From Caldisericota bacterium (GTDB lineage Bacteria > Caldisericota > JANLFM01): 64,000 bases of DNA. Below, in pieces: positions 1 to 64,000 of this stretch. Location: positions 110,938-174,937 of the forward strand of contig JANLFM010000001.1 in the NCBI GenBank assembly GCA_024655865.1, read 5' to 3'. The position numbers and the translations under genes are program-made. Position 1 is the first letter of the stretch; every line of letters starts with the position of its first letter. The notes under the pieces are model-generated. The model ran no database searches. It saw only the letters and a list, made by a program, of their open reading frames with translations, and had not been told where the DNA came from.

Positions 1-540
1 ATTGGCCCTAAAAGCGCAGAGCGCATCGCCTTTTACATTTTGAAAAGCCCACCTCAGGAATCAGAGGCACTGGTTTCCGCCATTATGGAAGCCAGGTGGA
101 ACGTGAAAGCATGTTCTATTTGCTTCTTTCTCGCGGATACTGACCCCTGCCCCATTTGCCAGGATAAAGCTCGCGACCAGGAGACGATTTGTGTAGTGGA
201 GGATTCCCGGGATGTGATTGCCATGGAGAGAGCCGGCGCCTATAAGGGACTCTATCATGTATTAGGAGGTGCTCTTTCTCCCCTTGACGGCATTGGACCG
301 GGTGATTTGCGTATAAGCGAATTGTTTGAGCGGGTACGACAGGGAAAAATTAAGGAAGTGATCCTGGCCACTAACCCCACAATGACCGGGGACATCACGG
401 CAGCTCACCTTGCGCAGCAACTGAAGGTTATGGGTGTTAAGGTGACGAGGATCGCCCACGGCCTTCCCGTGGGAACTGAACTGGAGCTGGCGGATGAAGT
501 CACCTTGAACCTTGCCCTCCAGGGAAGACGGGAAATGTAA
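1..540 (+). CDS. recR: Recombination protein RecR (5' end outside window)
   Basis: RecR works with RecO/RecF to load RecA at single-strand gaps. The reading frame is open from base 1, so the N-terminus is cut by the window edge. The visible part begins inside the helix-hairpin-helix (IGPKSAERIAFYIL), continues with a four-cysteine zinc finger (CSIC...CPIC; fragment residues 38, 41, 50 and 53) and then a Toprim domain with the acidic VVEDSRD motif and the GALSPLDGIGP loop. The TTG at base 40 could be mistaken for a start but lies inside the conserved HhH. It ends with TAA 72 bases before the rubrerythrin gene. Identification is secure. Confidence 0.96.
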   Translation: MGPKSAERIAFYILKSPPQESEALVSAIMEARWNVKACSICFFLADTDPCPICQDKARDQETICVVEDSRDVIAMERAGAYKGLYHVLGGALSPLDGIGPGDLRISELFERVRQGKIKEVILATNPTMTGDITAAHLAQQLKVMGVKVTRIAHGLPVGTELELADEVTLNLALQGRREM

Positions 541-612
541 ATCGGAGCACGGCGTAGTTCCACTTCGCCTGCTGTTCTATTAGTATTCATAAAAAGAAAG
601 GGGGCTCATTTT

Positions 613-1188
613 ATGAAAAGCATAAAGGGAACGAGAACGGAGAAGAATCTCCTGAAAGCCTTCGCAGGGGAAGCCCAGGCCAGAAATCGCTACACCTATT
701 TCGCTTCCGTAGCCAAAAAGGAGGGCTTTGAGCAGATTTCGGCAATCTTTCTGGAGACCGCAGAAAACGAAAGGGAACACGCCAAGGTATTCTTTAAGTA
801 CTTAGAAGGCGGGGAGGTGGAGATCCAGGCATCCTATCCTGCAGGAAAAATCGGGACCACTTTAGAAAACCTCCTTGCCGCAGCAACGGGGGAGAAAATG
901 GAATGGAGCGTGCTCTACCCCAATTTCGCTAAGGTGGCTGAAGAGGAGGGATTTCCTGAAATTGCCACGAGCTTTAAGGAAATCGCTGAGGTGGAGGAAG
1001 CCCACGAAAGACGCTATCTCAAACTGGCGGAAAACGTTAAGGAGGGAAGGGTCTTCAAGCGGGATCAGGTCGTGCGCTGGAAATGCCGCAACTGTGGATA
1101 TATCCACGAGGGAGCTGAGGCTCCAGATATTTGTCCCGCCTGCAGGCACCCTCAAGCTTACTACGAGATCTTTGTGGAGCCCTATTAG
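613..1188 (+). CDS. rbr: Rubrerythrin
   Basis: Non-haem di-iron peroxidase that reduces hydrogen peroxide in the cytoplasm of anaerobes. The N-terminal four-helix ferritin-like domain carries the iron ligands (E20, E53-x2-H56, E128-x2-H131). The C-terminal rubredoxin-like domain has two CxxC knuckles (C158/C161 and C174/C177) that hold the electron-transfer iron. Length (191 aa) is normal for the family. A GGGGG-type ribosome-binding site precedes ATG 613. A strong hairpin follows the stop codon, so the gene looks monocistronic. It belongs functionally with the desulfoferrodoxin and ferritin genes 2.3 kb downstream. Confidence 0.96.
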
Positions 1189-1215
1189 AAAGACTTCTCG
1201 GCAATTGCATGTTTA

Positions 1216-1250
1216 GAAAGGCGCCTGAGGCGCCTTTCCTTTTCCCCTTT
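1216..1250 (+). terminator. Rho-independent terminator after rubrerythrin
   Basis: A perfect 10-bp stem (1216-1225 with 1229-1238) closes a 3-nt loop and is followed by a T/C-rich tract. It sits between two convergent genes and may also stop transcription of the DUF3795/degV unit from the other side. Confidence 0.85.
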
Positions 1251-1279
1251 TGATCTCCTTTTATCACATTTCGGGCACT

Positions 1280-1615
1280 TCAGGAGCCCTTCAGGCGTTC
1301 CAGGGCCTCCCTGTACCTGAGACTCCCTTCCGCCCAACTTTCAATCCTCAAACAGGGAAAATCCGGGCACTGGCTGCAGCTTTCGAGCCCTCTTTCGTCC
1401 ATTGCGCAGTGGAGGATTTCACAGTCCGAAGACCAGTGCAGGGAGCGATCTCCATGACATCCAGAACAACGAATAACCTCGGGCTTGATATCCAGATTTC
1501 TGTTTTTCTTGAATTCCTCGGAAATCCTCTCTGCTAAAGCTGTGTCACTGGAAGCTTGGAAAATCTCGCATTCTGCGCAATTCAGGCCACAGCAGGCAAT
1601 TTCTATCCAGGCCAT
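1280..1615 (-). CDS. DUF3795 cysteine-rich protein
   Basis: Small cysteine-rich protein, 111 aa from the ATG at 1615. That start is preferred over the GTG at 1624 because the GGGGAGGTGAG ribosome-binding site is correctly spaced for it. Its pattern is typical of DUF3795: CCGLNCAEC near the start, then C-x2-C, C-x4-C and a C-x2-C-x3-C end (CSQCPDFPC). The family is thought to bind zinc or an Fe-S cluster, and its function is unknown. It lies 20 nt downstream of degV on the same strand, so the two are probably cotranscribed. Confidence 0.85.
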   Translation of the reverse strand: MAWIEIACCGLNCAECEIFQASSDTALAERISEEFKKNRNLDIKPEVIRCSGCHGDRSLHWSSDCEILHCAMDERGLESCSQCPDFPCLRIESWAEGSLRYREALERLKGS

Positions 1616-1635
1616 TCTTCTCACCTCCCCTCGAT

Positions 1636-2523
1636 TTACTCAAATTTCACTATTCCACCGGGAAACCCGGGTACGGCTGAGTAGAAATTGGGTCCCGCAG
1701 TTCCTGGTCCGCAGTGAGCCCCGATGATTATCGAGGCAGTATCATCCAGAATTTCCTCCTCAAAGATACCAAAATGGGAGGAAATTCTCTCCCTCAGTTC
1801 TTGTGTAAATTCTGAAGCGAGGACGTTGATCAGGCTGATTTCGGCGATCTTTTGACCGTTTAAGGCCTCCTCCATCCAGGCGACCATCTCCTCAATTCCC
1901 GATCGGCGAGAACGCGCTTTTCCCACTAACCTAAGTTTTCCTTCCTCCATGGCCACCACGGGCTTGATCTTGAGCATTGATCCCACAAGGTGCGTTACAC
2001 CGGTGATCCGTCCGCCTTTGTAAAGGTAATCCAGAGTATCGGCCATAAAACAGACATGGGAGCGTTCTTTAATTAGGTTGGCGATCTCTACAACCTCCTT
2101 GAAGCTCAGGCCGGCTTTAGCTGCACGGGCTGCGGCCACTACCTGCCAACCATGAGCCATAGCCAGTTGTCCTGAATCGATGACCCCGATCTGCTTTCCC
2201 GGAAACTCCCGGGCCGCCACCACTGCGCCCTCATAGGTTGCCGAGATCCCTGAGGAGATAGTGATCACAACCAGGGAATCTGCCTGCTCGAAGGCCTTTT
2301 TATAAAGGGAGATGTAGTCCTCCGGGGCAGGACGGCTTGTAGTGGGAAACTCCCTCAGCCCAGGGAGTCTCCGATAGAATTCATCCAGTGAGATTTCCAC
2401 CCCCTCCCTGTAGGGTTTCCCTTCCACGGTTACGATGAGGGGCAATGTAAAAATGGGAAGGCCCTCCGCGAGCTTTTCAGGAATACGGGAGGTGCTGTCA
2501 GTGATAACGGCAACCCTGTTCAT
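1636..2523 (-). CDS. DegV family fatty-acid-binding protein
   Basis: DegV/FakB proteins bind a fatty acid and present it to the FakA kinase for phospholipid synthesis. The 295-aa protein opens with the family signature VAVITDSTS, has the TTSRPAPEDY and ISSGISATYEGA motifs of the ligand-binding fold, and ends with GAHCGPGTAG. AAGGAGG lies just before ATG 2523. No fakA is seen in the window. It is followed at 20 nt by the DUF3795 gene. Which DegV paralogue this is cannot be told from sequence alone. Confidence 0.92.
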   Translation of the reverse strand: MNRVAVITDSTSRIPEKLAEGLPIFTLPLIVTVEGKPYREGVEISLDEFYRRLPGLREFPTTSRPAPEDYISLYKKAFEQADSLVVITISSGISATYEGAVVAAREFPGKQIGVIDSGQLAMAHGWQVVAAARAAKAGLSFKEVVEIANLIKERSHVCFMADTLDYLYKGGRITGVTHLVGSMLKIKPVVAMEEGKLRLVGKARSRRSGIEEMVAWMEEALNGQKIAEISLINVLASEFTQELRERISSHFGIFEEEILDDTASIIIGAHCGPGTAGPNFYSAVPGFPGGIVKFE

Positions 2524-2757
2524 ATAAATTCCTCCTTAAAATTCAAATGAAGCAATTATGGATTATATAGCCACAGTCAAAACTGGGCAAAAGGTTGAGG
2601 TTTCTTCAAAAGGGTTTCCCCTTTCCATAAACCGCTTTTACTCTCAAATCATCCAAAAGGAGAGGATGAATTCTTGGGTGGTTGAATTCGGACCTAAAAT
2701 TACCTTCAGGGATCAGACCGGGCATAAAAATTGACCTTCACCTGTTTGAGTTATAAG

Positions 2758-3471
2758 ATGAAAGAGAGTTTAACTCAAATGAAGGCCCATTCTCCTGCAT
2801 ACTGGCGAAAAAAACTGCTAAAGGCCCTGGCGCTGATTTTGATCCTCGCCGGTTTAATTTTTATTACTCTCCCTTTTTACCCTGCCATCCGTTATTATAT
2901 CTGGCCCCAAAAAATCTCCCCTCAGGCCGAAGAGCTGGTGCGTCTGGCAAACACCCCTCAGCCCCCAATCCCGCCCACTGAGGGAATCCCGGTTCCCTCG
3001 CCCAGTGAGACCCCTACCCCCGGTCCCTCATCTTCTAAGCCCGGTCTACCTGAAGGGCCGATGATCGTGATTCCCCAAATTGGCCTGGAGGCCAGGATTG
3101 TTCCCGACCTTTCCTGGAATAACCTCATGGCCGGAGTGGGCCACGACCCTTTAAGCGTTAACCCCGGGGAAGATGGGGTGTGCGTGCTCTACGGGCATAG
3201 ATTCCTGAATTGGGTGGATCCCTCTACCGGTTACTTCTACCTCCTGGACAAGTTAGAACCGGGTGATATCGTGGTGATTTACTGGGAAGGCAAGGTCTAC
3301 CGGTATGTTGTCAGAGAAAGCAAGGTAATCGAGCCTACTGACCATTCTATATACGAGAAGAGGGAGGCGCCTACGGTCGTTCTCGTGACCTGCACCCCCC
3401 TATGGACGGACAAGTACCGTCTGGTAGTGTCTGCCGAGCTGGAAAGTCAGACCTCCCAGCCGGTTCAGTAA
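2758..3471 (+). CDS. Sortase (class D/E-like)
   Basis: Membrane-anchored cysteine transpeptidase that would attach proteins to the cell wall or link pilins. One N-terminal transmembrane helix (ALALILILAGLIFITL) precedes a Pro/Ser/Thr-rich linker. The sortase barrel follows, with catalytic His in LYGHRF, Cys in LVTCTP and Arg in KYRLVV. No ribosome-binding site clearly fixes the start: ATG 2758 is used, but TTG 2731 and ATG 2779 are possible. No LPxTG substrate was found nearby. Convergent with the ferritin gene. Presence of a sortase argues for a thick peptidoglycan layer. Confidence 0.9.
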   Translation: MKESLTQMKAHSPAYWRKKLLKALALILILAGLIFITLPFYPAIRYYIWPQKISPQAEELVRLANTPQPPIPPTEGIPVPSPSETPTPGPSSSKPGLPEGPMIVIPQIGLEARIVPDLSWNNLMAGVGHDPLSVNPGEDGVCVLYGHRFLNWVDPSTGYFYLLDKLEPGDIVVIYWEGKVYRYVVRESKVIEPTDHSIYEKREAPTVVLVTCTPLWTDKYRLVVSAELESQTSQPVQ

Positions 3472-3502
3472 CAGTTAACTAACAGCCAAAAACAATTCAG
3501 CC

Positions 3503-3988
3503 TTACCTCTGGGCCAGTTCCCTATCGAGCATATAAATGGCATACCCCTGCTCGCCGACTAGCCTGGCCTTTTGCACGATAGCCAGGGTCTGCTCCTCCT
3601 CCTCTACCTGCTCACTGATGAACCACTGGAGGAAGTTTTGGGTGGGAAAGTCGTTCTCGCGAGTTGCCAGATCCATAATCTTGTGGATGCTTTCCGAGAT
3701 GAAGACCTCATGCTTGTAGGCATCTTCAAAGGCCTCAAGAATTGACTTCCACTCCCTTTTGGGAGCATCAATGGCTTTCAATTCCACCCTGCCGCCCACT
3801 TCGTTCATATACTCCATGAACTTCTCAGCGTGTCCCAGCTCTTCCTTATATTGCGTAAAGAGCCAATGAGCAGCTCCCTTGAGATTCATGGCTTCGAAGT
3901 TCTCCGCCATAGCCAGATACAGGAAGGCGGAATAGAACTCCTTGTTGATCTGCTCATTAATTGCTTTTTGAACGCTCTCTTTAATCAT
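3503..3988 (-). CDS. ftnA: Ferritin
   Basis: Iron-storage ferritin of 161 aa, starting at the ATG that encodes MIKESVQKAINEQ (3988), which follows an AGGAGG site. A longer reading up to 4036 is unlikely because it would overlap the desulfoferrodoxin gene. Ferroxidase residues are visible: E in NKEFYSAFLYL, the E-x2-H of KEELGHAEKFM, and E/Q in ISEQVEEEEQTL. The gene is 22 nt downstream of dfx on the same strand, forming a superoxide-detoxification and iron-sequestration unit. Confidence 0.94.
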   Translation of the reverse strand: MIKESVQKAINEQINKEFYSAFLYLAMAENFEAMNLKGAAHWLFTQYKEELGHAEKFMEYMNEVGGRVELKAIDAPKREWKSILEAFEDAYKHEVFISESIHKIMDLATRENDFPTQNFLQWFISEQVEEEEQTLAIVQKARLVGEQGYAIYMLDRELAQR

Positions 3989-4010
3989 CGGTCCTCTTGC
4001 CTCCTCTTGT

Positions 4011-4397
4011 TTAGACCCTTTTAGACCAGAGCCCATGAATATTGCAGTACTCCCTTACTTCTTTAAGATCGTTAATACTCCAGGCGATTTTCACTTCCGG
4101 TGCTTCGCCGGGTTTCAGGAAGACTCGCAGAATTTTCCCATCCTTGCTGAAGGCCTGTATCCACTCGATATAGTGTTTTTCCTCCATGGGATGAGGGACA
4201 GATCCAATCTTGATCAGCGTGCCGGAATCCAACTTCTCCAGGACTGGCAGGTGCTTCTCGTTGCCGACCTCCTGGACTTTCTCCACTATTTTGGTCATGG
4301 GTTGCCCGCAGCAAACCAAAGTGCCAACCCCTTCATGCAGGATCTCCACGATATTTCCGCAGATCTCACACTTGTAAACTTCGTTACGCGCTGTCAT
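4011..4397 (-). CDS. dfx: Desulfoferrodoxin (superoxide reductase)
   Basis: Reduces superoxide to hydrogen peroxide without making oxygen, a typical anaerobe enzyme. The N-terminal desulforedoxin domain has four Cys iron ligands (C10, C13, C29, C30). The superoxide-reductase domain has the catalytic Fe(His)4Cys site: H49 in EKHLP, H69, H75, and C118/H121 in the YCNIHGLW motif; the lysine and glutamate next to H49 are also present. Length (128 aa) is normal for the two-iron class. It is the first gene of the dfx-ftn pair, and its peroxide product can be handled by rubrerythrin. Confidence 0.96.
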
Positions 4398-4531
4398 ACC
4401 TCAATTTCCTCGCTTCCCTTTAACTTTTATTTATTAACTATAACCAGCTTGATATGGCCTTTATTCCTTTTTGTGCCCGCTAATCCAAAAAGCAGCGCAA
4501 AAAGGGAAGGTGATAAAAGGTGCGTTCCTTT

Positions 4532-5470
4532 TTATTTGAGCATCCCGCTGATTACGAGATCGATCGCTTTCTCCTCTTCCAGACCACGGGCCATCAAGGT
4601 TTCCACCTGCTTTTTATCCACCCTGCCGATAGCAGCCTCGTGGGTTACACGAGCAAACTCATTTAAGACGCTTACGATAGGAGTGGCCTTCGCCCGGGCA
4701 TTTCCCTGGACAATCTCCACACAGTCCACATGCCCCCTGGCCTCAGGAGCACTGGCCACAAGCTCGTTGAAGATCTCGCTCTGAGCGTTGTCCTTTACGG
4801 CTACCCGGCTCTTTAAAAGGCCGCGGGATCCTTTCCCGGAGAGCCGGCCTACTTCCCTGATTTTGATTCTGTCGTCGCCGTAACCGAAGATCCTGGCGGT
4901 CATTTCTAAGACTGAGCTCTCCCCCACATCAGCCTCGTAATCAAGATCGAAGACCCCCACCCTTCCCTTAATCAAGGAAAAGTTGGTTCTAAAATAGCTT
5001 TTATCCCCTACCTTTACTTTCGCCTTGGGGACAACCTCCACCCCTCCTGTGGTGCCGTGGTAGTGGACCTCGTTGTATTCGTAAAAGGCGTTATTTCCGA
5101 TCTCTATTTCCGCTTCCATTCTATGAACCACGTTCACGGCGTTGGGGAAAATACAGTGCGCAAGGAGGCTGACCCCAGCGCCGTCTTCTATTTTTGCCCT
5201 GATCCTGATTTCCTGGACGCCCTGATCTGGTAGCACGCCAAAGCAGAGGTGCACGGGATACTCGATTTTCTGACCCTTTTCTACCAAAAGCGAGATGTCC
5301 ACCCCTGTTTCTGTTTCCCTGGGTTCCAGCACCAATCCTTTAACGGTATGACTACCGTAAACCTTATTCTTGTGCACTACCAGGTGCGCAACCCTGGAGT
5401 CCTTGAAGACCTCGGGTGCTCCCCCGGATTCAGCATAGGCTTTGAGCATGTATTCGTAATCCTTGCTCAT
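4532..5470 (-). CDS. sufB: SufB-like scaffold of a minimal SUF (SMS-type) system
   Basis: Scaffold subunit for Fe-S cluster assembly. The start is the ATG at 5470, which overlaps the sufC stop (ATGA) and follows GGAGG inside sufC. The resulting 312-aa protein is much shorter than E. coli SufB (~495 aa) and consists of the beta-helix core. The C-terminal THEAAIGRVD motif matches the conserved His-Glu region of SufB/D. A short SufB with only SufC, and no SufD, SufS or SufU beside it, fits the minimal SufBC arrangement of archaea and early-branching anaerobes. Confidence 0.9.
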   Translation of the reverse strand: MSKDYEYMLKAYAESGGAPEVFKDSRVAHLVVHKNKVYGSHTVKGLVLEPRETETGVDISLLVEKGQKIEYPVHLCFGVLPDQGVQEIRIRAKIEDGAGVSLLAHCIFPNAVNVVHRMEAEIEIGNNAFYEYNEVHYHGTTGGVEVVPKAKVKVGDKSYFRTNFSLIKGRVGVFDLDYEADVGESSVLEMTARIFGYGDDRIKIREVGRLSGKGSRGLLKSRVAVKDNAQSEIFNELVASAPEARGHVDCVEIVQGNARAKATPIVSVLNEFARVTHEAAIGRVDKKQVETLMARGLEEEKAIDLVISGMLK

Positions 5471-6219
5471 TTCTCTTCCACCACCTCCTCGATCTTTTCC
5501 TCCGGGTTGTAGACCGGACAGGGGAGGCATTTTTTCTTGAAGTATTCCCCCACCTCTTTCGCCTCGCCCTCCTTGACGATGAATCCCTGGCAAAGAAGGG
5601 AGGCTTTATCGGCAATTTCTGCCACTTCCTCCCTGTGGGTGATCAGAAGAATAGTAGTTCCCCGCCTTTTCATCTCCTTGATCAGATTGACCACATGGTC
5701 AAGGGCTAAAACGTCAATTCCCGAATCGGGCTCGTCCAGAATTGCCAGAAGGGGTTTCATGGCAAAAACGGAAGCGAGCTCGATCCGTTTTCTTTCGCCC
5801 CCGCTTAAAGTCTTATCCACCACCCTTTTCAGATATTCCCTGGGTTCCAGGAGGACGAAATTTAAGGCCTCCTTGATCAGACCGGGGTCCTTTTCCTTCA
5901 TGCCCACTTTTATGTAGTCCTCCACCGTTAGCCCCTCGAATCTGGCGGGCTCCTGCCAGGCCATGGTCATCCCCAGTTGCGCTCTTTTAAAGATGGGGTA
6001 ATGGGTAATTTCTTCCCCGTTAAAGAAAATTCTTCCTTCCTTTGGAGTGTATCCGCTGATGCCCATAATGGTGTAAGCCAGGCTGGTCTTCCCCGCTGCA
6101 TTAGTGCCCAGAATGGCGTGGATCGCCCCGGGTTCCACTTTTAGATTTAGCTCCCTCAGGACCTGTCTCCCTCCTAAGGAAAGGGAGAGGTTTTCAATTT
6201 TCAAGAGTTCTCCTTCCAT
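5467..6219 (-). CDS. sufC: SufC, Fe-S assembly ATPase
   Basis: Cytoplasmic ABC ATPase that drives SufB. Walker A is GTNAAGKTS, the signature is LSGGERKRIE and Walker B is LLAILDEPDSGID, the SufC-specific DEPDSGID form. The start at ATG 6219 (MEGELLKIENL) agrees with family N-termini; an in-frame TTG at 6258 would add 13 residues with no obvious ribosome-binding site. It overlaps sufB by 4 nt, so the pair is translationally coupled. The DGC zinc-binding gene lies upstream on the same strand. Confidence 0.95.
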   Translation of the reverse strand: MEGELLKIENLSLSLGGRQVLRELNLKVEPGAIHAILGTNAAGKTSLAYTIMGISGYTPKEGRIFFNGEEITHYPIFKRAQLGMTMAWQEPARFEGLTVEDYIKVGMKEKDPGLIKEALNFVLLEPREYLKRVVDKTLSGGERKRIELASVFAMKPLLAILDEPDSGIDVLALDHVVNLIKEMKRRGTTILLITHREEVAEIADKASLLCQGFIVKEGEAKEVGEYFKKKCLPCPVYNPEEKIEEVVEEK

Positions 6220-6292
6220 GGCTTTCAAATTTTTCAGCTCCTCTTCTACTCGAGCCAAAAGCTTATTTTTCTTTGAACTCGATCAGTTTTTA

Positions 6293-6706
6293 TCACCTAA
6301 CCGGCTTTTTATTCAGATCCTTTACTATTTTCGCCGCTATTCTCTCCACTTCCTGGTCATCGAAGTCCAGGGTGGACAATTTATCGACGCCCTCTTTGGC
6401 TACGGTAATTTCATAGGTTGGTTCGATGCCCGCGTTTCTCACTATTTTTGAAGCGCATTCCATTTGACAGCCGTTGATCACGATCAGCCTCCGGGCTTTT
6501 CGGGCAATGTCCGTATGAGCCCTGGAACCAGCCCCAATTGCAGTAATACAGCACATTCTGGCACGGTCCTCTTCCTTGGTAAGCTTCACGGCGACCTCAT
6601 GCCCGATCTGCCCCACCGAGGAGGCACCATCACATGCCAGAATGATGTCCAGGTTCTCCGCTTCTTTTCCACATGCGGGTAAAAGTTGCCACTTTTTCTC
6701 GTTCAT
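6293..6706 (-). CDS. Putative zinc-binding protein, DGC domain
   Basis: 137-aa protein of the DGC family, named for its Asp-Gly-Cys-type motif, present here as ACDGASSVGQIG. Six cysteines are placed as in the family: C12, C25, C52/C53 (MCCITAIGAG) and C80/C84 (NGCQMEC). They probably bind zinc or another metal. No reaction is established. It ends 73 nt before sufC on the same strand and may share its transcript, so a role around metal or Fe-S handling is a reasonable guess only. Confidence 0.82.
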   Translation of the reverse strand: MNEKKWQLLPACGKEAENLDIILACDGASSVGQIGHEVAVKLTKEEDRARMCCITAIGAGSRAHTDIARKARRLIVINGCQMECASKIVRNAGIEPTYEITVAKEGVDKLSTLDFDDQEVERIAAKIVKDLNKKPVR

Positions 6707-6740
6707 CTGTCCTTATCTCCTTATCGTTTGTTTTTTACAT

Positions 6741-6911
6741 TTATCCCTCAAGGACTCTGAGGGCATCTTTACCGGTCATCCCCTCCAGAACATCCTCAAT
6801 TTCCCTTAAGCCACCCGCTACTGAGAGCGGCTACATCGCGTTTATTTGATTCCCGATTTTAATCCCGATAATTGTCTTCCCGTCTACATGGACGGGCTTA
6901 ATCTCCACCAT
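6741..6911 (-). pseudogene. Possible gene relic upstream of the DGC gene
   Basis: Between the DGC and AhpD-like genes, one minus-strand frame reads as protein-like sequence on both sides of a TAG (6833-6831): an N-part starting MVEIKPVHVDGKTI and a C-part with GGLREIEDVLEGMTGKDAL, ending in TAA at 6741. The upstream part overlaps the 3' end of the AhpD-like gene in another frame. It could be the remains of a nonsense-mutated gene, or chance. The family was not recognised. Confidence 0.25.
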
Positions 6912-7294
6912 TCCGATTGAGCCGCTTTTTGCCGCGTTACTTTCCGGGACTGGAGAAATACCCCAAAGGAAGGCATGCCAGAGACGGGAACAATGGCTAC
7001 CGCGGTCTCTAACAATTCTTCCTCGCTCGCTCCGACTTTTATGGCGCCAGTTAAATGCATAAGAGTTGAGTCAACGTCATGTTGAGAGGCTGTAATTGCC
7101 GCATGAATCATAAATTTTGTTTTCTTTGAGAGTGCTCCATCGCTCAAAGCAATTTTGTGTAATTCCAAGAAAGCCTGGCATAAATCCTGATGCTTTTCTT
7201 TTAAAAATTTCACCGGAGGAAGAATTTCCCCAAACTCCTTTTCAAATTCTTTGAGATTCTTCTCCACATCCATTACTTTCGCCTCCGTTTGCAT
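6884..7294 (-). CDS. AhpD/carboxymuconolactone-decarboxylase-like protein
   Basis: 136-aa helical protein of the AhpD-like fold, seen in LHKIALSDGALSKKTKFMIHAAI and HLTGAIKVGASEEELLET. In active AhpD relatives the helix carries C-x2-C-x3-H. Here the histidine is kept (TLMHLTGA) but both cysteines are replaced (ASQHDVDS), so peroxidase-type disulfide chemistry is unlikely. Both ATG 7294 and the internal ATG of MDVEKNL are possible starts. The C-terminal ~20 residues do not look like the family and overlap a possible relic in another frame, so the true end may have been altered. Confidence 0.7.
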   Translation of the reverse strand: MQTEAKVMDVEKNLKEFEKEFGEILPPVKFLKEKHQDLCQAFLELHKIALSDGALSKKTKFMIHAAITASQHDVDSTLMHLTGAIKVGASEEELLETAVAIVPVSGMPSFGVFLQSRKVTRQKAAQSEWWRLSPSM

Positions 7295-7807
7295 TTCTTT
7301 ATCAACATTTGCTCAGCTGCTTTCGGTTTTCTTGATCGCTGGGTGGAAATCCTGTTAGTTTAAACAAAATGCGCCATGAATTTCTTCCTCTTCAGTTGTG
7401 GGGGTTCGCTTCCTCAGCCACGCCGATGGTCTTCTCCACTTCAGGTCATATAACAGGTGCCCGATCTTCCCCTTCAATTTCACTTTAGCACAGTTGTCAA
7501 CAGGGACTTTATTACGACTCAGAGATCGGAAATTTGATTCCTTCCTGGACTTCTTTATTGGATTGAGCGCTCCAATTATCCCTTCAAACTTATCTCTTGC
7601 GTTTTTAAAAAAAGGAGGGCCATAGATAAAAATGAAGGCTCTAGACGCGTTTTGCCCCCTTTTCCGGAAAATAATACCAGTCTGAGAGGCAGGAAAATGA
7701 TAAAATTCTTAAGCGCCAGGATGCGGGAGCCACTTGAGAATTTTTCGCCTGACCCTTCATCACTTTCCCGGGAGACCCAGTAAAACAGGAACAAAAGGAG
7801 TGAAATT
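7295..7807. other. 513-bp stretch without a convincing gene
   Basis: No ORF here has family-like composition. A hydrophobic minus-strand frame at 7576-7908 runs antisense into the alkD-like gene and is judged spurious. A short minus-strand tail (7383-7440, EVEKTIGVAEEANPHN) reads like protein but is cut by stops. No tRNA or clear riboswitch was seen. The right end carries the AGGAG ribosome-binding site of the next gene. Confidence 0.5.
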
Positions 7808-8539
7808 ATGGCCGAAACAAAGGCAAGGATAAAAAATGGCTTCCATAGGGGGCTTTTGGAGGAGTTGGAAAAGCGGGGCGGAGAGAAGCACAAATTCAAC
7901 ATGGGCATCCAGCGCTACATCGGGACGAACAAGCCCTGCTATTCCCTTAGTGCCTCATCCAGAAAAGAGATACTCCGCAAGTGGTTTTTAGATCACCAGA
8001 ATTTGACCTTTGGGGAATATCGCGATCTCCTTCTCTCCCTTGCTCAGGGGGAATCCCACGAGGAGGTTTCCCTGGTGGGTGCGCTTTTGGGAGCCTTCCC
8101 CAAGTTCCGCAGGTTGCTGGAACCGGAAATCCTGCACAATTTCCTGGAGGGCACGGAGGGCTGGGCAGAGGTAGACTCTATCGCTCAATCAAACTTTACT
8201 GCCCGGGAAATCCTGGGGGACTGGGAGAGGTGGAAGAAAGTAATCTTAGAGCTCTCGGAGAACTCTAATGTGCACAAGCGGCGAGCTTCGCTCGTCATTC
8301 TCACTTTGCCCGTTCGCGAGGTCAGGGATGAGCGCCTGGCTGATCTGGCTTTCCAGCTTATCGAAAAACTAAAGGGGGAAAAAGACATCCTGATCACCAA
8401 GGCCGTCTCCTGGCTTTTGCGCGACATGATCAAGAACTTCCGGGAGGAAGTAGAGGGGTATCTGGAGGAAAGGAGAAATACCCTTCCCGCTATTGCCCGC
8501 CGCGAGGTCAAGCGCAAGTTAGAAACGGGAAGGAAGTAG
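7808..8539 (+). CDS. DNA alkylation repair protein, AlkD-like
   Basis: 243-aa all-helical HEAT-like repeat protein of the AlkC/AlkD DNA glycosylase superfamily, which removes alkylated purines. Family features include the YIGTNKPCYSLS segment before the first repeats, W-x4-(E/D)-D-S (GWAEVDSIAQ) where AlkD has its Trp and catalytic-region Asp, and KAVSWLLRDM near the C-terminus. AGGAGTGAAATT precedes ATG 7808. It stands alone on the plus strand. Substrate range cannot be inferred. Confidence 0.88.
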   Translation: MAETKARIKNGFHRGLLEELEKRGGEKHKFNMGIQRYIGTNKPCYSLSASSRKEILRKWFLDHQNLTFGEYRDLLLSLAQGESHEEVSLVGALLGAFPKFRRLLEPEILHNFLEGTEGWAEVDSIAQSNFTAREILGDWERWKKVILELSENSNVHKRRASLVILTLPVREVRDERLADLAFQLIEKLKGEKDILITKAVSWLLRDMIKNFREEVEGYLEERRNTLPAIARREVKRKLETGRK

Positions 8540-8751
8540 AGCTACTCCTCGAGCTGGTTCTGGAAAACGAACCGGGAACATATCTAAAGAAAGTCGTTTA
8601 TTGCCAAACAAAGTGAAAGATGAGGTATGAAAGTCCCTCTCCTCAAGGCTTTCAAATACATTGCTGCTATAAGGCACATTTTCCCGAAAGGCGATCTCGG
8701 CAATGAGGATTTTGGTCTATAGAGAGCAGCAAAAGCAGCCTGTCTATTTTA

Positions 8752-8781
8752 TTGACAAAGGATAAAAATAATAAATAGAAT
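8752..8781 (+). promoter_or_regulatory. Sigma70-type promoter for the structured RNA
   Basis: A consensus -35 box TTGACA (8752-8757) is followed after 18 nt by TAGAAT (8776-8781) in A/T-rich DNA. The predicted transcription start at about 8788-8790 falls exactly at the foot of the 12-bp helix that begins at 8791. This is the best-looking promoter in the first 10 kb. Confidence 0.65.
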
Positions 8782-8790
8782 AAAATTGCA

Positions 8791-8882
8791 GGCTGCACCA
8801 TCGCCAGGTACCTCCTTTTGGGAATGGCAAAATAAGTGGCCGTAGCTGCAGAAGCAGCATGGTGACCGAAGATGGTGCAGCC
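8791..8882 (+). ncRNA. Structured RNA resembling a Moco/Tuco riboswitch, without a downstream gene
   Basis: A perfect 12-bp terminal helix (8791-8802 with 8871-8882) encloses about 68 nt. Inside are a CCTCC...GGGAATGG hairpin region (8811-8827), the single-stranded-looking CAAAATAAGTGGCC (8828-8841), a small hairpin with 5-bp stem and AGAA loop (8845-8858), and GGTGACCGAAG (8861-8871). The order of CCTCC, GGGAA-GGC, GTGGCC, a variable hairpin and CCGAAG resembles, from memory, the molybdenum/tungsten-cofactor riboswitch family. No plus-strand gene follows: the M32 gene runs convergently, ending at 8931. It may be an orphan or displaced leader or a stand-alone small RNA. Confidence 0.5.
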
Positions 8883-8930
8883 ATCAATTTTCCCCGCTTA
8901 CTACTTACGGACTTTAAAGCTCCTCGGGAT

Positions 8931-10442
8931 TTAAATTTTCCCGTAAATTCCGCTGTACTTTTCTCTCAGGTAGTTCAGGAAGGGCTGTGGGTTCATGGGT
9001 TCTCCCACCACGAGCTGGATAAGCTCCTCAGGATAGTACTTCCCGCCGTGAACGTGAATGTGCGTGCGCATCCATTCCCGTAATGCGGAATACTCTCCTC
9101 TGGCAAACTGCTCGTAGAGGTCAGAAATATCCTCAAGAGCTTTCTTGAAAAACTGAACGGAGAGAATGTTACCAATAGTGTACGAAGGGAAGTATCCAAA
9201 AAGCCCATCCGACCAGTGAACGTCCTGAAGCACGCCCTCAGCATCGTTTTTGGGTTCGTAGCCGATGTACTCTTTCATCCTGGCGTTCCAGAGCTGCGGA
9301 AGATCCTGAACCTTGATCTTCCTCTCCATGAGCCCCACTTCCAGCTCGAAACGGAGTAGAGTGTGCAGGTTATATGTGACCTCGTCAGCTTCCACCCTGA
9401 TCGGTGAGGGCTCCACATAGTTGATCGCCCTATAGAACTCCTCCAGGGTAACATCCTGGAGCTGCTCAGGAAAGAACTCCTTCAAGCGGGGAAACCAGTA
9501 AGTCCAGAAATGCAGGCTCCTTCCCACGATGTTCTCCCAGGTCCTGGACTGGGATTCGTGCACGCCATAGGAGGCTCCGGTCATTAAAATAGTGCGGTCA
9601 AATTTCTCGGGCATCCCGAGATCGTACAGGGCATGCCCTCCCTCGTGGAGAGCGCTGAAGATAGAGGAAGTAATAAGGGTGTCCTTGAACCTGTTCGTCA
9701 CCCGGACATCGTTCACGGAAAAAGCGGTAGTGAAGGGGTGTGCCGTTTTATCCTGCCTTCCCCGCTGGAAATCATAGCCCATCTTCTCCAGGATTTTAAG
9801 TGTAAACTGGTACTGTTTTTCCGGATCATAGTTCCTTAAGAGGAAATCACGACGAATCTCCACTCCGCTTTCTCTGATAGCTTGAACTATAGGCACAAGG
9901 CCCTTGCGCAGTTCCTCGAAAATCGCCCTGATGCGCGAGGTTTTTAAACCGGGTTCGAAGTCATCCACCAGGGCATCGTAAATGGATTCCTCGTAACCAA
10001 GGGATTCGGCCTTCTCAATCATCAAATCTACTATCTGGGTAAGGTAGGGGGCGAAAATGGAAAAATTGGATTCCTTTCTCGCTTCCACCCATTTGTCCCT
10101 GGCCAGGGCAGTGGTCCGGGAAATACGCGCCACGAGGTCAGGGGAAAGTTTGGTGTCCTTCTCGTATTCCCTCTTCACCTTGCGGAACAAAGCAGCATCA
10201 TCGGATTCGGGATCCTGATTCTGGAAATATGGTTCCAGTTCAGCAATAAGCTTCCCGACCTCGGAAGAGGTGAACTTTTCGTGAGCGATTTTGCTCAATG
10301 TGGCGATTTGCTCAGCTCTGGCTTCTCCACCCCGAGGGGGCATATAGGTCTGCTGGTCCCATTCCAGCACAGCAATAGCGTGGACGATATCTATGACCTC
10401 TGCGACTTTTGTCTTGAGCTCTTTCAGTGCTTGAAGTTCCAT
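8931..10442 (-). CDS. Carboxypeptidase Taq (M32 metallocarboxypeptidase)
   Basis: Zinc- or cobalt-dependent carboxypeptidase of about 500 aa, mostly helical, that removes C-terminal residues from peptides in the cytoplasm. The catalytic HExxH is visible as ALHEGGHALYDLG, followed by the family HESQSRTWEN motif with the third ligand Glu and the downstream EADEVTYNLHT region. ATG 10442 follows AGGAG at 7 nt; the TTG immediately before it is not needed. It is separated from groEL by a terminator and is read from its own promoter region. It fits a peptide-using metabolism along with the M29 and DUF885 genes. Confidence 0.94.
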   Translation of the reverse strand: MELQALKELKTKVAEVIDIVHAIAVLEWDQQTYMPPRGGEARAEQIATLSKIAHEKFTSSEVGKLIAELEPYFQNQDPESDDAALFRKVKREYEKDTKLSPDLVARISRTTALARDKWVEARKESNFSIFAPYLTQIVDLMIEKAESLGYEESIYDALVDDFEPGLKTSRIRAIFEELRKGLVPIVQAIRESGVEIRRDFLLRNYDPEKQYQFTLKILEKMGYDFQRGRQDKTAHPFTTAFSVNDVRVTNRFKDTLITSSIFSALHEGGHALYDLGMPEKFDRTILMTGASYGVHESQSRTWENIVGRSLHFWTYWFPRLKEFFPEQLQDVTLEEFYRAINYVEPSPIRVEADEVTYNLHTLLRFELEVGLMERKIKVQDLPQLWNARMKEYIGYEPKNDAEGVLQDVHWSDGLFGYFPSYTIGNILSVQFFKKALEDISDLYEQFARGEYSALREWMRTHIHVHGGKYYPEELIQLVVGEPMNPQPFLNYLREKYSGIYGKI

Positions 10443-10526
10443 CAAATACTCCTTTCCTGAACCTGAATTACGAACAAAGCTCCCAATATTATAGATGGTG
10501 AGGGGGCAATTTGCCTATTCCACAAA

Positions 10527-10555
10527 GAGGAGCCCGGTCTCAAGCCGGGCTCCTC
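10527..10555 (-). terminator. Terminator of the groESL operon
   Basis: An 11-bp G/C-rich stem (10527-10537 with 10545-10555) with a 7-nt loop lies about 50 nt after the groEL stop. On the minus strand it is followed by TTTG. Confidence 0.8.
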
Positions 10556-10603
10556 ATATTAGGAGGGGGTATTTATAGGGTATGGGGAAGGGAAGGGGAT
10601 ATC

Positions 10604-12217
10604 TTAGTACTCAGGCGGAGGAGGGGGTGCTTGTTTCTCTTTCTCTGGCTTCTCCACCACAGCGGCTTCAGTGGTGAGGAGCATGGAAGCGATGGAGGCA
10701 GCATTCTGGAGTGCAGAGCGGGTAACCTTCAGCGGATCAACGATCCCTGCCTTGAACATATCCTCGAATTTCAGGGTTACGGCGTTGAAACCCTGGTTCA
10801 CGGGCAGCTCTTTGACCTTTTCCACGATCACCGCACCCTCCATGCCGGCGTTTTCAGCGATCAGCTTGAGGGGCTCTTCCAGCGCCCGCTTAACGATGTT
10901 AGCACCGGTGAGCTCGTCTCCTTCAAGCTTTAATCCGTCGAGCTTCGACAGGGCATTAATCAGGGCTGTGCCGCCTCCGGCGATGATCCCTTCCTCGACA
11001 GCAGCCTTAGTAGCGGAAACGGCATCCTCGATCCTGTGCTTGCGCTCCTTCATCTCGGTCTCAGTGGCGGCTCCAACCTTGATCACTGCTACACCGCCAG
11101 CAAGCTTAGCGAGCCGTTCCTGAAGTTTCTCACGATCGTATTCGGAATCGGTCTCTTCGATCTGGCGGCGAATTTGAGCGATGCGAGCTTTAATTTCCTC
11201 CTCGTTGCCCTTGCCGCCGACAATCGTGGTATCATCCTTGTCCACCTTGACCTGACGGGCCTCGCCCAGCATGTCCAGGGTGACATTCTCAAATTTGATT
11301 CCTAATTCATCAGAGACCACCTGACCGCCCGTGAGGATGGCGATGTCCTGGAGCATGGCTTTCCGCCTATCGCCAAATCCGGGAGCTTTAACGGCGCAGC
11401 AACGGAAAGTGCCACGGACCTTATTCAGCACTAAGGTGGCTAAGGCTTCCCCTTCCACATCATCAGCTATGATCAGGAAGGGACGACCCTTCTGGGCCAG
11501 CTTTTCTAAAACGGGGAGAAACTCCGTGACCGCGGAGATCTTCTTATCTGTAATGAAAATGTAGGGTTCATCCAGGATGACTTCCATCCTCTCAGGATCG
11601 GTGACGAAGTAAGGGGAGATGTAACCGCGGTCAAATTGCATACCCTCGACGAACTCTAAGGTAATGTCCAGTCCCTGAGATTCCTCAACCGTGATCACAC
11701 CGTCCTTGCCTACCTTCTCCATGGCATCGGCAATGACATTGCCAATTTTTTCATCCTTAGAGGAAATGGAGGCTACCTGAGCGATTGATTGCTTGTCCTC
11801 AACTGGTTTGGCGAGCTTCTTCAGCTCCTCCACCGCCCTGTCCACGGCTTTCTCGATGCCTCGCTTTAAAGCCAGGGGATTGGCACCGGCGGCTACGTTT
11901 TTCAAACCCTCGCGAATAATGCACTGGGCAAGCACGGTAGCGGTGGTCGTTCCATCTCCAGCGACGTCCTGGGTCTTAGTAGCTACTTCCTTTACCAGCT
12001 GAGCGCCAAGGTTCTCAAAGGGATCCTCGAGGTCAATTTCCTTGGCGATAGTCACGCCGTCATTTGTAATAGTGGGCGGACCAAATTTCTTCTCCAGTAC
12101 AACATAACGGCCTCTCGGGCCAAGCGTGATTTTTACGGCATTGGCCAGAGCGTTCACACCGCGCTCTAATGCCCGTCGACCTTCTTCATCGAAAATCAAA
12201 AGCTTTGGCTGTGCCAT
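10604..12217 (-). CDS. groL: Chaperonin GroEL
   Basis: 60-kDa chaperonin that folds proteins in an ATP-driven double ring with GroES. The 537-aa sequence has the equatorial ATP motifs ([24 protein letters not shown]), the apical domain and the C-terminal ATP-contact segment IIAGGGTAL. The usual flexible Gly-Gly-Met tail is replaced by a short proline-rich tail ending APPPPPEY. It lies 12 nt after groES, with the operon under a CIRCE element. Codon choice is strongly biased to C-ending codons, as expected of an abundant protein. Confidence 0.98.
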
Positions 12218-12229
12218 TTCAAACCCTCC

Positions 12230-12523
12230 TTAACCTTCAAGAATTGCGAGAATGTCGCGCTCGCTCAAAATTAAATACTCTTCGCCCTCAAGCTTGATTT
12301 CAGTTCCACCGTATTTGGCGAAGATGATGGTATCCCCTACCTTAACATCCACGGGGATCCTTTGGCCGGTTTCCTCGTTCACCCGGCCGGGACCAACGGC
12401 GATCACTTTCCCTTTCTGGGGCTTTTCTTTTGCCGTGTCGGGAATGACAATTCCCGCCTTGGTTCGCTCTTCGCTCTCCAAGACCTTAACAACTACTCGA
12501 TCTCCTAATGGTTTTAAGTTCAT
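12230..12523 (-). CDS. groS: Co-chaperonin GroES
   Basis: 97-aa cap of the GroEL ring. Characteristic motifs are [14 protein letters not shown] at the start, the mobile loop ([18 protein letters not shown]) and [14 protein letters not shown] near the end. It begins 45 nt downstream of the CIRCE operator with an AGGAGG site just before the ATG, and is the first gene of the groESL operon. Confidence 0.98.
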
Positions 12524-12568
12524 GCAGTATCCCTCCTTGAAAGTCTAACTTGAAGTCTACAAATATTT

Positions 12569-12595
12569 TAGCACTCATGTCAAGAGAGTGCTAAA
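12569..12595 (-). promoter_or_regulatory. CIRCE operator (HrcA) with overlapping promoter
   Basis: The half-sites TTAGCACTC and GAGTGCTAA are perfect and separated by exactly 9 nt, the CIRCE consensus bound by the HrcA repressor. The palindrome extends by several further A/T pairs on each side (about 12562-12602). On the minus strand a TTGACA -35 (12584-12579) lies in the CIRCE spacer, with TAGACT (12560-12555) 18 nt downstream. Bound HrcA would therefore block RNA polymerase directly. This predicts heat induction of groESL; hrcA itself is not in the window. Confidence 0.95.
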
Positions 12596-12651
12596 ATATT
12601 TGGGAAAAATTCCTGGCAGATTTCCCCGATTATTGCTTTAGAAATGAAAGA

Positions 12652-13920
12652 TCAGGATGGATAGATCAGAGTCAGGGAAAACTCCTTCTCCAGAGCTTGA
12701 AGGTTCTCTCCCCTGAGGTCCAAACCATCCTCCTGGAAAATGGGGTTTACAATCACCCAGTCAAAGCTTCTTCCATTTCCCTTAAGGGCGCTCAGCAAAA
12801 CTCTGAAATCCTGGACGGCGAGAAGGCCCAGGGTTCGGATTGATCCCCCAAAAGAAAGGCTGGGAACCGGGAGAACTGGAACCTGAGGAAGGTATTTCTG
12901 AAAGGCCAGGCTTACTACTTTAAAAGCGAGTTCGCTCGTCAGGCATACTCCCTTGCCCTTTTCCGGGATCGCTGAGGATAATCCCCTCAGAGATTCCACA
13001 TCCAGGTCATTGGAGAAGACAAGCCCGCTCTTCTCCCCCATTTTTTTGAAAATTGTAAACTCCAGAGATTGGCTCCCTCTTTGCACCTCGAGCTGGGGGT
13101 TCTCCGCCTGGTTGATTATTTTAAACGCTTCCTGCCTGGAATCGGGCTCCTTTCCGTTTATTTTTAAAATTACATCCTCCGCCTTCAAGCCACACTTTTC
13201 CGCCGGGCTTCCCCTGATCACCCCTTCTACTTCCGTCTTAAGATCGGAAATCAAGGGAGGCTCGATTACCAGGGGAATCCCAACTCTTTTTCGTAAGAGT
13301 AGCATCCTCTCTTTCAGTTTGAGCCAATCCTCCATTGATCCCTGGAGATCCCTGGGTGCCCACTTAGAACCCCCGGGAAGAAGAAGCCTCACATAATATG
13401 CTCCCAGATCCTCAACGATTTTCAGGGATTCCGGGAGTTCCTCGAGGAAGGGGAGCGCAAGTATAAAAGAGGCCTGAAATTTGATCCCGGAGCGCACTAA
13501 GTAATAGAAGTGCTGGATAGTCTCTTCTGGATGGGGATCGCCTAAAAGCGAGGCCCTCTTTGAGGCCTTCAAAGAGTTAAAAGAGATAACGAGCTCAATG
13601 GGGTTCAGGGAGGAGAGTGCCTCCTGGATTTTAGGGGAAAGGAGAATTCCGTTCGTGGTAATCTGAATCAGGGTTTTTGGGAAAGCCCTCCTCAGCTCCT
13701 TTATGATCGCTAAAAACTGGGGATGAAAAAGAGGCTCACCCTCGTTGAGCCTGGTAGCCGATTCGCCAATGATGATCTTTTCTTGAGGGTTGAGACTATA
13801 AATTAAATCCTTAATCAGATCCGAAGGAAGAAAGGGGATGTTGAAAACCATTATCCCCGGAGGGTTGTAGCGATTGGAACAGAAGTAGCAGGAAAGGTTG
13901 CAGGCACTTCCCAGGGGCAA
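12652..13920 (-). CDS. Radical SAM protein with internal PDZ domain
   Basis: The radical SAM cluster motif CNLSCYFC (C-x3-C-x2-C) lies at the extreme N-terminus of the 422-aa call, followed by a glycine-rich TTNGILLS segment of the TIM-barrel. A PDZ domain sits in the middle (GVIRGSPAEKCGLKAEDVILKINGKEP) and a C-terminal domain is unassigned. This order differs from DUF512 proteins, where PDZ comes first. The frame stays open and protein-like upstream of TTG 13920 as far as an ATA at 13983, which has a GGAGG site 7 nt away and overlaps the stop codon of the M29 gene; the real start may be there. Substrate unknown. Confidence 0.85.
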   Translation of the reverse strand: MPLGSACNLSCYFCSNRYNPPGIMVFNIPFLPSDLIKDLIYSLNPQEKIIIGESATRLNEGEPLFHPQFLAIIKELRRAFPKTLIQITTNGILLSPKIQEALSSLNPIELVISFNSLKASKRASLLGDPHPEETIQHFYYLVRSGIKFQASFILALPFLEELPESLKIVEDLGAYYVRLLLPGGSKWAPRDLQGSMEDWLKLKERMLLLRKRVGIPLVIEPPLISDLKTEVEGVIRGSPAEKCGLKAEDVILKINGKEPDSRQEAFKIINQAENPQLEVQRGSQSLEFTIFKKMGEKSGLVFSNDLDVESLRGLSSAIPEKGKGVCLTSELAFKVVSLAFQKYLPQVPVLPVPSLSFGGSIRTLGLLAVQDFRVLLSALKGNGRSFDWVIVNPIFQEDGLDLRGENLQALEKEFSLTLIYPS

Positions 13921-13979
13921 GACGTTGTGGTGAGTTACTGCTTTTATGATATGAGGAAGGATATCCGCATAAAGCGAGC

Positions 13980-15017
13980 CTATCGCCAGACCTCCCGATA
14001 TTTCCCCTTCTCTATCAGCACCTGGCCGTCCAGAATGAGAGTTGGGTCGGGGATAACGAAATCGGTGTGAAGGTCAGATTCCGTGTTTCCCCCAATGTGG
14101 GCGTTGTCCCCGATGGCTACGTGCACTGTTCCTTTTATTTTCTCAGCTTCCAGAACGATATCCGTTCTTCGGGCTTGAGGGTTGGTGCCGATCCCCAACT
14201 CCGCACAGTTCCTCCTGTGCTTTAATTTCGGGTCCTTTAAATCGAGCAAATCTCTCAGCCTCTCCCCTGCTAATCCTCCTCCCTGGCATTCCACCGCGTA
14301 TCCTTCTTCAAATACAAGGACTAAGTCCTCCGTTAAACTGGAACCCCAACCCGCAGGGACAACGAGCTTTCCTTGAGTGCTTCCTTCAATCGGAGCGATG
14401 TAGGCCTCCCCTCCGGGCAGGTTTCCCCATTCTCCGGGGTTCAGGTAAAGACCTGTATCGGCCTCCCCTGCCCTTCCTTCCAGGCTCAGGCTTAAATCGG
14501 TCCCTTTCTCCGTTAGAATTCTGGCACTTCTTGCCGCGGTCAAAAGGGATGCCAGCCTTTCGCTTTCCTCCTTTATTGCCGCGTAATCCGCAGCCAGGGG
14601 GCCTGAAGGAGAAAGCATCTCGGGGAGTAATCCGGGCATGCTGGCCAATCGTGCGCCCTTGTCAGTAGCAGCCTTACGGGCATTTGTGTGGGAAAGGGAG
14701 CGAGTGGTCATAGCCAGGATGACGTCATACTTTAAGAGCTCATAGGCGGCCTCAGGAGGGGGTTCCATCCCTGACTGTCTAACCATAGGATAAACGTAGT
14801 AAGAGACCTTCCTGGGAAATTTCTCCCTTAAAATCTCGAAGGCGAGACGGGCCATAAGGGAGCGCCGAACGATCTCGGCGACTTTATGGGATTCCAGATT
14901 CCATTCCTCCTTGCCCGGGATGTCGTTCAACACTAAAACTGTCTCCTCCGGCCTATATCCCATATTCACAGTAAGGAGGTTCAGGATCCCCGTTTCAATC
15001 TCCTCTCGATTGAGCAT
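13980..15017 (-). CDS. M29-family metallo-aminopeptidase
   Basis: Aminopeptidase T/AmpS-type enzyme that removes N-terminal residues using two metal ions. The C-terminal half has the family signatures: ELGIGTNP with the first Glu ligand, EKIKGTVHVAIGDN with the second Glu and His, and SDLHTDFV with the last His/Asp ligands, then the DG(x)2 turn near the end. At 345 aa it is shorter than the usual ~410 aa and reads like the shorter leucyl-aminopeptidase branch. The stop codon overlaps the probable start of the radical SAM gene, suggesting coupling. It lies 12 nt downstream of tsaD. Confidence 0.88.
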   Translation of the reverse strand: MLNREEIETGILNLLTVNMGYRPEETVLVLNDIPGKEEWNLESHKVAEIVRRSLMARLAFEILREKFPRKVSYYVYPMVRQSGMEPPPEAAYELLKYDVILAMTTRSLSHTNARKAATDKGARLASMPGLLPEMLSPSGPLAADYAAIKEESERLASLLTAARSARILTEKGTDLSLSLEGRAGEADTGLYLNPGEWGNLPGGEAYIAPIEGSTQGKLVVPAGWGSSLTEDLVLVFEEGYAVECQGGGLAGERLRDLLDLKDPKLKHRRNCAELGIGTNPQARRTDIVLEAEKIKGTVHVAIGDNAHIGGNTESDLHTDFVIPDPTLILDGQVLIEKGKYREVWR

Positions 15018-15029
15018 TTCTCCTCCTTT

Positions 15030-16031
15030 CTATTCATAAAGGCTTAAATTAGGGTCCACATCCTCTTTAAGAGAAAGCGTTAGTCCTTTTTTAAAAAGAG
15101 CGAAGCCCGCTCGGGCAATCATTAGCGCATTGTCCGTGCAAAGGCCAGGTGAGGGAATATAAAGCTCCACGTTCAGTTTCAGGGCCAATTCCTTTAATTT
15201 TTCCCGCAAACGGGAGTTGGCAGCCACCCCACCGGAGACAATCACCCTCTTATAAGAACCTTGCTTTATGGCGCGCTTGGTCTTTGAAATCAACGAATTT
15301 ACGACCGCTTCCTGGAAAGAGGCACAGATGTTCTCAATGGGAACGCTTTCCCCTCTTCTTTTTAGTTCCTCAACAAAATAGATTACTGCCGTCTTCAGAC
15401 CAGAAAAAGAAAAATCCAGGGGGTTATCCATCTCCGCAACGGGAAACCTGTGGTAGTTCTGGTCACCTCTGCGCGCCAGCAAATCTATCTGCGGTCCTCC
15501 TGGGTATGGCAAACCGAGGAAGCGGGCGATTTTATCCAGGGTTTCTCCGGCGGCATCGTCTCTGGTGGTGCCGAGCTGACGGAACTTCTCCTCTTCATCA
15601 ACAGCTATCAATTCCGTATGACCACCCGATACTACCAAAGCCAGTGCCGGGAGTTTTACCTCATTTTCCAAAAAGGCAGCATAAATGTGTCCCGCCAGGT
15701 GGTTCACCCCTAAAAGGGGGATCCCCAATCCAATAGAGAGCGCCTTCGCGGTTTCCATTCCCACAAGCAGGGCCCCTACAAGCCCGGGCCCTCTGGTTAC
15801 GGCAACGGCATCCACCTCTTTCAGGTTCAATCCGGCCTGGATCAGGGCTTCCTGAATTAAAGGGGTGAGAACCTCTATGTGCCTGCGCGAGGCAAGCTCA
15901 GGAACAACGCCCCCATACTTCTGGTGCAGATCCACCTGAGAAGAGACGAGTGAGACCAGTTGCTCTCTCTCGTCCTTCAGGAGGGCAACAGCCGTTTCGT
16001 CGCAGGAGGTCTCAATCCCCAGAAAAATCAT
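15030..16031 (-). CDS. tsaD: tRNA threonylcarbamoyladenosine synthase subunit TsaD
   Basis: Transfers the threonylcarbamoyl group to A37 of ANN-decoding tRNAs, an essential step. The ASKHA-fold protein (333 aa) starts MIFLGIETSCDETAVA, has the metal-binding H-x3-H in NHLAGHIYA, the SGGHTEL phosphate loop and the VSGGVAANSRLR motif. Family length is normal. It is placed 1 nt after the threonine aldolase gene in the same minus-strand unit. Confidence 0.97.
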   Translation of the reverse strand: MIFLGIETSCDETAVALLKDEREQLVSLVSSQVDLHQKYGGVVPELASRRHIEVLTPLIQEALIQAGLNLKEVDAVAVTRGPGLVGALLVGMETAKALSIGLGIPLLGVNHLAGHIYAAFLENEVKLPALALVVSGGHTELIAVDEEEKFRQLGTTRDDAAGETLDKIARFLGLPYPGGPQIDLLARRGDQNYHRFPVAEMDNPLDFSFSGLKTAVIYFVEELKRRGESVPIENICASFQEAVVNSLISKTKRAIKQGSYKRVIVSGGVAANSRLREKLKELALKLNVELYIPSPGLCTDNALMIARAGFALFKKGLTLSLKEDVDPNLSLYE

Positions 16032-16032
16032 C

Positions 16033-17058
16033 CTACTGGAGCAGTTCCCCTAAAACCTCACTTGCGTACCTGGCACCCTCAAAGGAAACGTCCTTATGGG
16101 TAACCATCCTGATACGGTAATCGTCCAGGTCCAGGCAAAGCACGCCTCGATCGGCGAGTTTCTTTACTAACTCTCCCGCTTTCGGCTCCCTCAGGGAAAA
16201 TATTATTATGTTGGTCTCAGGACGATTCCAGTCTGGTTTGACGAGATGGGAGCCCTCAATGGCCCTGGCGATAATTTTTGCCTTTTCGTGGTCCTCCTCG
16301 AGTCTGTCTATCATCTCAGTTAAGGCCACGATGCCACAGGCAGCCAGGATCCCAGCCTGTCGCATCCCTCCACCATAAAGCTTGCGCGCTACCCTTGCTT
16401 CCTCAATGAAATCATTGTTCCCGACAACCATTGAGCCTACCGGGCAGCAAAGCCCCTTGGAGAGGCAGAACATCAGGGAGTCCACCGGTGCGGCAAAATC
16501 CCGGGCTGGTATTCCAGACGCTACTACAGCGTTAAACAATCGGGCGCCGTCCATGTGAACCCTGGCTCCCTTTTCGTGAGCGAGGCGCGAAATTTCCTTG
16601 ATCGTTTCCAGGGGATAAATGGTTCCCCCGGCCATCATGGAAGTCTGCTCAATGCACACCAAACTGGTTTTGGGTGCGTGGATGTCCCCGGGTGGGCGGA
16701 AAAGAGGAGCTATGTCCTGGGGCTGGAGGATCCCCCTCACACCTTTAACCAGTCTGGTCTGAACCTGGGCTAAAGCGGCCAATCCCCCTACCTCGTGGAG
16801 GAAGATATGGGATTCCTCCTCCAATATGACCTCGCTTCCCCTGGGAGCTTGGACTCTTACGCAGATCTGGTTGGCCATCGTCCCTGAGGGGACGAAAAGG
16901 GCAGCCTCCCTGCCGCAAATATCAGCAGCCATCTCCTGGAGGCGGTTAATGGTGGGATCCTCGCCAAAGACGTCATCCCCTACCTCCGCCTCGTACATGG
17001 CCTTCCTCATCTTTTCCGTGGGCACAGTCACTGTGTCCGATCGAAGATCAACTCTCAT
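16033..17058 (-). CDS. ltaE: Low-specificity L-threonine aldolase
   Basis: PLP enzyme splitting threonine or allo-threonine into glycine and acetaldehyde. The fold-type I sequence begins DLRSDTVTVPT, has FVPSGTMANQ, the HMDGARLFNA motif with the PLP Asp, and the Schiff-base Lys in CLSKGLCCPVGS. Length (341 aa) is typical. It starts its own unit with tsaD and the M29 gene behind it, and is separated from the upstream aminotransferase by a strong terminator. As a glycine source it could feed C1 metabolism. Confidence 0.95.
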   Translation of the reverse strand: MRVDLRSDTVTVPTEKMRKAMYEAEVGDDVFGEDPTINRLQEMAADICGREAALFVPSGTMANQICVRVQAPRGSEVILEEESHIFLHEVGGLAALAQVQTRLVKGVRGILQPQDIAPLFRPPGDIHAPKTSLVCIEQTSMMAGGTIYPLETIKEISRLAHEKGARVHMDGARLFNAVVASGIPARDFAAPVDSLMFCLSKGLCCPVGSMVVGNNDFIEEARVARKLYGGGMRQAGILAACGIVALTEMIDRLEEDHEKAKIIARAIEGSHLVKPDWNRPETNIIIFSLREPKAGELVKKLADRGVLCLDLDDYRIRMVTHKDVSFEGARYASEVLGELLQ

Positions 17059-17109
17059 TGTCGCACCCCTTTTAAATTTTACCTTACTATTTTAAGGGCC
17101 GAATGCAGT

Positions 17110-17149
17110 CAAATCAAAAAGGAGACCCAGAGGTCTCCTTTTTGATTTG
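17110..17149 (-). terminator. Strong terminator between aminotransferase and threonine aldolase
   Basis: A perfect 18-bp inverted repeat (17110-17127 with 17132-17149) with a 4-nt loop has internal A and T runs. It works in either direction but lies just after the aminotransferase stop on the minus strand. Confidence 0.88.
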
Positions 17150-17171
17150 TGGGCCGAATATTAGGGGTAAT

Positions 17172-18380
17172 TCAGGCAGCCAGCCTTTTCTTCACAATTT
17201 CCGAAAGCCTTTTAATTCCCTCTCGATTTATTTCCGGGGAGGAGAAAGAGAAATTCAAGCGCATGCAATTTTCACCTCCGCCATTAGGGAAAAACCCTGT
17301 CCCGGACACGTAAGCCACCTTCACCGAGAGCGCTTCCTTGAGCATTTCGTTGGTATCCACTCCCTTTGGCAGCTCTGCCCAGAGAAAAAGGCCTCCTTGC
17401 GGTTTGGTCCAGCGCACCTTGTCCGGGAAAAACTCCTCCAGGGCGTTTAGCATTCCATCCCTTTTCTTTTTGTATTCCCTGTTGAGGACCTCCACATGGG
17501 GCTCAATGTACCCCCTCTTTGTGAATTCCAGAGCGATGAATTGAGTGAAAGGGGAAGTACACAGGTCAGTGGCCTGCTTGGCCAGTGTGACCTTGCGGAT
17601 AAAATCCTCAGGTCCGACGATCCATCCCAGGCGCAGGCCAGGGGAAAGAATTTTGGAGAATGTTTCCAGGTAAATAACAGTTCCATTATTATCTAAAGAA
17701 GCGATTGAGGGAATGGGCTCGCCCTCGTATCGCAACTGGTGATAAGGGGCATCCTCCACGATGGGGATGTTGTATTTATTTGAGATTTCAAGAAGCTGAA
17801 GGCGGCGCTGATATGAAAGGGTCACGCCTGCGGGATTCTGGAAAGTGGGAACTGTGTAGATGAACTTCGGGGCTTTTCCCGAAGAGCGCAAGGTCTTAAT
17901 GCGATTTTCTAAAATTTCGGTGCGCATACCCTCATCATCCATAGGAATTGGAATCATCTGAGCTTGAAAAGCGCCAAAGGCTTGAATGGCTCCTAAGTAG
18001 GAGGGGGCTTCCACAAAAACTATATCTCCAGGATTGATCAGGACTTTAGCCACCAGGTCAAGCGCCTGTTGAGAGGAAGCCACAACAATTACATTTTCGG
18101 GACTGCACTTTATGCCTTGCTTTTTGGATCGCTCCGCGATTAAGCTCCTCAAAGCGGGAACTCCCTCGGTCGTTCCGTACTGCAAGGCCTCTTCGGGATG
18201 CTCTCTGAGCACGAGGTCCACGCACTCTTTGAACTTCTCTACGGGGAAGAGCTTGGGATCGGGGAGTCCTCCTCCGAAGGAAATGATATCGGGCTGATTG
18301 ACTAACTTGAGGAGCTCACGGATGGCAGAACTTTTCAGAGTTTTGGCTCGCTCTGAAAACAAAGCGTCCCAGAAAATCAT
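17172..18380 (-). CDS. PLP-dependent class I aminotransferase (LysN/2-aminoadipate type)
   Basis: 402-aa fold-type I aminotransferase. The motifs SFGGGLPDPKLFP, QYGTTEGVPALR and the Schiff-base Lys in ETFSKILSPGLRLGW are those of the broad-specificity LysN/KAT-II group, which acts on 2-aminoadipate, aromatic or branched-chain amino acids; the C-terminal substrate Arg is in MRLNFS. GGAGG precedes ATG 18380. It is isolated by a terminator downstream and lies 94 nt after lipB. Substrate cannot be fixed; amino-acid catabolism fits the peptidase-rich surroundings. Confidence 0.9.
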   Translation of the reverse strand: MIFWDALFSERAKTLKSSAIRELLKLVNQPDIISFGGGLPDPKLFPVEKFKECVDLVLREHPEEALQYGTTEGVPALRSLIAERSKKQGIKCSPENVIVVASSQQALDLVAKVLINPGDIVFVEAPSYLGAIQAFGAFQAQMIPIPMDDEGMRTEILENRIKTLRSSGKAPKFIYTVPTFQNPAGVTLSYQRRLQLLEISNKYNIPIVEDAPYHQLRYEGEPIPSIASLDNNGTVIYLETFSKILSPGLRLGWIVGPEDFIRKVTLAKQATDLCTSPFTQFIALEFTKRGYIEPHVEVLNREYKKKRDGMLNALEEFFPDKVRWTKPQGGLFLWAELPKGVDTNEMLKEALSVKVAYVSGTGFFPNGGGENCMRLNFSFSSPEINREGIKRLSEIVKKRLAA

Positions 18381-18474
18381 CGCAAACCTCCAAAAGTGTT
18401 ATTTGGGGGAGATTTGCAAGTAATTACTTTTAAATCCCTTTACTATTATGGCAACCACCTGAAAAAAAGGCAAG

Positions 18475-19167
18475 TCAAGAAGGAAAATCGTATCTCCAGA
18501 TTTCCTCTCTGGATCTAAAATGCAGGTCCCTGTTAAATTGTTTTTCCACATTGTGAGAAAAGGCGCTGATCACTTCGTTCAAGCTGGTCTTTTTTCCCAA
18601 TTCCCGTTCCATAGAGGTAACGGGAAGATTGGGTTCCCCGCAAGGGTTAATAAAAGAAAAATAGGAAAGGTCAGGGTTTACATTCAGGGCCAGGCCATGC
18701 TGGGTCACTTTTTGTCTCACAGCGATCCCAATTGAGCAAATCTTTTTCCCCTTAACCCAGACCCCTGGCTTTCCCTCGATCCTCTCCGCTTTAATCGCGA
18801 AGGGATCGAGGGTGGAGATCACCAGCTCCTCGAGGATTTCCACAAAGCGTTTAACCCTCAGGTCTTCGAGGAGAAAAACAAAATACACTATAAGCTGCCC
18901 GGGGCCATGATAGGTAATATCCCCTCCCCTGTCCACGCGAAAAAATTGGGCTTCCCTTTTCCTCAACTCCTCCTCCCCCAAAAGCAGGTTTTCCTCTTTC
19001 CCGTGCTTTCCCAGAGTGTAAACATGGGGGTGTTCCAGAAATAGGAGCACATCAGGAATTTTTCTTTCCAGAACCAGGGGAAGTAACTTCTGCTGTAACC
19101 TCCAGGCGTCCTCGTAAGGGACCAATCCTAAATCGCTGGCCCAGATCTCAGGTGAAGTAAAGGCCAT
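18475..19167 (-). CDS. lipB: Octanoyl-[ACP]:protein octanoyltransferase LipB
   Basis: Attaches octanoate to lipoyl domains (glycine cleavage H protein, 2-oxoacid dehydrogenases). The RGGDITYHGPGQ motif, the GKKICSIGI segment with the catalytic Lys, the HGLALNV motif and the catalytic Cys in INPCGEP are all present; 230 aa is normal. The 5' end overlaps the PPC-domain gene by 20 nt. Lipoylation points to a glycine cleavage system or a 2-oxoacid dehydrogenase elsewhere, relevant to C1 metabolism. Confidence 0.95.
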   Translation of the reverse strand: MAFTSPEIWASDLGLVPYEDAWRLQQKLLPLVLERKIPDVLLFLEHPHVYTLGKHGKEENLLLGEEELRKREAQFFRVDRGGDITYHGPGQLIVYFVFLLEDLRVKRFVEILEELVISTLDPFAIKAERIEGKPGVWVKGKKICSIGIAVRQKVTQHGLALNVNPDLSYFSFINPCGEPNLPVTSMERELGKKTSLNEVISAFSHNVEKQFNRDLHFRSREEIWRYDFPS

Positions 19168-19570
19168 AAAGGCCGCTTTCCTCCTTTTTGCGGAAAATGG
19201 GGCAACTGATCTCCTGAATAAAAATTTCGTTAGTTATATGCACCGTTCCCTTGAAAAGGTGCCCCCCGGTAGCATCTCCATCAGGCTTGATCAGGATGAC
19301 GTGCAGATGGAGGTTGTATCCCTCCTCTTGTTTGGAGATATTCCCGGAAAGGGAAGCCAATTCGCAGGGAAAGGGCAAGTAATGGCGCTGATACCCTCTC
19401 TCCGGGCCATGGAAGTATCCCACCTCTACTTCTTTGAGCATGCCGATACCGGAGAGAACTACCCCTGTGGCCAGATGATAGGATTCCGCAGCCTCTTTCA
19501 ATTTTTCGAGTACATTTTCCCCTGTTTCCAGCCTAACCATAAGAATATTTCCCTCTTTTTTAGTGTACAC
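19148..19570 (-). CDS. PPC/DUF296-domain protein
   Basis: 140-aa single PPC domain (plant and prokaryote conserved). The family signature is clear: ATGVVLSGIGML, then LHLHVILIKPDGDATGGHL with the metal-coordinating histidines. Archaeal and bacterial homologues form trimers with a bound metal; their job is unknown. It starts at GTG 19570 behind AAGGAGG and overlaps the lipB start by 20 nt, so translation of the two is probably coupled. Confidence 0.88.
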   Translation of the reverse strand: MYTKKEGNILMVRLETGENVLEKLKEAAESYHLATGVVLSGIGMLKEVEVGYFHGPERGYQRHYLPFPCELASLSGNISKQEEGYNLHLHVILIKPDGDATGGHLFKGTVHITNEIFIQEISCPIFRKKEESGLYGLYFT

Positions 19571-19636
19571 GGTCTTTCCTCCTTCCTTATCCTAAAATGA
19601 TACCGGAGCGGAAAAATACCGGTTCCGGGGAAAAGT

Positions 19637-20914
19637 TCAGGGCAACTCGCTGAGAATATTCAAGGCAAGCTCCTCGTCCGGAGCCAGGATCAGGTATTGA
19701 GCCTGGCCCGAGGGATAGAGCAGACCCACTTCATTTTCTCCCACATAAAGGGAACCCCGATAGTAATTAGTTGGCGCGAAACCAAAACGACTTTTCAGGA
19801 AATTCTCCAAGGCAAATTCAGCCTCGGAAGCATCCTGGGGAGAATCCCACCTGGATTCCAGTATAAAAACCATCATTCCCTCTTTTTCCCAGAGCTGGTA
19901 GCGGGAGCCATTCCAGCCCGTAGAAGCAACCAGGGCTTGATTTTCTGGCAAAACGGACTTAAAGAGGAAGCGGAAGTCGAACTCTCCCAGAGCATTATCC
20001 CTGACCAGGGTAAAACCCTCAAGGGATTTCCATTCTGGGAAAGTGATAGTAGCGGGTTGCTCGTTGGAAAGGTACTTCTCAGGATGGATAATCTGCTCGG
20101 TGGAAAAAGGAGGCTTTTCAAAGGCCTGATTGACAAACGTCCAACCACCCTTTTCATAAAGGGTTTTAACGAAAGTCATTCCCTCCTGGTAAGGGAAGAG
20201 CAGGGATTCTACAACATAGGGCGGTGCCGATTCCAGGGCGCTTTGATTTAAATCGAGGGAGTCAAGGAGAAGGCCCAGGCCAAAGCTCAAACTGCTGTTT
20301 TTCTGGACGTAGAGCACGGAGGTCCAGGAGGCGTCCCCCTCGTATAATGATTGTACGGCCATGAGCTCATCATCGCTTCCTTTAAAGTCGGGAGGGATAA
20401 ATCTGGAGAGATCGAAATTCTGGTCCTGAATGCCATGAACAACCTCGTGCACTAATGCCAGGCGCTCCAGGGCAGTGGTTTTATCCTCTTTCTTCAGAAC
20501 TTTAAGCTCCCCGCTTTCATGATCGTAGAAACCGTACACCTGCTCGCTTAAGACCTCCAAAAGCACCTCTTTCAGGCTCTGCTCGCCCTCCAAAATTCCC
20601 AGAAAGCGCAGCACCTTCTCTGTAGATTGGAGATCCTGCTGGCTTAGCTCATCCTCCATGCTTTCTTTCAGTGCCTGATTAAGGGCCTCCTTATCCAGAA
20701 ATCCTGCAGGGATTTCCTCTTTCAGGGGCAATTGTCTTAAATTGGACACCTCGCCCTGGATGGCACTGATATCCAGAGAGGGGGGATTAAACTGGGAGGG
20801 CTCCTCTAATTTCACGGGAAAATAGTCCTTCAAAAGGAATCCGAGGAGCAAAGCGCAGATCAAGAGCGCAGTTATTAAGACAAACTTCACGGCCAGTGGT
20901 GTCCTTTCATTCAT
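19637..20914 (-). CDS. Membrane-anchored gluzincin-like metallopeptidase
   Basis: 425-aa protein with one N-terminal transmembrane or signal-anchor helix (residues 9-28) and an extracytoplasmic domain. The zinc motif is H156-E157-x2-H160 (VHEVVHGIQDQ), preceded by VYGFYDHESGEL, with a likely third ligand Glu in LYEGDAS (about residue 192). This resembles peptidase-MA-like proteins common in Chloroflexi and actinobacterial genomes. The stop overlaps the start of the following DUF885 gene in the ATGA manner (20911-20914), so the two are translationally linked. Substrate unknown. Confidence 0.75.
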   Translation of the reverse strand: MNERTPLAVKFVLITALLICALLLGFLLKDYFPVKLEEPSQFNPPSLDISAIQGEVSNLRQLPLKEEIPAGFLDKEALNQALKESMEDELSQQDLQSTEKVLRFLGILEGEQSLKEVLLEVLSEQVYGFYDHESGELKVLKKEDKTTALERLALVHEVVHGIQDQNFDLSRFIPPDFKGSDDELMAVQSLYEGDASWTSVLYVQKNSSLSFGLGLLLDSLDLNQSALESAPPYVVESLLFPYQEGMTFVKTLYEKGGWTFVNQAFEKPPFSTEQIIHPEKYLSNEQPATITFPEWKSLEGFTLVRDNALGEFDFRFLFKSVLPENQALVASTGWNGSRYQLWEKEGMMVFILESRWDSPQDASEAEFALENFLKSRFGFAPTNYYRGSLYVGENEVGLLYPSGQAQYLILAPDEELALNILSELP

Positions 20915-22521
20915 CCTAAAATCAACTTCCGCTGCAACTTCAAGGGCAGAGAGCCGTTCCTAAGAAGGGAATCATGAAAGTCTTTCAAGCGGCCGCCCCT
21001 TTTCATAAATTCTTCCCTCAACTTTAAAATTTCTCTCTTCCCAATCATGTAGGTCATGGGCTGGGTAGGGGTCTGGGTGTAGCGCCAGACTTCGGAGAGG
21101 GCACCGCTCTCTTCAAGACCCACGTGTTCCACGAGCATCTTCGCTCCCTCCTCAACGCTCATTTTTCCCGTGTGCAGCCCGACATCAATTATAATGCGAT
21201 AGGCTCGAAAGAGCTGATCGGCCAGGCGGTTTAACCTGGCCTCGGGCTTTTCAAAAAAGCCCTGTTCCTCCATAAGTTCCTCGCAGTAAAAAGCCCAGCC
21301 CTCCACAAAAAGCGAGGAAACGAAGTGCCCAATTTTCCGGGGAAGAGAGCGAGAAGCGTTGGACCAGATGATCTGGAGGTGATGACCGGGATAGGCTTCG
21401 TGGACAGCAATCAGAGAAATTTTGGGGAAGGAGTGCGAGCTCAGCTTTTTGTCTTGTTCATCAACAGGAAGTGTCCGATCCACGGGAGTGACCCAGAAAA
21501 TCCCCTGCTGTTTCTCTGAAAGCGGCCCAGGGGGAAAATAGGCGGCGTAGGGAGTCAAAATCTTATCAAACTCCGGGGTCTCCATCACCTCCAGGGTTTC
21601 CCATTGCGGAATTGAGGCGATGTCCTTTTCCTGAATAAACCTTCTGGCCTCTGAAACAGCCCTGCTGTAAGCTGGAATCAGCTCCTGGGCCCGGGGGTGA
21701 TCCTCACCTGTTCGGGAAAGAACCTCCAGCATTCCCCTTTCAGGGTCAATGGTCCGAGCAAGAAGGCGCATCTCTTCCTCTGTTTGGGATACAAGCTCTC
21801 TCCCGTACTCCAGGATTTCTTCAGACCCGTAATCCAAAAGGTGGACCCTACGGGCATACTCCTCCCAGAGATCTTTTCCCAGAGCAAAATCCTCCCTCGC
21901 CGAAGAGGGCAGGCTTTCTAAATAGGAGATGAACTCCTGGGACGAAAGCAAGGCCTGTTCAGACAGTTCCTCTATCTCCGATTTTAAGGAGGGATATGAG
22001 CTGGCCAGGGAGGGAATCACGGAACCTAAAAGGTCCCTCCCGGCCTTGAGGGTTTCTACAGCAATCTTTACCCAGATGCGCGGGGGATTTTTCAGGTTTT
22101 CCTTCCCCCTCTGGAAGAGGGAGGGGATCAGTTTCAATCTTTCTCTCACGCTGTACAGCCTCTCCTCCAAGGGGGCAAAATCGTAGAGCAAGAGCAAGTA
22201 GGGCCCATAAATAGCGTCATCCACGTAATTGGAGGGATCCTTACTCAAAACTTCCGCTGCTTCCAGTTCCAGTATTATTCGAGTGGTCAAGGCTAACATC
22301 ATCTCCCTGTCCACCTCAACCTGGGGATCATCAAAGGTTAAGTTCTGGTACCGGGAGTGCCACTTTTTAGTCCTTTCCAGGAAATCTGCAATCCTTTCTG
22401 GTGAATAGTCGGGCATTAGGGAATCAAAGCGATGATCTCCGAACTGGGTAGCCCAGATAGGGTTAAAGCGGAACAACTCCTCCAGATAGGAATTTACGTC
22501 CTGATAGAAATTCTTAATCAT
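20911..22521 (-). CDS. DUF885 family (putative zinc peptidase)
   Basis: 536-aa mostly helical protein of the DUF885 family, whose members are believed to be zinc-dependent carboxypeptidase- or dipeptidase-like enzymes. The signature VHEAYPGHHLQ carries the HExxH-type ligands, and VEGWAFYCEELMEE supplies the downstream Glu. N-terminal PDYSPERIADFLERT-like segments are also typical. It lacks a signal peptide, unlike the neighbouring membrane metallopeptidase to which it is coupled. Its own start overlaps the dcd stop by one base. Confidence 0.88.
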   Translation of the reverse strand: MIKNFYQDVNSYLEELFRFNPIWATQFGDHRFDSLMPDYSPERIADFLERTKKWHSRYQNLTFDDPQVEVDREMMLALTTRIILELEAAEVLSKDPSNYVDDAIYGPYLLLLYDFAPLEERLYSVRERLKLIPSLFQRGKENLKNPPRIWVKIAVETLKAGRDLLGSVIPSLASSYPSLKSEIEELSEQALLSSQEFISYLESLPSSAREDFALGKDLWEEYARRVHLLDYGSEEILEYGRELVSQTEEEMRLLARTIDPERGMLEVLSRTGEDHPRAQELIPAYSRAVSEARRFIQEKDIASIPQWETLEVMETPEFDKILTPYAAYFPPGPLSEKQQGIFWVTPVDRTLPVDEQDKKLSSHSFPKISLIAVHEAYPGHHLQIIWSNASRSLPRKIGHFVSSLFVEGWAFYCEELMEEQGFFEKPEARLNRLADQLFRAYRIIIDVGLHTGKMSVEEGAKMLVEHVGLEESGALSEVWRYTQTPTQPMTYMIGKREILKLREEFMKRGGRLKDFHDSLLRNGSLPLKLQRKLILG

Positions 22522-23102
22522 TATGGCTCCTTTTTGAACTCCTGATCCAAAGAAATTCGAGAGGGAGTGGGGCCTTTTTGTCCCTGATATTTGGAGGCTC
22601 GGCCCACTCCGTAAGGTCGGGCTACTTTACCGGTTTCCAGGAAGGAAACCTGGCAAATTCTCATCCCCGGGTACAGGGCAACCGGTATTTTTCCCACGTT
22701 AGAGATCTCTAATGTCACGGTACCCTCAAAGCCGGGGTCGATGTACCCGGCAGTGGAGTGAATAATAATCCCGATCCTCCCCAGGGAGCTTCTGCCCTCC
22801 ACCCTTCCCACGTATTTCGGGGAAAGCCAGAGGTACTCCACCGTGCACCCTAAAACGAATTCTCCGGGGTGCACAATAAAAGGATTTCCCTCCTTCACTT
22901 CCACCAGTTCCGTGATTTCTTCCAGGCTCATGGAAAAGGGATCAAAGACGGCGTATCTTGTGGGGTTGAATACTCGAAAGCTACAAGCGAGCCTTAAATC
23001 CACAGACGCTGGCTGGAGCTGGGTTTCCAGACAAATTTCCGGATGGAAGCGGATATCGCCCGCCCTCAAAGCTTCCAGAATCTGGGTATCCGAGAGTATC
23101 AT
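22521..23102 (-). CDS. dcd: dCTP deaminase
   Basis: Converts dCTP to dUTP for thymidylate synthesis, possibly going on to dUMP if bifunctional. The 193-aa trimeric dUTPase-fold protein has EGRSSLGRIGI with the catalytic-region Arg/Ser, STAGYIDPGFEGTVTLEI with the catalytic Glu, and the C-terminal KYQGQ lid. Presence or absence of the extra dUTPase activity cannot be decided by eye. It heads a unit with the two metallopeptidase genes. Confidence 0.93.
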   Translation of the reverse strand: MILSDTQILEALRAGDIRFHPEICLETQLQPASVDLRLACSFRVFNPTRYAVFDPFSMSLEEITELVEVKEGNPFIVHPGEFVLGCTVEYLWLSPKYVGRVEGRSSLGRIGIIIHSTAGYIDPGFEGTVTLEISNVGKIPVALYPGMRICQVSFLETGKVARPYGVGRASKYQGQKGPTPSRISLDQEFKKEP

Positions 23103-23170
23103 CCTTTAATTATAGAATAATCCCCCGGGCCGTGGTAAGCAGAATTTTAATTTCTGAATCCGTACTGAGC

Positions 23171-24337
23171 TTAGCCCACTACTGCTGGCTCGCGTACCAG
23201 CTCCCCTTTCTGGAATCTTTGGTAATTCAGACGGGTGATGTCATAACTCAGGGTTTCACCCAGGATCCATTCGGCCATCAGCTCGCCCACTACGGGGCCA
23301 AACATGAACCCGTGTCCGGAGCCACCGGCAGCAATATAAAGGCCCGGGACCTCATCGATGGGACCCAGAATGTGGTGCGCATCCGGAGTCATCTCGTAAA
23401 GGCCGGCCCACTGGCGCACGATGTTCACGCTCTTGAGCATGGGAAGAACGCTTGTGGCTGCCTGGCTCATTCGCTCCAGGAAGCGCCAGGTAGGAGAGAA
23501 GTCAAAATCTCTGGGGTCATGCCAGTGTGCCGGGTTTTCCGGTCCAATTCCCATGATGAAGGAGCCGTGTGGGCGCTGTTGAATGTAATAACCGATGGAG
23601 AAAGAGATCACCATAGGAGCGAAAGCCCTCTCCAGGGGTTCGGTAATTAAAATCTCATGCTTCTCTCCCCAGAGAGGAATTTCTACGCCAACTGTCTTCA
23701 TGAGGTGCGAGCTCCAAGCACCACAAGCCACGAGCACCTTCTCCCCTTCGATAAGCTCTCCGTTAACCTTTACCCCGCGGATTTTACCCCTCTCCTGAAC
23801 CAGCCCCTCCACTCTGGTCCACTCCCTGATCTCTACCCCTAACCTGCGAGCTGCCCTGGCATAGGCAAAGGTAGTATGCAGGGGATCGGCGTGTCCATCG
23901 CGCTGGTGGAATGTTCCTCCGTAAACCCCGTTTAAGTTAAGTTGAGGAAAACGGGCTATTATCTCCTCTACGGTTAAGATCTCGGTCATAATTCCCAGGC
24001 GATGCTGAACCTCCACCCTGGATTTCAGGTTTTCCCATTCCTTCTCACTATAAGCAAGAACGAGGTATCCTCCCTGCCAGAGTTCAATCTTGTCCTCGGG
24101 GTAGTCTAACTCTCGAGCGAGGTGCTCGAATTTATCCAGGCTGCGCTTCATCAGGCCGATGTTGAACTCAGTACCAAATTGGGCTCGAATTCCTGCAGCG
24201 CAGGAACCAGTGGAGCCCGCGGAGACGAACTCCTTTTCTAAAAGTAGGATCCTTCCCGCTTTCTTTTTGGCTAACTCGTAAGCGGTGGCCACTCCTGTAA
24301 TGCCCCCGCCCACGATGATGATGTCGTAAGTGCTCAT
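23171..24337 (-). CDS. FAD-dependent amine oxidoreductase (DAO family, dehydrogenase beta subunit)
   Basis: 388-aa DAO-family flavoprotein, catalytic subunit of the five-gene set 23171-26492. The FAD dinucleotide motif is IIIVGGGITGVATAYELAKK; the C-terminal AAGGSGHGFMFGPVVGELMAEWI is the second FAD contact. The closest families are sarcosine oxidase beta, dye-linked L-proline dehydrogenase beta and HcnC. Such enzymes oxidise secondary amines or amino acids such as sarcosine, proline or glycine. It is last in the operon, overlapping the BFD gene by 4 nt. The exact substrate cannot be read from the sequence. Confidence 0.88.
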   Translation of the reverse strand: MSTYDIIIVGGGITGVATAYELAKKKAGRILLLEKEFVSAGSTGSCAAGIRAQFGTEFNIGLMKRSLDKFEHLARELDYPEDKIELWQGGYLVLAYSEKEWENLKSRVEVQHRLGIMTEILTVEEIIARFPQLNLNGVYGGTFHQRDGHADPLHTTFAYARAARRLGVEIREWTRVEGLVQERGKIRGVKVNGELIEGEKVLVACGAWSSHLMKTVGVEIPLWGEKHEILITEPLERAFAPMVISFSIGYYIQQRPHGSFIMGIGPENPAHWHDPRDFDFSPTWRFLERMSQAATSVLPMLKSVNIVRQWAGLYEMTPDAHHILGPIDEVPGLYIAAGGSGHGFMFGPVVGELMAEWILGETLSYDITRLNYQRFQKGELVREPAVVG

Positions 24338-24612
24338 TTCCCCTCCTTGGCAAAAACCTTTAGTGGCGTAGCACGCAAAGGCGGCCGCACAACAGTGGGC
24401 CTCGTTTTGACTTCGTCAATGGGAACATTCAAGTGTTGGGCGAGCTCTCGAAGGACGAGGATCCTGCAGGTTTTCCCGCCGCAGGGTCCCATCCCTATTC
24501 TCAGGACGCGCTTGAGCTGATCCCAGGAGGTATACCCTTCCTTAATGGCGTTCCGCACATCCTCCAGGGTAATATCCTCGCAGCGACAGATAATCACCTT
24601 TTTAGGATCCAT
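24334..24612 (-). CDS. BFD-like [2Fe-2S] small subunit
   Basis: 92-aa protein starting at ATG 24612, chosen because GGAGGAG precedes it and because the longer reading would overlap the ferredoxin gene. Four cysteines in the BFD pattern, VIICRCED and GMGPCGGKTC, bind a [2Fe-2S] cluster. It corresponds to the small gamma-type subunit of archaeal dye-linked proline dehydrogenase complexes and to the domain fused in HcnB/SoxA. It relays electrons between the two flavin subunits. Confidence 0.88.
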   Translation of the reverse strand: MDPKKVIICRCEDITLEDVRNAIKEGYTSWDQLKRVLRIGMGPCGGKTCRILVLRELAQHLNVPIDEVKTRPTVVRPPLRATPLKVFAKEGK

Positions 24613-24613
24613 A

Positions 24614-25102
24614 TCATTCTCTCCTCCTGAAGAAGCGCACTTCCATAATCTTCTCTGGCGGCACGCTGATGCGCACAAGCGAGGTCTTGGTCTTCTTATC
24701 AATTCCGGGTAAGGAATAAACCCTTTCCACTCTTGCCTCACAAACCGCCCTCCCGTATCTGTCCAGGCCGTCCACGATCTCTCCCGGGTTGGGCAGGGGA
24801 ACGAACTCGTAGGCCAAGGTGATCAGCCCTCGATCTTCCTTCAACTCCATGAGGAAAATAGCTATCCCTGGGCAAGCGGCAACGCACAAGCCACATCCGT
24901 TGCATAATTCATGATTTATCCTAGGGGTGGAAACCAGGGTCTCCATGGTAATAGCTTTTGTGGGGCAGGAATAGACACAGGGATCGCAGGGGATATCCTG
25001 GTAGCATTCGTGCATGGCCACGGCCTTCTTACGCATGCGCTCTTCCGTGGGCATGCTCGTTTTTAAATTCTCAAAAGTAGGAACGCCGTCAACCTCGATC
25101 AT
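24614..25102 (-). CDS. 4Fe-4S ferredoxin-type electron-transfer subunit
   Basis: 162-aa protein from ATG 25102 (AAAAGGAGTG site). It has a degenerate first cluster region (CYQDIPCDPCVYSCP) and a clear second one (CNGCGLCVAACPG), then a beta-rich C-terminal domain. A ferredoxin of this kind is encoded with archaeal proline dehydrogenases and some sarcosine dehydrogenase operons, where it passes electrons onward. It is separated by 1-2 nt from both neighbours, consistent with a coupled complex. Confidence 0.85.
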   Translation of the reverse strand: MIEVDGVPTFENLKTSMPTEERMRKKAVAMHECYQDIPCDPCVYSCPTKAITMETLVSTPRINHELCNGCGLCVAACPGIAIFLMELKEDRGLITLAYEFVPLPNPGEIVDGLDRYGRAVCEARVERVYSLPGIDKKTKTSLVRISVPPEKIMEVRFFRRRE

Positions 25103-25104
25103 TT

Positions 25105-26187
25105 TTACACTCCTTTTGTATGGAGGCGCTCTAACCCCTGGCAAACCTTCTCGCTTAGGGAGGACCGCCGGAATTGAGTGAGAAGCATCTTCAGTTCATC
25201 AATTTCATCCTTGTTCACCTCATATCCTAAATCCAGGGCCGTTTGCAGTCCGGATATCCTTCCCTGGAGGGCAGCTGTGGTAGCCTCCTCAATTCCCGCA
25301 ACATCTCCGGCGACGAAAATTTCAGGATGGGAAGTGCGACCTGTTTCATCGTGCCAGGGAACAAATCCCCCCAGCTCCGGAATATAGTATTCCCTGACGC
25401 CAAGCTCGAAGAGGAGCTCGCTTAAGGGCATCAATCCCACCGCCAGAAGGACTACATCCACAGAGAAGGTCCTCTCGGTACCAGGAATGGGCTGAAATTT
25501 TTCGTCCACCCCGATGGTCTCCGCTCTCTCCACGTGTCCCTCTCCATAAACCCCGGTGATGGTCCTTTTCAAGAGAATGGGAACACCTGCCCTTTGAATC
25601 TTAGCGGCATGCACCCAGTAAGCTCCACCCAGGCGAGGAAGGATATCAATAATTGCTTCCACTTTAGCCTGAGCCTGGAGCAACTGGTAGGCCACGATCA
25701 CTCCTACGTTTCCCGAACCTACAATCAGGTATCTTTCTCCGGGGAGGACACCATAAACGTTCATCAGGGTCTGCACTGCGCCAGCACCATAAACTCCGGG
25801 ATAATCGTTGTTCTCGAAGGTAATCATGCGCTCAGAGGCTCCAGTGGCAATCACTACGCGTTTGGGCTTAATTTTGTAGAAATCCTCCAAATCAGCGGCT
25901 AACCAGATTCCGTCTTTATAGGCGCCAATTACTTCAAATCCTAAAAGGGTTCGAATGCGAGGGTGGTTTTGAATCTCACCTTCCCACTTTTGCGCCAGTT
26001 CAAATCCTCGAGCTCCTGCTCCGCGAGCTGCCCAGCCGAAAAACTTGTGAGTCTGTTTGACTAACTGACCTCCCAGGTTTTGAAATCGGTCCACCAGGAG
26101 AACGGTGGCTCCGGCATTGGCTGCAGCGAGTGCCGCGTTCATACCCGCAGGCCCCCCTCCAACCACCAGGACGTCTGGCTCGATCAT
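25105..26187 (-). CDS. NAD(P)/FAD-dependent oxidoreductase (dehydrogenase alpha subunit)
   Basis: 360-aa pyridine-nucleotide-disulphide oxidoreductase-like flavoprotein. The start at ATG 26187 overlaps the preceding 2Fe-2S gene by 4 nt. It has the FAD motif VLVVGGGPAGMNAALAAANAG and the nucleotide motif YLIVGSGNVGVIVAYQLLQA, and IFVAGDVAGIEEATTAALQG near the C-terminus. It matches HcnB/SoxA-middle and proline dehydrogenase alpha subunits, which pass electrons from the DAO subunit to an acceptor. It lacks redox-active cysteine pairs, as expected for that role. Confidence 0.88.
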   Translation of the reverse strand: MIEPDVLVVGGGPAGMNAALAAANAGATVLLVDRFQNLGGQLVKQTHKFFGWAARGAGARGFELAQKWEGEIQNHPRIRTLLGFEVIGAYKDGIWLAADLEDFYKIKPKRVVIATGASERMITFENNDYPGVYGAGAVQTLMNVYGVLPGERYLIVGSGNVGVIVAYQLLQAQAKVEAIIDILPRLGGAYWVHAAKIQRAGVPILLKRTITGVYGEGHVERAETIGVDEKFQPIPGTERTFSVDVVLLAVGLMPLSELLFELGVREYYIPELGGFVPWHDETGRTSHPEIFVAGDVAGIEEATTAALQGRISGLQTALDLGYEVNKDEIDELKMLLTQFRRSSLSEKVCQGLERLHTKGV

Positions 26188-26492
26188 TTGAGCACTCCCT
26201 TGTCTTTTTGAATTTCCACTTTCATCCCTTCCCTTAATGGCGTGATGCAAGTACGAATGTTTGGCTTGCCATCCACAACCATCAAGCAGGAGGAGCAATT
26301 ACCGATAGCACAGAAAAAACCACGAGGCCTGTGAAGGTTCACACTTTCCCTCATCTCATAGAAACCGTTGGCCACGAGAGCTGCAGCAATTGGCTCCCCT
26401 TCGTATCCCTCTACCTCTCGCCCTTCAAAAATGAATTTAACTTTTTTCTTGGGTGGGAAATTAAGGATAGGATGGACTGTGATCCTGCGCAT
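26184..26492 (-). CDS. [2Fe-2S] ferredoxin subunit (HcnA/SoxA N-terminal type)
   Basis: 102-aa plant-type 2Fe-2S domain with the spaced cysteines FCAIGNCSSCLMVV...TC of the HcnA / sarcosine oxidase alpha N-terminal family. It is the first gene of the five-gene dehydrogenase operon and overlaps the next by 4 nt. In HCN synthase and sarcosine oxidase this domain forms a tight complex with the flavin subunits. Confidence 0.88.
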   Translation of the reverse strand: MRRITVHPILNFPPKKKVKFIFEGREVEGYEGEPIAAALVANGFYEMRESVNLHRPRGFFCAIGNCSSCLMVVDGKPNIRTCITPLREGMKVEIQKDKGVLK

Positions 26493-26802
26493 GCGACCTC
26501 ATCTCCTTTCTTATTGGAAGGACAAAAGTCCCAAGGCTTATCATTAATTATGAATTTTACAACTCATTGCTTTATATGTAAATTGAGATAAACGGCAATT
26601 AAAGGCTGGGAAGTTCTTTTCTAATGATGTTTCTCGGGTTCTCATGTAAAATTTTAAATTTTATTTTTAATTTCGCTCAATTTTCCTGGCACGAGGAAAC
26701 GAATACTACAATTTCGAAAAGTTATTTTTTGATCCAAATTTATCAAGAGTGCTATAATTATTCTGGATTTATAGAAATAAATACTAAGGCCGTGGAGGCC
26801 AA
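26493..26802. promoter_or_regulatory. Divergent intergenic region
   Basis: 310 bp of A/T-rich DNA separate the minus-strand dehydrogenase operon from the plus-strand glycosyltransferase. A TATAAT -10 box lies at 26754-26759 on the plus strand, 44 nt before the glycosyltransferase start, with only a weak TTGATC-like -35 at 26729. No clear operator or riboswitch was recognised. Minus-strand promoter elements must also lie here but are not distinct. Confidence 0.45.
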
Positions 26803-27954
26803 ATGGCTTTATTTTTTGTTATTTTAATTTCGATATCTTGCTTTTACTGGCTGGTATTGATGGCCACCTCTCTGCATTTTTTCCATCAGCTATTCCCCTC
26901 AGCCAAAAGCCTGCCTCCGATATCCGTACTCAAGCCTGTGAAGGGGATTGACCCCGAAGCCTATGAAAGCTTTTCCTCCTTTTTGAAGCAGGATTATCCT
27001 GAGTTTGAGGTAATTTTTGGGGTGATGGACGCGAACGATCCCGCTATTCCCTTGATCAGGAGAATCCAGAGCGATTTTCCCGAAAGAAGCGTGAGCCTGG
27101 TAATTGCCCAACCATTCGGTACCAATCAAAAAACAGCGATTCTACACTCCCTCTCCAGGGAGGCCAAATATGACCTGCTGGTTCTTGCAGATTCCGACAT
27201 CAGCGTTAATCCTGATTTTCTTAAGCGGCTGGCCTCGTTTTTCCAGGACGAGAAGGTTGGCCTCGTGGGGTGCCTTTACCGCAGCTTGGGCATAAACCTC
27301 TGGAGCAAGGTGGAATCCCTATTGATTAGCACCTTTCTCCTGCCCTCGGGAATTCTTGGCCACCGCATACTAGGATTAAGGTACGCTTTTGGTGCGGCCC
27401 TGGCTGTTCGGCGCAAGGCTCTTTCAGACATTGGCGGGTTCGCCTCGTTCAAGAATCATGTGGCGGACGACCACGAGATAGCAAGGTTAATTCACAAAGC
27501 CGGCTGGAACATTCTCCTTATTCCTTACGTGGTCTCCAACCACCTGAATTGCGTATCTAAATCAGAATTCTGGGCTAGACAGTTGAGATGGATGAAAGTT
27601 GCCTTCGTTTGCCACAGGAGCGCCTATCCCGCCATCTTCCTTACCTTTTCTTTTCCCTTAGCGCTGCTCTTTGTCCTTCTTTCATCGTTTTCTCCCATCT
27701 CTCTCTGGTTTTTGGTCGTCACCTTTGGTGTCCGCTTTGTGGTAGGAGTTCTTATGGCTGATCTCCTGGAACACAAAGAGCTGAGGCGCTGGCTTTACTT
27801 GATGCCCCTGGTGGACCTGGTTTTCGCTTTTCTCTGGATTACAGCTCCTGTTTTTAAGAGGTTCACCTGGAGGCACGACGAGTACATCATCCTTCCTGAT
27901 GGCAGAATGGTTCCTATTGTTAGCGATGAATTGAAAGAAGTGCCCCGAGCTTGA
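26803..27954 (+). CDS. Membrane glycosyltransferase, GT21 (HpnI/ceramide glucosyltransferase-like)
   Basis: 383-aa membrane protein. An N-terminal helix is followed by a GT-A domain with SVLKPVKGIDPEAY, the DxD-type LADSDISV, a later D-D (VADDHEIARL), and the RQLRWMK motif typical of processive or GT21 enzymes. Three C-terminal hydrophobic helices follow. Closest named relatives are hopanoid-associated HpnI and ceramide glucosyltransferases. No other hopanoid gene is nearby, so the lipid acceptor is unknown. The ribosome-binding site GGAGG immediately precedes ATG 26803. Confidence 0.87.
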   Translation: MALFFVILISISCFYWLVLMATSLHFFHQLFPSAKSLPPISVLKPVKGIDPEAYESFSSFLKQDYPEFEVIFGVMDANDPAIPLIRRIQSDFPERSVSLVIAQPFGTNQKTAILHSLSREAKYDLLVLADSDISVNPDFLKRLASFFQDEKVGLVGCLYRSLGINLWSKVESLLISTFLLPSGILGHRILGLRYAFGAALAVRRKALSDIGGFASFKNHVADDHEIARLIHKAGWNILLIPYVVSNHLNCVSKSEFWARQLRWMKVAFVCHRSAYPAIFLTFSFPLALLFVLLSSFSPISLWFLVVTFGVRFVVGVLMADLLEHKELRRWLYLMPLVDLVFAFLWITAPVFKRFTWRHDEYIILPDGRMVPIVSDELKEVPRA

Positions 27955-28063
27955 CTCTTTAAAAATAATTCCCACCTTTACATAATTTACAATTCTTTAT
28001 TTGTTATTTTTAATGAGGCTTTGGTAAAGAGGAGATATACTCGCCTTAGGAAGGAAGGTAGAA

Positions 28064-29629
28064 GTGGCTCTCTGGAAGAAAGTTGTTGTGATCGTCGTAG
28101 TTATAGCCCTCCTTGTGTCCGGAGGGATTTATCTGGTATTGCGTTTCAGGGGCACCGGGGAGGCCCAGCCCATCGTGGCTAAGGTGGAGAGGGGAGAAAT
28201 CCAGCGAATACTGTCCTTTTCCGGTTCAATTAGCCACATCAATCAGGTAGAGGTAACCCCGAAAGTAGCAGGTAGGGTCTCGGAAATCCTGGTAAAGGTA
28301 GGAGACAGAGTGGAGAAAGGCCAGGAGTTAATCAAAATCGAGATTCCCGACCTTGATTATCAGATTGCTCAGGCTCAGCTCAACCTGGATGCTGCTCGTC
28401 TAAAACTCCAGCAATTAGAAGAAGGCCCTTCAGCGGAAGAACTTAATACTTTGAAGCTTTCCGTGGAAAAAGCTCAGCAGGATTTGATGAGGGCTGAAGA
28501 AAATTACAGCAGAGTATTGGAAACCGCCACCTTCACTGCTTCTGTTGCGGAAAAAGCCGTGAACGTTGCTGAAAGAAGATTGAAAGAGGCACAGGATAAT
28601 CTGGAGCTCACAAAAAAGAGCGTGGCGCAATCAATTCAAATAGCGCAAACCTCGGTAGACCAAGCACTTGAGGATGTGGAAAATGCTCCCAATGCTACAT
28701 CCAGGGAAGCAGCAGAGCGTAAGCTGAACCTGGCGGAGGAACAGCTGGAGGCTCAAAAAATTGCTGGGGAGCAGCAGATCAGGGCTGCCGAATCGCAGGT
28801 TAAAGCAGCCGAGGACTCCCTGGAACAGGCCAGGCAAAACCTGGAACAGAGAAAGTTGAGCAACAGAGATCTGATCGCACAAGCTGAAGCCGCCCTGGAA
28901 TCAGCCAGAATGGGCCTGAAAATTGCTCAGGCTCAATACGATCAGCGCTCAACTCAGGTATCTCCCACCACCATCGAACTTCAAAAGACGGCTATCGAGC
29001 AGGCCGAACTGACCCTGAATAACCTCCTTAAAGAAAAAGAGGATGCGGTAATTCGCTCTCCCTCTCAAGGAGTAGTGGGAATTTTAAATGTCAAAGTTGG
29101 GGATCCAGTCATGGTCAGCACTCCGCTGATTTCCCTTGTGGATCTCGATATGCTTGAGGTCCAGGCTAATATCCCTGAGGTAAACATCGGCTTCCTCCGC
29201 CCCTCAATGGAGGCCACGGTCAAAGCAGACGCTTTTCCTGATTTGGCATTCAAGGCAATCCTTTCTTATTTTAATCCTTTAGCCTCGGTTACCCAGGGCG
29301 TGGTGAACTACATCGCTCATTTTACCCTGGAGGAGAGCGCTATGACCTACCTTAAGCCGGGAATGACCGTGGAGCTGGAAATCGTTGTAGAAAAATCCAC
29401 CAATACCCTGATCATTCCTCGTCCTGCCCTTCATCAGGAAGGCTCCCAGGATTACGTTTACATCTGGGATGGGCAGAAGATGGAATACAGGGCGGTTAAA
29501 GTTGGTATTCAGAATGAAATCCAGGTAGAGATTAAGGAGGGCTTGAAGGAAGGCGAAGAAGTAGTGCTCTCTTTGAAGAGCAGCACGTTCACCCTTACCC
29601 ATCCCACCCCCTCCAGTTCTCTGCCATGA
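28064..29629 (+). CDS. HlyD/MacA-type periplasmic adaptor
   Basis: 521-aa adaptor (membrane fusion) subunit for an ABC exporter. It starts at GTG 28064 with one N-terminal transmembrane helix, then a split biotinyl-lipoyl domain (GRVSEILVKVGDRVEKGQ ... GVVGILNVKVGDPV) interrupted by a long coiled-coil hairpin of about 200 residues rich in Ala, Glu and Gln, then the beta-barrel and MP domains. The ATPase gene begins 6 nt after the stop. Together with the next two genes it makes a MacAB-like export system for peptides, lipids or drugs. Confidence 0.9.
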   Translation: MALWKKVVVIVVVIALLVSGGIYLVLRFRGTGEAQPIVAKVERGEIQRILSFSGSISHINQVEVTPKVAGRVSEILVKVGDRVEKGQELIKIEIPDLDYQIAQAQLNLDAARLKLQQLEEGPSAEELNTLKLSVEKAQQDLMRAEENYSRVLETATFTASVAEKAVNVAERRLKEAQDNLELTKKSVAQSIQIAQTSVDQALEDVENAPNATSREAAERKLNLAEEQLEAQKIAGEQQIRAAESQVKAAEDSLEQARQNLEQRKLSNRDLIAQAEAALESARMGLKIAQAQYDQRSTQVSPTTIELQKTAIEQAELTLNNLLKEKEDAVIRSPSQGVVGILNVKVGDPVMVSTPLISLVDLDMLEVQANIPEVNIGFLRPSMEATVKADAFPDLAFKAILSYFNPLASVTQGVVNYIAHFTLEESAMTYLKPGMTVELEIVVEKSTNTLIIPRPALHQEGSQDYVYIWDGQKMEYRAVKVGIQNEIQVEIKEGLKEGEEVVLSLKSSTFTLTHPTPSSSLP

Positions 29630-29635
29630 AGCAAT

Positions 29636-30367
29636 ATGCCTGTAATTGAAGTCCGCGAATTGAAGAAAAACTATCACTTGAGCAGGACCACGATCGTGCC
29701 TGCCCTGAGGGGAATCTCTTTTAAGGTGGAGGCCGGAGAATTCGTAGCCATTATGGGGCCCTCTGGCTCTGGCAAATCTACCTTGATGCACATCCTGGGA
29801 TGCTTGGACGTCCCCACATCCGGGGTCTACTTCTTAGAAGGTCAGGATACGCGCAAGCTCACGGATAACGAACTTGCCAGATTAAGGAATAGGAAAATCG
29901 GTTTCGTCTTTCAAAACTTCAACTTGCTCCCCAGGAACACGGCGCTGGAAAACGTGGAGCTTCCGTTAATTTACAACGATCATCGCGCACCGAGGGAGCT
30001 GGCGCGCAAAGCCCTGATCAAAGTTGGTCTGGAGGAAAGAATGAACCACAGGCCGAATGAGCTCTCTATTGGCCAGCAGCAGAGAGTAGCTATTGCACGG
30101 GCTCTGGTCACTAACCCGGCAATTATTTTGGCCGATGAACCCACGGGGAACCTGGACACCCGTTCTTCTGAGGAGGTTATGGCCATCATTCAGGAATTAA
30201 ACTGCGAGGGACACACGATAGTCCTGGTTACTCACGAACCGGATATTGCACAGCATGCCAAGCGCCTGATCAGGATCAAGGATGGACTCTTAATTGCTGA
30301 TGAACCTGTGAAGAAGCAATTTGACGCCCGGGAAATTTTGGCTTCCATGAGCTCGGAGAAGGGATAA
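29636..30367 (+). CDS. ABC transporter ATPase, MacB/LolD type
   Basis: 243-aa cytoplasmic ATPase. Walker A is GPSGSGKST (residues 41-49), the signature is [13 protein letters not shown] (LSxGQ with Ile replacing the usual Gly), and Walker B is [12 protein letters not shown], followed by the H-loop VTHEPD. The LDxPTSGxYxxxG pattern and the RN.[13 protein letters not shown] segment mark the MacB/LolD family. The permease ATG follows directly (stop 30367, start 30368). Confidence 0.94.
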
Positions 30368-31591
30368 ATGAGGTTTTTACGCAATTTAAGAATTGCTCTC
30401 GGCGCACTCTTTCATAACAAGAGTCGGGCTTTTTTGACAATTTTGGGCGTGATCATCGGAGTGGCTGCCGTAATGATGATGCTTTCCATCGGTACCGGTG
30501 CGGAGGTAGCGGTGACAGAGGAAATCAAAGCCCTGGGGTCCAACCTCCTTCTGGTGGTTCCGGGCTCCATGACTGCTTCCGGAATAAGAACCGGAGGAGG
30601 AAGTACGACCTCCCTGACCCTGGACGACGCCCAGGCAATCTCTCGTATTCCCGGGGTCGTGGACGCCGTCCCTAGCATCCAGCGACAGGCTCAGGTAATT
30701 GTTGGAGAAAGGAACACGCAGACTTCGGTTGTGGGAACAAGCGCCAGTTACGAGAAAGTGTTGAATACTTCGGTAAGCGAAGGAAACTTTTTCTCCCCTT
30801 CTCAGGTGGAAAGGTGGGAAAGAGTAGCGTTAATTGGAGCAACTGTAAAAGATAACCTATTCCCCGATGCTAACCCCATAGGGAAAACTATTCAGATCGT
30901 GAACGGGCCAAGGAGGGTCAGTTTTCGCGTCATTGGTGTTCTGGAATCTAAGGGAGCGTCGGGTTTCGTGAACAGGGATGACCAGATCCTGATTCCCGTG
31001 ACCACGGCTCAAAAGCTCCTTTTTGGGGTTAAGAATATAGGCTCCATTACAGTCGAGGTTTCCTCCCCGGAGAAAATGGATCAGGTGTCCACAGAAATCT
31101 CCTCACTGCTTCGGCTCCGGCATAACATCCCTAAAGATAAGGAGAATGATTTCACTATTTTCAGCCAAAAGGACATATTGGGAACCCTGGGTTCCGTGAT
31201 GAATTACTTCACGATCGTCCTTGCAGGAATCGCCAGCATTTCCCTACTGGTGGGGGGAATTGGCATTATGAACATTATGCTTGTTTCTGTAACTGAAAGG
31301 ACCAGGGAAATCGGGTTAAGGAAGGCAATTGGAGCCTTAAAAAGGGACGTCGTACTTCAGTTCCTCCTGGAGGCCATAATCCTGTCCACTACGGGAGGAA
31401 TTATAGGGATTATTTTAGGCTACGGGGGCTCCCTGATCATCGCCAAAATTGCTGGCTGGCCCGCCGTGGTTACCCCTTTATCAATTCTTCTGGGATTTTT
31501 CTTCTCCATGGCCGTGGGCCTCTTTTTCGGAATTTATCCGGCCCAGAAGGCAGCAAGCCTCAACCCCATTGATGCCCTGCGCTATGAGTAG
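30368..31591 (+). CDS. ABC transporter permease, MacB/FtsX type
   Basis: 407-aa MacB-family permease with one N-terminal helix, a large extracytoplasmic MacB-PCD domain (residues ~45-280) and three C-terminal FtsX helices. GIMNIMLVSVTERTREIGLRKAIGA is the conserved coupling region that contacts the ATPase. The family acts as a mechanotransmitter rather than a classical channel. It completes the adaptor-ATPase-permease operon 28064-31591. The substrate is unknown. Confidence 0.93.
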   Translation: MRFLRNLRIALGALFHNKSRAFLTILGVIIGVAAVMMMLSIGTGAEVAVTEEIKALGSNLLLVVPGSMTASGIRTGGGSTTSLTLDDAQAISRIPGVVDAVPSIQRQAQVIVGERNTQTSVVGTSASYEKVLNTSVSEGNFFSPSQVERWERVALIGATVKDNLFPDANPIGKTIQIVNGPRRVSFRVIGVLESKGASGFVNRDDQILIPVTTAQKLLFGVKNIGSITVEVSSPEKMDQVSTEISSLLRLRHNIPKDKENDFTIFSQKDILGTLGSVMNYFTIVLAGIASISLLVGGIGIMNIMLVSVTERTREIGLRKAIGALKRDVVLQFLLEAIILSTTGGIIGIILGYGGSLIIAKIAGWPAVVTPLSILLGFFFSMAVGLFFGIYPAQKAASLNPIDALRYE

Positions 31592-31659
31592 AGTTTTCAC
31601 GAAATTTTAATTTTCCTGTGTTATACTTAAAAATTAATTAACGAAGGAGGTAGGTAAAA

Positions 31660-32223
31660 ATGATTGCATTGTGGATTGTCCTTGGATTGATAGTTTTAAT
31701 TCTAATCTGGGGCATCGCCACTTATAACGGTTTTATGGTCTTAAAAAGGCGAATCGAAAATGCCTGGGCGCAGATCGATGTCCAACTCAAAAGAAGATAC
31801 GATTTGATCCCTAACCTGGTAAATTCAGTCAAGGGATACATGAAATATGAGCAGGAAACCCTGAACAAGGTAGTGGACGCCAGGGCGAAGGCCGTTTCCG
31901 CCCAAACAATACCGGATAAAATCCAGGCTGAAGGTGCCCTTACTCAAGCCCTGAGGGGGCTTCTGGCGGTAGTGGAAAACTACCCTGATTTGAAAGCCAG
32001 CGAGGAAGTTTCTACCTTGATGGAGGAGCTTCGAAACACGGAAAACCTGATTTCCTTCGCCCGTCAGTTCTACAATGATAATGTCATGACCTATAACACC
32101 AAGCTTTCCATCTTCCCGGCTAACGTCGTCGGGAACATGTTTGCCTTTAAACCGGCTACTTTCTGGGAGATAGCCGCTGCCGAGGAACGGGAGGCACCAA
32201 AGGTAGATCTTACCAAGCTATAA
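31660..32223 (+). CDS. lemA: LemA family protein
   Basis: 187-aa membrane protein. An N-terminal helix is followed by a helical bundle with the conserved NGFMVLKRRIENAWAQIDVQLKRRYDLIPNLV-type region (motif residues ~22-55) and RQFYNDNVMTYN near residue 130. LemA is widely found next to HtpX-type M48 proteases and is thought to be part of a membrane stress response. AAGGAGGTAGG precedes ATG 31660 and a TATACT-like -10 lies just upstream. Only one nucleotide separates it from the first M48 gene. Confidence 0.93.
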   Translation: MIALWIVLGLIVLILIWGIATYNGFMVLKRRIENAWAQIDVQLKRRYDLIPNLVNSVKGYMKYEQETLNKVVDARAKAVSAQTIPDKIQAEGALTQALRGLLAVVENYPDLKASEEVSTLMEELRNTENLISFARQFYNDNVMTYNTKLSIFPANVVGNMFAFKPATFWEIAAAEEREAPKVDLTKL

Positions 32224-32224
32224 A

Positions 32225-33199
32225 ATGAGCGTTTTCAGCTTCTGGGAAGAACAGAGAAAGAACGTCACAAGAAGCTACCTCTTAATTTTCTTTTTCGTCA
32301 TCCTCATGGGGGGTTTCGGCTTCCTCATCGACTATTTCTTTGAAACCGGGCCCTGGTTCACTGTGGTCTTTTTGGGGGTAGCTCTAATTCAGGTGCTGGT
32401 GGGGGTGCTCTCTGGCCCGAGTCTGGTTCTCTCTTCGGTAGGGGCACGGCCCATCAATCCCCTTGATCCAGAGCATAAGCAACTGGAAAACATTATTAAC
32501 GAGATGGGGATTGCCTCCGGACTAAAGCCTTTGCCCAAGATCTATTATATTCCTGGGGAAAAGTCCATCAATGCCTTTGCTACAGGGTTAAAGAGCGAAA
32601 ACGCTTATATCTGCGTCACCGAGGGCTTACTTGAGGCCCTGAATCGGGAGGAAACTCAGGGGGTCATTGCCCACGAGTTGAGTCACATCTACAACAAAGA
32701 CATGCTCTACATGACGCTTCTTTCTGCTATTTTAGGCGCAGTGGTAATCATCCAGGTGATGGCCTTCAGGGGAGCCTGGTTAGTGGCGCGGACGGGCGGC
32801 GGAAGATCGAGAAGGGACTCCTCAGGATGTGCCTACGCCATCGTCTTTCTGATCGTAGTGGGGCTTCTGGCCACCATATTTGCTTTCCTGGGCCGCATCC
32901 TTCTTTTTGCCGTATCTCGCCAGAGAGAGTATCTGGCGGACGCCAAGGCTGCGGAGTTCACAAGAAACCCTCAGGGGTTGGCTTCAGCTTTAAGAAAAAT
33001 AGCTCTAACTGCAGGAAAGGTTCAAAACGCCAGTATCGCTACCGCGCATCTTTTCATCTCTGATCCCTTAAAAAGAAAAGTCAACGAAAAAGAGGGGTTT
33101 TTCGCCAACCTTTTCAGCACTCATCCCCCGATCTATAAAAGGATAGCCCGGTTAGAAGGGAAAAGCCCGGAACAGGTATTAATGGAGCTGGAGCAGTAA
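32225..33199 (+). CDS. M48 (HtpX-like) membrane zinc protease, copy 1
   Basis: 324-aa integral membrane peptidase that degrades misfolded membrane proteins. Two N-terminal helices are followed by H150-E151-x2-H154 (AHELSHIYNKD), two more helices, and the third ligand Glu in REYLADAKAAEF; the FSTHPP(I/L)xxR(I/L) C-terminal motif is present. It begins right after lemA. Copy 2 (33268-34320) aligns throughout, so the pair arose by tandem duplication. Confidence 0.92.
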   Translation: MSVFSFWEEQRKNVTRSYLLIFFFVILMGGFGFLIDYFFETGPWFTVVFLGVALIQVLVGVLSGPSLVLSSVGARPINPLDPEHKQLENIINEMGIASGLKPLPKIYYIPGEKSINAFATGLKSENAYICVTEGLLEALNREETQGVIAHELSHIYNKDMLYMTLLSAILGAVVIIQVMAFRGAWLVARTGGGRSRRDSSGCAYAIVFLIVVGLLATIFAFLGRILLFAVSRQREYLADAKAAEFTRNPQGLASALRKIALTAGKVQNASIATAHLFISDPLKRKVNEKEGFFANLFSTHPPIYKRIARLEGKSPEQVLMELEQ

Positions 33200-33267
33200 A
33201 AGAGTCCGGGATCCCATGTCAAGGTTTCTCCCTATGAATGGGCGGTTAGAAGAATAAATAGTCCCTA

Positions 33268-34320
33268 ATGGCAGTCATCAATTTTTACTTTGAGGAAAAA
33301 AGGAACAAGCGCAGAAGCTTTTTTCTAATTGTGCTTTTCATCACAACAATGGGGCTTTTCGGACTCCTTGTGGACTCCGGGTTAGATTCTTTTCCCTGGT
33401 TTACCGCGGCTTTCCTCATTCTGGCGCTCGGGCAAGTTCTTTTAGGGATATACTTCGGACCAAAAATGGTTCTCAATTCGGTAGGGGCGAAAATAATTTC
33501 CTCCAAAAACCGGGAACACCGAGAGCTTCATAATATCTTGAACGAACTTTGCGTGGCCTCCGGATGGTGCCCGCAGCCAAAAGTTTATTACATTCCCAAA
33601 GACCCTAACATTAATGCTTTTGCTACTGGGGTATTCCGGGATGATTCATATATCTGTGTTACGGAAGGCCTTTTAGAAACCCTGGGGCGCGTGGAGACCC
33701 AGGGAGTAATCGCTCATGAGCTAAGCCACATTCAGCATAGGGACACCCTTTATATGACCCTGATTTCCTCCATTCTGGGGGCAACTATGTTGATTAAGTC
33801 GATTTCCTTCGAAGTACTGCGGGGGTCTTTCTCAAGGAAGGATGATTCTGAAGGAATTTCCTTTGGGTGTAGTGCAATGTTTTTCTATCTCTTTTTCGTG
33901 TGGATTCTGGCAGCCATTTTTTCCTTTCTGGGGCGCATCCTGCTTTTTGCTATCTCGCGCTCCAGGGAATACCTTGCCGATGCCCATGCCGTAGAGCTCA
34001 CCAGAAACCCCTTTGGTTTGAGTCAAGCCCTGCGCAAAATTGCAATTAAGAACATTAGAAACCCAAAGGCTTCTCTGGCAATCGCTCACCTTTTCATCTC
34101 AGATCCTTTGAAAAGGGCTGTGAATGAAAGAAGCGGATTCTGGGCAGACCTCTTCAGCACTCACCCTCCCATACATCTGCGCATCGCTAAATTGGAGAAC
34201 AAGGCGCCACAAATGGTACTGCAAGAACTGGAGGAAGAGTTTTCCTCTTTAAAGGCGCCCCACACAACCCCTTTAAACCAGAAAGAGGGGGAGCAAAAAG
34301 AGGAACCTCGAGAGGTATAA
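33268..34320 (+). CDS. M48 (HtpX-like) membrane zinc protease, copy 2
   Basis: 350-aa paralogue of the preceding gene with the same layout: H150-E151-x2-H154 (AHELSHIQHRD), Glu ligand in REYLADAHAVEL, and FSTHPPIHLRI. It carries an extra hydrophilic ~25-residue C-terminal tail. Residues before the HExxH (SYICVTEGLLETLG) match copy 1 almost exactly, while the N-terminal helix and loops have diverged. Both copies keep every catalytic residue, so both should be active. The aminotransferase dat begins 13 nt downstream. Confidence 0.92.
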   Translation: MAVINFYFEEKRNKRRSFFLIVLFITTMGLFGLLVDSGLDSFPWFTAAFLILALGQVLLGIYFGPKMVLNSVGAKIISSKNREHRELHNILNELCVASGWCPQPKVYYIPKDPNINAFATGVFRDDSYICVTEGLLETLGRVETQGVIAHELSHIQHRDTLYMTLISSILGATMLIKSISFEVLRGSFSRKDDSEGISFGCSAMFFYLFFVWILAAIFSFLGRILLFAISRSREYLADAHAVELTRNPFGLSQALRKIAIKNIRNPKASLAIAHLFISDPLKRAVNERSGFWADLFSTHPPIHLRIAKLENKAPQMVLQELEEEFSSLKAPHTTPLNQKEGEQKEEPREV

Positions 34321-34333
34321 TTGAGACTAAAAT

Positions 34334-35206
34334 ATGCCTATGAACGGAAACGGTTTAGTCTGGCTTAACGGAAGTTTTATGAGTTTTGAGGAAGCGAGGA
34401 TCTCGATTGAGGATCGAGGCTTCCAGTTCGCAGATGGAGTCTATGAGGTCGTAAGAGTCTATGATGGCAAACCTTTTACTTTCCAGGAACATTTAAAAAG
34501 GTTAAGGCAGAGCGCTTCCCTGATCGAGCTCGATTTTAAAATAGAGGACGATAGGCTCAAAGAAATCGGGCAGGAACTGGTTTCTCGCTCAGATCTAAAG
34601 GACGCCGAGCTTTACATCCAGATCACAAGGGGAGTAGCTCCCCGTTCCCACGCCTTCCCCAGGGAGATTTACCCGACTATCCTGCTCTCCATTCGCCCCG
34701 TGCGCCCTTTGCCCGAAGGAGCTCTGGAAAAGGGAGTGAGCGCTATTACCCTTCCTGATGAGCGCTGGGCCCGATGCAATATCAAATCCATTTCCTTGCT
34801 GCCTAACGTGCTCGCTAAGGAAAAGGCCCGGAGGGCCGGGGCCTACGAAGCTATTTTTATCAGGAACGGCATCGTCACGGAAGGGGCCTCTTCCAACATT
34901 TTCCTTCTCCTTGAGGGAGTTTTGCGCACTCCCCCTGCTGACTGGCGCATCTTGAGAGGGATCACCAGGGACTTGGTTTTAAATTTAGCAGGAAAAGAAG
35001 GGCTACCTTCCAAAGAGGAGGAATTCGGAGTAGAGAAGCTTTATCAGGCAGAGGAGGTTTTTATTACCAGTACGGCCATCGAGATCCTTCCCGTCGTAGA
35101 GATAGACAAAAGGAAAATTGGTGCAGGCAAGCCAGGAACAGTTCAGCACCTCCTCTATCAAAAGTTCAAGCAATTAGTCAAAGAAAATCCCGCACCTGCC
35201 CTCTAA
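34334..35206 (+). CDS. dat: D-amino-acid aminotransferase (class IV)
   Basis: 290-aa fold-type IV PLP enzyme that interconverts D-alanine and D-glutamate and so can supply D-Glu for peptidoglycan. Features: FQFADGVYEVVRVYDGKPF, DERWARCNIKSISLLPNV with the Schiff-base Lys in NIKS and the DAT-type RWxRCxIK context, and GASSNIFL with the phosphate cradle. Branched-chain aminotransferases would differ around RWxRC. Alanine racemase, encoded at 48562-49674, would supply D-Ala. A terminator follows. Confidence 0.88.
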   Translation: MPMNGNGLVWLNGSFMSFEEARISIEDRGFQFADGVYEVVRVYDGKPFTFQEHLKRLRQSASLIELDFKIEDDRLKEIGQELVSRSDLKDAELYIQITRGVAPRSHAFPREIYPTILLSIRPVRPLPEGALEKGVSAITLPDERWARCNIKSISLLPNVLAKEKARRAGAYEAIFIRNGIVTEGASSNIFLLLEGVLRTPPADWRILRGITRDLVLNLAGKEGLPSKEEEFGVEKLYQAEEVFITSTAIEILPVVEIDKRKIGAGKPGTVQHLLYQKFKQLVKENPAPAL

Positions 35207-35227
35207 GGACTTAGGGGATGTATTTCA

Positions 35228-35258
35228 CCCCAGGAAAATGTGAAACATTTTCCTGGGG
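35228..35258 (+). terminator. Terminator-like hairpin after dat
   Basis: A perfect 14-bp stem (35228-35241 with 35245-35258) with a 3-nt GAA loop follows the dat stop by 22 nt. The downstream T-run is weak, so it may be a stabilising hairpin instead. Confidence 0.65.
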
Positions 35259-35297
35259 GCCTTAATAGCTGAAAATGCTGGCCAAGGAGGAAGAAGA

Positions 35298-35666
35298 ATG
35301 AAGATTGAGTACCCAATTACCTTTTTTTATGTCCGCAACCTGGAGAAAGAAACTTCTTTTTACCGCGACATTTTGGGGTTCAAGCTGGTCTTGGACCAGG
35401 GATGGATCAAATATTTTGCGTTAAACGATCACGCTCAACTGGGCCTGGTGGACGCCTCACGTGGATCGATTAAAGCCAGCGAGGACAAGCCTGTCCTTCT
35501 TTCCTTTGTGGTTGACGACCCGGACGCTTATTATCAACGCTTGAAGGAAGCCCAATACGAGAAGCCAGTTCCCGAGCCAGTGACCAGAGAAGACATTGGC
35601 ATTCGCGCTTTTATTTTCGAAGATCCGGAAGGCTACAAGTTAGAGTTCCAGAAGTTCCTGAAATAA
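35298..35666 (+). CDS. VOC (glyoxalase/bleomycin-resistance) family protein
   Basis: 122-aa single vicinal-oxygen-chelate module. FYVRNLEKETSFYRDILGFKL is the classic N-terminal beta-alpha unit, and the C-terminus ends FIFEDPEGYKLEFQKF with the metal-ligand Glu. It is a stand-alone gene with GGAGGAAGAAG before the ATG. Substrate cannot be inferred; relatives include glyoxalases, antibiotic-resistance proteins and methylmalonyl-CoA epimerase. Confidence 0.9.
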   Translation: MKIEYPITFFYVRNLEKETSFYRDILGFKLVLDQGWIKYFALNDHAQLGLVDASRGSIKASEDKPVLLSFVVDDPDAYYQRLKEAQYEKPVPEPVTREDIGIRAFIFEDPEGYKLEFQKFLK

Positions 35667-35939
35667 AGTTCACCGCCCAGGGAACGGTTAATTCTTAATC
35701 TTGCTGTATGAATTGGCCTGCGTCACGCTTTTGGGAATTGGATAGCCTCGAGCGCTGTCTTCCTCTTCTATTCATGAAAAAGCGAGCTTCTGGTTGCTCC
35801 GAAACTGATTTCCTAACTGCTCCATAATAAAGGAGGGGCTCTGAATTGCTTTTGCCGAAGGAGCACCGTTAAGGAGGAAATTCGGCAGCCCGGGAACAAG
35901 TTTTCACTCTTTTGCGTCCAAAGTTAAAGAGGTGAAAAA

Positions 35940-37280
35940 ATGAGAAAGATGGAGAAAATAACCATTGTGTTACTGACCTTTCTTTTTATCTCTGGAGGGG
36001 TAAACGCTGCTCCTGTTGCGCCTCCAGGTGGCACCCTGTATTTTCAGGTTTTCCCGGAAAAGCAGAGCTACGCTCCTGGAGAAAAGGTGGTTCTGCACTT
36101 AGTTCTGGAAAATCCGGGAAAGACGCCTTTGACCCTTCAATTTTCCACTTCTCAGGTTTACGATATTCAGATTACCGGCCCCGGTTCATATTTCTGGAGG
36201 TGGTCTAAAGGTCGCATGTTCGCCCAGGTGATCACCACGATCACCCTCGAGCCCGGAGAGAAAAAGGAGTTTCAGGAGACCTGGGAAACCGAACCCTCCC
36301 TTTCTCCCGGAGAATACGAGGTTTTAGCCTGGCTCGTTTCCCCTAATTTAGAAGTACAGGCCAGCACCCAGGTGAACCTCGGGGAAGGCTCAACGGGAAA
36401 GGCAGTGGCCCTGATCTCTGACCCGGAAGGTTGCATGATCCTGGTTCGAGTTCCAGACTCTTCACGGCTTTTAGCACTTAAGACCATGCTCCAGGAAAAT
36501 AGGGTACTCTGGGTAGGAGGAAAGGTGGAAGCGGATCGCTTCGCCAATCCTCCTTGGCACTTCCGCTTTGACCCTGAAACTCTGGAAGTCGCCGAGGTAA
36601 CAGCCGAGGGGCTTCAGGCAGTGTATTTGCGCACAATAGATTCCGAGTTGGATTACTGGATGCGGATCTCCCCGGCCTACATTCAGGGGAAGGTTGTGGC
36701 CATCTATGAAACTCCACCCTTCAATGACGCTGGGGAGAACTGGGCCTATCCTGTGATCCTGATGCTTTACGCCAAGGGGATAATTAACGGCTTCCCGGAT
36801 GGGAACTTTTATCCTGAGCGCACCCTCACCAGGGCAGAATTTGTCAAGATGCTTCTTCTGGCACTCCATCCGGCTATTCCTATGGTTCGTATCCTTAACC
36901 CCACTTTCTCAGATGTTCCCTTCTCTCACTGGGCCTCCGATTTCGTGGAAAATGCGGTACTTTTGGGATGGATCAAAGGTTTCCCCGACGGAACCTTTCG
37001 TCCGGATGACCCTCTCACCAAGGAGCAAATACTGACAATTCTGGCTCGCGCCGCGGGTTGGACAAAGGATGGGTACGAGCAATCCCTCCCTCAAAGTCCT
37101 ACCTTTCCGGACATCCCCAAAGCTCACTGGGCTTTCCCTTATGTGGAAATTGCTGTAGAAAAGGGGTTGATCGGTTTAGGAGACCCTCACCTAACTGATG
37201 GCACTTTCGGGGTGGGTTTTCCAGCTTTGAGGAATCAGACCTGTTTGCTTTTAGTGCGTTATCTCTTTTTCCAGAAATAG
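35940..37280 (+). CDS. Secreted protein with BsuPI domain and three SLH domains
   Basis: 446-aa exported protein. Its signal peptide has a hydrophobic core and ends VNA-AP (residues 1-24). Residues ~32-135 form a BsuPI-like beta-sandwich (YAPGEKVVLHLVLENPGKTP ... LEPGEKKEFQETW). A middle domain is unassigned. Three S-layer homology repeats follow (INGFPDGNFYPERTLTRAEF; IKGFPDGTFRPDDPLTKEQI; a degenerate third near residue 415), which would anchor it to secondary cell-wall polymers. It indicates an S-layer or SLH-type envelope. GAGGTG precedes ATG 35940. Confidence 0.88.
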   Translation: MRKMEKITIVLLTFLFISGGVNAAPVAPPGGTLYFQVFPEKQSYAPGEKVVLHLVLENPGKTPLTLQFSTSQVYDIQITGPGSYFWRWSKGRMFAQVITTITLEPGEKKEFQETWETEPSLSPGEYEVLAWLVSPNLEVQASTQVNLGEGSTGKAVALISDPEGCMILVRVPDSSRLLALKTMLQENRVLWVGGKVEADRFANPPWHFRFDPETLEVAEVTAEGLQAVYLRTIDSELDYWMRISPAYIQGKVVAIYETPPFNDAGENWAYPVILMLYAKGIINGFPDGNFYPERTLTRAEFVKMLLLALHPAIPMVRILNPTFSDVPFSHWASDFVENAVLLGWIKGFPDGTFRPDDPLTKEQILTILARAAGWTKDGYEQSLPQSPTFPDIPKAHWAFPYVEIAVEKGLIGLGDPHLTDGTFGVGFPALRNQTCLLLVRYLFFQK

Positions 37281-37369
37281 ATCACGCAGGTACCCCAAGG
37301 CTTGCTTGAAAGCTAAATAAAAGATAAGAGAATATAATAGGGGAAAAGCGGAGGGAAAAAGCGGGGAAG

Positions 37370-38053
37370 ATGCGGGTTTACGTGGGCACAAGTGGCTGGT
37401 TTTATTCCTGGAACGAGGGTGGCAACCTGGAATGGTACCTCCAGAACTCTGGTCTGAACACCGTGGAGCTCAACGCCAGTTTCTACCGCTTCCCCTTTCG
37501 CAATCAGATTACAGGTTGGGCCAAGAAAGGAAAGGATCTGCGCTGGGCGGTAAAAGTACACCGCCTGATCACCCACCAGCACAAATTAAATGAGGAAGCC
37601 CTGGGAACCTGGGAGAGGTTCAAGGAGCTCTTTACTCCCCTCGATCCCCTGGTGGATTTTTACCTTTTTCAGCTTCCTCCTGGTTTTATGGACCTGGAAA
37701 AGGTTGTGGCTTTCTCGGAGAAAATTAGCCTGGGTCCTCGTCTCGCTCTGGAACTTAGAAACAAAAACCTTCTCAACGACCCTGAACTTCCCTCCAGGCT
37801 TCCCCCAGATTTAGTCCTTGTTTCCCAGGACTCGCCTGATTTCCAGGAAAAGCTTTTCCCGGGTCGCATCATTTACCTCAGGATGCACGGTCGCAGTGGA
37901 TGGTACTCCCATGATTATTCCCACGAAGAACTGAAAAGCCTGGCCTCAAAAATCAGGACTTTGAATCCGGAAAGAGTTTACGTCTTTTTTAATAACGATC
38001 ACGCCATGCTTAAGAATGCCCGATCTATGCTGGAGATTTTAACTCAAGGTTAG
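37370..38053 (+). CDS. DUF72 family protein
   Basis: 227-aa TIM-barrel-like protein of the DUF72 family (YecE in E. coli). Signatures are VYVGTSGWFYSWN at the N-terminus, VELNASFYRFP, the central FQLPPGF, and YVFFNNDHAML at the C-terminus. No biochemical role is established. It is alone on its strand after a short intergenic gap, and its 3' end touches a probable antisense gene relic. Confidence 0.92.
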   Translation: MRVYVGTSGWFYSWNEGGNLEWYLQNSGLNTVELNASFYRFPFRNQITGWAKKGKDLRWAVKVHRLITHQHKLNEEALGTWERFKELFTPLDPLVDFYLFQLPPGFMDLEKVVAFSEKISLGPRLALELRNKNLLNDPELPSRLPPDLVLVSQDSPDFQEKLFPGRIIYLRMHGRSGWYSHDYSHEELKSLASKIRTLNPERVYVFFNNDHAMLKNARSMLEILTQG

Positions 38054-38206
38054 GGCGGGCTCTTTCTCTTCCTCTAAGTAGGTCTTGAGCTCAGAGTAAA
38101 AGGGGAAATCCTGAAGCTTCTCGTAGTAATAGCCCACGGGGTGACGCACCCTGTCGGGCTTATCCTCAAGAAAGCTCTGAAATAAGAGAAAACAGCCTCT
38201 GAGCTT
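38039..38206 (-). pseudogene. Truncated gene relic
   Basis: Reading the minus strand, an uninterrupted ~55-codon frame ends at TAA 38039 and reads like the C-terminus of a real protein (FLEDKPDRVRHPVGYYYEKL, then a Glu-rich end). It has no start codon apart from internal GTGs, and a TGA closes it upstream at 38207-38209. It overlaps the last codons of the DUF72 gene. Probably the remains of a gene lost by deletion. Family not recognised. Confidence 0.4.
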
Positions 38207-38331
38207 TCAAGGAGGGATGGAAGAAAAAGAGCAAGGAAACCAGGTAGAAGCCAGAAGCTGCCGCTTTTTTCAATGATTTTATGAATAAAGCCTGGAACAA
38301 TACAAAAATAATTTTATCTTATATTTTTATC

Positions 38332-39447
38332 TTATATTTCCACTAATTCGTACTCCGTGGAACCGAGGCCGATCTCCTGCCCGTAGTGGAGCTGGTGCCT
38401 GTGGTCGATCCTGTCCCTCTCCCTGATCCCTGTGAATTTATCCTCACCTGGAGCCAGATGCCTCTCTAAGAGGGAACTCTCAAAACCAGGCATCTGATTT
38501 ACGAGATCTAAGGAAGCAGCGTCTATGGCCACCGGGTCCAGGGAAGCCAGGATTCCTATATCCCTTACGATTGGGACATCGCTCCAAGGGAGGCAGTCGC
38601 AATCAGGCACGATGTTGATCAAGAAGTTCATGAAGCCCACTTTTCCCTTTTTATTCAGGATAGCTCCATAGGCGTGCTCTACCATCCTCTCCAGGAAGGA
38701 CTGGACATCGCTTTCCCAGTTCGGGGAAATGGCCCTTACGGGGCAGACACTGATGCACTCCCCACAGCCGATGCAGATGTTGTGGTCGATTAAGGCCTTT
38801 CCTGAAGAGAATTCAATGGCTCCCGTGGGGCAGACTTCCGAGCACTTCTTGCAGACGGTGCACTTCTCCTGCTTTACCTGGGGCTTCATGGCTGAATGTT
38901 GCCTCTGCTTACCTGCCGCAGGGGCGCAGCCCATGGCCAGGTTTTTGATCGCCCCGCCAAAGCCGGCCTCCACGTGTCCCTTAAAGTGGCTGAGAACAAT
39001 CATGCTGTCCGCAAAATAAATATCGCCAGCGATCTTCACGCTCTTGAAGTTCTTCTTGTTGATTTCCACCTCCACCGAGTTCTTGCTCTTCAGACCATCG
39101 GCAATAATGATGGGAGCGCCAACTACAGCATAATCGAAGCCATGCTCGATGGCCGTAATCAGATGATCTACAGCATTGGATCTGGAACCCGTATAAAGGG
39201 TATTAGTATCGGTGAGAAAAGGCCTTCCTCCTTTGGCCAGAACCTTATCCACAACCTGGCGAACCCAAACCGGGTTCAGGTATGCGTCGTTACCCCTCTC
39301 CCCAAAGTGCAGCTTAATAGCTGTGAGGTCCCTTTCTGAGATCACGCTTCCTAATCCCGCAAGCTCAAAGAGTCTGGAGATTTTGGAAATTCTGTTCTCT
39401 CTCTCATTTTTGGCGCGCAGGTTAGCGAAATAGACCTTGCTTCTCAT
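38332..39447 (-). CDS. DUF362 protein with two [4Fe-4S] clusters
   Basis: 371-aa protein. A DUF362 domain (KLHFGERGNDAYLNPVWVR ... HFKGHVEAGFGGAIKNLAMG) is followed by a 2x[4Fe-4S] ferredoxin insert (CTVCKKCSEVCPTGAI and CIGCGECISVCPVRAI) and the rest of DUF362 (ASLDPVAIDAASLDLVN). DUF362 proteins are frequent in anaerobes and are suspected redox or metal-handling factors; none is well characterised. AAAGGAG precedes ATG 39447. It is divergent from the pyrimidine-dimer glycosylase gene. Confidence 0.92.
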   Translation of the reverse strand: MRSKVYFANLRAKNERENRISKISRLFELAGLGSVISERDLTAIKLHFGERGNDAYLNPVWVRQVVDKVLAKGGRPFLTDTNTLYTGSRSNAVDHLITAIEHGFDYAVVGAPIIIADGLKSKNSVEVEINKKNFKSVKIAGDIYFADSMIVLSHFKGHVEAGFGGAIKNLAMGCAPAAGKQRQHSAMKPQVKQEKCTVCKKCSEVCPTGAIEFSSGKALIDHNICIGCGECISVCPVRAISPNWESDVQSFLERMVEHAYGAILNKKGKVGFMNFLINIVPDCDCLPWSDVPIVRDIGILASLDPVAIDAASLDLVNQMPGFESSLLERHLAPGEDKFTGIRERDRIDHRHQLHYGQEIGLGSTEYELVEI

Positions 39448-39550
39448 ATTCTTCGACTCCTTTCCGGAACCGCTGGATCACCTTTGATTTCCTTATTTTC
39501 TTCTCTATTTTAAGATAGAACTAAGATGGAAAACAGGCCAGGTCATAAAA

Positions 39551-39883
39551 TTGAGAATCTGGGACATATCTCCTGGAAGACTTTACAGATCACACCTCCT
39601 TGCCGAGCACCGGGAGATCCATGCCATCTGGAACATCCTTACCCTGGGAAAGAAAGGATACTCCGGGCACCAGGAGACTTTAAGGTGGAAAGGTAAGCTC
39701 AAAGCACTATTTCTGCGCCACGAGGTAGTGATAAAGGAAATGGAGCGGAGGGGCTTCAGGTACAATTCTCAGCGTGAAGAGAGCCTGGCTACGGGTTCTC
39801 CCGTTCAGGACAAGTATCTGCAAACGCCCGAGGAGCAGAGAGAAATTTTGCGGAAAAAGGGGTGTTCTTGCAAGGTTATTTAG
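39551..39883 (+). CDS. Pyrimidine dimer DNA glycosylase (T4 endonuclease V-like)
   Basis: 110-aa protein starting at TTG 39551. The family opening MRIWDISPGRLYRSHLLAEH-type segment is clear, with the conserved Arg and His residues that flip and bind the dimer (HREIHAIW, GYSGHQETLRWKGKLKAL). These enzymes remove UV cyclobutane dimers with an AP-lyase step from the N-terminal amine. It faces the STAND ATPase gene tail to tail with 59 nt between them. Confidence 0.88.
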   Translation: MRIWDISPGRLYRSHLLAEHREIHAIWNILTLGKKGYSGHQETLRWKGKLKALFLRHEVVIKEMERRGFRYNSQREESLATGSPVQDKYLQTPEEQREILRKKGCSCKVI

Positions 39884-39942
39884 AGTCACAGGATCTCCTT
39901 TATTGATTTGAAATTCTTGATGAGCACCTTTTATTCTTCTGG

Positions 39943-42783
39943 TTACCCTTTGAGTCCAATTTCTTTCAATAGAAGAGCAGTCTTCCTGGTTTCCGGGTGA
40001 TTCTCCCCCAGAGCCTCTCTCTGAATCCTGTAGGCTTCCTGGTAAAGGGAGGAAGCTTCCTCAATCTTCCCCTCTTGTTCATAGATCTGCCCCAGCAAGC
40101 GCATGCTGAGAGCCACTTCTGGATGATCACAAGAAAAAAAGGTCCTGCACATCTTCAGGGATTCCTCTGCCTGTTTGTATGCGCTTTCCAAATCTCCCAG
40201 CTTGAGGTTCGCTGAACTTAGACCGCGAAGGGTCTCCGCCATTTCAGGATGTTCGGAGCCAAAGAACTTCCTCTGAAGGGCCAGGGCTCTCTTCAAATTT
40301 GTGAGAGCCTCCTCGTAGTTTCCTAATTCAGCATAGATGCTCCCCAAACGTCTGTAGGCCAGGGCAGTGTCGGGGTGTTCCTCCCCCAGCGTCCTCAGCC
40401 GGATATTCAGAGACCTGGAGTAGTAACTCAGGGCTTCCTTTGACTCGCCTTCGCTTTCCAGTATCCCCCCGATGTTCTCATAGGTTCCCGCAACGTAAGG
40501 ATGGATTTCTCCAAAAACCTCCCTGTAAATTTTGAGGGCTTTCTTGTAGTAATCTAAGGCCAACTCATAATCTCCGGCATCCTCATAAGCCGTTCCCAGA
40601 TTTATATAGCTTGCTGCCACCTCAGGATGCTCTGGAGGAAGCATCTTCAGCTTAATCTCCAGCGCCTTTTTATGGCTCTCAATCGCCTGAGTCAACTTTC
40701 CTTGAGCGTGATAGACAAGCCCCAGGTTATTGTAGGAGCCGGCCACATAAGGATGATCCCGTCCGAGGTGCTTCAGGCGCACCTCCAGGGCGGCCTGGTA
40801 ATACTCAATGGCCCGATCATAATCCCCGATCGTGTTGTACACGTTTCCCAAGCTGTTCAGGCTTAAGGAAACATCAAGGTGATCGGGGCCCAGAACCTCT
40901 TTCCAGATCTTCAGGGCCTTTTCGTGATATTCAATGGCCCTGGCGAAATCCCCTAACTGCCGGTAGGCGATCCCTAAATTGTTGTAGGAGCGGGCAATTT
41001 CCGCACTGTCCTGGGGTAGTACTCTGGTTTGTATACCCAGAGCCTTCTCTCGGAGTGCCACCGCTGATTGATAATCCCCTTGTGCGAAAGCGATGCTGCC
41101 TAATTTGTTTAAAGTGCGGGCTACCTCCGGGCTCTCCGGACCAAACGTTTTTTCTTCCAGGGAAAGAGCCTCATTCTGACACTCGGAGGCTTTGCTGTAA
41201 TCTCCCTTGGCGTAATAGGCTTCTCCCAAAAGAGGAAGGAAAATGAGCTTCTCTTTCTCGGTTTTAAGGCGTGGTTCTGCGATTTCAATCACGAAATCAG
41301 GGGCAAAATGCTTTTCCAGAAAAGACCTTAACTTCTCCAAAGCCCAGCTCAGGTCCTCCTCTTTACCCGTTTCCAGCGAGTGTCGAACGGCCTCCTTCAG
41401 GGATTCTGCATCGCTCTCTCCGGATTTCAGATATCTTTCTTTAAAGAGGTTCAGGAAAAAAGTGTGAACGACCCGGAATTCTATGGGGTAATCCTCCTTA
41501 AATCTCTGTCGCACCAGGTCGCTGACCGCGCGATCAATGGTATAAATTCCCTGCTTCAACTCTTTGACGAAAGCGTAGCTCGTAAGCGAGGGAAAATCGC
41601 CTATCCCCCAGCTGATGTTGCACTGCCGGGCTACTTCCTGAGAGACTTCTCGATCAAACCAGGAGACGAAGGAGAGCATTTCCAGCATTTTGCGGGTTTC
41701 AGGCCAGAGATGCCTGAAGACTCGGTCACAGAGGGAACGGAAGTCCAACACCTCCAGTTCCCGAAAGTCCACTTTCTCTTCGGTCTGCATCTGAAAGTAG
41801 CGCAGGCAGGAAAGGTATAGTGCCAGGGGGAGGCCTTCAGTGGTACGGAAAATTAAAGGGTGATATTCTTCGGGAATCCCCGCACCGAGGAGGAATTTCT
41901 CAGCATCGGAACGACTGAGTTTCTCTAAAGGGATGGCCTTGATTTTCTCCTTCCACCCCTTATCGGTTGCCTCCCAGGCCAGGCGCTCCCTTCCTGCAAC
42001 CACACACAGGACCTTCTGTTCCATTCCGCTGAAGTTCCCCAAAAATTGCCGGAACCAGTAGTCGCACTCCGGAGAATAACCAGAGCGCTGCTCGTAAAAT
42101 TTCTCATGAGTATCAAAGAGGAGGACGAGATTTGAAAAGTTTTGTGACTGGTGTGCAATGTCCTCGTAAAGCGCAAGATCGAGCAGGGCTTCCTGCTCCC
42201 AGAGGGGCCTTTCCTCGAAGAATTCCAGAAACTCCCGAGCATAATCCATTTTCCTTCTCTGGGCTTCGGTCATTTTTACGAGTAAGGTTCTGGTCAGCCA
42301 TTTTACCCCTAAACCCAGGTAGCTTCCTCCGATAAGCCCCGCTAAGTCCGTGATCGCCATTCCCAGAGTACGCAAGGGTTGCATCCTGTTCGTGCGCAGG
42401 CTTTCGGCTTCTTCCCTTCTCCCCCTTCTCAAGTAAAAATCCATCAGGGCCAGATAGAACAGGGGAAAATTCAGGCCGTGCCTCTCTAATTGTTCCGTCA
42501 AATTTAGGAGCGAGGATATGACATCCGTGGCCAGTTCGAAATTGAGGTAGGAGAACGCCACTTTCTTCTTATCCTCCCTTTGCGCTTTTAGATAGATCTC
42601 GAACCTCCTGAGCAGGCTGGTTTTGCCGCTTCCCCCAATTCCATAAATGTTTATTACGAGGTATTGTTCCTCTCCGCTCAGGCGCCTCTCGAATTCTTCA
42701 AAGAGGCTCTCCCGATTCACGAAGAGCCCGGCGATTCTGGAAATTAACCTGTTTTCGAACTGCTCCCTGTTCCCTAAGGACAT
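39943..42783 (-). CDS. STAND/NACHT-like ATPase with ten tetratricopeptide repeats
   Basis: 946-aa signal-transduction ATPase. A short N-terminal helix is followed by the P-loop GIGGSGKTS (residues 48-56), Walker B NLVLLFDTHE (218-227), then winged-helix-like segments. From about residue 500 to the end there are ten 42-residue TPRs of the kinesin-light-chain/nephrocystin type (GDYxxAIEYYxxALxIxxxxLGxxHP). No effector domain is visible at either end, so it would need a partner or act as a scaffold. Such proteins sense ligands through the TPR array, and some serve in phage defence. It is isolated between convergent and divergent neighbours. Confidence 0.85.
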   Translation of the reverse strand: MSLGNREQFENRLISRIAGLFVNRESLFEEFERRLSGEEQYLVINIYGIGGSGKTSLLRRFEIYLKAQREDKKKVAFSYLNFELATDVISSLLNLTEQLERHGLNFPLFYLALMDFYLRRGRREEAESLRTNRMQPLRTLGMAITDLAGLIGGSYLGLGVKWLTRTLLVKMTEAQRRKMDYAREFLEFFEERPLWEQEALLDLALYEDIAHQSQNFSNLVLLFDTHEKFYEQRSGYSPECDYWFRQFLGNFSGMEQKVLCVVAGRERLAWEATDKGWKEKIKAIPLEKLSRSDAEKFLLGAGIPEEYHPLIFRTTEGLPLALYLSCLRYFQMQTEEKVDFRELEVLDFRSLCDRVFRHLWPETRKMLEMLSFVSWFDREVSQEVARQCNISWGIGDFPSLTSYAFVKELKQGIYTIDRAVSDLVRQRFKEDYPIEFRVVHTFFLNLFKERYLKSGESDAESLKEAVRHSLETGKEEDLSWALEKLRSFLEKHFAPDFVIEIAEPRLKTEKEKLIFLPLLGEAYYAKGDYSKASECQNEALSLEEKTFGPESPEVARTLNKLGSIAFAQGDYQSAVALREKALGIQTRVLPQDSAEIARSYNNLGIAYRQLGDFARAIEYHEKALKIWKEVLGPDHLDVSLSLNSLGNVYNTIGDYDRAIEYYQAALEVRLKHLGRDHPYVAGSYNNLGLVYHAQGKLTQAIESHKKALEIKLKMLPPEHPEVAASYINLGTAYEDAGDYELALDYYKKALKIYREVFGEIHPYVAGTYENIGGILESEGESKEALSYYSRSLNIRLRTLGEEHPDTALAYRRLGSIYAELGNYEEALTNLKRALALQRKFFGSEHPEMAETLRGLSSANLKLGDLESAYKQAEESLKMCRTFFSCDHPEVALSMRLLGQIYEQEGKIEEASSLYQEAYRIQREALGENHPETRKTALLLKEIGLKG

Positions 42784-43066
42784 GAAATTTTGCCTTCCTC
42801 CAATCGCTTCTTAAAAGGAGTAGTTTCAGCCTCTGAGTAAATTGTATCAGATGTTCCCACAGATTCCGAAAAAATAAAGCGTTTTCAGTACAATTGAGAT
42901 TTTCTAAATTTCACTTCTTGAAAAATTGGGCTGAAATGACCTCTCATGATCGGCTGATGAGTGATTAGGGCTTAAGGCTGGAGAATTTGGAGTAAAAACA
43001 GTATTATTTTTTAAATCTTCTTTTAGTCAGGCTTAATTAAAATGGGTTTCTTCAAGGAGGAGATGG

Positions 43067-43814
43067 ATGGAGAACGAAAAACCGTGGCACGACCAGGATA
43101 CCTTCTGGCAGGAGGCGTACCCTACCATCTTTACGGGATGGATAAGAGAGCGCTCCTCGGGAAGTAGAAAAGATTATAAGCCTTTTGGGGATAAGGGTTC
43201 CAGCTCAGGTTCTTGATCTTTGCTGTGGCATAGGCAGGCACTCCATTGAGCTTGCCCGCCTTGGCTTCGAGGTTACCGGTGTAGATCGCACCAGAGCGTT
43301 TCTGGAGGAGGCTAAAAGCAAAGCTTCATCCGAAAACCTAAACCTGGAATTTGTGGAGGCAGACATGGGCTCCTTTAGAAGGGCTGAGGCTTTCGATGCC
43401 ATTTTGAACTACTTCACTTCTTTTGGATACTTTGAGACCTTAGAAGAGGATAGAAAGGTCCTGGAAAACGCCTACCAATCCCTGAAGCCCGGGGGGAGAT
43501 TGCTTATGGACATAATGGGTAAAGAGCTCATTCTTTCGAACTTCCGAGTAAAGGACTGGTTTGAGGTGGACGACCTTTTCGTTCTTGAGGAGCGAAAGCT
43601 CTCGGAAAATTTTGAACGCCTGGAAACCCGGCGCATCATGATCAGGGATGGAAAGCGCTCTGAGGTCTCATTTTCCCTCAGGCTTTATTCCGCAATGGAA
43701 ATGAGGCTACTATTGCATCAAGCGGGCTTCAAAAAAGTAGAATTTTATGGCTCCCTTGAGGGCACTCCCTATAACCAAAACGCGCGCAGACTGGTGGCAG
43801 TGGCGGAAAAATAG
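43067..43814 (+). pseudogene. Class I SAM-dependent methyltransferase, frameshifted
   Basis: ATG 43067, with GGAGG six bases upstream, starts a family-like N-terminus (WHDQDTFWQEAYPTIFTGW) that runs into TGA at 43215. The rest of the protein continues in the +1 frame from about 43155 (PREVEKIISLLGIRVPAQVLDLCCGIGRHSIELA), giving SAM motif I (VLDLCCGIGRHS), motif II and an intact C-terminus to 43814. One base removed within 43142-43162, for example in the GGG at 43159-43161, restores a continuous ~248-aa enzyme. It is a real frameshift or an assembly error. The shorter ORF from 43185 lacks the N-terminal ~35 residues. Confidence 0.8.
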
Positions 43815-43829
43815 TGCCAGAATATCCTT

Positions 43830-45377
43830 GTGGAGAATGAGATTGAGATCAACGAGCAGTTCCAGAGAGCCCTGGATCTCCTGGAAAACACTTCCAAGGT
43901 GCTCTTCATCACCGGCAGGGCTGGAACTGGGAAGTCCACTCTTTTAAGGTATTTCAGGGAACACTCACACAAAAAATCGGTGGTCCTGGCACCCACCGGT
44001 GTGGCCGCCCTGAACGTCCAGGGCCAAACCATTCATTCCTTTTTCGGCTTCGATCCAGAAATCACGGTTCCTGAAGCACAGCGCATTGCGCGCATCATAA
44101 GCGAAAAGGAGCTCTACCGCAGGGTAGAGGTAATCATTATAGACGAGGTCTCCATGGTCCGTGCTGACCTCCTGGACTGCATAGATGTGTTTTTGAGGAC
44201 CATCAGGGGGAAAAATCTGCCTTTCGGGGGAGCGCAACTGGTTTTCATCGGGGATCTCTATCAGCTTCCTCCCGTCGTTAAAGGAGAGGAGGAGAAAATT
44301 CTTTCTTTTCAGTACCCAACCCCCTTTTTCTTTGACGCTCTGGTGATGCGGGAATAGGAGGAGCTGGAGAATATCGAGTTCGTGGAGCTGGAGAAAATTT
44401 ACAGGCAGGAAGATGAAGAGTTTATCAACATTCTCAATGCTATCCGCTCGCGGCGCATCACTCCGGAGATGCTCGAGCGCCTGAACTCCCGCTTTTTCCC
44501 ATATCCTGAGGAATTAGAAGAGGACCACATCGTACTCACTTCCACAAATCAGCAGGCCAACGAGATAAACTCTTCCCACTTGAATCGATTAAAAGGGAAA
44601 GAAAAAATCTACCAGGGCGTCCTGGAGGGAAACTTCGAAAAAAGGGATCTTCCTACGGAAACCGAGCTCGCTTTAAAAGAAAAAGCCAGGGTGATGTTCC
44701 TGGTCAACGATCCCTATGACCGCTTCGTGAACGGAACTCTGGGAACTGTGGTGGAGATTGGTAAGGAACTCATTGTGGTGACGGATGACGGGCTGGAGGT
44801 GGAATTAGAACCCTTTACCTGGGAAATGTACCGCTCCCGCTGGAACCCTGAGGAGGAGACGATCGAGAGGGAAATTATGGGGACATTCACGCAGATTCCC
44901 TTGCGCCTGGCCTGGGCAATTACCATTCACAAGAGCCAGGGAAAGACCTTCCCGCGAGTGATCATTGATCTGGGTAAGGGAGCTTTTGCTTCAGGACAGG
45001 TCTATGTGGCGCTGAGCAGGTGCACCTCCCTGGAGGGGATTATCCTGAAAAAGCCTATTCGCCTGAGGGACATTCGCATAGATTACCGGGTTGTGAGGTA
45101 CTTGACTAGATTGCAGGCGAAATTGTCTGAGCGGGAAATGCCATTTGAGGAGAAGGTGAGGATCCTCCAACAAGCTATCAGTAAGGGCGAGGAACTGGTA
45201 ATCATCTACCTCGATGGTAGTGGCGATAAATCCACGCGAAAGATCTTGCCCTTTTCTCTGGAAGAGACGGAGTACATGGGCAAAACATTTTTGGGGCTCT
45301 CCGCTTTATGCTATAAGAGGAACGCCAGAAGGATGTTCCGCGTCGACCGGATTATTAAAATTGAGAAGACAAATTAG
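43830..45377 (+). CDS. Pif1/RecD-like helicase with one in-frame UAG
   Basis: Superfamily 1B DNA helicase of ~515 codons. Motif I GRAGTGKST, motif II VIIIDEVSM, and motif III VFIGDLYQLPP lie before a TAG at 44355-44357. The same frame then continues without any shift through ELEKIYRQ, TSTNQQANEIN, ITIHKSQGKTF (motif V) and VYVALSRCTSLEGI (motif VI) to 45377. The UAG lies in a variable loop between motifs III and IV, and nothing else is broken. It could be a nonsense mutation, a suppressed codon or a sequencing error. The start is GTG 43830, 15 nt after the methyltransferase gene. Confidence 0.85.
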
Positions 45378-45394
45378 TTATGAGGTGAGATGCT

Positions 45395-45589
45395 ATGGAG
45401 TGCCACCTGGAGTTGAATTTAAAGAAGTGTAATTGCACTTACGAGCCCTGCCCCCGAAAGGGACGCTGCTGCGAGTGCCTTCTTTATCACCGAGAAAACG
45501 GCGAGCTCCCCGCCTGCTACTTCTCTGAGGAAGCGGAGCGCACCTACAATCGCTCCATTTCCTTCTTCATTAAGACTTATAAAGGTTAG
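45395..45589 (+). CDS. DUF6485-like cysteine-rich small protein
   Basis: 64-aa protein with six cysteines in its first half ([18 protein letters not shown]) and another in LPACYF, followed by a helical tail ([15 protein letters not shown]). The pattern agrees with the small DUF6485 family of anaerobes and archaea, which probably binds a metal. AGGTGAG precedes ATG 45395. It is 17 nt after the helicase gene and may share its transcript. Function unknown. Confidence 0.75.
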
Positions 45590-45611
45590 AGGCGTACCCT
45601 AAAGAGTCCGT

Positions 45612-46600
45612 TTAAACTTCCTTTTCAGAACTGGCAAGAATTGGCTCGGGTTCATCCTCATCGTGATCGGGCAGTATTCTCTCCGCGTTCCTGATGACTG
45701 GAAATAAGTATCCGCTCAGTCCCGAAATCACCACGAGGAGGTTAAAGAGAAAGATCATCATGGCCATTCCCGAGCCCGGCCCTACTCCGAAAATTGAGCC
45801 AAAAGAACTGGCCAGTGAACCTCCCGGCTGGAACGCTGGTTCAAATACGTAATCCGCAAGAGGTCCGGCGATAAGCAAAGCGATGGGAGACACCACCTAT
45901 TCCTCCCGCAGCCTCGGCAGCCGCTAAAGCTGTGGCGTTACTTCCAGTTCGAGCCAGGATCATGGGGACAGCTACGGTCCAGGAAAAGCTGGAAAACAGG
46001 TTGCCAAAGAGAAAAATCAGTTGCAGGCCCAGAAGGCTGGGCTTGGAGAAAATATACCGGAATCCATACAGGGATTCCTTAAGCAGGGAACCCGCTCCCT
46101 CTATTCCCTCCTTTGAACGGGTAGGACTGGGAATGCGGGAAAAAATCAGGGTAGTAAGAGCGATTATCAGGGAGAAAAGGTCAATCAAAAAAATTGGGGC
46201 GATCCCCACAAACCCCATCAAGAAAACAGCCAGAACGGGAGCTAAAATTCCCGTTCCCGCCTCCGCCATGGTAACCAGAGCCGTGGCGCGGGAGTATTGG
46301 TGTTTGGGGATAAGAAGGGTCATGGCAGCGGAATAGGCGGGCCAGTGAAAGGCAGCAAATATCCCGGCAAAGGCGCCGAGGGCATGGACATGCCAGATCT
46401 CAAGGTTTCCCATCAAAAACAGGATAAAAATTACCAGAGTGGAAACTCCCATAGCGCTATCGGCAAGGGCAATAATAAGCTTTCTATTCCACCTGTCCAC
46501 CAGGGCTCCAGCAATGGGGCTCATGAAAATCTCGGGCCCAAAGTTCCCTTATTCCACAAATTCCATTTGAACGGCGAATCGCCAATTTGATTTCTGCTTG
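45612..46600 (-). pseudogene. MFS transporter with two deletions and a stop codon
   Basis: Fragments of one 12-helix major-facilitator protein in order: an N-terminal tail (NWRFAVQMEFVE) ending at TAA 46549-46551; then GALVDRWNRKLIIALADS, several helices, and PVLAVFLMGFVG to AAEAAGGIGG; then, in another frame, SPIALLIAGPLADYVFEPAF to the end. Compared with relatives, most of helices 1-2 is missing before GPEIFMSPIAG. A stretch of about 80 residues is missing at the 45885-45905 junction, where AGGIGG joins SPIALL. The closest relatives are macrolide-efflux-like permeases. Non-functional as read. Confidence 0.8.
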
Positions 46601-46711
46601 CTAATTTTTTCAGGTTGCTCCTTTGAAAACGGGTTTTGCCGGGCTCTCTGCGTCCTGCAAACGATCCCCTTGCCTTGTGAATTTAGGCTCTTTGAAAGGA
46701 TGAGAGCTAAA

Positions 46712-47260
46712 TTAAAGAATAAGCCTCACCAGAGGGTACTCGGGATCGTCCCTCAAAATGTGGAAGCCGGAATTGAGGTAGAGCTCCACCGGTCCGGAGG
46801 GGTTCTCCAGGCCACTCTTCCTGGCAAAGGTCTCCACTGCTTTGAACCCTCTTTCTCGAAGTTCCTCAAGTATCTCTTGAAGGAGCTTTTTCCCCAGGCC
46901 CAAACCGGAGAATTTTTTATTGCCGATAAAAAGGCAGGCCAAAAATATGGCGTCCTCACTTAAGGGCCCAGAAGGGTATTCTGCGGCATTGGGGAAAAAT
47001 CTGGGTGGTCCATATTGAGCGTAAACCGCCCCTTCCCCATCCAGGAAGAGGATTTTTCCGCATGGGCCGAACTCCTTCCTCACTTCCTCAACCCAGCGAA
47101 GTTTCTCTTCGAAAGCTCTTTCCTGCCACCCAGGAGAGTTTTCCTGCATTTTCTCCGGGTGTTCCCAGTAAAGGCAACGTTTGCAGGAAAAAGGAAACCG
47201 GTCGAATTCCGGAGCCCGGGGCAGGGTGCTCTCGTTTAAATCCTTAATTTCTATTTTCAT
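46712..47260 (-). CDS. GNAT-family acetyltransferase
   Basis: 182-aa protein. Cysteines in the N-terminal FSCKRCLYWEHPEK segment are of the kind seen in a subgroup of clostridial GNATs. The acetyl-CoA pyrophosphate loop is FSGLGLGKKLLQEIL, after the FLACLFI strand, and the ELYLNSGFHILRDDPEYPL end is typical. The substrate is unknown. It lies in a minus-strand group with the thiamine-binding protein and a second GNAT of related type. Confidence 0.82.
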   Translation of the reverse strand: MKIEIKDLNESTLPRAPEFDRFPFSCKRCLYWEHPEKMQENSPGWQERAFEEKLRWVEEVRKEFGPCGKILFLDGEGAVYAQYGPPRFFPNAAEYPSGPLSEDAIFLACLFIGNKKFSGLGLGKKLLQEILEELRERGFKAVETFARKSGLENPSGPVELYLNSGFHILRDDPEYPLVRLIL

Positions 47261-47286
47261 TCCCTTCCTTATTTATTAGCTTTTCC

Positions 47287-47595
47287 TTAATCAGAATGAC
47301 CCAGCTTCTCCTTTACGGAATGGATCTTCCCCTCCAGGGTAAGCTCTTTATCCCGTCTTTCGTCTATCTTTACAGTAGTGGCCACTCTCAGCACCCCTTG
47401 CTCGAACAGGCACTCGTGAACTTTCTTCACCAAAGTTAAGATTTCGTCCACCGATCCTTGAATGCAGGTAGACATGGGAGTTAGCACATAGGGAATTCCG
47501 CTTTCCTCGATGATTTTTTCCACCTCAGCTACATAGCGAGAGAGACTGGGAGAGCCAGTCCCCAGCGGAGTAACAGTGATCTCGGCAACCGCCAT
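47287..47595 (-). CDS. MTH1187/YkoF-type thiamine-binding protein
   Basis: 102-aa protein from ATG 47595, preferred over the upstream in-frame GTG because GTGAGGAGA lies just before it. Signatures are AEITVTPLGTGSPSLSRYVA and YVLTPMSTCIQGSVDEIL. The family folds as a ferredoxin-like tetramer and binds thiamine or related pyrimidines. The gene sits between two acetyltransferase genes. Confidence 0.9.
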   Translation of the reverse strand: MAVAEITVTPLGTGSPSLSRYVAEVEKIIEESGIPYVLTPMSTCIQGSVDEILTLVKKVHECLFEQGVLRVATTVKIDERRDKELTLEGKIHSVKEKLGHSD

Positions 47596-47647
47596 TCTCC
47601 TCACCTCACATAAGATAAGATTTCAACTTTTCAAGTCGAGGGTTTCT

Positions 47648-48457
47648 TCAAACCCCCTTCTCGAGGCCGAGCGCCCCGCGGACCTCTCTCATGAACTCCT
47701 CCTTTTCCAGGACAAAGGCTTTGATGGGAATGCCGTTGACTACTATCCCTTCGAATCCTCCTCTCTTCTGGAACTCTTCAGGCTCTTCCGCCCAATTTAC
47801 CCAGCGGATGGGGATTTCAGGCGTCAATTTCTCAATTGCCTGTTCCGCCAGCTTGCAAAAGTAGTACTCCCAGGGGCAAAAAGAAGGCCCATAGAGGATC
47901 ACTACCCTTCCTTTGTCCTCATCTTGCCTGACGTAAAGGGGTGGCTTCTTTTTCCCTTTTAAGTGAAAACCTTCCTCAAGGGGGAGAGATAGAAAGTCAG
48001 GATCATCAGGAGAAGGCTGAAAACCCCTCTTAAGAAAAAAATCCTTCATGGAAAGTTGCCCCTCTGCCTCTCCAGAGAAAGCCCAAACAGTAATCCCGGA
48101 GGCCGGCTTTCCTCCATTCCAATCCTGAGGCTTCCTGGCCTCCTCTATCAGAGAATCGAGGAGCAACGAGCCTATGCCCTTTCCCCAGTGTTCCTTGCGG
48201 GGCACGAAAATACACAGAAGGTGAAATATTCCTTCTTCGGGGACCGGTTGAAATTGAACCATTCCCGCTATTCCTCCCTCCAGAATAGCTATCCTGGCGA
48301 ATGGTTCTCCTCTATCCAGCTTATCCCGAACCCAGGCCTCTTTCAGGGCTACGCCCTTGAGGAACGCCTCATCCTTTGCTCGATGTTCAGGAACGCAAAA
48401 TCTTGAGAACTCAGGGATGAGTTCTCTGGAAATGTCCACCACAAAGGGTTTCTCCAT
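47648..48457 (-). CDS. GNAT acetyltransferase fused to a thioredoxin-like domain
   Basis: 269-aa two-domain protein. Residues ~1-155 form a GNAT domain with the acetyl-CoA loop EHWGKGIGSLLLDSL. Residues ~165-260 look like a thioredoxin-fold or YoaP-like domain: VILYGPSFCPWEYYFCKLAEQ, with a cysteine where a CxxC would lie, then WVNWAEEPEEFQKRGGFEGIVVNGIPI. YoaP-type fusions are described in bacilli and clostridia without known substrates. It is the first gene of a minus-strand trio with the 46712 GNAT and the thiamine-binding protein. Confidence 0.82.
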   Translation of the reverse strand: MEKPFVVDISRELIPEFSRFCVPEHRAKDEAFLKGVALKEAWVRDKLDRGEPFARIAILEGGIAGMVQFQPVPEEGIFHLLCIFVPRKEHWGKGIGSLLLDSLIEEARKPQDWNGGKPASGITVWAFSGEAEGQLSMKDFFLKRGFQPSPDDPDFLSLPLEEGFHLKGKKKPPLYVRQDEDKGRVVILYGPSFCPWEYYFCKLAEQAIEKLTPEIPIRWVNWAEEPEEFQKRGGFEGIVVNGIPIKAFVLEKEEFMREVRGALGLEKGV

Positions 48458-48561
48458 ACAGCTCTCCCATTGGAAAGATTAACTACAGGGATATTTTCTC
48501 AGATGAGAAGGGAAAGCACAAAAGACTTTGTTTTGAAAATTTAAGGCCCCTTCGCAGGAAG

Positions 48562-49674
48562 TCATTCTTCCGTATTCTTATAATCCCGAGGGACCAGTCT
48601 TCCCAGGGAGCAAAGGATCTCATAGCTGATAGTGCCGATCAGATCAGAGAGCTCGTCCACAGGTAAACCTTCCCCGAAAACGATTACTTCTTCGCCCGGT
48701 TTTATGTTCTCAATACCAGTCACATCCAGAGCGCACATGTCCATACATACTCTCCCCACCTGAGGTACCTTTTTCCCTCGGATGAGAAAATAGCTAAGGT
48801 TGGAAAAAAGCCTTGTGTATCCATTTCCATAACCCAGAGGAATTATGGCGATCTTGCGCTTTTCCTTTGCCGTATATGCCCTTCCATAGCTGACCGTCTC
48901 CCCGGGCTCAACCTCCCGGATGCTCATCACCTTGGTTTTGACGGTCATGGCAGGCCTTAGGGAAATGACCCTCTTTACTTCATTTGAGGGGTAAACGCCG
49001 TAGACCATAATTCCCACGCGTACTAAATCCAGGCGAGATTCTGGCAGCTCTAAGGTGGCCGCGCTATTGGCCATATGCTTTAGAGGAACCCTGATCCCCG
49101 CCCTTTCCAGGTCCCGCAGGCACTGGCGGAACCTTTCCAGCTGGAAGCGGGCAAAGGTTTTATCCTCTTCGTCTGCAGTAGCAAAGTGGCTGAAAACACC
49201 TTCAAGCTCCAATCCCGGATGCCCAAGAATTTCTTTTGCGACCTTCAATGCGTCCTCGCATCGGACACCTAACCTGTTCATTCCTGTATCTATTTTCAGA
49301 TGAACTCTGATTCTCTTTCTCACTTTTTGCGCTTCCCGATCAAGCACTTTCAGGGTCGAGGGACTCTCTACGGTTTGGGAAAGACCGTAATTTGCCACAA
49401 TTTGCGCTTCCTCGGGTTCAATTGGCAGAAGGACCAGAATTGGAGCCTTAATCCCCGCCTCTCGCAGTAGTTTCCCCTCAATTGGGTTGGCCACGCCTAA
49501 CCAGGTAGCACCACTTTTTATGGCAACCTGGCCCACTTCAAGAGCTCCGTGTCCATAGCCATCGGCCTTCACTACCGCCATTAAATGGCATTTTTCCCCG
49601 ATCAGGCCCTTGATGGCTTTAACGTTTTGCGCAATCGCTTCCAGATCAATGACTGCTTTGGTCGAATTCGCCAT
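48562..49674 (-). CDS. alr: Alanine racemase
   Basis: PLP enzyme making D-alanine for peptidoglycan. The Schiff-base lysine is K36 in VVKADGYGHGA; the catalytic Tyr lies in GYGNGY, where the usual Asp of GYGDGY is Asn; the VGRVCMDM motif and the C-terminal SYEILCSLGRLVPR are intact. At 370 aa it is the standard length. It partners functionally with dat at 34334-35206. A small gap separates it from the ARPP-1 gene upstream. Confidence 0.95.
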   Translation of the reverse strand: MANSTKAVIDLEAIAQNVKAIKGLIGEKCHLMAVVKADGYGHGALEVGQVAIKSGATWLGVANPIEGKLLREAGIKAPILVLLPIEPEEAQIVANYGLSQTVESPSTLKVLDREAQKVRKRIRVHLKIDTGMNRLGVRCEDALKVAKEILGHPGLELEGVFSHFATADEEDKTFARFQLERFRQCLRDLERAGIRVPLKHMANSAATLELPESRLDLVRVGIMVYGVYPSNEVKRVISLRPAMTVKTKVMSIREVEPGETVSYGRAYTAKEKRKIAIIPLGYGNGYTRLFSNLSYFLIRGKKVPQVGRVCMDMCALDVTGIENIKPGEEVIVFGEGLPVDELSDLIGTISYEILCSLGRLVPRDYKNTEE

Positions 49675-49762
49675 GGCATACTCCTAAAAGAACCGCGCGG
49701 GCCAATTCTTCGCCGGCGCATGTGCTTGATTTTACTTTTTTTAGACGGAAAATGGTAGGAGT

Positions 49763-50788
49763 TTAATTCTTTTTCTTCTTGAAGGAAGGCAGGGTGGGGG
49801 GTTCAGTATTAAATCCCTTCTCCCTCCATCCGCGCCTCCTTTCCGCGCAGGGGAAATTGCTTTCTCCTTGCTTTCTCAGAGTAAAGAAAGCCGTATGGAT
49901 CAATGAACCGGCGTGGATCAGAGAGGAACCAACCACCCTTTTTCCACTGAATCTATAATCTATGCCATACCCCACGGAATTGAAGACTTCAACTTTGCAC
50001 TTCTTGATCTCCTCAATAAAGGTTTGGGGAAGGGTAATCCGTTGAAGATCTCGAGTTAGGTGCAAAAGGGCATCAAGCGCATAACTTCCCAGAATTTTCC
50101 TGTACAGCCTGAAATAGGCTTTGGAGGAAGAAAGAAATTCCATTCCCACAATAATCCCGTCGATCTGGACCATTAAGCCCTTCTGCTCCGGCAGTGGTTC
50201 AAAAGCCTGGAGGTATTCCTCAAGGTCCTCGGACTTTTCCCGCGCTATGTCGCGAAAGGCCCCGGTTTCGGGTCTGCAGTTCGCTTCCTGGGCAATTTGA
50301 TCAATTTCTCTCCAGATGGATCCCTGATCGGAACGGAATCCCGTTTTACTTCTCAGGGACTCGGTAACGGTTTTCACTTTCTCCTCCCTGATCCTTGAGG
50401 AGATAAAAAAATCAGAATTGCCAAAACTCTTCGATACCTGAAACCATCTTCCCCTTTCTGTACAGCTTACGGGAATAATCGTTTTCGATTTTTCCTTGAG
50501 AAGGATGGTAGTGTTCAGGGTCCTGTTCTGTTTGGCGCCAATTAATTCCTCCCCATCCAGGATGAGCACGGGGAGATCGGCTTCGTTTATCGCCAGTAGT
50601 TCTGGCACTACCCCTATTTGGTCCTTTTCCCTGATTGTGAGGAGGCCCGCTTCCAGTGCTTCGTCAAAAGTAAGGTATTCCAGCCCCTGGGCGTCATCAT
50701 AATAAAGTGGGGCAATGGACATATTTTTGTAGTTGTGGAACTCCCCCACCTGCAGTTTCTCAAGGAGGGAAACAAACAAACCTTGCAC
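49763..50788 (-). CDS. ARPP-1/DUF6569-domain protein
   Basis: 341-aa protein of the family sometimes annotated ARPP-1. Motifs: FVSLLEKLQVGEFHNYKNMSIAPL at the start, ILDGEELIGAKQNRTLNTTILL, PVSCTERGRW, and a C-terminal region with YRLYRKILGSYALDA. The family occurs with nucleotide or RNA-related enzymes in some bacteria, but no reaction is known. The last ~30 residues, lysine-rich, look like a non-conserved tail. It is transcribed away from the alpha/beta-hydrolase gene. Confidence 0.8.
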   Translation of the reverse strand: MQGLFVSLLEKLQVGEFHNYKNMSIAPLYYDDAQGLEYLTFDEALEAGLLTIREKDQIGVVPELLAINEADLPVLILDGEELIGAKQNRTLNTTILLKEKSKTIIPVSCTERGRWFQVSKSFGNSDFFISSRIREEKVKTVTESLRSKTGFRSDQGSIWREIDQIAQEANCRPETGAFRDIAREKSEDLEEYLQAFEPLPEQKGLMVQIDGIIVGMEFLSSSKAYFRLYRKILGSYALDALLHLTRDLQRITLPQTFIEEIKKCKVEVFNSVGYGIDYRFSGKRVVGSSLIHAGSLIHTAFFTLRKQGESNFPCAERRRGWREKGFNTEPPTLPSFKKKKN

Positions 50789-51010
50789 CGTAAATCACCC
50801 CTCATCAGTAAATTTTGTTTGATCATAAACCCCGAACGCTGCCAGCTTATGTGTCACCATTACCAAAAATTAAAAATAAAGGGCTTTTATGACCCGGACC
50901 ATTCTCTCTCCCATTCGGTCAAATGCAACTTCAAAGAGAGGCTGAATTCTCTCCCCGGGCGTGCGGAAATGATAAAATGTGGGGTGTACTCAGTCATCTG
51001 GAGGGGTAAA

Positions 51011-51853
51011 ATGGCTCACTATACGGGCAAATTTAGAGGGGCCGGAGATCTGGAGCTTTTCTACCAGTGCTGGGAAACGGATGTGCCCAATAAAGTGAAC
51101 CTTCTAATCATTCACGGCTTCGGGGAGCACAGTGGAAGGTACATGAACCTCGTTGACCACCTTGTACCCAGAGGGTATACGGTCTGGGGCTTTGATCATC
51201 GCGGACATGGAAGATCCCCGGGGCAGCGCGGACACATCAACAGCTGGCAAGAATTCAGGGAGGATGTGCGATCCTTTGTTCAGATGGTGAGGGAAAAAGA
51301 GCAGCGCACTCCAATTTTTATTTTCGGGCACAGCCTGGGAGGCCTGATTGCTTTGGAGTTTGCCTTACACTACCCCGAAGGCTTAAAGGGGGTTATCGCC
51401 TCAAGTCCCGCTCTGGCACAAGTAGGTGTGTCCCCACTCCTTCTGGCTCTTTCGAAGATCCTTTCCGCGCTCTGCCCCCGGATTTCCATAAATATCAAAT
51501 TGAATGCTGATCTTATCTCCAGGGATAAGGAGGTTGTTCGCGCTTACCGCGAGGATCCTCTGGTGCACAGTCTGGCAACCCCCAGGTTAGGGCCGGAACT
51601 GGATAAAGCAAAGTTTTGGACGATGGAACACGCTCAGGAATGGAAGCTGCCGCTGTTAATCTTGCAGGGAACCGCGGACTCCCTCGTTTCTCCAGAGGGG
51701 AGCAGAATCTTTTTTGAAAGGGTCCCCATTCAGGATAAAAAGCTTATAGAGTACGAGGGGGGATACCATGAATCGCATAACGATCTCCATTTTGAACAGG
51801 TGATGAAGGACCTGGAAGCCTGGTTGGAAGCTCACTTAGCTCAATCAATTTAG
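51011..51853 (+). CDS. Alpha/beta hydrolase, monoacylglycerol-lipase type
   Basis: 280-aa serine hydrolase starting at ATG 51011 behind GGAGGGG. A longer in-frame reading to 50618 runs antisense over the neighbouring gene and is rejected. The catalytic triad is visible: nucleophile S108 in FGHSLGGL, the Asp in GTADSLVSPEGS, and the His near the C-terminus in YHESHNDL. The oxyanion strand IIHGFGEHSGRY and the FDHRGHGRSPG motif mark the monoglyceride lipase/lysophospholipase group. It is a free-standing gene. Confidence 0.93.
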   Translation: MAHYTGKFRGAGDLELFYQCWETDVPNKVNLLIIHGFGEHSGRYMNLVDHLVPRGYTVWGFDHRGHGRSPGQRGHINSWQEFREDVRSFVQMVREKEQRTPIFIFGHSLGGLIALEFALHYPEGLKGVIASSPALAQVGVSPLLLALSKILSALCPRISINIKLNADLISRDKEVVRAYREDPLVHSLATPRLGPELDKAKFWTMEHAQEWKLPLLILQGTADSLVSPEGSRIFFERVPIQDKKLIEYEGGYHESHNDLHFEQVMKDLEAWLEAHLAQSI

Positions 51854-52181
51854 CTTTCGCTTCCCGTTTTGCTTTCTCTATTTTCTTTCTATAAGTTTCG
51901 GGCTATCGTCCAGCTTGAAGGGCTTAGCTTTTGAACTGTAATGCAAAATTCAAAAACATCATTTACCTGAACTTATGACTTATGTGCGAGTTTCTTTCAC
52001 AGGTTGAGGCCAGGCCCAGTGGTTGCGAAAAATTTTCAAAAGTTTTTAAAATTTCCCGAATTTTATGGTAAAATTAGTTTAAAGTTAAAGAGGGTGGCCC
52101 GAAGTAATCACCTGTAAAAACCTCGAATACTTTATATACCTTTAGTTCCTATCTCATGATTCACCCTCAAAAAGAGAGGTG

Positions 52182-52235
52182 ATGCGTAAAGGGAAAGCTG
52201 TTAGGATTTCAAAAGAAGTTTGGGAAATTTTATAA
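52182..52235 (+). CDS. Possible 17-codon upstream ORF before the DUF2193-like gene
   Basis: The 409-bp gap 51854-52262 holds no ordinary gene. In it, ATG 52182, directly after AGAGAGGTG, opens a 17-codon frame (MRKGKAVRISKEVWEIL) ending at TAA, 28 nt before the DUF2193-like start. It may be a leader peptide or chance. Upstream lie a TAAAAT -10-like box (52069-52074) and a TTTATATA box at 52131. Confidence 0.25.
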   Translation: MRKGKAVRISKEVWEIL

Positions 52236-52262
52236 AAAAAGAAAGGGGGACTTTTTAGTAAT

Positions 52263-53804
52263 ATGCCAGATAAGGCGATTTATGAAAAGATGGTAAAAGA
52301 GGCTGTAGGGGCTGCGAGGGCTGATTATGGTGTAATTAAGCAAAAGAGGGGTGGTCAATTCAAACTTACCGACGCCAAGCCATACGTAGATGCTGCAACC
52401 TCAATGAAGCCCGGCCCGGGTCAATCCAAAGAGATCTTTGACCTTCACGTTGAGTCCGTAAAAGCCCATTATGACATTTTAGTAGGTCTCACTGATACCA
52501 TCCGCCCCGAGGACGATCCCTTCGTAGAGCACTACCAGACACCCCCCATCCTGGAAATCCTTTATGAGGTAGACCCGGCTTTCAAGGCCTCGATGTGGAA
52601 GTTCATCGACGCCATCGCTGCCAACAAAGCCCTAGTCGGCCGCGAGGCTGCAAGGCGCTACGGTGGCATGTATGGTCCCACCTGTGTTGTGGACTTCGCA
52701 ATGTCGGTGGGCTCCACTTCCAACGTAGTCAACCAGATCCTGAGGACCCTGGACATTCCCGCTGACCACAAGAAGACCATTCTCGCTGCCAAGAGCTGGG
52801 GAATGAACACCTCCTACGGAATTGGCTCCGCTTTCCGGGCCGCCGTTGAAGCTGGGAAAACCCTGGCCGAGGCCGAGCAGGCAGAGGTCGAGACGCTCCA
52901 GTTCATTTACCGCGAGCCGGTAGCTGCTCAGGCCCACCTGATGGACACCCATAACCTGGGCGGGCACGGACCGCACACCTCCTTCGATACGAGAAAATAC
53001 ATGGCCCAGTACAAGGAGAGAATCAGGCCATTCGTCTTGGCTGCTCTGAACGCTAAAGTACATCCTGCAAACATCGTGGTTGTCCCCGCCTACTGCGTGG
53101 GTGACGTCGGCCACCATATTGCCCAGTCCGCTTATAACATGTTCAAGGATGACATGGTCTTCGGAATCTACGAAGCCGTCACGGACGTCTTAGAGAACAC
53201 CCTGAGGAAGGGCCTGGAGCTGGATGCTTACAAGAGTGAATGGGACGTCCTGACTGTGGCAACCGGTGCCCCTGCTGCGGCCACAGCTTACATTCTCTGG
53301 TTGGATTCCTTCACCGTTCCCATGGTAATTGACCTCTTCACCAAGCGCTTCTACAACTATGCCGCCATGAATCCCAAGCGCGGTGAGGCTGATGAGCTCC
53401 ACAACGTGGACTTCATGGATATCCTCCTCCGCGGCGAGTCCATCCTGGACATCAGCCCCATCGGCGGTGGCGCCAAGATCAAGGGAATTCCCATCGACTT
53501 CAGCCCCATTGACAAGCACGAGGCCGTTTCCAACCCGCAGCGCTACACCTATCCCGCCTGCGCCATCACCCAGCGCTTCGCCGCATTGATGAGCCTGGCG
53601 GACTTCCCCTGCTATCTCACTCCCGAGTGCGTAACGGCGACACTTTCCACTAACTGCATCGCCTTCCACCCAGAGACCCCTGGCGCTCCCGTAAGAGGAT
53701 GCAAGCACTGCGCTGCCACCACCTTAATTAAGAGGAACGTTCCCTTCGTCAAGGGAGTCGGAAAAGGCAACAAGGGTTACTGCCAGTGGGATGTAGCCGT
53801 ATAA
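52263..53804 (+). CDS. DUF2193-like protein beside the C1 operon, apparently highly expressed
   Basis: 513-aa cytoplasmic protein with no signal peptide or membrane helix, tentatively placed in DUF2193, a family described from methanogenic archaea and of unknown function. It is rich in conserved-looking His and Cys: H225, H230, H235, H238, GHH at 284-285, and a C-terminal cluster C433, C450, C456, C465, C480, C483 (GCKHC) and C507, which suggests a metal or Fe-S site. Codons are strongly biased to C-ending forms, as in groEL, implying a high protein level. It forms its own transcription unit with a strong terminator, directly upstream of the methylene-H4MPT dehydrogenase operon. A role in C1 transfer is inference. 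Confidence 0.6.
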   Translation: MPDKAIYEKMVKEAVGAARADYGVIKQKRGGQFKLTDAKPYVDAATSMKPGPGQSKEIFDLHVESVKAHYDILVGLTDTIRPEDDPFVEHYQTPPILEILYEVDPAFKASMWKFIDAIAANKALVGREAARRYGGMYGPTCVVDFAMSVGSTSNVVNQILRTLDIPADHKKTILAAKSWGMNTSYGIGSAFRAAVEAGKTLAEAEQAEVETLQFIYREPVAAQAHLMDTHNLGGHGPHTSFDTRKYMAQYKERIRPFVLAALNAKVHPANIVVVPAYCVGDVGHHIAQSAYNMFKDDMVFGIYEAVTDVLENTLRKGLELDAYKSEWDVLTVATGAPAAATAYILWLDSFTVPMVIDLFTKRFYNYAAMNPKRGEADELHNVDFMDILLRGESILDISPIGGGAKIKGIPIDFSPIDKHEAVSNPQRYTYPACAITQRFAALMSLADFPCYLTPECVTATLSTNCIAFHPETPGAPVRGCKHCAATTLIKRNVPFVKGVGKGNKGYCQWDVAV

Positions 53805-53838
53805 GGCTACCTCCTTTTGGTGGTTTAGTGTAATTTAT

Positions 53839-53875
53839 GCCACTGGTGAGGGAATCCCTCACCAGTGGCTGTTTT
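53839..53875 (+). terminator. Strong terminator after the DUF2193-like gene
   Basis: A perfect 14-bp stem (53839-53852 with 53856-53869) with an AAT loop is followed by TGTTTTTA. It lies 35 nt after the stop and makes the DUF2193-like gene monocistronic. Confidence 0.92.
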
Positions 53876-53983
53876 TAATCGGAGGGGGCTTAATTCATTC
53901 AATGGAAACCCTTCCTTGATTTTTCATGAAAAGGGGCTCGGATTGTTTTAAAATAATTCCAAATCAATTGCTTGGAGGTGAAA

Positions 53984-54862
53984 ATGAAAAACGTACTTAT
54001 TTACCTTGATACTGATAAAAGAGCCAGCCTTTTTGACATCCTTTTTTCCTACGATGTCGGGTATGATGTAGTGGTCCCACTGGGAGGGGTTACGGCTGAT
54101 GAAGTGAGAGCACTGGTTCAGGATGCCATGTTTCCCAGGGGACCGCAGGGAGCGAAATGCACCACCCTCTTCTTTGGCGGAAGCAACCCTGAGGAGGCCG
54201 AGGAGATGGCAGAAATTGCGAGGAAGACTATGTTCCCGCCCTTCCAGCTTTCCGTCGTTATCGACCCCAAAGGAGCATTCACCACGTCCTCTGCCATGAT
54301 CGCAAAAGCTGTGGAGGCCTTGAAAACCAGAAACGAAAGCCTTCAGGGTAAGAGGGCCCTGATCCTCGCCGGAACCGGACCTGTAGGAAGAATCGCCGCC
54401 AGGATCCTCGCAAAAGAGGGCGTGAATGTTTTCCTTACTTCCCGTTCAAGCAAAAAAGCTGAAGAAATCGCGGAAAAGGTAACTCAAAAGGTGGGAAAAC
54501 TCGTGAAAGGGGTAAAAGCGGAAACCCCGGAGGAAGTCTTCGCGCTGGCTCAAGATTGCGAGCTCCTCCTTTCCACGGGAGCTGCGGGAGTGGAATTAAT
54601 CCCCCAGAGTTATGTCGAGAAACTTTCTAAATGCCTTGTTGCTGTGGATGCTAACGCTGTCCCTCCCACTGGAATTGGCGGCGTCAATCCCGGCGACGAC
54701 AAGAAGGAAGTCGGGAAAGCACTGGCAGTTGGGGCGCTCGCCGTAGGCGGTTTGAGGAACAAGATCGCACGGAAAATGCTCCAGGTGGCAATGGAAACCG
54801 GGGGATCTTTCCTCGATTACGAAAGCGGGTACAAATTTGCAAAGGAACTGGTGGGGTTTTAG
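53984..54862 (+). CDS. mtdB: NAD(P)-dependent methylene-tetrahydromethanopterin dehydrogenase
   Basis: Interconverts methylene- and methenyl-H4MPT with NAD(P). ATG 53984 follows GGAGGTG; a TTG at 53972 lies upstream of that site. The 292-aa protein (numbered here from the TTG) opens with YLDTDKRASLFDILFSYDVG, the C1-carrier-binding region, has PLGGVTADEVRALVQDAMF as in MtdA/MtdB, and a Rossmann motif ILAGTGPVGRIAARILAKEG followed by TSRSSKK, which favours NADP. It is unlike the F420-dependent archaeal Mtd. First gene of the C1 operon, 15 nt before the ATP-grasp gene. MtdA and MtdB cannot be separated with certainty by eye. Confidence 0.88.
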   Translation: MKNVLIYLDTDKRASLFDILFSYDVGYDVVVPLGGVTADEVRALVQDAMFPRGPQGAKCTTLFFGGSNPEEAEEMAEIARKTMFPPFQLSVVIDPKGAFTTSSAMIAKAVEALKTRNESLQGKRALILAGTGPVGRIAARILAKEGVNVFLTSRSSKKAEEIAEKVTQKVGKLVKGVKAETPEEVFALAQDCELLLSTGAAGVELIPQSYVEKLSKCLVAVDANAVPPTGIGGVNPGDDKKEVGKALAVGALAVGGLRNKIARKMLQVAMETGGSFLDYESGYKFAKELVGF

Positions 54863-54877
54863 GCAATTATAGAAAAA

Positions 54878-56050
54878 TTGCGCATCCTGATTACGGGTTT
54901 TTCAACCAGAGGGATTGCGGAAGCCGCAGTAAGGAGTGGATATTCTGCGGTAACCATCGATTTCTTTGGCGATTACGATCAGCGCTTGCTTGTGAAGAAT
55001 TACTCCTTAATGCGGGACTTTGGACTCTCCTTTTCTACAAAAAACATTTTGCAGGTTTCAAGCAAAATCAAAACGGAAGCCGATGCTCTGGTCTACATTT
55101 CCCCCTTTGAGAACCATCCCGGGGACGTGCAGAGAATGAGCCGCGGTCGCATGCTCCTGGGGAACGCTCCGGAATCATTGAGAAAAGTACGCAACTGGCG
55201 CCTTATCCGTTCTTTCTTAAAGGAAGAGGGTATCGGTTTTCCGGAAACCATCTTCACGGGGGAGACGCTCCCCCAGTCCGGAACCTGGGTAGTAAAACCG
55301 GTAAAAAGCGGCGGTGGTCATAGGATTAAACTCTGGCAGGGTGAACGGCTGAAAAAGGGATACTTTCTGCAAAAGCTGGTAAATGGCATTCCTTGCTCAG
55401 CAGTTTTCGTAGCCAATGAAGAAAAAAGCGTGCTCCTGGGAATCACGGAGCAGTTAATCGGAAGGCCCGAATTAGGGTCCAGGGGGTTTACCTGGTGCGG
55501 CAACATTACCCCTGTTGAACTGGATAAAGAAGCCCTTGAGACTTTAGTTACAAGAATTGATGAGATCGCTTTTAAGCTAACCAAGTTCTTCGGGCTCAGG
55601 GGCATTAACGGCTTCGATTTCATTCTCTCCGAACCAGATAACGCACCCGTCCTTGTGGAAATCAATCCCAGGTATCCAGCTTCCGTGGAAATAATTGAAG
55701 CAGCTTTTGGCCTTCCCGTCTTCGACATCCATGTCAGGGGATGCCTGGGAAAGCTTCCAGATTTCTCTCTGGGCGAGCGACTTAATAACCCTCGTTATTA
55801 CGGGAAAGCTATTGTCTATGCGAAGGAAGACGTGAGAATTCCTCCTGAGGCCGCTTATTGGGTTCTTTTAAAAAGAAAGGACGTACCCTTTCCGGGCGAA
55901 ACTATCAGGAAAGGGCACCCTATCTGCACTGTGTTTGCCACCGGCGAGACGAGAGAGGAATGTTGGAACGCTCTTTTGACTGAGGCGGGGAAATTAGAAG
56001 CAGAACTCAAACCCTGCCTTATCTTGACATCCAAGGAGAAAGAAGAATGA
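54878..56050 (+). CDS. ATP-grasp ligase of the H4MPT/methanofuran cluster
   Basis: 390-aa ATP-grasp protein starting at TTG 54878. ATP-binding segments are WVVKPVKSGGGHRIKLWQGE and FLQKLVNGIPCSAVFVANEE; the Mg-binding end is LVEINPRYPASVE. ATP-grasp proteins of this kind occur in bacterial H4MPT gene clusters and resemble tyramine-glutamate ligase MfnD, which acts in methanofuran synthesis. That makes cofactor biosynthesis the best guess. Its stop overlaps the fwdD start by 4 nt. Confidence 0.75.
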   Translation: MRILITGFSTRGIAEAAVRSGYSAVTIDFFGDYDQRLLVKNYSLMRDFGLSFSTKNILQVSSKIKTEADALVYISPFENHPGDVQRMSRGRMLLGNAPESLRKVRNWRLIRSFLKEEGIGFPETIFTGETLPQSGTWVVKPVKSGGGHRIKLWQGERLKKGYFLQKLVNGIPCSAVFVANEEKSVLLGITEQLIGRPELGSRGFTWCGNITPVELDKEALETLVTRIDEIAFKLTKFFGLRGINGFDFILSEPDNAPVLVEINPRYPASVEIIEAAFGLPVFDIHVRGCLGKLPDFSLGERLNNPRYYGKAIVYAKEDVRIPPEAAYWVLLKRKDVPFPGETIRKGHPICTVFATGETREECWNALLTEAGKLEAELKPCLILTSKEKEE

Positions 56051-56388
56051 AAAGCTGGAAATTCTTGTTAATTACGGGCCGCAGCTTAAAACAGGGGCAA
56101 GCGGCCGAACAAGGAAAGTTCTCCCCGGAATACATTAATGAGACCACTACCGTAGAGATTGGTAAAGAGGACGCCGAAAAACTCGGGTTAAGTGATGGTA
56201 TGGAAGTAAAGTTAAAAAATACCTGCGGGGAGGGCATCTTTCATGTGCGGATCTCTCAGGGGTTGCCCTCCGGAATCCTGTTCATCCCCTACGGCCCTTC
56301 AGCTAACTTACTCATTCCCGCAGAGACCGGAGGCACCGGAATGCCCGGTTGCAAAGGGATTGATGTAGAACTTTTGAAGGAGAGATAA
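56047..56388 (+). CDS. fwdD: Formylmethanofuran dehydrogenase subunit D (molybdopterin-binding)
   Basis: 113-aa protein matching FwdD/FmdD, the molybdopterin-dinucleotide-binding domain that is a separate subunit in archaeal enzymes. Motifs: LLITGRSLKQGQAAEQGKFS at the start, and LPSGILFIPYGPSANLLIPAETGGTGMPGCKG in the C-terminal half (long run given by its key blocks GPSAN and TGMPG). Bacterial methylotroph Fhc complexes lack this subunit, so its presence argues for a Mo- or W-containing enzyme. It abuts fwdB with no gap. Confidence 0.85.
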   Translation: MKSWKFLLITGRSLKQGQAAEQGKFSPEYINETTTVEIGKEDAEKLGLSDGMEVKLKNTCGEGIFHVRISQGLPSGILFIPYGPSANLLIPAETGGTGMPGCKGIDVELLKER

Positions 56389-57657
56389 ATGGAAACTATA
56401 AGTGCAACCTGTCCGTTTTGCGGATGCCTTTGCGATGATATCCAGATTGTTGTGGAGAATGGGAAAGTGCTGGAGGTGAAAAATGGGTGCAGCATCTCTA
56501 AGACTTTGTTCACCCACCATGATCCGGATGATCTGGTACCGCAAATTGAGGGCAAGAAAGCGAGCCTGGAGGAAGCTCTTGATAGGGCAGCCTCCATCAT
56601 CCGCCAGGCTCGCTTTCCGCTCGTGTTTGGGCTTTCCATGACAAGCTGCGAAGCCCAAAGGAAGGCTGTGGAACTTGCGGAGTTCATCGGAGGGAATATC
56701 GACAGCACTTCAACGTTCTGCCATGGTCCCACAACACTTGCCATGCAATCGGTTGGGGAACCAACCTGCACCCTTGGAGAGATTAAAAATCGAGCGGACC
56801 TGGTGGTATTCTGGGGATGCAACCCGGTGGAGGCCCACCCAAGGCACATTGCCAGATATTCGGTGTCACCGAAGGGGTTGTTCAACCCTGCCGGGAGGAG
56901 AGGAAGAACCGTGGTAACGGTGGATGTAAGGGCTACCCCTACAGCTCGGGTCTCGGATATTTTCCTCCAAATCCAGCCTCACAAAGACTACGAGGTATTT
57001 GAGGTGCTCCGGGCTCTCCTTAAGGGAAAAGACCTGCGCATTGACAGTGTGGGCGGAATCCCCCTTGATGCCCTGAAAGACCTGGTGAACAAAATGAAGA
57101 GCTGCAAATTCGGGATCATTCTCTTCGGCATGGGTTTGACGATGACCAGGGGCCGACACCTGAATATAGAGGCTGCCATCTCGCTCGTTCGAGACCTCAA
57201 CCAGTTCACCAAGTTCCTGATTATCCCGATGAGAGGGCACTATAACGTCACTGGAGCAGATGCTGTGCTCACCTGGCAGACAGGATACCCCTACGCTTTA
57301 AACTTCAGCCGTGGTTATCCACAATATAATCCAGGAGAATTTACTACCGTTGACCTTTTGCGCAGGAAGGAAGTGGACGCGGCTTTAATCCTTGCATCAG
57401 ATCCCATGGCCAGTTTGCCCCGCCAGGCATCGAGTTATCTGGAAGAAATTCCTTTTGTAGTGCTGGATTGCAGGAAAAGCTATTCTGCCAGTTTCGCTAC
57501 CGTTTTTATACCTGTGGCTGCTTCAGGAGTGAGCATCTCCGGGACCGCCTATCGCATGGATGGTGTTCCCGTCCTTTTAAAAAAGGTCCTGGATTCCCCG
57601 CACCCCACGGATGAACAAGTTCTGGATGGCATACTCAAGAGGTTAAGGCAAAGATGA
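56389..57657 (+). CDS. fwdB: Formylmethanofuran dehydrogenase subunit B (Mo/W and Fe-S catalytic subunit)
   Basis: 422-aa molybdopterin oxidoreductase-type subunit. The [4Fe-4S] ligands are intact: CPFCGCLCDD gives C8, C11 and C15, and C34 lies in NGCSI. The metal-ligand motif is TFCHGPTTLA (C111-H112), at the position of Cys118 in the Methanothermobacter wolfei tungsten enzyme; Cys, not Sec, is used here. In methylotrophic FhcB these redox sites are lost, so this protein should be a real dehydrogenase catalysing CO2 + methanofuran to formyl-methanofuran or the reverse. It overlaps fwdA by 4 nt. Confidence 0.9.
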   Translation: METISATCPFCGCLCDDIQIVVENGKVLEVKNGCSISKTLFTHHDPDDLVPQIEGKKASLEEALDRAASIIRQARFPLVFGLSMTSCEAQRKAVELAEFIGGNIDSTSTFCHGPTTLAMQSVGEPTCTLGEIKNRADLVVFWGCNPVEAHPRHIARYSVSPKGLFNPAGRRGRTVVTVDVRATPTARVSDIFLQIQPHKDYEVFEVLRALLKGKDLRIDSVGGIPLDALKDLVNKMKSCKFGIILFGMGLTMTRGRHLNIEAAISLVRDLNQFTKFLIIPMRGHYNVTGADAVLTWQTGYPYALNFSRGYPQYNPGEFTTVDLLRRKEVDAALILASDPMASLPRQASSYLEEIPFVVLDCRKSYSASFATVFIPVAASGVSISGTAYRMDGVPVLLKKVLDSPHPTDEQVLDGILKRLRQR

Positions 57658-59288
57658 TTCGCATAACCAAAGGAAAAGTATATGACCCGATAAATGGCAT
57701 CAACGGCAAGGAATTAGATATCTGGGTTGATGGGGGAAAAATCGTTCAGGTCGGTGACGCCCCGGATCTCGTTGCCGAGCGCATAATTGATGCCGAAGGT
57801 TGCATCGTAATGCCGGGAGGAATAGATATCCATTCCCATATTGCTGGGGGTAAAGTCAATCTTGGCAGGAAACTGAGGCCAGAAGATCATCGCAAGGACG
57901 TTGTGCCCAGAACAGAGACAACCCGCTCCGGAGTGGGCCACTCCATTCCTTCCACTTTCGTTACCGGTTATCGGTATGCGCAAATGGGTTACACCATGGT
58001 CATGGAAGCTGCGATGCCTCCATTAACGGCAAAACACACTCACGAGGAATTGCACGACATTCCTATAATTGACAAGGGCTCCTATACCCTGATGGGAAAC
58101 AACCACTTCATTTTAAAGTTCATCGAAAAGGGTGAAATTGAGAAAGTGAAGTCCTTCATCTCCTGGTTATTGAAAACCACCAAGGGTTATACGATCAAAA
58201 TCGTCAATCCCTGTGGGGTCGAAAGCTGGAAGTGGGGGAAAAATGTGGAAAACATTGACCAGCAGGCTGCCGATTACGCCGTCACCCCAAGACAACTGAT
58301 TTCCATTTTGTCCCAGATAGCGGATGAGCTCGGTCTCCCCCACTCCATCCACCTGCACTGTAACAACATCGGAGTTCCGGGAAACTACGAAACCACCGTT
58401 GAATCGATGAAGGCCACGGGTACAAACAGAGTCCACGTCACTCATGCTCAGTTTAATAGTTACGGAGGAAAGGGCTGGGCTGATATCCACTCAAAAGCTC
58501 GGGAGGTCGTCGAGTACGTAAATGAGCACCCAAACGTCACTTTTGATGCTGGGCAAATCGTGTTCGGCGATACCACAACCATGACCGCCGATGGACCATG
58601 GCAGTATCGTTTATATCTTTTATCGGGAAACAAGTGGGTCAACGCCGATGTGGAAATGGAGACCAGTGCTGGTATCGTACCCTATACCTTCCGCAAGAAA
58701 AGCCTGGTCAATGCCGTCCAGTGGGCAATTGGTCTGGAACTAATGCTTCTCGCCGAGGATCCCTGGAGGGCGTTCATGACCACTGACCATCCAAATGGGG
58801 GGCCCTTCACCTTCTATCCCCAGATCATCAAACTCTTAATGAGCAGAGCCGCAAGGGAAGAGATGATTGCTCAACTTCCCAGGAGAGCTCTCGAAAGGAT
58901 CTCTCTTCCCCAAATTACCAGAGAATACTCCCTTTACGAGATAGCGATAATTACCAGAGCTGCTCCCAGCAAGCTTCTCGGGTTACACCAGAAGGGGCAT
59001 CTGGGTGTCGGGGCGGATGCGGACATCGCTATTTACAGGGAAAACCCTGACGTTGAGAAAGTGTTCTCTTCCGTCCAGTATTTGCTCAAAGATGGGGAGG
59101 TCGTGGTAGAAAACGGCATTGTGCTCAAAAGCACCTCGGGGAGAATCCTCTATGTGGATCCCGGGGAAGAAGGAGATATTGAGGAATACATCCGTGAGGA
59201 GTTCGAGAAGTTCTACACAGTCACTCTGGATGGCTATGGAGTTCCTGAAAATTACCTGGAGCGGGGTGAATGCGTATCATGTGGATAA
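57654..59288 (+). CDS. fwdA: Formylmethanofuran dehydrogenase subunit A (amidohydrolase)
   Basis: 544-aa dinuclear-zinc amidohydrolase that condenses or hydrolyses formate and methanofuran. Metal ligands fit the family: H60-x-H62 (DIHSHIAGGK), the carboxylated Lys K182 (TIKIVNP), His in SIHLHCNNIG (H233/H235), and Asp378 in TTDHPNGG. In the archaeal structure a long internal tunnel carries formate from subunit B to this site, so a complete A+B+D set implies the same route. Its last 19 nt overlap the ftr gene. Confidence 0.95.
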   Translation: MIRITKGKVYDPINGINGKELDIWVDGGKIVQVGDAPDLVAERIIDAEGCIVMPGGIDIHSHIAGGKVNLGRKLRPEDHRKDVVPRTETTRSGVGHSIPSTFVTGYRYAQMGYTMVMEAAMPPLTAKHTHEELHDIPIIDKGSYTLMGNNHFILKFIEKGEIEKVKSFISWLLKTTKGYTIKIVNPCGVESWKWGKNVENIDQQAADYAVTPRQLISILSQIADELGLPHSIHLHCNNIGVPGNYETTVESMKATGTNRVHVTHAQFNSYGGKGWADIHSKAREVVEYVNEHPNVTFDAGQIVFGDTTTMTADGPWQYRLYLLSGNKWVNADVEMETSAGIVPYTFRKKSLVNAVQWAIGLELMLLAEDPWRAFMTTDHPNGGPFTFYPQIIKLLMSRAAREEMIAQLPRRALERISLPQITREYSLYEIAIITRAAPSKLLGLHQKGHLGVGADADIAIYRENPDVEKVFSSVQYLLKDGEVVVENGIVLKSTSGRILYVDPGEEGDIEEYIREEFEKFYTVTLDGYGVPENYLERGECVSCG

Positions 59289-60166
59289 ATGGAGTAGAAA
59301 TTGAAGATACCTTTGCCGAGGCCTTCAAAATGTATGCCGCGAGGATCATCGTCACGGCCGTTAACCGCCAATGGGCTTTGGAAGCAGCAACCAAGTTATC
59401 CGGCTTTGCCACCTCCATCATCGCTTGCGGATGTGAGGCAGGAATAGAAGCGGAAATTTCTCCGGAAGAGACTCCCGATGGTCGTCCCGGGGTATCTGTG
59501 CTCCTCTTTACCATGGGGAAAAAGGGAATGGAGGAACAACTGCTTAATCGCATCGGCCAGACAGTTATGACCTGCCCGACAACTGCCTGCTTTAACGGAG
59601 TAACCTCCCAGGAAAAGGTTAAGGTCGGCGGAAAACTGAGGTACTTCGGAGATGGTTTTCAAATAAGCAAGCTTCTTGGGGAAAGAAGGTTCTGGCGAAT
59701 CCCGGTCATGGAAGGAGAATTTCTGGTGGAGGACTATTTCGGGATCCAACCAGCGGTGGGGGGAGGAAATTTTCTCATCCTGGGGGAAACTCCGGAGCAA
59801 ACCCTGAAGGCGGCGGAGAGAGCTGCCGAGGCTTCAAGGAGTGTCAAAGGGGTAGTGCTGCCTTTCCCGGGTGGGATCGTCAGAAGTGGAAGTAAAGCGG
59901 GCTCCAGATACAAATTTCTGCGCGCCTCCACCAACACGGCTTTCTGCCCCACGATCAGGGAGCAGGTGAAATCCGAACTCCCACCTGGAGTGAATTGTGT
60001 CCTGGAGATAGTCATCGATGGCCTGGATGAGGAAGTTATCCGGCAATCGATGAAGCGCGGCATTGAAGCAGCCTGTATCGAGGGCATAAAGAGGATTTCC
60101 GCAGGAAATTATGGGGGTAAGCTTGGTCCCTTCCATTTTTATCTCCATGAATTATTCAAACAATGA
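59270..60166 (+). CDS. ftr: Formylmethanofuran:H4MPT formyltransferase (Ftr/FhcD)
   Basis: 298-aa enzyme moving the formyl group between methanofuran and N5 of H4MPT. Family motifs include NGVEIEDTFAEAFKMYAAR near the start, FATSIIACGCEAGIE, the TCPTTACFNG segment, and LRASTNTAFCPTIREQVKS, a conserved C-terminal-lobe block. Start at ATG 59270 or ATG 59279; both follow GGAG and lie inside the 3' end of fwdA. It ends overlapping fwdC by 4 nt. Encoded within the fwd genes as in methylotrophic bacteria, where it is part of the Fhc complex. Confidence 0.95.
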   Translation: MRIMWINGVEIEDTFAEAFKMYAARIIVTAVNRQWALEAATKLSGFATSIIACGCEAGIEAEISPEETPDGRPGVSVLLFTMGKKGMEEQLLNRIGQTVMTCPTTACFNGVTSQEKVKVGGKLRYFGDGFQISKLLGERRFWRIPVMEGEFLVEDYFGIQPAVGGGNFLILGETPEQTLKAAERAAEASRSVKGVVLPFPGGIVRSGSKAGSRYKFLRASTNTAFCPTIREQVKSELPPGVNCVLEIVIDGLDEEVIRQSMKRGIEAACIEGIKRISAGNYGGKLGPFHFYLHELFKQ

Positions 60167-61008
60167 GCGGGGTTGGAGAAATGAATGAGATCTTATTGAG
60201 ACCAAAAGTTGAATTCGACGTCCCGGTGGAAGCTGAGGTCATTTCGCCAGACCTCTTCGCTGAAAAAAGCCACGAGGAGATTGGAAGCCTGCCTGTTTTT
60301 TTAGGCAACAGGAAAATGTGCCTGAAGGACCTATTCGAAATAGAAGGTCAGTCCTCAACGAACATTGTCCTGGAGGGCGACTTTTCCCGGGTGAAAAAAA
60401 TCGGTTACGGCATGTCTCGAGGGAAAATTCACATTAAAGGTAACGTGGGAATGCACACCGGAGCCACTATGAAAGGCGGGGAAATCATCGTTGAGGGTGA
60501 CGCTATGGACTGGCTGGGTGCCGAAATGAACGGCGGATTGATTTGGGTTAAGGGCAGTGTTGGCCACTTCGCGGGAGCATCCTACTGGGGGAGTAAGCAT
60601 GGAATGAATCGGGGCATGATCCTGATCGAGGGAAATACCGGAAACGAAGTAGGAAAGAAAATGCGCAGGGGCACAATCGCCATAAAGGGAAAAACGGGAG
60701 ACTTTTTGGGAGTAGGTATGATCGGAGGAACTATCCTTGCCTTTTCTGAGACCGGAGAAAGACCAGGAGCCGAGATGAAGAGGGGAAGCATTGTTCTCTT
60801 TCTGGAAAACTGTACCAACCCTCCTCCGCTTCTTCCCACCTTCACTTATAACTGCACATACAGCCCTACCTTCCTTAGGGTTTACCTAAAAACCCTAAGG
60901 AAACTCGGATTTCCGGTTAAGGAAGAGTACATTTCTGGGAAGTACAGGCGCTATAACGGGGACATCGTGGAATTAGGGAAAGGAGAGATCCTGATTTATG
61001 AACCCTGA
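60163..61008 (+). CDS. fwdC: Formylmethanofuran dehydrogenase subunit C (beta-helix)
   Basis: 281-aa structural subunit. Repeats of G-x2-G-x3-G-x2-M-x2-G make a right-handed beta-helix like the C-terminal domain of glutamate synthase: GNVGMHTGATMKGG, GSVGHFAGASYWG, GNTGNEVGKKMRRG, GKTGDFLGVGMIGG. A C-terminal domain (NCTYSPTFLRVYLKTL) contacts the other subunits. Both Fwd and Fhc have it. The start is drawn at ATG 60163, though ATG 60181 (MNEILLRP) is also possible. It overlaps mch by 11 nt. Confidence 0.95.
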   Translation: MSGVGEMNEILLRPKVEFDVPVEAEVISPDLFAEKSHEEIGSLPVFLGNRKMCLKDLFEIEGQSSTNIVLEGDFSRVKKIGYGMSRGKIHIKGNVGMHTGATMKGGEIIVEGDAMDWLGAEMNGGLIWVKGSVGHFAGASYWGSKHGMNRGMILIEGNTGNEVGKKMRRGTIAIKGKTGDFLGVGMIGGTILAFSETGERPGAEMKRGSIVLFLENCTNPPPLLPTFTYNCTYSPTFLRVYLKTLRKLGFPVKEEYISGKYRRYNGDIVELGKGEILIYEP

Positions 61009-61939
61009 GCTCAGTTTAAACCTTCAAGCCGAAAAAATAGTTGAGCGAATGATCGAACAAGCCCCCATCCTGGGTATAACCGTCAAGGAACTGGGAAACG
61101 GTTCTAAAATTTTGGATGCTACTTTCGGAGGATACCGGGCCGGCAAATTGTTCGCAGAGGTGTGCATGGGTGGACTGGGAGAGGTTACCCTTACCTCTCT
61201 GGAATTCTCCTCCCTTTCCTTGCCGGGGGTGAGCGTCTCCGTTGAGTATCCCTTCCTTGCCTGTCTTGCTTCCCAATACGCTGGCTGGAGCATCAAGGTG
61301 GGCAGTTTCTTTGCCCTGGGCTCAGGACCGGCACGGGCTTTAGCGCGAGTAGAGAAACTTTTTGAGGAGTTGAAATACGAAGAGAGCGCGGACAGGGCGG
61401 TAATAGTTCTGGAATGCAGAAATGCCCCAAGCGAGGAGGTCGCGAATTATGTAGCTCAACAATGCCGGGTGAAACCTGAAAACCTCTATATCCTTTTTGC
61501 CCCCACAGCAAGCCTCGTGGGTTCCATCCAGATTGCCGCGCGAATAGTTGAAACAGGGATGCATAAGATGAAGGAATTGGGGTTCGACATCAAGAAAGTA
61601 CTCGCAGGCTACGGTACCTGCCCCATCGCCCCTATTGCTAAGGACGACCTCCAGGCTATTGGAAGAACTAACGACTGCGTTCTTTACGGTGGCAAGGCTT
61701 TCTATCTGGTAGAGGACAATGAGAACCTGATTGCCGATATAGTATCTGAAGTACCCTCCTCCGCTTCCCGAGATTACGGAGCCCCCTTCCTGGAGTTATT
61801 CAATCGCTATGGAAATTTCTACGATATCGATCCCATGCTCTTCAGCCCGGCTGAGGTCTATGTGAACAACCTGACAAATGGAAAAACTTACCACGCAGGG
61901 CAACACAACCTGGAAATCCTTCAGAGATTGCTGAGTTGA
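60998..61939 (+). CDS. mch: Methenyl-H4MPT cyclohydrolase
   Basis: 313-aa enzyme interconverting methenyl-H4MPT and 5-formyl-H4MPT. Signatures: DATFGGYRAGKLFAEVCMGG-type N-lobe, SVEYPFLACLASQYAGWSI, FALGSGPARALA, and KVLAGYGTCPIAPIAKDDL with GRTNDCVLYGG. Archaeal-type Mch is unrelated to FolD. It overlaps both neighbours, so the cluster is translated as a chain. Placement between fwdC and the RimK-like gene completes the methylene-to-formyl path encoded here. Confidence 0.96.
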   Translation: MNPELSLNLQAEKIVERMIEQAPILGITVKELGNGSKILDATFGGYRAGKLFAEVCMGGLGEVTLTSLEFSSLSLPGVSVSVEYPFLACLASQYAGWSIKVGSFFALGSGPARALARVEKLFEELKYEESADRAVIVLECRNAPSEEVANYVAQQCRVKPENLYILFAPTASLVGSIQIAARIVETGMHKMKELGFDIKKVLAGYGTCPIAPIAKDDLQAIGRTNDCVLYGGKAFYLVEDNENLIADIVSEVPSSASRDYGAPFLELFNRYGNFYDIDPMLFSPAEVYVNNLTNGKTYHAGQHNLEILQRLLS

Positions 61940-62814
61940 AAATAGGAATACTGGGGCAAAGGAGAAGCTGGCACGTCCAGACTTTACAGGATGCCTTTTT
62001 AAGAAAAGGGGCCGTTTGCGATTTTCTCTCTATCACCCGTATCGTAGCTGGAATTTTCCAGAGACCCTATGCCTCTACCGAAGGGCGGATACTGGAGAGC
62101 TACGACGCTCTGGTTGTGAGAAGCATCCCCTCTGGATCGCTTGAGCAGATTATTTTCCGCGTGGACGTCCTGCACAGGCTGGAGAACCTTGGTGTCAAGG
62201 TAATCAATTCCGCCACTACCCTGGAAAGGAGCGTGGACAAGTATTACACCTCTTCTCTCCTTGAGGACGCCGGCATCCCTACTCCCCGCACTATAGTGGC
62301 GGAGCGCTTCGAAAACGCCATGGAAGCGTTCCTCCAATTTAAGGATGTTGTGGTCAAGCCCCTTTTTGGCTCGGAAGGGAAGGGAATTGTCAGAATCCAG
62401 GATGAGGATATGGCATACAGGGTATTCAAGGCTCTGGAGTTAGGAAATTACATCTTCTACATTCAGGAGTTTATCCCTCACCGAAACCGGGACATCAGGG
62501 TTTTCCTCGTTGGTGACGAACCAATAGCAGGAATGGTAAGGGAAAGCGATCTATGGAAAACCAATATCGCAAGGGGGGCTAAAGCCCAGGCCCTTGAGCT
62601 TACCACTACTCTGAAAGACCTCAGCATCAGAGCCGCCAAAATCCTGGGGGCATTTTATGCAGGAGTGGACATTCTGGAAAGCGAGGATGGGAAATTGTTC
62701 GTGACCGAGGTTAACGGGATTCCAGGCTGGCATGGCTTGCAGAGCACTACGGATATCAACATAGCTGAGCGCATAGCGGAACACGTGATTATGCTGACTC
62801 AGGAGCAAAGATGA
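61936..62814 (+). CDS. RimK/MptN-like ATP-grasp glutamate ligase
   Basis: 292-aa RimK-type ATP-grasp protein starting at TTG 61936, which overlaps the mch stop (TTGA). ATP-site segments are VVKPLFGSEGKGIVRI and FYIQEFIPHRNRDIRVF; the metal end is LFVTEVNGIPGWHGLQ. In archaea MptN adds glutamate to H4MPT to make tetrahydrosarcinapterin, and RimK-like genes recur in bacterial H4MPT clusters. Addition of glutamates to H4MPT or methanofuran is the likely role. It overlaps the next gene by 4 nt. Confidence 0.82.
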   Translation: MKIGILGQRRSWHVQTLQDAFLRKGAVCDFLSITRIVAGIFQRPYASTEGRILESYDALVVRSIPSGSLEQIIFRVDVLHRLENLGVKVINSATTLERSVDKYYTSSLLEDAGIPTPRTIVAERFENAMEAFLQFKDVVVKPLFGSEGKGIVRIQDEDMAYRVFKALELGNYIFYIQEFIPHRNRDIRVFLVGDEPIAGMVRESDLWKTNIARGAKAQALELTTTLKDLSIRAAKILGAFYAGVDILESEDGKLFVTEVNGIPGWHGLQSTTDINIAERIAEHVIMLTQEQR

Positions 62815-63689
62815 AAAAAGGTAATAAAGCCCGCCTGAGCGCAAAAGAGGTGTCACAATTAGCGCAAATTGCCTGTCTTTTGGAAGTCACTGCGGAGAAA
62901 CCCGGCAATGTCACCCGGTGGAAAGATGCCAGTGATATGGGCTATTTGGATTTTCTTTTAAGCGCCGTGGCTATAGCACCGGCCATCGAGAGCGCCAGGA
63001 ACAAAGCTGTGGGGGAGGTGATTTTGAAGGCCATCAGGGATACGCACCGCTTCACCTCTTTTAATACCAACCTAGGGATCGTGCTTCTTTTCGCCCCCAT
63101 AGCGAAAGCATATTTCTCTGGCAGTAACCTCAGGGATTCCTTGCATGGGGTTCTTTCTTCCCTCACCGTAGAGGACGCGCAGAAAACCTACGAGGCGATC
63201 AGGATCGCTAATCCAGGTGGAATGGGAAAAATCGAAAAGTATGATATCAGTCAGAAAGAAGTGGACATCAACTTAAAGAAGGCTATGGAATTAGCGCAGG
63301 ACAGGGACCTGATCGCCAAAGAGTATGTGACCGACTTCGAAATTACTTTTACCCTGGGAGTCCCAGAACTGATGAAAAACTGGAGGAAGTTAGGAAGCTT
63401 ATTGGATTCGATCGTACAAACCTTTCTCGTTATCCTCTCCCAAAATTGGGACTCCAAAATTTCCCGTACGCATGGGAAAAAAGTCGCCCAGGAAGTCACC
63501 TCCAGGGCAAATGAAATTCTCGAAGCAGGGGGAATTTATACTCCTCTTGGTAGGAATTTACTTACCCAATTCGATCTTTTTTTGAGAGAGAACAAACTGA
63601 ACCCCGGTACTACAGCAGATCTGGTCACGGCTTCTCTATTCGTGGCATTTCTTGAGGAGGGCCTCGAAGAATTCTTCAAAGAGCATTGA
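62811..63689 (+). CDS. CitG-like (triphosphoribosyl-dephospho-CoA synthase family) protein
   Basis: 292-aa all-helical CitG/MdcB-family protein. LLEVTAEKPGNVTRWKDASD matches the family's nucleotide-binding start, SFNTNLGIVLLFAPIAK its second motif, and the DAQKTYEAIRIANPGGMG segment also fits. No citrate or malonate lyase gene is near, so it is not expected to make the lyase prosthetic group. CitG-like genes are recurrent in H4MPT clusters of methylotrophs and methanogens, where a step in pterin or methanofuran cofactor assembly (ribosyl/phosphoribosyl transfer) is suspected. Confidence 0.82.
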   Translation: MKKGNKARLSAKEVSQLAQIACLLEVTAEKPGNVTRWKDASDMGYLDFLLSAVAIAPAIESARNKAVGEVILKAIRDTHRFTSFNTNLGIVLLFAPIAKAYFSGSNLRDSLHGVLSSLTVEDAQKTYEAIRIANPGGMGKIEKYDISQKEVDINLKKAMELAQDRDLIAKEYVTDFEITFTLGVPELMKNWRKLGSLLDSIVQTFLVILSQNWDSKISRTHGKKVAQEVTSRANEILEAGGIYTPLGRNLLTQFDLFLRENKLNPGTTADLVTASLFVAFLEEGLEEFFKEH

Positions 63690-63694
63690 ACCCG

Positions 63695-64000
63695 ATGGAT
63701 AAGCCTATAGAAGGCTATTACCTCGAATCGGTGGAGGGGTTTTTCTTTGCCGTAAAAGGGGTGATCCACCCTCCTTGTAGGATTTTCGCTATCTTAAGAT
63801 ACGCACCGGATGAAGCAGGAGAAAGGGTCAGAAAAGGAATCCGCTATCGCAGACTGTACGAGTTTGAAGAGCAGCAAGCCCTGCTTGAAAAGAAAAACCC
63901 TTCTTACCTATTATTTGATCCCATTTTGGGAACCTGGGTCCAGTGCGTTCCCAACGAGCTTATAGGAAAGATCCACAGTCCCCGCCTGAAGCTGGAGGAA
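63695..64000 (+). CDS. Unknown protein of the C1 operon, 3' end outside window
   Basis: ATG 63695 begins 5 nt after the citG-like stop; 102 codons are visible and the gene runs off the end. The start DKPIEGYYLESVEGFFFAVKG is followed by VIHPPCRIFAILRYAPDEAG and RVRKGIRYRRLYEFEEQ. This is like the N-terminal domain of a group of archaeal and bacterial nucleotidyltransferase-like proteins (F-AV-G ... LRY-PDE-G-R). The assignment rests on general resemblance only. Its position suggests another cofactor-assembly function. Confidence 0.5.
   Translation, partial: MDKPIEGYYLESVEGFFFAVKGVIHPPCRIFAILRYAPDEAGERVRKGIRYRRLYEFEEQQALLEKKNPSYLLFDPILGTWVQCVPNELIGKIHSPRLKLEE

Follow-up and report, generated by a model that had tools for sequence, protein, structure and literature searches.

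The stretch of DNA analyzed here (the window; 64,000 nucleotides) contains at positions 53984–64000 a single tight run of 11 genes that extends from an mtdA/B-like gene to a nucleotidyltransferase gene (Table 1), with successive intergenic gaps of 15, −4, 0, −4, −19, −4, −11, −4, −4, and −4 nucleotides. The seven genes named in the original prediction (mtdB, fwdD, fwdB, fwdA, ftr, fwdC, and mch) are all in place and each matches its own family; that list had, however, omitted the ATP-grasp gene between mtdB and fwdD as well as mptN, the citG-like gene and the nucleotidyltransferase gene 3′ of mch. The operon also appears to encode part of tetrahydromethanopterin (H4MPT) synthesis. The ATP-grasp ligase is probably involved in synthesis of H4MPT or methanofuran, and the CitG-like protein probably also has a role in cofactor synthesis.

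Table 1. Genes of the Fwd operon and the upstream DUF2193 gene (window coordinates).
Feature	Position	Strand	Evidence
DUF2193 protein, 513 aa	52263–53804	+	PF09959 2e-230
NAD(P)-type methylene-H4MPT dehydrogenase, MtdA/MtdB family (mtdA/B-like)	53984–54862	+	PF09176 (Mpt_N) 3.5e-26; MtdA 1lu9 7.8e-50
ATP-grasp ligase	54878–56050	+	PF02655; 20 bits to MfnD model (cut-off 400)
FwdD, molybdopterin dinucleotide-binding subunit, 113 aa	56047–56388	+	PF01568 6.8e-15; 8rja_D 1.5e-20
FwdB, catalytic subunit	56389–57657	+	TIGR03129 568 bits (cut-off 328)
FwdA, amidohydrolase subunit	57654–59288	+	TIGR03121 780 bits (cut-off 393)
Ftr, formyl-MFR:H4MPT formyltransferase	59270–60166	+	PF01913/PF02741 1e-62 each
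FwdC	60163–61008	+	TIGR03122 272 bits, over cut-off
Mch, methenyl-H4MPT cyclohydrolase	60998–61939	+	TIGR03120 402 bits; 1e-120; 1qlm 5e-100
MptN-like H4MPT:glutamate ligase	61936–62814	+	NF040720 291 bits (slightly below cut-off 350); TIGR00768 above cut-off
CitG-like protein	62811–63689	+	PF01874 1.9e-67
Nucleotidyltransferase-like protein, start only (341 aa in full, ends beyond window)	63686–64000	+	PF01909 1.8e-6

A strong, terminator-like hairpin (53839–53869) is found 3′ of the DUF2193 gene, which is likely a transcription unit separate from the operon. This gene is a conserved neighbor, being syntenic in another genome of the genus (hereafter G001) and in operons of Chloroflexota, Synergistota, and Bacillota. 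The predicted model of the DUF2193 protein is all-helical (pLDDT 76), and its comparison with the PDB yielded no clear match (best Z 3.6); these weak matches of a predicted model do not amount to proof of a new fold.

The operon is truly bacterial. Although its proteins are archaeal in origin, as archaeal contamination or a chimeric contig would have it, bacterial groEL, alr, dnaX, recR, and alaS lie on this contig, and the closest relatives of the operon are bacterial. Moreover, the whole operon is syntenic in G001, on a 493-kb contig, which makes chance, a chimera or archaeal contamination unlikely. Contamination, named beforehand as a ground for abandoning the original prediction, was thus ruled out by the bacterial neighbor genes and the synteny, and we consider it extremely improbable.

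Catalytic residues, fold and phylogeny of FwdB

Alignments revealed that C8, C11, C15, and C34 of FwdB are invariant with the [4Fe-4S] cluster cysteines of 5t5i and 8rja, and that C111-H112 aligns with C118-H119 of Methanothermobacter wolfeii FwdB, the Mo/W ligand site, at which the relatives have C or TGA. Of the 80 positions that are conserved across Cys/Sec FwdB, 77 are kept here, these residues, all cited in the original prediction, among them. The proteobacterial FhcB proteins keep only 33–44 of the 80, and in four proteobacteria the C-H pair is replaced by S or A-L in FhcB. Matches to FwdB of known structure (8rja_B, 7.7e-132; 5t5i_B, 2.5e-130) are likewise far stronger than that to FhcB (6s6y_B, 1e-18). 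FwdD is present, as predicted, and FwdD and FwdB both have their best matches among active archaeal enzymes. FwdA and FwdC score over their cut-offs, and the HSH, YTIK, HLHCN, VTH, and TTD motifs of FwdA align with those of M. wolfeii FwdA.

The AlphaFold model of FwdB (pLDDT 89) includes the N-terminal cluster domain and superimposes on active tungsten FwdB with Z of 51–53 over 420 residues, compared to 32.5 for FhcB (6s6y_B), for which the alignment starts only at model residue 50. Given the residues, the presence of FwdD and the model fit (Z 52 vs. 32.5), the best reading is that FwdB is the subunit of a redox-competent formyl-methanofuran dehydrogenase, in line with the Mo/W enzyme originally predicted.

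In the FhcABCD complex of methylotrophs (6s6y), which shares homologous A, B, and C subunits, Ftr (D), an NAD(P)-linked MtdB and the H4MPT carrier with the system described here, FhcB lacks the cluster domain and the C-H ligand, FwdD is missing, and formate is released without redox chemistry. An enzyme of this kind, in which FwdB would be a mere scaffold and the complex would hydrolyze the formyl group to formate, could be suspected from the gene order, which is similar to fhcBADC with Ftr inside, and from a second operon of G001 that has undergone such decay (W in place of C111, no FwdD). Phylogenetic analysis assigned FwdB of the window to a 57-row bacterial clade (SH-aLRT 98) outside FhcB, and the grouping within FhcB considered in the original prediction was not found; an AU test did not, however, reject a tree in which the window and FhcB share one side of a branch (p 0.50, long branches), and alternative placements of FhcB and of the second FwdB of G001 were not separated by AU tests, again with long branches. 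Against an Fhc-like enzyme are the FwdD gene, which is absent from the proteobacterial operons, the intact cluster and metal-ligand residues, the 77 conserved positions and the modeled cluster domain. We rejected it on residues, FwdD, and fold, and regard it as very unlikely.

The predicted redox-competent enzyme resembles archaeal tungsten FwdABCDFG (5t5i; Candidatus Ethanoperedens, 8rja) in having FwdA, FwdB, FwdC, and FwdD with all catalytic motifs, 45–48% identity in FwdB and the same fold (Z 52, predicted model). It differs in its bacterial host, in the lack of encoded FwdF/G polyferredoxin and FwdI, and in its partner, which is of the NAD(P)-type MtdA/B family, as anticipated, instead of the archaeal F420-linked Mtd. 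Neither the window, as the original prediction stated, nor its flanks encode FwdE/F/G, and none of the 57 bacterial Fwd loci has a convincing ferredoxin-like gene, whereas several archaeal loci do; a co-encoded polyferredoxin was thus rejected. In 8rja, FwdI stands in for FwdF, so the FwdF/FwdG electron-transfer subunit is not universal in Fwd/Fmd.

Predicted one-carbon route

The gene set probably mediates the interconversion of CO2 and a one-carbon (C1) unit on methanogen-type carriers. FwdB and FwdD would interconvert CO2 and formate at a Mo/W-bis-MGD center, FwdA would join formate to a furan carrier, and Ftr, Mch, and MtdA/B would pass the C1 unit on as far as methylene-H4MPT, one of these steps being NAD(P)-linked. 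Since no polyferredoxin subunit is co-encoded, soluble ferredoxin is probably the direct electron-exchange partner of the one cluster of FwdB.

Some of the genes that had been proposed as further checks are present in the genome: moaA, moaC, and moeA each occur twice, in two moaA-moaC-moeA clusters, together with MobA, and beta-RFAP synthase was identified. The genome also has FolD and glycine cleavage genes. Family searches of this 96%-complete assembly did not find MetF (PF02219), CODH/ACS (CdhC, PF03598) or formyl-THF synthetase (FTHFS), and on these grounds a full Wood-Ljungdahl pathway was rejected; a link to CODH/ACS via a methylene-H4MPT reductase is likewise not supported. Formaldehyde oxidation was also rejected, as Fae, another of the proposed checks, was found in neither this genome nor G001, nor in the Hakubella, Moorella, Desulfosporosinus, and Acetomicrobium genomes. 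With these enzymes missing, the pathway appears to join CO2 and methylene-H4MPT only, and the predicted ability to fix CO2 can mean only the supply of C1 units.

Given the presence of glycine cleavage and the absence of MetF, CODH/ACS, FTHFS, and Fae, we consider it most likely, with a probability of about 0.7, that an FwdABCD-type dehydrogenase acts with Ftr, Mch, MtdA/B, and partial H4MPT synthesis to oxidize amino acid-derived C1 units to CO2, yielding NAD(P)H and reduced ferredoxin, or else operates in the opposite direction as a source of C1 units. That the enzymes run specifically in the reductive direction, from reduced ferredoxin and CO2 to methylene-H4MPT as a C1 supply for biosynthesis, is possible, if tentative: such a supply would be needed because FTHFS is missing, and the lack of Fae and the presence of FolD and glycine cleavage are consistent with it, but methylene-THF can come from glycine cleavage alone.

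MfnB, which forms the furan ring of methanofuran, was found in neither genome of the genus; we count this against the explanation preferred here. Because of this absence, the dehydrogenase might use a formyl carrier outside the canonical methanofuran route, with a pathway ending at methylene-H4MPT without methanogenesis, acetogenesis or formaldehyde methylotrophy, and with DUF2193 as an unrecognized enzyme of the pathway, although this proposal is rather doubtful.

Distribution among bacteria

The original prediction regarded such a hybrid C1 module as unusual for bacteria. This did not hold: operons with FwdD and Cys/Sec FwdB are found in at least six other bacterial phyla, and bacterial FwdD-type genes were reported in 2016, 2018, 2020, and 2023 (PMC4807772, PMC6025917, PMC7325909, PMC10100899), including fmdDBAC with Sec in Planctomycetes (PMC4807772), an Fwd operon in Acetomicrobium (PMC6025917) and fwdDBA-ftr-fwdC in Hakubella (PMC7325909). 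The operon is therefore not an oddity, and the accompanying view that bacterial versions are FhcABCD without FwdD applies to proteobacterial methylotrophs but not to Bacteria at large.

The FwdB branch also comprises Chloroflexota, Planctomycetota, Synergistota, Bacillota, Acidobacteriota, and Actinomycetota, and Fwd loci were found in Chloroflexota, Moorella sulfitireducens, and Desulfosporosinus lacus. FwdD is nearly always present on this branch, polyferredoxin is lacking, and the gene order is often the same, frequently DUF2193-mtdB-ATP-grasp-fwdDBA-ftr-fwdC-mch-mptN-citG. The ATP-grasp gene holds its position in many of these operons, and the nucleotidyltransferase-like gene is common to Chloroflexota and Bathyarchaeota operons. 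The metal ligand is Cys or Sec; 20 bacterial relatives have TGA (selenocysteine) at this codon, an argument that the metal site is functional in this family. The operon described here differs in having Cys rather than Sec, and its genome in lacking Fae, MfnB, CODH/ACS, and MetF. The bacterial Fwd branch, including this operon, probably derives from Archaea.

With this lineage, one more is added to those bacteria whose CO2-forming Fwd is seemingly functional, in agreement with the idea that decay of such Fwd enzymes gave rise to the metal-free Fhc complex of methylotrophs. Both conditions appear to coexist in G001, where one FwdDBAC is competent and a second copy lacks FwdD as well as the metal ligand. 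The two copies of G001 would make the step from Fwd to Fhc testable inside one lineage.

Catalytic subunit and operon

The closest solved structures to the window FwdB, the catalytic subunit of formyl-methanofuran dehydrogenase, were those of active tungsten FwdB (8rja, 7.7e-132; 5t5i, 2.5e-130), whereas FhcB of M. extorquens, the methylotroph counterpart without redox function, matched at only 1e-18. Alignment to active FwdB agreed with the proposed ligands, with C8, C11, C15 and C34 aligned with the [4Fe-4S] cluster ligands and C111-H112 with those of the metal. Among 80 positions that were each at least 95% conserved across 82 Cys/Sec FwdB rows, the window FwdB kept 77 and its copy in G001, a second genome of the genus, kept 78, while four proteobacterial FhcB kept 33–44. 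An AlphaFold2 model of the window FwdB (pLDDT 88.8) fitted active FwdB (Z 51–53, ~420 residues) better than FhcB (Z 32.5), with which alignment started only at model residue 50 because FhcB lacks the cluster domain. The molybdopterin-binding subunit FwdD was found in the operon, where family and solved-structure matches bore out all original gene assignments, and the source genome (G000) contains two moaA-moaC-moeA clusters plus MobA as cofactor genes. By sequence and model, the window FwdB looks like a redox-competent formyl-methanofuran dehydrogenase subunit, as predicted.

The intergenic gaps of the operon are -19 to 15 bases. Its most conserved neighbor, DUF2193 (94% within the genus, 76–81% vs. 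Synergistota and Chloroflexota), is also found in methanogens and has a cysteine motif at its C-terminal end; its model is all-helical, and comparison with the PDB yielded no clear match.

Features of the window and related loci
Position	Strand	Feature	Remarks
23171-26298		Two FAD-dependent oxidoreductases, ferredoxin-like protein	Similar to amine/amino-acid dehydrogenase sets
43830-45377		Helicase-like gene	Apparently split, two reading frames
45612-46524		MFS transporter gene	Apparently split, two reading frames
52263-53804		DUF2193 gene	Directly upstream of operon; PF09959, 2e-230
53839-53869		Strong terminator-like hairpin	Between DUF2193 gene and operon
53984-64000	+	Eleven-gene run	mtdA/B-like, ATP-grasp, fwdD, fwdB, fwdA, ftr, fwdC, mch, mptN, citG-like, nucleotidyltransferase-like
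L032:5858-7576	opposite	MobA-like nucleotidyltransferase, second CitG-like gene	Past window's right end, just downstream of operon
L034 (G001:C2:1-8860)		Second operon of G001	ATP-grasp, FwdB-like, FwdA, Ftr, FwdC, MptN, MobA

G000 is a bacterial assembly of 1.82 Mb (completeness 96%, contamination 2.9%). Archaeal contamination or chimerism is very unlikely, because translations identified bacterial groEL, alr, alaS, dnaX and recR on the window's contig, and G001 has the same operon and flanking genes on a 493-kb contig. FwdB exceeded the family cut-off in only these two of the 54 genomes searched in the phylum.

Distribution among bacteria

A FwdB alignment was used to scan 84,980 species genomes and gave 534 confirmed relatives, of which the best 80 were retained; 54 of these 80 were bacterial. 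Planctomycetota account for 28 of the 54, Chloroflexota and Bacillota for 8 each, Synergistota for 4, Acidobacteriota for 3 and Actinomycetota for 2; one is unplaced. FwdD adjoins FwdB in at least 47 of these 54, a lower bound because of contig ends. The ligand codon is Cys or in-frame TGA (selenocysteine) in all 54. The 20 with TGA (L062, L076-L078, L084, L089, L091, L092, L094, L095, L099, L100, L102-L105, L107, L110-L112) belong to Planctomycetota, Acidobacteriota, Moorella sulfitireducens and Desulfosporosinus lacus; L062 FwdB has an additional in-frame stop. The order DUF2193-mtdB-ATP-grasp-fwdDBA-ftr-fwdC-mch-mptN-citG recurs, complete or partial, in Chloroflexota, Synergistota, M. sulfitireducens, D. 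lacus and other Bacillota. In a tree whose sampling covers just the nearest 80, the bacterial rows, including the window, formed a single clade (SH-aLRT 98) beside archaeal Fwd.

Previous studies reported Planctomycetes fmdDBAC with Sec and homologues in Synergistetes, Firmicutes and Acidobacteria (PMC4807772); fwd, ftr and mch from Acetomicrobium hydrogeniformans (PMC6025917); fwdDBA-ftr-fwdC without FwdE/F/G and with Cys118 in Hakubella (PMC7325909); and 149 FwdB in Bacteria, with transfer from Archaea (PMC10100899). Given this wide occurrence and these four reports, the operon is a further case of the already known bacterial Fwd, not the unusual C1 module originally proposed.

Across 57 bacterial Fwd loci, those of G000 and G001 among them, no convincing ferredoxin-like protein was found near the operon; such proteins lie near the Fwd operon in several archaeal loci. 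The missing nearby gene is a trait common to the bacterial Fwd branch. A soluble ferredoxin would exchange electrons directly with the FwdB cluster.

Second operon of G001 and metabolic setting

L034, an 8.9-kb contig of lower GC (42%), contains no FwdD. Its FwdB-like protein retains the four cluster cysteines, has W-L in place of C111-H112 and keeps 52 of the 80 conserved positions. Each L034 protein has its nearest relative in the operon of the window or in G001's copy of it, and the lead is often large (FwdA, 54% vs. 47%; MobA, 47% vs. 31%). An AU test neither favored nor rejected grouping L034 FwdB with FhcB. Judged from these sequences, L034 looks like natural decay from Fwd to an Fhc-like state inside the lineage, a possible intermediate, and its same-cell origin is not certain given the short contig and 6% contamination in G001.

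MoaA was found twice in G000. Family searches of that genome found no Fae, MetF, CdhC/ACS or FTHFS, and MfnB (methanofuran furan ring synthase) was found in neither G000 nor G001. The MfnB absence is notable because the operon requires a formyl carrier, which in these genomes may be taken up, come from another synthesis route or be a different compound; MfnB is found in Moorella, Desulfosporosinus, Acetomicrobium and Hakubella. G000 has beta-RFAP synthase next to DUF447- and FolK-like genes, as well as glycine cleavage P, T and H genes and FolD. From this presence/absence pattern, the pathway would thus connect CO2 with methylene-H4MPT and end there as far as searched. Oxidation of C1 units from amino acids is slightly preferred over C1 supply, and the oxidoreductase cluster at 23171-26298 is a possible source of such units.
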